A stretch of DNA of 21,964 nt from a virus. This document shows, one piece after another, positions 1 to 21,964 of this stretch. The stretch is from positions 1-21,964 of IMG/VR virus record IMGVR_UViG_3300017746_000192; one strand, written 5' to 3'. Both the position numbers and the translations under genes were made by a program. Under the pieces are notes generated by a model that made no database searches, was not told the origin of the DNA, and saw nothing but the letters and a program-made list of their open reading frames with translations. Each line of letters opens with the position of its first letter. The first letter of the stretch is position 1.

Positions 1-1
1 A

Positions 2-1300
2 TTTGAGAGATATGGAAACAGAACTCTTTCTTCTTTCTTAAGAATGGTAGGTGCTGAGATGCCTTCTAATTCTGACCTTATTAAATGGGCAGAACAAGGT
101 AGATTACACATTAAATATACAGACGTAACTACTAACGCTACTGCTGGACTTGGACAAGGAACATTTACAGTTGCTGACACTTTGATTCCCGCAAACCAGA
201 TAATGGCTGCTGCTGGTACAGCATCAGAAATAGCTATTAGAATAGGTCAAACAGTTATGATATCTGGAAACGCTGGCTTTGCTAGTATTGCTAACAAGGG
301 TGTTGTTACTGCTATTACTGCAAATACTTTCACTTGTTCTTTCTACGAAACAGGAGGATATAGTGGGACAGGTAGTGCTTCAGAAAAACTAAGTGTTTTC
401 ATTTATGGTTCTGAATTTAAAAAAGGAACTGCTGGAATGGAGAAATCTTTAGAGCCATTTGACACGATTCTTGAAAACAATCCTATTATCATCAAAGACA
501 ACTACGAAGTAAGTGGTTCTGATATGGCTCAAATCGGGTGGGTAGAAGTATCTACTGAAGATGGGGCTAATGGATACCTATGGTATTTAAAAGCAGAGCA
601 CGAAACAAGAATGAGGTTTGAAGATTACTTAGAAACTGCAATGGTGGAAGCTGTTAAAGCTGAAGGAGTTGTAGCTAATGGCGCTGCTGCTGGTGGTTTT
701 GTTGGTTCTGAAGGATTATTTTCTGCTATTGAGACAAGAGGTAATATCTTTACAGGTGCTATTACTAATTTAGGAGATTTCGATTCTATTATCGAAAGAC
801 TAGATAAGCAAGGCGCTATTGAAGAGAATGTTCTTTTCTTAAACAGACAAACATCTTTCGAGATTGATGATATGTTAGCTGCTCAGAACTCTTATGGTAA
901 TGGTGGTTCATCTTACGGATTATTTGATAATGACGAAGAGATGGCATTAAACCTAGGATTTTCTGGATTTAGAAGAGCATATGATTTCTACAAGACAGAT
1001 TGGAAATACCTTAACGACCCTACAATGCGAGGTGGTTTAGTTGGTGGAGCTATTGATGGTGTATTAGTACCAGCTGGTTCAACTAATGTTTATGACCAAG
1101 TATTGGGAAGAAACGCTAAGAGACCATTCTTACACGTAAGATACAGAGCTTCTGAAACTGAAGACAGACGTTATAAGTCTTGGATTACTGGTTCTGCCGG
1201 TGGTGCTGCTACTAGCGATGTTGATGAGATGAGAGTTAATTTCTTATCAGAAAGAGCACTATGTACTATGGGTGCAAACAATTTCGTATTGTTCAAATAA
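2..1300 (+). CDS. Major capsid protein, 5'-partial
   Basis: The reading frame is open from base 2, so the gene begins beyond the left edge and the ATG at 44 is internal. The 432 visible residues include conserved-looking segments such as YGNRTLSSFLRM and IKWAEQGRLH just before and after that ATG. I recognise this as the major capsid protein (HK97-fold type) of Bacteroidota podoviruses, including crAss-like phages. It would assemble the icosahedral shell. The C-terminal end is intact (stop at 1298-1300). Counting from the ATG at 44, residues about 64-121 form a beta-rich insertion with the pattern IRIGQTV ... GVVTAIT ... VFIYGSEF, which matches a module found in other virion proteins of this window. 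The gene is followed by a strong terminator, consistent with high expression. The identity rests on remembered family style and genomic position, because no search was possible. Confidence 0.82.
   Translation, partial: FERYGNRTLSSFLRMVGAEMPSNSDLIKWAEQGRLHIKYTDVTTNATAGLGQGTFTVADTLIPANQIMAAAGTASEIAIRIGQTVMISGNAGFASIANKGVVTAITANTFTCSFYETGGYSGTGSASEKLSVFIYGSEFKKGTAGMEKSLEPFDTILENNPIIIKDNYEVSGSDMAQIGWVEVSTEDGANGYLWYLKAEHETRMRFEDYLETAMVEAVKAEGVVANGAAAGGFVGSEGLFSAIETRGNIFTGAITNLGDFDSIIERLDKQGAIEENVLFLNRQTSFEIDDMLAAQNSYGNGGSSYGLFDNDEEMALNLGFSGFRRAYDFYKTDWKYLNDPTMRGGLVGGAIDGVLVPAGSTNVYDQVLGRNAKRPFLHVRYRASETEDRRYKSWITGSAGGAATSDVDEMRVNFLSERALCTMGANNFVLFK
233..406 (+). repeat. Beta-module copy 1 (in capsid protein)
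   Basis: This is a diverged copy of the recurring protein module. It reads IRIGQTV, then GVVTAIT after a short loop, then a strand, a Gly/Ser-rich loop and a final VFIYG strand. The repetition is at protein level, and DNA identity with the other copies is not apparent. It is the most diverged copy together with that in the muzzle-like protein. Confidence 0.4.
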
Positions 1301-1313
1301 TAGTATAATTTAT

Positions 1314-1341
1314 GGAGGGGAGCAATCCCCTCCTATTTTTT
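1314..1341 (+). terminator. Rho-independent terminator after capsid gene
   Basis: This is a perfect 8-bp GC-rich stem (GGAGGGGA / TCCCCTCC) closed by a GCAA tetraloop and followed by TATTTTTT. It lies 13 bases after the capsid stop codon. It is likely to end or attenuate capsid transcription before the next gene. Confidence 0.9.
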
Positions 1342-1360
1342 AAACTTTAAATTAAATCAA

Positions 1361-2104
1361 ATGAAAAAAAAGAAAGAAATAAAGAACCGTATCTACAAGT
1401 TAAGAAACGGTCATCAACCATTAAGTTTTACAATTAATTCTAGAAATACTAGAAGAAAGCCATTGTTATATTTTGATGGTGAACACAATAGACCTTTACG
1501 TTATGCATCCAATCAAAAGAGTCCTTTTGAAGATGAGCAAGACAAAAACGTAATATTAGACCCAGTTATTTTTGAAGATGGAATGTTGTATGTTCCTAAA
1601 AACAATCCTGTATTACAGGAATTTTTACATTACCATCCAGACAATGGTTCTGTTTTTGAGGAAGTAGATAAAGAAGCAGATGCTCAAAAAGAAGTAGATT
1701 ATTTAGAGGTTGAGGCAAAAGCATTTAAACAAGCTGCTGAATTAACTTTAGACCAAATGGAAACTTTAGGTAGAGTATTCTTGGAGCTAAAAGTGGGTAA
1801 TTTGACTACTGCTGAATTAAAAAGAGACATTATACTATTTGCTAAAAACCATCCAGAAGATTTCTTAGATGCTCTTAGCGACCCAATGTTGGAGCTACAA
1901 GACACTGTAGTGAAAGTGTTTGATAAAGGACTGTTAAGTTTAAGAAACAATGGCAAGGATGTTTATTATAATCTTAAAACTAAGAAGACTAAACTTTTAA
2001 CTATTCCTTTTGGTGAAGACCACATTCAAACAGTGGCATCATTCTTCCAGAAAGACGAAGGCATTGATATATACAAAGCCTTCCAAGATATGTTAGAAAA
2101 ATAG
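1361..2104 (+). CDS. Conserved virion-region protein next to capsid gene
   Basis: The 247-residue protein has a very basic N-terminus (MKKKKEIKNRIYKLR), then segments such as SRNTRRKPLLYFD, RPLRYASNQKSPFEDEQD and NPVLQEFLHYHP. A charged helical middle and a C-terminal part with DVYYNL and IPFGEDHIQTVASFF follow. I have seen this type of protein beside capsid genes in marine podoviruses, but I know of no assigned function. A head or head-completion role is inferred only from its place between the capsid terminator and the small virion proteins. No signal peptide or membrane segment is visible. The ATG at 1361 follows an A/T-rich leader with no clear Shine-Dalgarno sequence, which is usual in Bacteroidota. 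Because a terminator precedes it, it needs either readthrough or its own promoter. Confidence 0.75.
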   Translation: MKKKKEIKNRIYKLRNGHQPLSFTINSRNTRRKPLLYFDGEHNRPLRYASNQKSPFEDEQDKNVILDPVIFEDGMLYVPKNNPVLQEFLHYHPDNGSVFEEVDKEADAQKEVDYLEVEAKAFKQAAELTLDQMETLGRVFLELKVGNLTTAELKRDIILFAKNHPEDFLDALSDPMLELQDTVVKVFDKGLLSLRNNGKDVYYNLKTKKTKLLTIPFGEDHIQTVASFFQKDEGIDIYKAFQDMLEK

Positions 2105-2106
2105 GC

Positions 2107-2115
2107 TATCTTTGT
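2107..2115 (+). promoter_or_regulatory. Putative Bacteroidota -7 promoter element
   Basis: TATCTTTGT matches the Bacteroidota -7 consensus TAnnTTTG and lies in the 41-bp gap 30 bases before the ATG at 2146. The same 9-mer recurs in the next large gap (2999-3007). No convincing -33 TTG element is seen at the expected distance. The 9-mer also occurs inside coding sequence at 19548-19556 (+) and 14301-14309 (-), so the call is tentative. Confidence 0.4.
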
Positions 2116-2145
2116 AAGATTATTAACCACTTAATTTTTTAAACA

Positions 2146-2427
2146 ATGCAAAAGTTTTTAAGTATACCAGTTACAAACGAGCAAAATCAATTAGTCTCGT
2201 GTAACGACATTAAATTAATAGAACAAGCTTCTACAACTACCGTAACAATCGCTTATGGTGGTGGAAAAGTTATAACTTTAACTCACGCTGCAGTAGCTGC
2301 TGGGAGTGAAGAAATGAGAGATGCTATTCAGGATGGTGTTGTTCAAGTATTGAAACAACAATGGACTGAAGTTATTTTACAAATGGGTTCTTTACCGAAA
2401 GCGGTAAGCGGAATCGCAATAGCTTAA
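2146..2427 (+). CDS. Small virion-region protein, paralogue without beta-module
   Basis: This is a 93-residue protein of unknown function. It starts MQKFLSIPV and continues with IKLIEQASTTTVTIAYGGG, ITLTHAAVAAGSEEMRDAI and a C-terminal helix with LPKAVSGIAIA. It is clearly a paralogue of the protein encoded directly downstream (2431-2940). Both share the M-x-KFL-x-x-PV start, the LIEQA/LVEQA strand, the LTH-x-x-VA-x-GSE turn and the C-terminal aliphatic tail. The main difference is a segment of about 73 residues present only in the downstream copy. A small structural role such as capsid decoration or cementing is inferred from location and predicted beta content; nothing proves it. It starts 41 bases after the previous gene, with a promoter-like 9-mer in the gap. 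Confidence 0.8.
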   Translation: MQKFLSIPVTNEQNQLVSCNDIKLIEQASTTTVTIAYGGGKVITLTHAAVAAGSEEMRDAIQDGVVQVLKQQWTEVILQMGSLPKAVSGIAIA

Positions 2428-2430
2428 GAT

Positions 2431-2940
2431 ATGGAGAAGTTTTTAAACGTACCCGTATTTAAATTGTTAGCTAGCGGAACAACTGATGATGATGGATCAC
2501 CTACTGACTTAATAGACTCAGGTGCTGATTTTGTTGCAGATGGCGTTCAAGTAGGAGACATTGTTCATAATTCAACAGATAATACCTACCATACAGTTAC
2601 ATCAGTTAGTGCTACAGAATTAGGCGTAACTGGCGGTGGAATAGAAACTAGCAAGGCTTATTTTATTCATTCAGCTAATATTAGCAATAGCCAATTAGTT
2701 TCTGGATCAGGAGTTTTATTAGTAGAGCAAGCTACCACTAGCACTGTTACTATCACCTATGACGGAGCTGCATCAGCTGACGTTGTTACTTTAACACACG
2801 TTCCTGTTGCTTCAGGAAGTGAAGCAGTTAGAGATTTGATTGAAGATGCAATAGTTAAAGGCTACTCTTCTAGTTGGACAGATGTTTCTAACGATGTATC
2901 TACTTTACCAAATCAAGTAATAGGAATATCTATAGGATAA
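2431..2940 (+). CDS. Small virion-region protein, paralogue carrying beta-module
   Basis: This 169-residue protein starts three bases after the stop of its 93-residue paralogue. Residues 1-11 and about 85-169 align with the whole of the upstream protein (MEKFLNVPV; LLVEQATTSTVTITY; VTLTHVPVASGSEAVRDLI; final VIGISIG). Residues about 12-84 are an extra domain containing DSGADFVADGVQVGDIV, HTVTSV and a final AYFIH strand. This domain closely resembles residues 112-177 of the connector-type protein at 3023-3952. The pair therefore looks like a duplication in which one copy gained or the other lost a domain. Function is unknown, and a minor head or decoration protein is a reasonable guess from position. 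A terminator follows 22 bases downstream. Confidence 0.8.
   Translation: MEKFLNVPVFKLLASGTTDDDGSPTDLIDSGADFVADGVQVGDIVHNSTDNTYHTVTSVSATELGVTGGGIETSKAYFIHSANISNSQLVSGSGVLLVEQATTSTVTITYDGAASADVVTLTHVPVASGSEAVRDLIEDAIVKGYSSSWTDVSNDVSTLPNQVIGISIG
2470..2673 (+). repeat. Beta-module copy 2 (inserted in small paralogue)
   Basis: This is one of the two best-preserved copies. The pattern is SGTT, then DSGADF, GVQVGDIV, a Thr/Asp turn, HTVTSV, a strand and YFIH. It matches copy 3 (3356-3553) along its length, including SGTT, the D-x-x-A-x-F segment, VGDIV and the N-x-TD turn. Confidence 0.7.
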
Positions 2941-2962
2941 CATTTTATCTAATATATTATAC

Positions 2963-2995
2963 AAGAGCTTCTATCACTAGAGGCTCTTTTTTTTT
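2963..2995 (+). terminator. Rho-independent terminator between head and tail blocks
   Basis: The stem AAGAGCTTCT / AGAGGCTCTT is 10 bp with one G-T wobble, has a 6-base ATCACT loop, and is followed at once by a T-run reaching 2995. It sits 22 bases after the stop of the small paralogue and ends the head-gene transcript. Confidence 0.88.
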
Positions 2996-2998
2996 GCT

Positions 2999-3007
2999 TA
3001 TCTTTGT
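2999..3007 (+). promoter_or_regulatory. Putative Bacteroidota -7 promoter for tail block
   Basis: A second intergenic copy of TATCTTTGT lies directly after the terminator T-run and 15 bases before the ATG at 3023. Terminator followed by promoter is the expected arrangement at a transcription-unit boundary. No clear -33 element is visible, because the upstream region is occupied by the terminator. Confidence 0.5.
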
Positions 3008-3022
3008 ATTAAAAGATTTTAG

Positions 3023-3952
3023 ATGATAAATTCTGTTAGAAATACTGTTCTTTCTATACTGAATAAAAATAATTACGGATACATCTCTCCAGCTGACTTT
3101 AACCTTTTTGCAAAACAAGCGCAGCTAGATATATTTGAAGATTACTTTTACCAGTATAATACTCAAATAAACAAAGAGAACAATAGACTAGGTAGACTAT
3201 CCGGCACAGGTTATGCAGATATTAAAAAGGGATTAGAAGAAGTATTAGATAGTTTTTCAGTTACGTCATTCTTAACTAGAGTTAATGCTAATATTTATTC
3301 GCTTCCTTTAGATTATTATCTTATTAATAAAATATTCTATTATCCTAATCAATTAACTTCAGGAACTACAACAGGAACTACCGCAGGAAAACTAGATGAT
3401 GTTGATGCTAATTTTTTAGGTGTAGTAAGTGTAGGTGACATAGTAATTAACACCACTGACTCTACATCTGCTTTTGTAACAGCAGTAGCTAACACCTCAT
3501 TAATTTTAAGTAGTGACATAATGGTCACTGCAGAAAACTATGCAATTTATAACAATAAAAATATTGCAGAGGTAGAAAGAGTAAGTCAAGATAAAATATT
3601 TTATTTAACTAACTCTAACTTAACAGCTCCTACTACACAATATCCTGCATATGTATTAGAGGCTAATAATATTACTGCTTACCCAACTACTATATCTGGA
3701 GTGGCTGACTTACAAACTCAATATGTTAGATATCCAAAAGACCCTAAGTGGACTTACCAAACTTTAACAGGAGGTCAACCATTGTTTGACCAATCTCAAG
3801 CAGATTTTCAAGACTTTGAATTACCTTTATCTGATGAAACAGATTTGGTTGTTAACATCTTAAAGTATGCTGGACTATCAATTAGAGAGGCTGAAGTTGT
3901 TCAAGCGGCAACCACACAAGAAAACCTAGAAACCATACAAGAAAATAGCTAA
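3023..3952 (+). CDS. Head-tail connector / tail ring-type protein
   Basis: This 309-residue protein begins the tail block. The N-terminal helices contain a segment of the form GYISPADFNLFAKQAQLDIF, followed by YSLPLDYYLI, a beta-module at residues about 112-177, then AEVERV, PAYVLEANNITAYPTT, YVRYPKDPKWTY and a C-terminal helix after FELPLSDETDLVVNILKYAG. I recognise this arrangement from structural proteins of crAss-like and flavobacterial podoviruses, encoded just upstream of the tail adaptor. A ring or connector role between portal and tail is inferred. Its stop codon overlaps the next start by one base (TAATG), which indicates translational coupling. The module appears inserted between the DYYLINKIFYY strand and the EVERV strand and has a near twin in the protein at 2431-2940. 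Confidence 0.72.
   Translation: MINSVRNTVLSILNKNNYGYISPADFNLFAKQAQLDIFEDYFYQYNTQINKENNRLGRLSGTGYADIKKGLEEVLDSFSVTSFLTRVNANIYSLPLDYYLINKIFYYPNQLTSGTTTGTTAGKLDDVDANFLGVVSVGDIVINTTDSTSAFVTAVANTSLILSSDIMVTAENYAIYNNKNIAEVERVSQDKIFYLTNSNLTAPTTQYPAYVLEANNITAYPTTISGVADLQTQYVRYPKDPKWTYQTLTGGQPLFDQSQADFQDFELPLSDETDLVVNILKYAGLSIREAEVVQAATTQENLETIQENS
3356..3553 (+). repeat. Beta-module copy 3 (in connector protein)
   Basis: This well-preserved copy reads SGTTTGTT, DVDANF, VSVGDIV, a N-x-TDST turn, AFVTAV, LILSSDI and a final ENYAIY strand. It is the best representative of the pattern in this window. Confidence 0.7.
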
Positions 3953-4875
3953 TGGCATATATATCACAATATCAATATTATGAAAATGGAGGCAATACTC
4001 CTTCAAATGCTAACTGGGGTTCTTATCAGTATGTTTCTTTGCAAGATATTGTAAACAACTATATGTTAATGTATGTTGGTAACAACCAGCTTATTAATAA
4101 TATAGATAGATATCAAGTTTTGTTTCACGCTAAAAGAGCAATACAAGAACTTAATTATGATGCGTTTAAAGAAATTAAAATACTTCAACTAAATGTTGGT
4201 GATAACTTAAGATATATATTACCTTCTGATTTTGTTAACTGGGTTAGAATATCTATATATCACAACGGAACTTTGTTTCCTTTAAGTGAAAATGTTCAAA
4301 CTAATTATGCTTCTGCTTACTTGCAAGACAACAACAACAACTTATTGTTTGATTCAAATGGTAATGTGCTAAGTCCTGAAAACTCTAAGATTACACAAGA
4401 CAGAATAGCCGGCCTTACTAGAAGCCAATACTTAAATGAGACTAGCCCTTATTACGGATACTATGGTTTTTGTTTAGAAGGGTGTTGGTATTTTGACTTC
4501 TCTATTGGTGGTGCTTACGGATTAAATACAGAAACAGCAAATGCTTTACCTACTTTTAAAATAGATAAAAAAGGTGGCGTAATTAATTTTAGTTCTGGAG
4601 CTGGTAATAAGTCAGTTGTATTAGAATATGTTTCTGACGGTATGGAAAATGGAGATGATTCATTGGTAACTGTCAATAAAATGTTTGAAGAGTTTTTGTA
4701 TTCTTATATAACTTACTCTATATTAAATACAAAACTAAATGAACCAGAGTACATTATAAATAGATACAGAAAAAGCAAATCAGCACTATTAAGAAATGCC
4801 AAAATAAGAATGAGTAACATTCACCCAGGAAGACTACTTATGAATTTAAGAGGTCAAGATAAGATTATAAAGTAA
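3952..4875 (+). CDS. Tail adaptor / connector protein (podovirus type)
   Basis: The protein has 307 residues. Recognisable segments are YQYVSLQDIVNNYML and YVGNNQLI, a helix with FHAKRAIQELNYDAFKEIK, the beta turn ILPSDFVNWVRISIYHNG, and C-terminal helices with FEEFLYSYITYSILN and YRKSKSALLRNAKIRMS. This combination of an N-terminal helical bundle with an LPSDFVNWVRI strand is typical of tail adaptors in crAss-like and flavobacterial podoviruses and is functionally comparable to P22 gp4-type connectors. That comparison is from memory of family style and is not a computed alignment. The gene starts within the stop codon of the preceding connector gene and ends one base before the start of the muzzle-like gene. 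This places the three products in one assembly step at the portal. Confidence 0.72.
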   Translation: MAYISQYQYYENGGNTPSNANWGSYQYVSLQDIVNNYMLMYVGNNQLINNIDRYQVLFHAKRAIQELNYDAFKEIKILQLNVGDNLRYILPSDFVNWVRISIYHNGTLFPLSENVQTNYASAYLQDNNNNLLFDSNGNVLSPENSKITQDRIAGLTRSQYLNETSPYYGYYGFCLEGCWYFDFSIGGAYGLNTETANALPTFKIDKKGGVINFSSGAGNKSVVLEYVSDGMENGDDSLVTVNKMFEEFLYSYITYSILNTKLNEPEYIINRYRKSKSALLRNAKIRMSNIHPGRLLMNLRGQDKIIK

Positions 4876-4876
4876 T

Positions 4877-7800
4877 ATGCAATTAAATAGTTTTTTCTTC
4901 AAAGGCATAATGAATAAGTCTAGTGACGAAAGGATACTACCTCCTGGAGAGTATGTAGACGCACTAAACGCTAGACTAGGCTCAACAGAAGATTCTGAAA
5001 TAGGAAGTGTAGAAAACACTAAGGGTAACACAAAGCTAACCAAAATCACTAATCAAGGAGTGGCATTAAGCTCTAACGCTGTTTGTATTGGTTCTTATGC
5101 AGATGAAAGTGATGAAACTATTTATTGGTTTGTGACTGATCCTTCAGTAGTTGACTTAATTATTTCTTTCAATGTAAAAACATCTGTTACTATATACCAC
5201 ATTATATCTACTAGTGTATTAAACTTTAACCCAAGTAATTTAATAACAGGGGTTGAGTTAATAGATAGGTTTTTAATATTTACAGATAATTTAAATCCAC
5301 CTAGAAAAATAAATGTAGATAGGTCTTATGATTTTCCTGTTGGTGGAGTAGACCAAATAACAGAAGAAGAAATTAATCTTATAGTTAAGCCACCTATTAG
5401 CCCACCTACTTTTACTTTGTCTAGTGCTGATAATGACGACCAAAGTTTTTTTACAGACAAGTTTATTTCTTTTGCTTATAGGTTTAAGTATGAAGATGGA
5501 GAGTACTCTGCGCTATCTCCATTTAGCCCTCCTGCTTTTGAGCCTGAAAACCCTGATTTAGTTGAGGTCGATTTTAACACTATTAAGAACGAATCAATGG
5601 TTAACGCATACAATGCAGCAACTGTGTTTTTTAATACGGGTTCTAATTTAGTCAAAGAAATAGAAGTTTGTTATAAAGAAAGTTCAAGCACTGTTATTAA
5701 AGTAATTGACAAGTATAATAAATCTGACTTAGGATGGGCTGACAATTCAACACAATCTATATTTTTTAGAAACAAAGAAGTATTTAGAGTATTATCTGCT
5801 AATGAAAGTTTAAGACTGTATGATAATGTTCCTTTAAAAGCGAAAGCTTTAACTAGTTCTGGAAACAGATTAATGTTTGGTAATTATGTAGATGGATACG
5901 ATATGAAGTCTGCTGACGGAAATGACGTTAAACTAGATTATGTTACAAGTTTAGTTGCTAATCCTGCAGTAAGATTAGACGACAATGAAAATGAAATTAT
6001 TTTAAGTGTAGATGGTGAGTTTGTTTCTTCAGATTATCAAGTTTTAAATGGTAGTGCTACGCCAAGCACAGTAAGTGTAGATAATTCAAAAGGTGTTTTT
6101 ACTTTTGAAGATACGTTGGGTAATCCTGTTAATTTTTTACAGGGAGATTTTATAACTTTTAATTGTGAACTTAAGAGTTACGCAACTGGTGGTAATATAT
6201 ATAACCAAAATGCTTCTGTTTTAAATTTAACCAGACCAACAGGTGGTTTCACATTAAGCATAACCTCTACTGTTCAACTTACCAATACTTATGGAGATTT
6301 AGCTTCTTTTGTAGGTAGTGTAGATTTTGAAAACTTAATTGGAACGGGGTTAGCTACAGCAACACCTGTATACAAGCCATTTAGTGACGCATCAACAGGA
6401 AATACAGCAACAGACTTTATTAATAATAGTGTAATAAGTAGCCCCGCTACCAATAGCGTAACTAGTAGCGCAGCAACTCCTGTAAATTCAGCTGTTCCAA
6501 ACGCAGCTGCTGCAGGTTCAACGCCAGTGTCTCCAGCTTATCCAACTGGTCAAACAGGTTTGTTAGAAGCTTTTGATATTGCTACACCAACTCAAGTTAC
6601 TTTACAATCTTTAATGATGGTTTATGAAACAGGGTCTACAAAATCATTTGAAGGGTTTGAGTTTTTAAGTGCAAATTTTGCATTTGACACAAAAAGAAAC
6701 AAAGAGAGTTTACATAGTAACAGAGACTATGACTTAGCTATGGTTTATATGGATGACTATGCAAGGTCAAGTACTGCTTTAGTAAGTTTAGATAGTAGTA
6801 TTAATGTGCCTGCTTCTAATTCTATATTAATAAACAAAGCACAAGTAAATATACCAGTTAGTCAAAAAGCTCCTTCTTGGGCTAAGTATTATAAATTTGC
6901 AATCAAACCATCTAAATTAAATTACGATACTATATTTATTATTAGAGCTGAACCAGACCTGGATGACACAACTCAGTTTTGGTGTGAACTAGAAGGAGAA
7001 ACCGCACAAAAAATTGTTGAAGGAGAAACATACACTGTGAAAAGAGATATTGATGGCGCTAAAGGCTCTTATGTAGAAGCTACTTGTTTAGCTAAAAGCA
7101 CATCTCCAAATATAGATGACCAATCTGCTACTTACCCGGGACCTGGGGTATATGCTAAGTTTTCTCCTGGAAACGAATACAGAATAGATCAACCTGGTAA
7201 AATAAATGAAAAAGGAATTAATAAAGAAAAAAACTCAATAGTTGCTAGCAGAGGTATTGACGCTACGGTTTCATTAATTGATAGTTTTACAGAAACCACA
7301 ATTGAAGAAGGTACTAATGTAACAATTAAAATAACTTGTGAAAGACCAGAGGCTCAAATAACATACACCACTAATCCAGAGAATAAAAATAAATTTAGTG
7401 AGTTAAATATAACCAGAACAGCTAATAAATCTTATAGCACTGGAGCTAACCTTCAAGCAAATTTGCAATTGATGGTTAATGATCAATTTGTAAATAGTCA
7501 AAACTTCTTTCCTTCTAATAGTATTAATTACGCTGGTAATCAAGGAGAAAAATTTAGGTTTCAATTAACAAATGACCTTATTAAAAACGATGACACACCA
7601 CAAGTTCCTGATGTAGATTCTCAAAATTACGGAATTCACCAAGTGAGTTTTAATACTCAAGACGAAAACGGAAATACTCAACAAGCTCTCGGAATTAAGT
7701 CTAATTTTAGGATGAGAATTGGAACTACTACTCAAGGGAAGTCTAAAGTTTCTATAAAGGTTAAATTAAGCAATATTCCAGATGGTTTGTTTGTTTTAGA

Positions 7801-9943
7801 AACAGACGGTGAAGATACTGCAGACGAGTTTTACTATGAAGGAAATGAAGTATTTGACATAAACGGTGACTTACACGATGGTAACCTACAAAACCAAAAC
7901 ACTTGGGCTTTTTATGACAATGCTCAAAACAATGCTTATAGAAGTTCTCAAGGGTTGCCTGCCTCACAATTTTATGGTGGAAACTTAGCACTCACTAGTA
8001 CAGGTGGAACTGGAGATGATGCACCATTTTCTGTAGGTGATATCGTTAATGTGCAACAAACTAATTTATCGCCAACTAACCCTCAGTATAATGGCACTCA
8101 TACTGTATTAGAAAAACCAGATGCTAATACCATAGTGTTAGACGTTGCTTTTGGAACTGCAACTCCTGTTGAAGGAGGGTCAGTTAATGCAGATGCTATT
8201 GTGCTTACTAACTTTTTTAATTGTTACTCTTGGGGTAATGGTATGGAAAGTTGTAGGATTCAAGACTCATTCAAAGAAGATGCTCTTAATATTGGTGAAA
8301 GAGTATTTACTTTATCTGAGGGTGAGTTTAGACAGAAACGAAGAAACGCTTCTATTACTTATAGTGGTATATATAATGATGAAACTAAACTAAATAGAAC
8401 TAACGAATTTAATTTAGGTATACTTAACTTTAAAGATTTAGACGAAGACTTTGGTAATATAGAACTACTTAAAGCAAGGCAGAATGATTTATTAGTATTA
8501 CAAGAAGATAAGATATCTTATGTTTTGGTTAATAAAAACGTACTTACTTCAGCAGATGGTTTATCTAACGTAACATCAACACCTACTATACTAGGAAATC
8601 AAGTATCTCGTTTAGAAGAATATGGTATTAGCCATAATCCAGAAAGTTATGCAGAGTTTGGTTATGATAAGTATTTTACGGATGCCAAGCGTGGTGCAGT
8701 AATTAAGTTAAGCGGTAGCTCTTATTCTAATGAATCACTAGAGGTTATATCTCAGGCTGGAATGAGGTCATACTTTAGAGATTTATTTATAGATGATTTT
8801 AATACTCAAAAAATAGGAGGATATGATCCTTATATGAATGAGTATGTATTAAGCAGCAATAATAGGACATTGCCAGTAGAGCCTCAGACTGTAAGCTGTG
8901 GGTCAGAACTAGAGTTTAATAACCAAACAGAAAGCTTTACTTACACCGTCAAGTTAGGGGCTTCTATGGGAACTACGGATATTGATTACAACGTAACTAG
9001 TGGAAACATAAACATATCAGTTACTTACAATGGTGCTACTACTAGTTCGGGAAGTGTTACAGGAAGCGGAACTTTTCAGTTTAACAAAAACATCCCTTCT
9101 ATTGAAACTGCTGTTATTACAGTAGCTGTGGTGGGAGTCTCTGCAAACTATTCAATTACTGCTCAGTGCCCAACAGCAGCTGTTATTAACGTATATCAAA
9201 TATGTTTGAATAGCGAATTTACCGGACTACCTCCAACCATACATAACCAATATGAATGGGCTTCTAGTAATTTAACACCTTCTGTGTCTAGCCCACTTAT
9301 AAACCAACCTGTGACTTTTACAAATGTACCAACAGGATCAGGTGTCGGAACACAAAGAGTGGCTCAGTATCAAGTATATACTTCTCAAGTAGCTATTGGA
9401 ACAACACCAACTCCTGAGGCGGTTGTTACAGTTAGGTCAGCTAAAACAGGTTCTGATTCATTTGATTTTAATACTAATAACGGAAACAGATTATTACACT
9501 TATTAAGTAATACTACTTATGCAAATACACAAACGGATATTAATGCATTAATAGCTGCTGCTAGCGGAAATAATTTAACTATATCTAACACTTCAAGTGG
9601 TGTTTTTGAAGGTTCTTTTAATTACGCTAATCCAGACTCAACCCCAACTAATTACACTAATTTGTATTTAATATACGACTACAGAAGTTCAACTCAAGTT
9701 AATTTATCTTTTGGGTCAACTCAAAGTATAGTTTGCGGAGGAACTGGAACACTAGGCCCATACTTCTTAGATGCGGCAATTCCTTCTGAAGCAACAGCTA
9801 TTTATAATGACGCTGCGATGACAGTACCCGCAGCTGCAGGATATTATTTATATGTTAATCCAAATCCAACAGTGGCTGATACGTACTGGTTAAGACAAGA
9901 TGCAAATGGAGTTATTGTTCAAGTAAGTTTATGTTCAAGTTAA
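4877..9943 (+). CDS. Muzzle / tail stabilisation-like protein, 1688 aa
   Basis: The N-terminus (FKGIMNKSSDERILPPGEY, then DALNARL and IGSVENTKGN) is the signature start of the large stabilisation or muzzle protein of crAss-like and related podoviruses, which closes the tail end below the connectors. Residues to about 1325 form the expected beta-rich body, ending in YFTDAKRGAVIKLSG, ISQAGMRSYFRD and GGYDPYMNEYVLS. Residues about 516-560 are a Ser/Ala/Thr/Pro-rich low-complexity stretch. Residues about 1048-1110 hold a diverged beta-module (FSVGDIV ... HTVLEK). From about 1330 come accessory domains: an Ig-like stretch (FTYTVKLG to SITAQCP), a variable beta region, and a C-terminal domain (residues 1627-1688) starting GPYFLDA and ending with a Cys. 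Such C-terminal domains are usual in surface-exposed phage proteins and may bind the host envelope. Three bases separate it from the next gene, which looks like a detached continuation. Confidence 0.75.
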   Translation: MQLNSFFFKGIMNKSSDERILPPGEYVDALNARLGSTEDSEIGSVENTKGNTKLTKITNQGVALSSNAVCIGSYADESDETIYWFVTDPSVVDLIISFNVKTSVTIYHIISTSVLNFNPSNLITGVELIDRFLIFTDNLNPPRKINVDRSYDFPVGGVDQITEEEINLIVKPPISPPTFTLSSADNDDQSFFTDKFISFAYRFKYEDGEYSALSPFSPPAFEPENPDLVEVDFNTIKNESMVNAYNAATVFFNTGSNLVKEIEVCYKESSSTVIKVIDKYNKSDLGWADNSTQSIFFRNKEVFRVLSANESLRLYDNVPLKAKALTSSGNRLMFGNYVDGYDMKSADGNDVKLDYVTSLVANPAVRLDDNENEIILSVDGEFVSSDYQVLNGSATPSTVSVDNSKGVFTFEDTLGNPVNFLQGDFITFNCELKSYATGGNIYNQNASVLNLTRPTGGFTLSITSTVQLTNTYGDLASFVGSVDFENLIGTGLATATPVYKPFSDASTGNTATDFINNSVISSPATNSVTSSAATPVNSAVPNAAAAGSTPVSPAYPTGQTGLLEAFDIATPTQVTLQSLMMVYETGSTKSFEGFEFLSANFAFDTKRNKESLHSNRDYDLAMVYMDDYARSSTALVSLDSSINVPASNSILINKAQVNIPVSQKAPSWAKYYKFAIKPSKLNYDTIFIIRAEPDLDDTTQFWCELEGETAQKIVEGETYTVKRDIDGAKGSYVEATCLAKSTSPNIDDQSATYPGPGVYAKFSPGNEYRIDQPGKINEKGINKEKNSIVASRGIDATVSLIDSFTETTIEEGTNVTIKITCERPEAQITYTTNPENKNKFSELNITRTANKSYSTGANLQANLQLMVNDQFVNSQNFFPSNSINYAGNQGEKFRFQLTNDLIKNDDTPQVPDVDSQNYGIHQVSFNTQDENGNTQQALGIKSNFRMRIGTTTQGKSKVSIKVKLSNIPDGLFVLETDGEDTADEFYYEGNEVFDINGDLHDGNLQNQNTWAFYDNAQNNAYRSSQGLPASQFYGGNLALTSTGGTGDDAPFSVGDIVNVQQTNLSPTNPQYNGTHTVLEKPDANTIVLDVAFGTATPVEGGSVNADAIVLTNFFNCYSWGNGMESCRIQDSFKEDALNIGERVFTLSEGEFRQKRRNASITYSGIYNDETKLNRTNEFNLGILNFKDLDEDFGNIELLKARQNDLLVLQEDKISYVLVNKNVLTSADGLSNVTSTPTILGNQVSRLEEYGISHNPESYAEFGYDKYFTDAKRGAVIKLSGSSYSNESLEVISQAGMRSYFRDLFIDDFNTQKIGGYDPYMNEYVLSSNNRTLPVEPQTVSCGSELEFNNQTESFTYTVKLGASMGTTDIDYNVTSGNINISVTYNGATTSSGSVTGSGTFQFNKNIPSIETAVITVAVVGVSANYSITAQCPTAAVINVYQICLNSEFTGLPPTIHNQYEWASSNLTPSVSSPLINQPVTFTNVPTGSGVGTQRVAQYQVYTSQVAIGTTPTPEAVVTVRSAKTGSDSFDFNTNNGNRLLHLLSNTTYANTQTDINALIAAASGNNLTISNTSSGVFEGSFNYANPDSTPTNYTNLYLIYDYRSSTQVNLSFGSTQSIVCGGTGTLGPYFLDAAIPSEATAIYNDAAMTVPAAAGYYLYVNPNPTVADTYWLRQDANGVIVQVSLCSS
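8018..8206 (+). repeat. Beta-module copy 4 (in muzzle-like protein)
   Basis: This diverged copy at residues about 1048-1110 reads FSVGDIVNV, a longer polar loop, YNGTHTVLEK, NTIVLDVAF and a final AIVLTN strand. The GDIV and THTV parts fit the pattern, while the loop lengths differ from copies 2 and 3. Confidence 0.4.
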
Positions 9944-9946
9944 ATT

Positions 9947-10699
9947 ATGGCAGAAGTAACCTTATCATATAGCCCAGCAGTAAAAGGATGGCCTTCCTTT
10001 TATTCATTTATACCAGAGTATACTCAAGGTATGAACAACTATTTATATACATTTAACAATGGTCAATTGTATAGGCATAACACAAACCCTTTAAGAAACA
10101 ACTTTTATGGGGTTCAATACAACACCACTATTAAAAGTGTATTTAATAAAGGTCCATTGGAGAACAAATTATTTAAAACACTTATTTTAGAATCGGATGC
10201 TCCTTGGTCAGCTACTTTAGCAACTGACTTACCTCAAGTAGGTAGTATTGCAGATACTTATTTTGAAAAGAAAGAAGGAAATTATTTTGCTTTTATCAGG
10301 TTCCTGGAAACAGATATTAATTTGTTAATGAGATATGCTAATGGAATAGCAAATGTAGCTACTGTTGATGCTACCACACCTGCTGCAACTACACTAACTT
10401 TTGCTAGTTCGGTAAACATAGGTAGTATTATTAGCATAGGAGATATGGTTTATTATGGGTCGACCCCATCATTAGGCGGTGTAGTAACAGCATTAACTGG
10501 TCAAGTTGTTACTATAAACACAACAATTGCAGGCGCAAGCGCCCCTAGTAATGGTGATTTTATACTATACGTCAAGAATACAGTAGCAGAATCTCACGGT
10601 GTAATGGGGCATTACTGTGAGTATGAACTAACTAATACTTCAACTTCTAAAGTAGAATTATTCTCCGTTGGCTCAGAATCAATGAAAAGTTTCCCGTAA
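9947..10699 (+). CDS. Virion protein resembling detached muzzle C-terminus
   Basis: The 250 residues begin with a short strand followed by KGWPSFYSFIPEYTQGMNN and YLYTFNNGQLYRHN. That motif I associate with the end of the large stabilisation/muzzle proteins, directly after the GGYDP-type strand. Here it starts a separate gene three bases after the 1688-residue protein, whose own body stops at that strand and then continues into extra domains. The rest includes LESDAPWSATLATDLP, a beta-module at residues about 148-210, and a final strand pair with GHYCEYELTN and VELFSVGSES. The likely role is part of the same tail-end assembly, possibly completing its fold in trans. The split is inferred from motif order. 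The adaptor and muzzle genes upstream support a tail function. Confidence 0.65.
   Translation: MAEVTLSYSPAVKGWPSFYSFIPEYTQGMNNYLYTFNNGQLYRHNTNPLRNNFYGVQYNTTIKSVFNKGPLENKLFKTLILESDAPWSATLATDLPQVGSIADTYFEKKEGNYFAFIRFLETDINLLMRYANGIANVATVDATTPAATTLTFASSVNIGSIISIGDMVYYGSTPSLGGVVTALTGQVVTINTTIAGASAPSNGDFILYVKNTVAESHGVMGHYCEYELTNTSTSKVELFSVGSESMKSFP
10388..10576 (+). repeat. Beta-module copy 5 (in 250-aa tail protein)
   Basis: At residues about 148-210 the copy reads VNIGSIISIGDMVYY, then GGVVTALTGQVVTINTTI, and a final GDFILYV strand. The fit to the pattern is good at GDMV and VVTAL. It is flanked by the strands FIRFLETDINLL and GHYCEYEL, which could be contiguous in a fold without it. Confidence 0.5.
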
Positions 10700-10715
10700 T
10701 TTAGTATATTTGCAT

Positions 10716-11459
10716 ATGGATCCAGCTACAATGTTAATTATAAGCGGAATCACTAAAGGTGCAGGTGCCCTTTTTAGCCTAGGTCAAGCATCTAGAGCTA
10801 AAAGTGATTTGAAAACCGCTACAGATCAAGCTCAAAAATATATAGACAAAGCATATCAAAGCGCAGACGTAAACACTCAAAGAATGAGAGCTATTGATAC
10901 TAGTTTGTATGATACTGCTAGTGAACAAATAAGCCAAGACTTATCTACTGTATTAGATGTCACTGCGGGTGAAGACCCAAGATTGGCTGCGGCTCAAGGA
11001 AGTAGACTAGCACAACAGTCTGCAAAACAAAGACAAGCTTTGGAGATGCAGAAAAGAAAAGATATTCAAAACTTAGAAAAAGACATTGCAGAAGGTGAAC
11101 AAGCTAGACTAACTAGAATAGCTAATTTAGATGTTGCTCAAGCAGAAGGGTTTCAGCAACAAGCAGCTGAAGCACAACAAAGAATGACTCAAGGAAGGCA
11201 ACAAGCTTTACAAGCTCCAGCATCTTTAGTAGGGGATTACACAGGGATGATAACAGCAGGTGTTTCTCCAATGCAGATTCAAAAAGGGTTTGAAGGAATG
11301 TTTGCTGGCAGTCAGCAAGCTGGAGTATCACCGATTACTTCTCAGTTAGGAGCGCAAAGTCAATTATTAAATCCTAACTATCAACAACCATTAAATACAT
11401 TTGGACTTTCTTTAACGGGTCAGCAGGTAAATCCAATATTAGCAGGACTAAAATTATAA
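10716..11459 (+). CDS. Putative internal virion (ejection) protein, helical
   Basis: I choose the ATG at 10716 (247 residues; MDPATMLIISG) over an in-frame TTG two codons upstream. The N-terminal 25 residues are hydrophobic and Gly-rich (IISGITKGAGALFSLGQAS). A long Ala/Gln/Arg-rich helical region follows, about residues 30-170, with many Gln repeats such as EGFQQQAAEAQQRM. The C-terminus is a Gly/Pro/Gln-rich tail. This composition, with no catalytic motif, is typical of DNA-ejection or cargo proteins packed inside podovirus heads and released into the cell envelope at infection. The position between the tail proteins and two further cargo-type genes fits. TATATTTGC directly before the ATG resembles a promoter -7 element but lies too close to the start to be convincing. 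The 16-bp gap is the largest in this block. Confidence 0.65.
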   Translation: MDPATMLIISGITKGAGALFSLGQASRAKSDLKTATDQAQKYIDKAYQSADVNTQRMRAIDTSLYDTASEQISQDLSTVLDVTAGEDPRLAAAQGSRLAQQSAKQRQALEMQKRKDIQNLEKDIAEGEQARLTRIANLDVAQAEGFQQQAAEAQQRMTQGRQQALQAPASLVGDYTGMITAGVSPMQIQKGFEGMFAGSQQAGVSPITSQLGAQSQLLNPNYQQPLNTFGLSLTGQQVNPILAGLKL

Positions 11460-11461
11460 GG

Positions 11462-12907
11462 ATGGCAGCACCAGGATTAGGTTATGTAAAGAGAGATGTT
11501 GAAAAGACTACCGTTGATTGGGGAGCAATTAGTGGTGGTTTAACTACAGCACTAGGTGGGGCATTTGCTGCTGGTGAAAAACAAAAGGCAGCAGTAGCGG
11601 TAACAGATCAGGCTGTTAGTGCTGAAATACAAAAACTTCCAAAAGGAGCAACTCCAGACCAAACAAAGTATTATGCTAGTATCATTCAAAAAGTTGGTGA
11701 TGGCAATCAAAAAATAAAAGAGCAGTATGATAATGGTGAAATAAGTGCTACTCAATATAAAATAGCAACAAACGCCCTGACTAGTCAGTATCAAATACTA
11801 AAAAATAATTTGGTTAATTATCAATCTTCTTACGATAAATTAAGAGAAAATGTATTAAAAGAAGGAACTGGAAATGTTTCTTTATTGATGGCTGATATAC
11901 AAAACACGCAAGGAGACCTTGCAAATAGAACTGTTGATTGGAATATGGATTCTATGATGTTAGAATCTGTTACTAATGTAAATGGTCAAATAGTCACACA
12001 GCCAGTTGCTAATGACTTAGGTGTTATGAACTTCTACAACAAGGAGTTTAATATGGATATCATTAATAAAGCAGATTTAAGTTTGGGTAAGTTTAGCACA
12101 ACAGTTACTAAAGATGGTGTAAGAACTAAGACAATTAATTACGATGGGAAAGAATTTAATAACTCTCTTGATGGTATTGTGAATGCAGCAATTAGTGATG
12201 CAAATGGTATAGATGCTTTAGAATATCTATCTGGCCCAGGAGGAAAGAAACTAGTGCTAACAGCTCCAGCTAATGCTAATGAAATACAGGTTAAAATTGA
12301 TAATGAAACTCAACAACCAATTGCTGTTGATTTAGACAAGGTGATTAACGATGCAAAAAAAGGATTAAGAAAAGAAATAATAGGTTCTTTAGATAGAACT
12401 TATGAAAGGTCTGTGGATAAGAAAGAAGCCGATCAATCAAAAGCTTATGACGCTAGATTTAAAGCTACATTCTTACCTAATATAATAGCCTCTAAACAAA
12501 TGATGGCCAACATAAAAGCTGGGAAACCTTTTGTAGATATTATAACAAGAAGAGTAGAGGGAATGGATGATCCAGGCACAAGAATTTTAAAATTAGACTC
12601 CCCAGAAGTGCAGATAAATGAACAAGCTAGAAAATCATTTCCTGGTGCTGATTTCTTTTTACTAAAAGACGGAAAACTAGAAGGGGTTACAATTAAAAGT
12701 GAGTCTCAAATTGCTAACTTTATGAATGAGCTAGAAGGGTTGAAGCCAGAAAGAATTGATGAATACAAAATGGATATAGAAGGCTATGACTTTTACGAGG
12801 ATAACGGAGTTATAAAATATGACACCCCAGAAACACAAAAAGTAAAAAGAGACAGGTCTGTACCAATCCCTGGAGCAACTGATCCGTTTGGAAATCCTAT
12901 AAATTAA
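11462..12907 (+). CDS. Putative internal virion / cargo protein
   Basis: This 481-residue protein starts two bases after the preceding stop. The N-terminus has a short Gly/Ala-rich apolar stretch (ISGGLTTALGGAFAAGEKQK), then helical segments with YYASIIQKV and YKIATNALTSQYQILKNN. A mixed alpha/beta middle and a C-terminal part ending in YDFYEDNGVIKYDTPE and the Pro-rich tail VPIPGATDPFGNPIN follow. I do not recognise a named family and see no lysozyme, transglycosylase or protease motif. Its location between a helical ejection-type protein and the giant cargo-type protein suggests it is co-packaged in the head. The same three-gene arrangement (about 250, about 480 and about 2000 residues) is how several podoviruses encode their ejection proteins. 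That comparison is general and not evidence of homology. Confidence 0.6.
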   Translation: MAAPGLGYVKRDVEKTTVDWGAISGGLTTALGGAFAAGEKQKAAVAVTDQAVSAEIQKLPKGATPDQTKYYASIIQKVGDGNQKIKEQYDNGEISATQYKIATNALTSQYQILKNNLVNYQSSYDKLRENVLKEGTGNVSLLMADIQNTQGDLANRTVDWNMDSMMLESVTNVNGQIVTQPVANDLGVMNFYNKEFNMDIINKADLSLGKFSTTVTKDGVRTKTINYDGKEFNNSLDGIVNAAISDANGIDALEYLSGPGGKKLVLTAPANANEIQVKIDNETQQPIAVDLDKVINDAKKGLRKEIIGSLDRTYERSVDKKEADQSKAYDARFKATFLPNIIASKQMMANIKAGKPFVDIITRRVEGMDDPGTRILKLDSPEVQINEQARKSFPGADFFLLKDGKLEGVTIKSESQIANFMNELEGLKPERIDEYKMDIEGYDFYEDNGVIKYDTPETQKVKRDRSVPIPGATDPFGNPIN

Positions 12908-12911
12908 ATAA

Positions 12912-15900
12912 GTGGAAGAATTAAAAGCACTTTACGAAAGTTATATAGCTCAAGGGTTGCTTAGCAGTGAAACAACATTTGAACAGTTTTTAAATGCAGA
13001 TGATTCTATAAAGGAAAATTTACACAAACAAGGGGTAGACTCTAAAGTAATTAGTAATCAAACTGATTTGGAAACTTTTAAGTCTGCTTGGGGTGATGTA
13101 AAAAAAAAAGATTCAGATTTACCTGTTCAGGAGGAAGTTACGGAATCTATTACAGAAGTGGAAACACCAGATACTTCATTGGACTCCTCAGAAGAGGTAG
13201 TTGAATTAGAAGAGCCTGAAGCAATACCTGACCCAGTAGACACAGAATCTAAAGTTTTAAGTGAATTACAAATAAATCCTGAAGAGTTTAAGAGTTGGAA
13301 AGAAGAAAATTTAAGGCCAGAATCAAAGGCTTATGACTTCTTTAAAAACATATTATTAACCGATGAAGGGGAACAGTTTGAAGATGAAGAGAAAATACAA
13401 AAACAAGTTTCCTCATATTTAGCTCAAAAACTAAATAAAAATTTAGAATTAATAGACGAGTCAGATGAGTTTTCAAGAAAGTCTTTAATAGAACAAAATA
13501 AAAAAGATTCTCAAACTCTTTTAGATAACTTAAAGTCATACAATAAAGAAGCTGTTTTAGACGAAAAAGAAGATAGACGTAAACTACTAGAGAGACAATC
13601 AAAAGGTCTTTTAACTAGAGGAGCCTCAACAGGTCTTGATTTATTAAAAGCTGGAGCTAATGCTGCTGTTCAATATTCAATGGGAACGGCAGCGGCACTT
13701 TTTGCAGAAGCTGATGCATTACTAACATCGGCTGGCGCAGACAAGAAAGGGGCATTGGCTGGGATATCTGAAATGTTTTTAGATGCTGGTCAAGCTTGGG
13801 ATTTAGATTTAGGCCAGGTTAAAAGGTCTGCTTTTACACAAGGAAAAGAAGTAATGTACGGAGGAAAGGAATATATTGTTTCTGACACTGGAGTTGTTTA
13901 TGATGCGGAAACAAATATAAGAGTAGATGATATTATTCCAGAAAGTGATGTTATACAAATAGCAAGAAAAGCAGCTTTAATAGAAGATGATGTTACTAAT
14001 GTAGACTTAGGATCTAGCTTGTCTGGGATAGGGAGTACTTTAGTAAATCTTTATGGTTTAATAAAATCAGGGAAGGGTGTCTCAAAAGCTCTTGGGGTTA
14101 ACCCTAAACTAGGAATGGGATTAGCTTCTTTTTCAAGTACTGTTGCAGATAATATGGCTTCTGTGAAAGATGACCTTGTGGCTCAAGGTGTGAGTGAAAC
14201 AGAGGCTAACGATAAAGCTGTTATATTTGGTAATGCTATAGCTACTCTTGATGGTCTTTTTTCTGGTTTAGCTGGAAGCAACGAGAAACTATTGGGGTCT
14301 ACAAAGATAGTTAAAGATGCTTTATTTGACTTAGCTAAAAAAAAGGGTAAGGATTTTTCAAAAGAACAGCTTAAATCAAAAGCAAAAGACTTAATTAAGG
14401 AAAACGCAAAAGAATTATTCATAGAAGAAATACCTGTTCTTTTATCTGAAAAAGGTATAAATAGTGTAATAAATTACGCAGCTGGGGTAGATGCTAGGTC
14501 TGGTATTGAAGATTTAAAAAGAGCTGACTTATATGAAACCACTCTCTTGACTGTGGGGGCAACGACCGGAATAGGTTCTAAAAAACTTCTTACAAATAAT
14601 CAAAGAAATGATATTGTTAGACAGTTAGCACAAAACACAGATGGCTTAGAAAAAGCAGGCACTAAACTAGTAGATGACGGTCTTCTTACTAAAGATGAGG
14701 CTGCTAAAGCTATAAACGAAGTTAAAGCAATGGAATATGCAGAAGCTAAAACTTCAGGAGCTGTTAAGATTACTGAAAATATGTTAGAAGCAGCTGCTTT
14801 AATAACGAAAAAAGAACAATTAACAAAAGAAAAAGAACAAACAGACCCTTCTCTAGTAGGCGACATTGATAATAGAATAGCTTCTATTAACAAGCAACTG
14901 GAACAAATCAAAGAAAAAGATGACGCAGACGTAAGGGAAATTATTAAAAACGAAAAAGATGCCATTCAAAAGCAAGAAACAGGAGATATACTTGATGCTG
15001 AACCAGCCGAAAGTGTACAAGAAGTGGAAGAAGAAGTACGGGAGCCTTCTATCGAAACGGAAGAAGCAGTAATAAAAGACTCTCAAATTCCAACAAGCAA
15101 GGAAATATATACTATTGAAACAGAAGAAGGTGAAGGAGTTAGAACCGTAGAGATAACTATTAATAAAGATGGAAGTAGAAGTGTAGTGCAAAAAGTAGAT
15201 GGTGACGTGGCCTCATCTGATAATATACCCGCAGCTAATACTTTAAACAACAATGAATATGTAGAAGGTTCATTTGGTCCTATAATTGGAGAGCCTCAAA
15301 TATTACCAATGGAAGAGGTTATGAATCCTAAAATGAAGGAGAAATTAACTACCAAACAAAAACAAGAACTAGGTATAGAAGAAGCTCCTAGTTTGCAAAC
15401 TGTAGAAGAAGATATTATCATATACAAAGGAACGGGTGGTAAAAGAGATGCTGCTGGTAATTTAAAAACCAGACACCCTGGTGCTAAAGGTTCTTTCTTT
15501 AGTGCGGATAAAAACATAGCAGAGACCTATAAAGGAGAAGGTGAAATTGTTGAAGATGTAATTCCTGCTGGTGCAACAATAGAAGAAGTTCAAGTAGATA
15601 CTAAAGGATTAACTCCTGAACAATTTAATAAAGCAGAAGAAGATGCCATAAATGCATCTGAAGCAGATGTTGTTAAGCTTATCACTATTGAGAATAGAGG
15701 TAAAGGAACAATGAAAGAGGTTCAATACATTGTAAAATCAAAACCATCTCAAAAAACAACTAAACAAACATCTAAAGCAGAGTCTCTTAAAAAGAGAATT
15801 AATAAATTATCTAAGTCACCTAATGTAGAGGGAACTGTTGCTCAGTCTGTTAAACAGTTTTTAAGAATTAATCCTGGAACAGTTTCAGATATTGATGCTT

Positions 15901-18776
15901 ATATATCTCAAGCTGAATCTATGGTAGAAGGGCTTAAGAAAAGTAGGACTTTTAAAGGAGATGTTAAGATAGCTGAATCAGTAGACATTAAAAAAGTAGA
16001 CGAGTACAGTAGTAAAGAATTAAAAGTTCAAGAACAAACACTTCGTGAGCAAGAGGCTAAAGCATTTGAAGAATTAACAGGGTTAAGTTCTGAAGAATTA
16101 TCTCTGGGTGAAATGAGAGAAATCTTAAATAGTGTAGATGAAGAAAGCGTAAAAACACCAAAAGAGATAAAATTAAAATCTGAGAAAAAAGCAGACATTA
16201 TATCAAGGGGAATTAAAAAAGCTTTCTCCACTTATAGTGCGGTAATAAAAAAACAAATAAAGACAGGTATTGATCCTTTTACTGGTGAACAAGTAAAAAT
16301 ATCTGCTAATGACCAAAAAATTATTCAAAACTTTTTAAATGTTGACTTAGATAATTTAAGTCCTGCTGAACAATTGAAGGCACTAGACGCTTTAACCAAC
16401 TTCGCAACCAACCAAACTACGGGAGGTATGAATGCAACTATATCTCAAGATAAAGGAGTAAAAGAAGCAAAAGGATTAGTAAAGAAAGGCCTTAAAGCTA
16501 AATCATTAAAGTTTTTAGGAAGCAAAGGATTGTCTCAAGGTTGGATAAAATATATATCCTCTATTCCGCTAGCATTTGAGTTTATGTTTAAGGGGCAGTC
16601 AAAAGGTTTGCAGTTTCAAAAATCAAGTGGTTTTGGAGAGATAACTAATGGAGCTTCTAAAGCTGATAAAGAAGCTAATCAAGTTTTTGATAATTATTTC
16701 AATAAGTTTTATAAAAAGTCTAAACCAAATGGACAAGCTTTTAACACAGCAGAAAATGATGTAGAAAGAGGGATGTTTGCTTTTATGAGAAGAACTGTTG
16801 ATGGAACTTTAGAGGAGCAACAACAAGAGTTTAAAAGAAGAAAAGGTTTAATAGAACAAAGTATAGATAAGCTAAAAGAGACAGGAGAAACTAACGATCA
16901 AAATAAAGCCAAGGTTTATGAAGAGGTATATAATAAAATATTAAAAGAAGCAAACAATATAAATGATGTTGATTCTAAAGTGGACCCATTAAATAAAGAA
17001 GCAGTTGACTGGGTTACTAATGTGTGGGCGTCTCGTAGAGATGAGTTAGCAGATATATCTTTAAATGTATACAACAGAATATTAGGTAAAGACATAAACT
17101 ATACTCCAGACTCATTTACTTTGGTTGAAACACCTAGTTCAGAAACAAACATAGGTGATCCTATTTTTGAAGGCACAAGCGAAGTTATTTACGATAAAGA
17201 AACAGGAGTTTTGAAACCTAAAAAACCTAGCTTTGTTTTACCAGAAAACAGGATAATTAATTTAGGATTTGATTCTCAAAATAGTAGAAATTTAAACGCT
17301 GCTCTAACTGACATATATACTGCTGAAGGTATTCAACAATTAAAAGGATTTGTAAATTCAGATGCTTACTCTAAGATAATACCAAATAAGTCTGATAGAG
17401 ATTTAATTACAGAAAGATTTAAAAGTTACGTAGACGCTAAAAGAGGTGTTTCTTCTATAAAATCTAAAAATCAAAAATCTTTAAGTATTTTAAATAAATT
17501 TTCATCATTAGGTGTTGGTAGAGCATTAGGTGGTCCTACTCAGTTTATAAAACAGTTAGTTCCGTTAATAAACACAATGTCTAATGCTGGCCCAGTCTCT
17601 ACTTTAAAAGGATTAACCCTTTTAACAAACCCTGCGGTTAATAAATTTTTAAACAACAGTGGGTATGGAATTGCCAATAGAGGGTTGCAATCTTTAAGCT
17701 CTTTAGAATCTACTAATTCTAAAATAGAGAATGCTGCTAAAAGTATTTTTGGTAAAGCGTTAAATCAATTAAACAAAGCTAATCAAGCTTATCTTCAAGC
17801 TTTTGTAGCTAACCCAGATAAGGTAGCAGCTAGAGCTTCTTGGATGTCATACTATACTAACTCCTTAAAAAAACAAGGAATAAACCCAAGTGGAATTGAC
17901 TGGAGCACTCATAAAATGAATAAAGAAGCCGGAGATTTTGCAGAGCAACAGGTAGGTAGACAACAAAACGTAACCGATATTGATTTACAAGGTGAAATAT
18001 TTTCTAATAAAAAACCCTCCGTTCAAATAGCAAGAAAAATATTTTTACCTTTTGCTAATTTCTTACTAAATCAAAAAACAAGAATGTACAGTGACATAAG
18101 TACGTTAAGCAATAAAATGTCTACATCTCAAGATAAAACTTCAGCAGCTAAGTCTATTGGAGGCTTAGCGGCAGAAACTATAGCTTTCAATGCAATTGGA
18201 TTAGTTTTACTACAAATGTTAGATAAATTTACTTTAGAAGATGATGATGATGAGGCTAAATTAAAATCATTGGAAAACAGAAAAAAGGGGAGAGTTGGAA
18301 ATATTGTTAAGGATATTATATCTCCACTTCCTGTAACCGATGTCCCAACTATTGAATTTGCAAATTATGTATTAAGACAATTTGCTGAAGAAGAACCGGA
18401 AGAAGAAATTCAGTTATCTACTAGTAAAAGAACTGCTCAACCAAAGAAAAAAGAGCCTTTTCAATTGTTTTCAGAAGACAGAAAATCTTATGTTGATAAT
18501 ATGGGTGTTTTAGGGATAAACATTAAAAATGCAGGAGTGTTATATGATTTAGGCAGAATGGCAACTAAAGGAGAGTATCAAAAAGAATATATGGGAAAAG
18601 AAGGTAAAGTTAAAAAGATTGACCCTAAATATAAAGATGCTGCTAAAATTAATTTTATGGCTTATTTTTTATACTCTATAGGTCTTTTACCATCTGAAAC
18701 TGCTACTATAGTTAGGGGAAATGTTAAAGATATGCAAAGAGCAAAAAAAGAAATTAAACTATCTACAAGTAGATAA
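12912..18776 (+). CDS. Giant ejection/cargo-type virion protein, 1954 aa
   Basis: The gene starts with GTG at 12912, four bases after the previous stop. The N-terminal motif (ALYESYIAQGLLSSETTFEQF, then a TDLETFKSAW segment) recurs at the start of giant virion proteins of Bacteroidota phages. An acidic, low-complexity linker follows (residues about 70-115). Next come a helical region with apolar Ala/Gly-rich stretches (around AGANAAVQYSMGTAAALF), a second acidic linker, an ADP-ribosyltransferase-like segment (residues about 835-943), and a long Lys-rich helical C-terminal half. That half includes WVTNVWASRRDELADIS and GRALGGPTQFIKQLVPLIN, with an apolar stretch near residue 1755 (ETIAFNAIGLVLLQML). 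The architecture resembles large polyvalent or cargo proteins packed in podovirus heads and injected with DNA. I looked for RNA polymerase DxDGD, peptidoglycan-hydrolase and protease motifs and found none that were clear. The exact role is unknown. Confidence 0.68.
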   Translation: MEELKALYESYIAQGLLSSETTFEQFLNADDSIKENLHKQGVDSKVISNQTDLETFKSAWGDVKKKDSDLPVQEEVTESITEVETPDTSLDSSEEVVELEEPEAIPDPVDTESKVLSELQINPEEFKSWKEENLRPESKAYDFFKNILLTDEGEQFEDEEKIQKQVSSYLAQKLNKNLELIDESDEFSRKSLIEQNKKDSQTLLDNLKSYNKEAVLDEKEDRRKLLERQSKGLLTRGASTGLDLLKAGANAAVQYSMGTAAALFAEADALLTSAGADKKGALAGISEMFLDAGQAWDLDLGQVKRSAFTQGKEVMYGGKEYIVSDTGVVYDAETNIRVDDIIPESDVIQIARKAALIEDDVTNVDLGSSLSGIGSTLVNLYGLIKSGKGVSKALGVNPKLGMGLASFSSTVADNMASVKDDLVAQGVSETEANDKAVIFGNAIATLDGLFSGLAGSNEKLLGSTKIVKDALFDLAKKKGKDFSKEQLKSKAKDLIKENAKELFIEEIPVLLSEKGINSVINYAAGVDARSGIEDLKRADLYETTLLTVGATTGIGSKKLLTNNQRNDIVRQLAQNTDGLEKAGTKLVDDGLLTKDEAAKAINEVKAMEYAEAKTSGAVKITENMLEAAALITKKEQLTKEKEQTDPSLVGDIDNRIASINKQLEQIKEKDDADVREIIKNEKDAIQKQETGDILDAEPAESVQEVEEEVREPSIETEEAVIKDSQIPTSKEIYTIETEEGEGVRTVEITINKDGSRSVVQKVDGDVASSDNIPAANTLNNNEYVEGSFGPIIGEPQILPMEEVMNPKMKEKLTTKQKQELGIEEAPSLQTVEEDIIIYKGTGGKRDAAGNLKTRHPGAKGSFFSADKNIAETYKGEGEIVEDVIPAGATIEEVQVDTKGLTPEQFNKAEEDAINASEADVVKLITIENRGKGTMKEVQYIVKSKPSQKTTKQTSKAESLKKRINKLSKSPNVEGTVAQSVKQFLRINPGTVSDIDAYISQAESMVEGLKKSRTFKGDVKIAESVDIKKVDEYSSKELKVQEQTLREQEAKAFEELTGLSSEELSLGEMREILNSVDEESVKTPKEIKLKSEKKADIISRGIKKAFSTYSAVIKKQIKTGIDPFTGEQVKISANDQKIIQNFLNVDLDNLSPAEQLKALDALTNFATNQTTGGMNATISQDKGVKEAKGLVKKGLKAKSLKFLGSKGLSQGWIKYISSIPLAFEFMFKGQSKGLQFQKSSGFGEITNGASKADKEANQVFDNYFNKFYKKSKPNGQAFNTAENDVERGMFAFMRRTVDGTLEEQQQEFKRRKGLIEQSIDKLKETGETNDQNKAKVYEEVYNKILKEANNINDVDSKVDPLNKEAVDWVTNVWASRRDELADISLNVYNRILGKDINYTPDSFTLVETPSSETNIGDPIFEGTSEVIYDKETGVLKPKKPSFVLPENRIINLGFDSQNSRNLNAALTDIYTAEGIQQLKGFVNSDAYSKIIPNKSDRDLITERFKSYVDAKRGVSSIKSKNQKSLSILNKFSSLGVGRALGGPTQFIKQLVPLINTMSNAGPVSTLKGLTLLTNPAVNKFLNNSGYGIANRGLQSLSSLESTNSKIENAAKSIFGKALNQLNKANQAYLQAFVANPDKVAARASWMSYYTNSLKKQGINPSGIDWSTHKMNKEAGDFAEQQVGRQQNVTDIDLQGEIFSNKKPSVQIARKIFLPFANFLLNQKTRMYSDISTLSNKMSTSQDKTSAAKSIGGLAAETIAFNAIGLVLLQMLDKFTLEDDDDEAKLKSLENRKKGRVGNIVKDIISPLPVTDVPTIEFANYVLRQFAEEEPEEEIQLSTSKRTAQPKKKEPFQLFSEDRKSYVDNMGVLGINIKNAGVLYDLGRMATKGEYQKEYMGKEGKVKKIDPKYKDAAKINFMAYFLYSIGLLPSETATIVRGNVKDMQRAKKEIKLSTSR
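15411..15740 (+). other. ADP-ribosyltransferase-like segment in giant protein
   Basis: Residues about 835-943 of the 1954-aa protein contain YKGTGGKRD, then TRHPGAKGSFFSADKNIAETY, EEVQVDTKGL, ADVVKLITI and KEVQYIVKS. The order Y-x-G, then G-S-FFS with a following A-x-x-Y, then a terminal E-x-Q-Y strand fits ART-like folds. In classical R-S-E enzymes the first strand carries Arg; here it is Lys (YKG), although an Arg occurs four residues later. The segment may be inactive or a diverged subfamily. It is flanked by acidic linkers, consistent with an independent domain. Confidence 0.42.
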
Positions 18777-18845
18777 TCTGTTTAACTTTTTTTAACAACT
18801 CTTAGTCAATAATACCACAGATTGTTATTATACATAAATTAAAGG
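18777..18845. other. 69-bp gap between cargo gene and HNH gene
   Basis: This is the only sizeable gap on the plus strand after 3022. It is AT-rich. A weak TGTTTAA / TTAACA hairpin with a T-run in its loop is present, and a longer-range imperfect pair (TAATCTGT near 18773 with ACAGATTG near 18824) can be drawn. Neither is a convincing terminator. TTATTATACATAAAT could be an A/T-rich promoter but matches no specific consensus well. Confidence 0.3.
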
Positions 18846-19226
18846 ATGAAGATTTGCAATATATGCAATCAAGCACATCCTGAATCAAACTTTCCTACTG
18901 CCGGAGTAAAAAACGGCAAGAGATACTCAAGGCATCAATGTACTCAATGCTACGGTAAAAAGAAAAGACATCGTAGATACGTCAATAAACAATGGCTTAA
19001 GGATTTAAAAGAGAAAATGGCCTGTGAGTCCTGTGGATACTCTAAAGAAACACACCCTAGATTTTGCACTCAAGCTCTTGAGTTTCACCACTATGAAGAC
19101 AATAAGAAGTTTGAAGTGAGTAATGGCGTACACAGAGGAATGGCCATCAAAAAACTTCAAGAAGAAATAGATAAATGTAAAGTACTTTGTTCAAGATGTC
19201 ACGTAGAAGAACATTATCCTTCTTGA
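18846..19226 (+). CDS. Free-standing HNH homing-type endonuclease
   Basis: This 126-residue DNA nuclease has two zinc-type Cys pairs at the N-terminus (C4/C7 and C32/C35, separated by a basic stretch) that form a small zinc ribbon probably used for DNA contact. The HNH core follows: C60-x-x-C63, the double His of ALEFHH (H81/H82), and CSRCHVEEH at the end (C115, C118, H119, H123). The length is usual for free-standing phage HNH proteins, which often act as selfish homing endonucleases nicking related genomes. Its position at the end of the late block, preceded by the only clear gap there, fits an inserted genetic element. It is not next to a terminase gene here, so a packaging role is less likely. 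Its 3' end overlaps the convergent 53-aa gene by 13 bp. Confidence 0.85.
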   Translation: MKICNICNQAHPESNFPTAGVKNGKRYSRHQCTQCYGKKKRHRRYVNKQWLKDLKEKMACESCGYSKETHPRFCTQALEFHHYEDNKKFEVSNGVHRGMAIKKLQEEIDKCKVLCSRCHVEEHYPS

Positions 19227-19375
19227 TCTACCAACTCATCTAAAATTTTAATTAGATTCTTACAAGACTTATTTAATTCCTCTTGTTTTTTATCCATTAA
19301 ACTTTCATAAATTTCATCAGTAGTGTCGTTGATCATCTTAGTTATAAAGTTAACGTATGTGACGTGGTGTTTCAT
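19214..19375 (-). CDS. Small unknown protein, 53 aa, end of minus operon
   Basis: This very short minus-strand gene starts with ATG at 19375-19373, inside the stop codon of the upstream 79-aa gene (ATGA overlap), and ends with TAA at 19216-19214. The product begins MKHHVTYVNFITKMIND and continues as a charged helical stretch (DEIYESLMDKKQEELNK, then a CKNLIKILDELVDQ helix). No known motif is seen. The ATGA coupling, repeated at most other junctions of this operon, is the main reason to accept it. Its last 13 bases overlap the 3' end of the convergent HNH gene. Confidence 0.65.
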   Translation of the reverse strand: MKHHVTYVNFITKMINDTTDEIYESLMDKKQEELNKSCKNLIKILDELVDQEG

Positions 19376-19611
19376 TGTTTTAAATCTTCTGAGTACAAAA
19401 GCTCATCTCCAAGTTTTTTATCTATTGTTTTAATTGTTCTGTATATTTCAATACTTCTTCTCTTTACTTCGTCTTTTTCTGACCTTGTAGAATCAATTCC
19501 TAAATGAGCATACAAACTACAATCAATCTCTAACAACTTGTCTATCTTATCTTTGTCAGTCCAGGTCTTGAACTCTAAAATCTTTTCTATGTCTTCAAAT
19601 TTATATCTCAT
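19372..19611 (-). CDS. Small conserved-looking phage protein, 79 aa
   Basis: I place the start at the ATG at 19611 (MRYKFEDIEKILEF), which gives an 11-nt overlap with the upstream gene, identical in length to the next junction upstream. Two further in-frame ATGs up to 19644 would extend the protein by 11 residues into a less natural 44-nt overlap. The product is helical and charged, with DKIDKLLEIDCSLYAHLG, DSTRSEKDEVKRRSIEIYR and a final KKLGDELLYSED. The DSTxSExxEVKRxS stretch looks familiar from small proteins of Bacteroidota phages, but I know no function for it. It may be a small regulatory or replication-associated protein, judging only from the operon. Confidence 0.72.
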   Translation of the reverse strand: MRYKFEDIEKILEFKTWTDKDKIDKLLEIDCSLYAHLGIDSTRSEKDEVKRRSIEIYRTIKTIDKKLGDELLYSEDLKQ

Positions 19612-19876
19612 AATAAGCTTTGTTTTTATTTTCATAATAATCATAAGCCTCTAGGTCATTAGGACTTAAGGATTCTAAACAATAAGTTTCGTTAAAATAT
19701 ATTTTTTCTTCTTTCACTTGCTCTTCTTCTTCTTCTTCAATATACTTATTTTTATTTGGAATAGGCTTGTAATTATAAACAACTTGCTGATAATTTAATT
19801 TTAATTTTTTAGCTACCTCTGGAAGGGTGTATCCAGACATAAGTAACTCATTTGCCAATACATTATCAAATTTCAT
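19601..19876 (-). CDS. Small helix-turn-helix protein, 91 aa
   Basis: Residues about 5-36 read as a helix-turn-helix: ANELLMSGYTLPEVAKKLKL followed by the recognition-type helix NYQQVVYNYK. The GYTLPEVAKKLKL segment has the usual spacing of a resolvase/homeodomain-like HTH. After a short basic stretch comes an acidic linker (IEEEEEEQVKEEK) encoded by a GAA/GAG repeat, then a Tyr/Asn/Glu-rich tail without a known domain. It is likely to be a small DNA-binding regulator of phage transcription or replication. The start at 19876 overlaps the upstream stop by 11 nt. The trinucleotide run in the linker (TTC repeat on the plus strand near 19723-19738) could vary in length between related phages. Confidence 0.7.
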   Translation of the reverse strand: MKFDNVLANELLMSGYTLPEVAKKLKLNYQQVVYNYKPIPNKNKYIEEEEEEQVKEEKIYFNETYCLESLSPNDLEAYDYYENKNKAYYEI

Positions 19877-20186
19877 TTAAATTTAAATTTAAGTTTATTA
19901 AGTCTAAGTAATCATCACTATCTATTTCTCTAACATCAGTGAATGAATATAAGTTTCTGTCTAATCTAACACAATCAACAGAAAAAAAAGTAGCTTCTGG
20001 CTTGTGTATTACACCACCATAAGTAGTGCTTTTATGGGGTTTTAAATTATCTAGTTTTTTATTAATAAGTTTAGCAATAGCCATCGATTGAACCATAGAG
20101 AAAGACTGTTGAAGCTTGTCAATAAAACCTTCGTCAACGTCAAATATTCTATCCTCTATATACTTCTGTCTCAAATCCGTGGTCAT
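19866..20186 (-). CDS. Unknown phage protein, 106 aa
   Basis: No recognised family. The N-terminal half is helical (QKYIEDRIFDVDEGFIDKLQ, then SFSMVQSMAIAKLINKKLDN). The C-terminal half appears to be beta-rich and polar (TTYGGVIHKPEATFFSVDCV, DRNLYSFTDVREIDSDDY), ending in a simple LNLNLNE tail encoded by an A/T hexamer-like repeat. The ATG at 20186 gives a 38-nt overlap with the upstream VRR-NUC gene, longer than other junctions. No later Met before residue 31 would leave the conserved-looking N-terminus intact, so I keep it. Genomic context suggests a role in DNA metabolism. Confidence 0.65.
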   Translation of the reverse strand: MTTDLRQKYIEDRIFDVDEGFIDKLQQSFSMVQSMAIAKLINKKLDNLKPHKSTTYGGVIHKPEATFFSVDCVRLDRNLYSFTDVREIDSDDYLDLINLNLNLNEI

Positions 20187-20385
20187 TTAACTCTTTTAAT
20201 CTATACTCTTGTAGTTTAGACAACTTTCCTTTTTCTGTTTTAATCTCTGAAAATAAAACAGAGTCTTTTCGTATTGCAACCAAGTCAGGTATCCCATTTT
20301 TATTAGTCTTAATTAGTTTAATGACATAATACCCTTCAGCTTCTAGTTGTTTTATTCTTTTCGCTTGTATTGCGCTTTCTTTCAC
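20149..20385 (-). CDS. VRR-NUC domain nuclease, minimal single-domain form
   Basis: The 78 residues are a complete stand-alone VRR-NUC fold of the PD-(D/E)XK superfamily. An N-terminal helix MKESAIQAKRIKQLE with an acidic E3 is followed by strands GYYVIKLIKT, the catalytic GIPDLVAI (D34), SEIKTEKGKLSKLQ (E47, K49, and Q59 of the helix motif) and a final GFETEVY strand. All expected catalytic positions are present. The family comprises metal-dependent structure-specific nucleases. In phages such small versions occur in replication and recombination clusters and can resolve branched DNA. Its neighbours, an SNF2-type helicase and a second PD-(D/E)XK-like protein, fit that role. Its start lies within the overlapping 46-aa ORF. 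Confidence 0.88.
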   Translation of the reverse strand: MKESAIQAKRIKQLEAEGYYVIKLIKTNKNGIPDLVAIRKDSVLFSEIKTEKGKLSKLQEYRLKELNDHGFETEVYRG

Positions 20386-20476
20386 TATATAACATTCTAA
20401 CTTTTAAACCTAAATCAGAATCATTTGGATTTTTTTTAACCAAGATTTCAATTTGTCTATTAAAGTTCATTTTCAT
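20336..20476 (-). CDS. Very small ORF, 46 aa, translationally coupled
   Basis: The ATG at 20476-20474 overlaps the stop of the preceding gene as ATGA, and the frame runs to TGA at 20338-20336. The product starts MKMNFNRQIEILVKKNPNDS, continues DLGLKVRMLYSER and ends in a basic, polar tail. A second Met at residue 3 is an alternative start. The last 50 bases overlap the first 50 of the VRR-NUC gene in another frame. Without this ORF there would be an 87-bp gap in an otherwise gapless operon, and the QIEILVKKNPNDSDLG stretch has ordinary protein composition. I therefore consider it a real gene, with reservations about the long overlap. Confidence 0.55.
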   Translation of the reverse strand: MKMNFNRQIEILVKKNPNDSDLGLKVRMLYSERKRNTSEKNKTTRS

Positions 20477-20868
20477 AAATTTAATGAATTATATTTATGT
20501 AGCTCATAAAAATACTTAGTAATTTTTTTATTATTTTCAAACTCTGTTCTATAGGGTGCAAACTTTGGAACAATATCAGAGGTAATAATTTCTTCCTTTA
20601 ATTCGTTTAAATCGTACATATATATTCCAGAAGAGTCTTTTACTAAGTAAAAAGGTTTTTTTTCTAAAGCCTCTCCAATCATTAGTAAATTATAAAACTT
20701 ATCTACTTGTATATAGTGGGTATCATAAACAACATCCCTAACTTTAATTTCTATTATAGAGATGTCGTTGTAAGCATCGTAAACTTCATATTCATTTTTC
20801 GTAGGTTTTAAACCTCTATCGTATTTAAGGTTTAATTCTTTAATTAACTGAAGCTCTTTCTTTTTCAT
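20473..20868 (-). CDS. Putative PD-(D/E)XK-like protein, 131 aa
   Basis: The start is set at the ATG at 20868, which forms an ATGA overlap with the upstream Nmad1 gene. A GTG two codons earlier is possible. The protein has a basic helical N-terminus (MKKKELQLIKELNLKYDRG), then DAYNDISIIEIKVRD, where D35...E40-x-K42 on a predicted strand resembles the catalytic D...ExK of PD-(D/E)XK folds. HYIQVDKFYNLLMIG and a strand pair with KPFYLVKDSSGIYMYDLNEL follow. This order (ExK strand, helix contacting a substrate, then an edge strand) is what I associate with small Bacteroidota phage proteins of this fold. The evidence is a short motif only, so nuclease activity is uncertain. Proximity to the VRR-NUC gene would make two nuclease-fold proteins within 730 bp. 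Confidence 0.62.
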   Translation of the reverse strand: MKKKELQLIKELNLKYDRGLKPTKNEYEVYDAYNDISIIEIKVRDVVYDTHYIQVDKFYNLLMIGEALEKKPFYLVKDSSGIYMYDLNELKEEIITSDIVPKFAPYRTEFENNKKITKYFYELHKYNSLNL

Positions 20869-21197
20869 TTCCACTGGTTTCTACCAACTAACATTCCAAT
20901 TATACCATAGTTAGCTATATCAATAAACGTATCCTCTTGACCTTCACCAGGAACATAATTCTTGCCATTCTTAATTAAGTTCTTTAACCTGCTTATTTTG
21001 TCAGTTAATCTAATCGATAAACCTGTCAAAGCAAACATTTTGTCCTCTGGCTTCTTTAAATCACCGCCTAATGCTATATTATTTAAACCATAATCCATTT
21101 GCTTTCTAGCAAATAATTTATACATTTCTTGTTGTATCTCCTTGAACTCCTTAGATAATTCAGGATATTGTTTTTCAAACGTTTCTATTTCTGTCAT
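20865..21197 (-). CDS. Nmad1 (DUF1599) domain protein
   Basis: This 110-residue all-helical protein matches the Nucleotide modification associated domain 1 family. It shows KQMDYG (residues 32-37), RLTDKISRL (63-71) and EDTFIDIANYGII (88-100), the three conserved blocks, with acidic and basic residues in the expected places. The family is known from phages and bacteria, often near genes for base modification or nucleotide metabolism. Its biochemical activity is not established to my knowledge; a nucleotide-binding or pyrophosphohydrolase-like role has been suggested from its all-alpha fold. It overlaps both neighbours by ATGA, so it is expressed with the helicase and nuclease genes. No other base-modification enzyme is visible in this window, but the operon continues past the right edge. 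Confidence 0.85.
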   Translation of the reverse strand: MTEIETFEKQYPELSKEFKEIQQEMYKLFARKQMDYGLNNIALGGDLKKPEDKMFALTGLSIRLTDKISRLKNLIKNGKNYVPGEGQEDTFIDIANYGIIGMLVGRNQWK

Positions 21198-21397
21198 TTT
21201 GTTTTGTTTTTATAGTTTAAGTAAGCTCCTTCAATATTAAATCCGCAGCCACATTTTTTATGATCACCCTCAAAGTAATTAACATACTCCTCTCTTGGTA
21301 TGCAATACCAGTTATTATTATAAGGGTTGAAATGATATATTAAGTTAAATTGTTCCATATTTTTTTTTGACATCCAATGCCATTCTTTTTTAATCAT
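21194..21397 (-). CDS. Small unknown protein, 67 aa, Trp/Tyr-rich
   Basis: The protein reads MIKKEWHWMSKKNMEQFNL, then YHFNPYNNNWYCIPREEYVNY and a C-terminal FEGDHKKCGCGFNIEGAY. The aromatic YHFNPYNNNW-CIPREEY block has the look of a conserved small phage protein that I have seen without function. The three Cys (C32, C49, C51) and nearby His residues could bind a metal, but the spacing matches no defined zinc finger. It is coupled by ATGA overlaps at both ends to the helicase (upstream) and the Nmad1 gene (downstream). Confidence 0.7.
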   Translation of the reverse strand: MIKKEWHWMSKKNMEQFNLIYHFNPYNNNWYCIPREEYVNYFEGDHKKCGCGFNIEGAYLNYKNKTK

Positions 21398-21964
21398 ATA
21401 AAATAGTCTCTTTTAAAATGTCTTAGTGTGTAATCTTTTTTGCTATTTACAGCTTTGTATATCATTTTCTCAATCCCTTTCTCAGAGAATATCCAATAAA
21501 TATTATTATGCATTCTGTCTTTAGTAGTCATACGATCACGACTCTGCCAATAACTTGTAGCACTAAAATCAATATTGTAATAAACCAAAAACTCAGCCTT
21601 TCGCAAAGATATACCTTCTCTGCCACTAACAATCTGCAATGCAATGTTCTTATCTGTACTGTCAAACTCTTCTAGTGTAGTGCATAAGCCATCACCAAAT
21701 ACTTCCCTTAATGCTGTTAACTCAGCCTGGAACTTATAAAAGATTCCTATCTTCTGACCATCAAACTTTTCCTTAATAAACTTAGCCTTACTTAAATCAA
21801 GCACCATTCTATTTCCGCTCTCAAACTTCACCGTTCCACTGCACATCTGATGCATTTTAGTCATTAATTTAACAGCAGTATCGCCAAGTATATACTCACC
21901 ATCTATCTCATAAACTAAATCCTTTCTAAGTACTTTAATCATATCACTAACCTTTTCACTTATC
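21394..21964 (-). CDS. SNF2-type helicase, C-terminal part (5'-partial)
   Basis: The frame is open through the right edge, and the ATG at 21942 is internal to a longer gene, since ISEKVSD precedes it in frame. Numbering from that ATG, IGIFYKFQAELTALRE (residues 65-80) is the strand-helix opening of the second RecA-like domain. ALQIVSGREGISLRKAEFLV (101-120) is helicase motif V. YWQSRDRMTTKDR (131-143) is motif VI with its two catalytic arginine positions. The short C-terminal tail (WIFSEKGIEKMIYKAVNSKKDYTL) is typical of phage SNF2/superfamily 2 helicases, which lack extra C-terminal domains. The product would be an ATP-dependent DNA translocase or helicase in phage replication. It is the first visible gene of the minus-strand operon. 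Confidence 0.85.
   Translation of the reverse strand, partial: ISEKVSDMIKVLRKDLVYEIDGEYILGDTAVKLMTKMHQMCSGTVKFESGNRMVLDLSKAKFIKEKFDGQKIGIFYKFQAELTALREVFGDGLCTTLEEFDSTDKNIALQIVSGREGISLRKAEFLVYYNIDFSATSYWQSRDRMTTKDRMHNNIYWIFSEKGIEKMIYKAVNSKKDYTLRHFKRDYFI

Follow-up and report, generated by a model that had tools for sequence, protein, structure and literature searches.

Genes and candidate segments in the window

The stretch of DNA analysed in this study, referred to here as the window, is the 21,964-nucleotide (22-kb) IMG/VR fragment IMGVR_UViG_3300017746_000192, whose source is a crass-like virus. In its capsid protein it shares 62% identity with MW202828, 50% with Maribacter phage Panino, and 47% with the Flavobacterium elemo phages. 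The protein encoded at 4877-9943 is highly similar to the muzzle-type family phrog_14478 (E 2.6e-206). The neighboring protein (9947-10699) matches the Pfam family PF25729 crAss_MUZ_C (E 2.6e-16), which identifies it as the C-terminal portion of the muzzle, detached from the rest. By these two matches, the window encodes a muzzle homologue, as expected of the crass-like virus group. The C-terminal portion is encoded by its own gene in the window, MW202828, phi13:2, and Panino, and is fused in elemo, phi38:1, and Gundel_1, an arrangement that amounts to the split or fusion of a tail-tip gene across the relatives.

A very large protein of 1954 aa (12912-18776) lies downstream of the tail genes, where crassvirus cargo proteins sit. 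Farther along are a 126-aa protein (18846-19226) that by eye resembles HNH endonucleases with zinc-binding cysteines and, on the minus strand, a 78-aa protein (20149-20385) that by eye resembles VRR-NUC nucleases. The minus-strand genes around the latter look replication-type, and 21394-21963 resembles a helicase C-terminus, again by eye.

A sequence-only reading of this DNA had proposed that one beta-module recurs as an internal insert in at least five virion proteins and represents a mobile structural domain, which might bind glycans or the host surface or mediate self-association. All five segments translate in frame, as that reading described. Together with one paralogue, they are assigned as follows.

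113..439, + strand: E-loop insertion (I-domain) region of the capsid protein, vertically inherited
2146..2427, + strand: module-less paralogue of the small virion protein, 93 aa, a natural empty-site comparison
2473..2673, + strand: module copy 1, 67 aa, in the small virion protein 2431-2940, inserted after MEKFLNVPVFKLLA
3359..3553, + strand: module copy 2, 65 aa, in the ring-type tail protein 3023-3952 (phrog_14543)
7985..8209, + strand: a different insert, about 75 aa, in the muzzle protein 4877-9943
10340..10576, + strand: fixed barrel domain of the muzzle C-terminal protein 9947-10699, a probable remote relative of the module

The ring-type assignment of the 3023-3952 protein rests on its PHROG match and on gene order, which was compared with that in PMC10172136, because PDB sequence searches with alignments of the module, the capsid segment, the 10388 segment (the domain at 10340-10576, previously delimited as 10388-10576), or the ring-type protein gave no significant match.

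Two homologous copies inserted in different proteins

The segments formerly delimited at 2470-2673 and 3356-3553 are clearly alike, as had been claimed. Comparison of copy 1 with copy 2 by blastp gave an E value of about 1e-7, and profile-profile comparison (hhalign) of the modules from the ring-type protein, the small protein, and the muzzle of relatives gave 98% probability (E 6e-16 to 4e-14), whereas reversed or column-shuffled controls for the same modules reached at most 0.8%. An independent profile built from 31 modules, all from viruses outside this clade, was run on the six frames of the window. It recovered the copy in the ring-type protein (E 2.7e-22) and that in the 169-aa small protein (E 2.1e-14), with the best shuffled segment at E 0.11. 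Beyond these two copies, it gave no significant match in the six frames, and the capsid and muzzle segments were unmatched. As judged from these comparisons, 2473-2673 and 3359-3553 are one homologous module.

When set against the sequences of homologues of their host proteins, both copies are inserts. The adjacent module-less paralogue at 2146-2427 is 48% identical to the 2431-2940 protein over 82 aa, the module being excluded, and copy 2 lies in the turn that joins two predicted strands of the ring-type protein. The module is missing from the ring homologues of MW202828 and of the outgroups Panino, elemo, phi13:2, phi38:1, and Gundel_1, as well as from those of six IMG/VR relatives (L107, L109, L141, L143, L230, and L246), in which it sits in the small protein instead. 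The two genes therefore gain and lose it independently of each other.

The slot between the gene at 1361-2104 and the ring gene (2104-3022) is fast-changing, and in relatives it holds one or two small proteins with 0, 1, 2, or 3 modules. Two close relatives (L008 and L021) carry an unrelated-looking 91-aa protein in this slot, and in these viruses whole-gene replacement accounts for part of the small-protein variation.

The muzzle, capsid, and 10388 segments

The idea of five copies in this virion stands for 2473-2673 and 3359-3553, but profile and hhalign comparisons did not bear it out for the other three segments as recent copies. While the ring and small-protein modules reached 98% in the profile-profile comparison, the muzzle segment scored 0.2-3% and the capsid segment 0.5-3% against the modules; the 10388 segment scored 22-39% against the small-protein and muzzle modules and 0.7% against the ring modules.

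At E below 0.001, a profile of the muzzle segment (7985-8209) retrieved nothing except further muzzle proteins. This segment is an insert, but by these scores another one than the module. The true module is found in the muzzle proteins of seven relatives (L034, L050, L062, L064, L065, L069, and L073), about 20 residues away and just upstream of the region matching the insert of the window, with a conserved QNQ motif separating the two sites. Inserts of more than one kind are thus accommodated in this part of the muzzle.

The capsid protein of phi-crAss001 possesses a beta-barrel I-domain in its E-loop (PMC10172136), and the capsid segment of the window corresponds to this known crassvirus domain; it is old and ancestral, and no copy of the module. 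The segment is in place in every outgroup capsid aligned (Panino, phi13:2, elemo, phi38:1, and Gundel_1). The I-domain (PMC10172136) resembles the module in being a small beta-barrel insert of a virion protein in the same virus group and in its GQ/GD-V and VTA pattern. However, it is fixed in all relatives and immobile, and it fails profile comparison with the module.

The outgroups phi13:2 and Panino likewise have the 10388 segment in place, which is, therefore, not a recent insert. The description as an internal insert thus fits the ring, small-protein, and muzzle segments, but not the capsid and 10388 segments. Against the independent module profile the 10388 segment gave E 1.3; the reverse search with a 10388 profile retrieved modules at E 0.003 upward, with decoys at 1.0. 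Modules made up 27 of the 30 top non-self matches of this profile, relative to a base rate of 2.8%, although these matches are mutually related and a binomial value overstates the case for kinship. The model of the whole 9947-10699 protein was poor (pLDDT 54.5), and only residues 132-210 (pLDDT 80-90) were used. Their predicted strands (132-144, 147-152, 167-170, 175-184, 187-191, and 205-209) are in the same order as those of the module, and in both a loop of the same length, 14 residues, precedes the strand next after the GD motif. On the basis of these models, 10340-10576 is probably an older, fixed, and non-mobile remote relative of the module fold.

Predicted fold and family identity

AlphaFold modeling of the 65-residue ring copy with 54 modules gave a confident six-stranded barrel (pLDDT 97.1, pTM 0.83) with strands at residues 6-8, 11-13, 28-31, 36-43, 47-50, and 60-64. 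Conserved positions include L12, D14, F19, V23, G26, D27, N31, V40, L48, Y61, and I63. Viral proteins in BFVD match the model at TM 0.90-0.96 with 49-54% identity, and below these top matches are many tail fibre proteins at TM about 0.65-0.8. Among solved structures, Foldseek found no significant match (best E 0.066). The lists obtained with the module and with the 10388 model overlap in F1/V1-ATPase subunits, UBA1/UBA6, and the phi92 endosialidase, none of them significant. The N-terminal beta-barrel of the F1/V1-ATPases, which is among the nearest solved folds to both models, shows fold resemblance only, at E values no better than 0.06 and with moderate TM.

The module fits none of the sequence families of Pfam, NCBIfam, or the PDB, and scans of its members against PHROGs, Pfam, and NCBIfam gave isolated weak matches. 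The Pfam Ig-like and BACON models had no match among 34 or 55 module members. Five typical motif strings were not found in the literature searched, although such a search says little about novelty. When single modules were compared with 50,697 phage records by tblastn, MW202828 alone was matched; either this search is too insensitive or the module is absent from isolates.

Distribution and mobility of the module

Restricted scans of IMG/VR with module alignments returned 226 and 307 matching stretches, and bacterial genome contigs contained 4. The 250 fetched loci place the module in about 18 protein families, with 1-6 copies per protein; these families were split by blastp, so some of them are possibly remotely related. 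The identifiable hosts are all of virion type, and include ring and muzzle proteins, a baseplate wedge protein (L114), a tail fibre of phrog_12296, a tail fibre with Peptidase_S74 (L241), and an Mtd_N protein. Since the host proteins were sampled through the module itself and its flanks are mostly structural regions, their restriction to virion proteins is no strict test. The reading as a mobile structural domain of virion proteins is strongly supported for the module of the small protein and the ring-type protein, given its many host families, its multiple insertion sites in a single family, its variable presence among close relatives, and its occurrence in muzzle, tail-fibre, and baseplate proteins of relatives; it does not extend to the vertically inherited capsid and 10388 segments. 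Module diversity is highest outside this clade.

Two MAG proteins deserve mention. One, from a Gammaproteobacteria MAG contig (L171:3466-6942) and of host or provirus origin, is 1159 aa long and contains six module copies; the other, from a Deltaproteobacteria MAG (L169:5770-7983), combines a Major tropism determinant N-terminal domain with two modules.

In 2.5 Mb of fetched sequence, all 406 matches lie in sense open frames, three of them short ones at contig ends, and no intergenic or antisense copies were found. One tail-protein family has at least five module insertion sites. In another such family, the host gene of L176 is 96.0% identical in DNA to that of L197/L181 over 2,235 nt, yet the module is present in one only: a stretch of roughly 70 residues with the module stands against a 10-residue linker. 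Across this family, 27 module-less sequences have the linker and 8 have a version of 80-82 residues at the site. At the L176/L197 junction, the one clean junction, no terminal repeats or target duplication were seen, and the linker was replaced rather than split. Modules from unrelated host genes share up to 73-79% DNA identity over 117-173 nt. On a tree of 89 ring proteins (quick IQ-TREE, module removed), the ring module requires at least 2 changes, the copy number in the small protein at least 16, and the state of the muzzle at least 6. As the module comes and goes between close relatives, these viruses appear to trade a ready-made part.

Discussion

The homologous module has a confidently predicted fold, is inserted in frame in many unrelated host proteins, and has been gained and lost repeatedly. 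We consider it reasonably probable that it is a promiscuous add-on barrel of virion proteins, which is inserted in loops, spread by recombination, and decorates surfaces, likely for weak attachment in many copies. According to this model, a stand-alone six-stranded beta-barrel of about 65 residues would enter in frame, at a loop or turn, into virion proteins that are not related in other respects, with recombination exchanging a short loop for a loop plus module. The host protein would tolerate the newcomer because it folds on its own, and the module would be kept because it decorates exposed surfaces of the head, the tail barrel, the muzzle, and the fibres. By analogy with Ig-like domains and BACON, its most likely role may be to attach the particle weakly, through many copies, to polymers on the host surface or outside the cell. 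Environmental phages might even use the module as an adhesion domain for general purposes, which would make it a non-Ig equivalent of the Ig-like domains of cultured phages; we hold this attractive possibility only tentatively.

The module could instead be a structural spacer or clamp, whose barrel adds bulk, contacts between neighboring subunits, and particle stability and has no external ligand. Core assembly proteins such as the ring-type protein and the muzzle are among its hosts, and the tandem copies in L041, L114, and L171 would suit spacers. However, fast gain and loss between near-identical viruses and the very different hosts are difficult to reconcile with a required contact, and we regard this explanation as rather unlikely, if the most serious of the competitors. 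A less likely one traces all five segments to a single ancestral crassvirus barrel (capsid I-domain, muzzle barrel), with the mobile module arising from its duplication among virion proteins. It is in keeping with the retrieval of modules by the 10388 profile, with the best non-self matches of the capsid profile, which are module and 10388-type segments (E 0.15-0.5), and with the match of the outgroup capsid protein L004 to the module profile (E 0.016-0.043). Nevertheless, profile-profile comparison fails for the capsid and muzzle segments, the greatest module diversity lies outside this clade, and small barrels converge on a GD.V ... VT.V pattern, as the weak KOW-domain match of the 10388 profile illustrates, all of which makes such a common origin improbable.

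Palindromic elements of Rickettsia provide a comparison for selfish DNA that enters reading frames. A small element of this kind, tolerated since it encodes a foldable segment, would explain in-frame, sharply bounded insertions in many genes as well as the DNA similarity between modules of unrelated genes. It is very unlikely here, as the matches are confined to sense frames, no end repeats or target duplication were seen at the L176/L197 junction, and the module is strongly conserved at the protein level. Least credible of all is a chance likeness among low-complexity, T/S/V-rich sequences. The composition is indeed biased, and the muzzle and capsid segments of the window have no statistical link to the module, but the ring, small-protein, and muzzle modules far outscore their reversed and shuffled controls, and specific positions (L12, D14, F19, G26, D27, N31, L48, and Y61) are conserved; for the two main copies, these controls and positions refute chance.

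Ig-like domains are found on virion proteins of tailed phages, with T4 Hoc as an example (PMC10385173). They are similar to the module in being small add-on beta domains of variable number in many unrelated virion proteins. In contrast to them, the module is a predicted barrel rather than an Ig sandwich, has no sequence relation to them in Pfam, and enters core proteins (ring and muzzle) besides fibres. The BACON repeats of crAssphage (PMC6949934) are likewise beta domains of a crass-like phage that occur in tandem, change rapidly in copy number, and have been proposed to bind surfaces. However, no module matches Pfam BACON, and the module is spread over many genes whereas BACON is confined to one protein. 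Domain mosaicism of phages (PMC10684548), in which otherwise unrelated proteins have a fragment in common through recent exchange, is strongest in tail and receptor-binding proteins; the module, unlike those cases, also enters a ring-type protein, the muzzle, and a head-side small protein. That survey covered known domains in representative phage proteins, whereas the module family has no Pfam or NCBIfam entry. Promiscuous add-on virion domains are, therefore, already known in the form of Ig-like domains, BACON, and mosaicism, but the fold and the insertion places of the module differ.

Among phages, swapped domains have been recognized chiefly in receptor-binding, lysis, and replication proteins. 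In a crass-like virus, the module adds the ring-type tail protein and a small protein on the head side, with the muzzle as a further host in relatives. A name for the family would make it possible to annotate a segment that recurs in hundreds of contigs from uncultured viruses and would account for size differences between homologous virion proteins, and the module offers a defined 65-residue part for binding tests. If the adhesion reading is true, head-side proteins, tail barrel, muzzle, and fibres would give one virion many weak attachment points, and the gain and loss of modules would tune where particles linger before infection.
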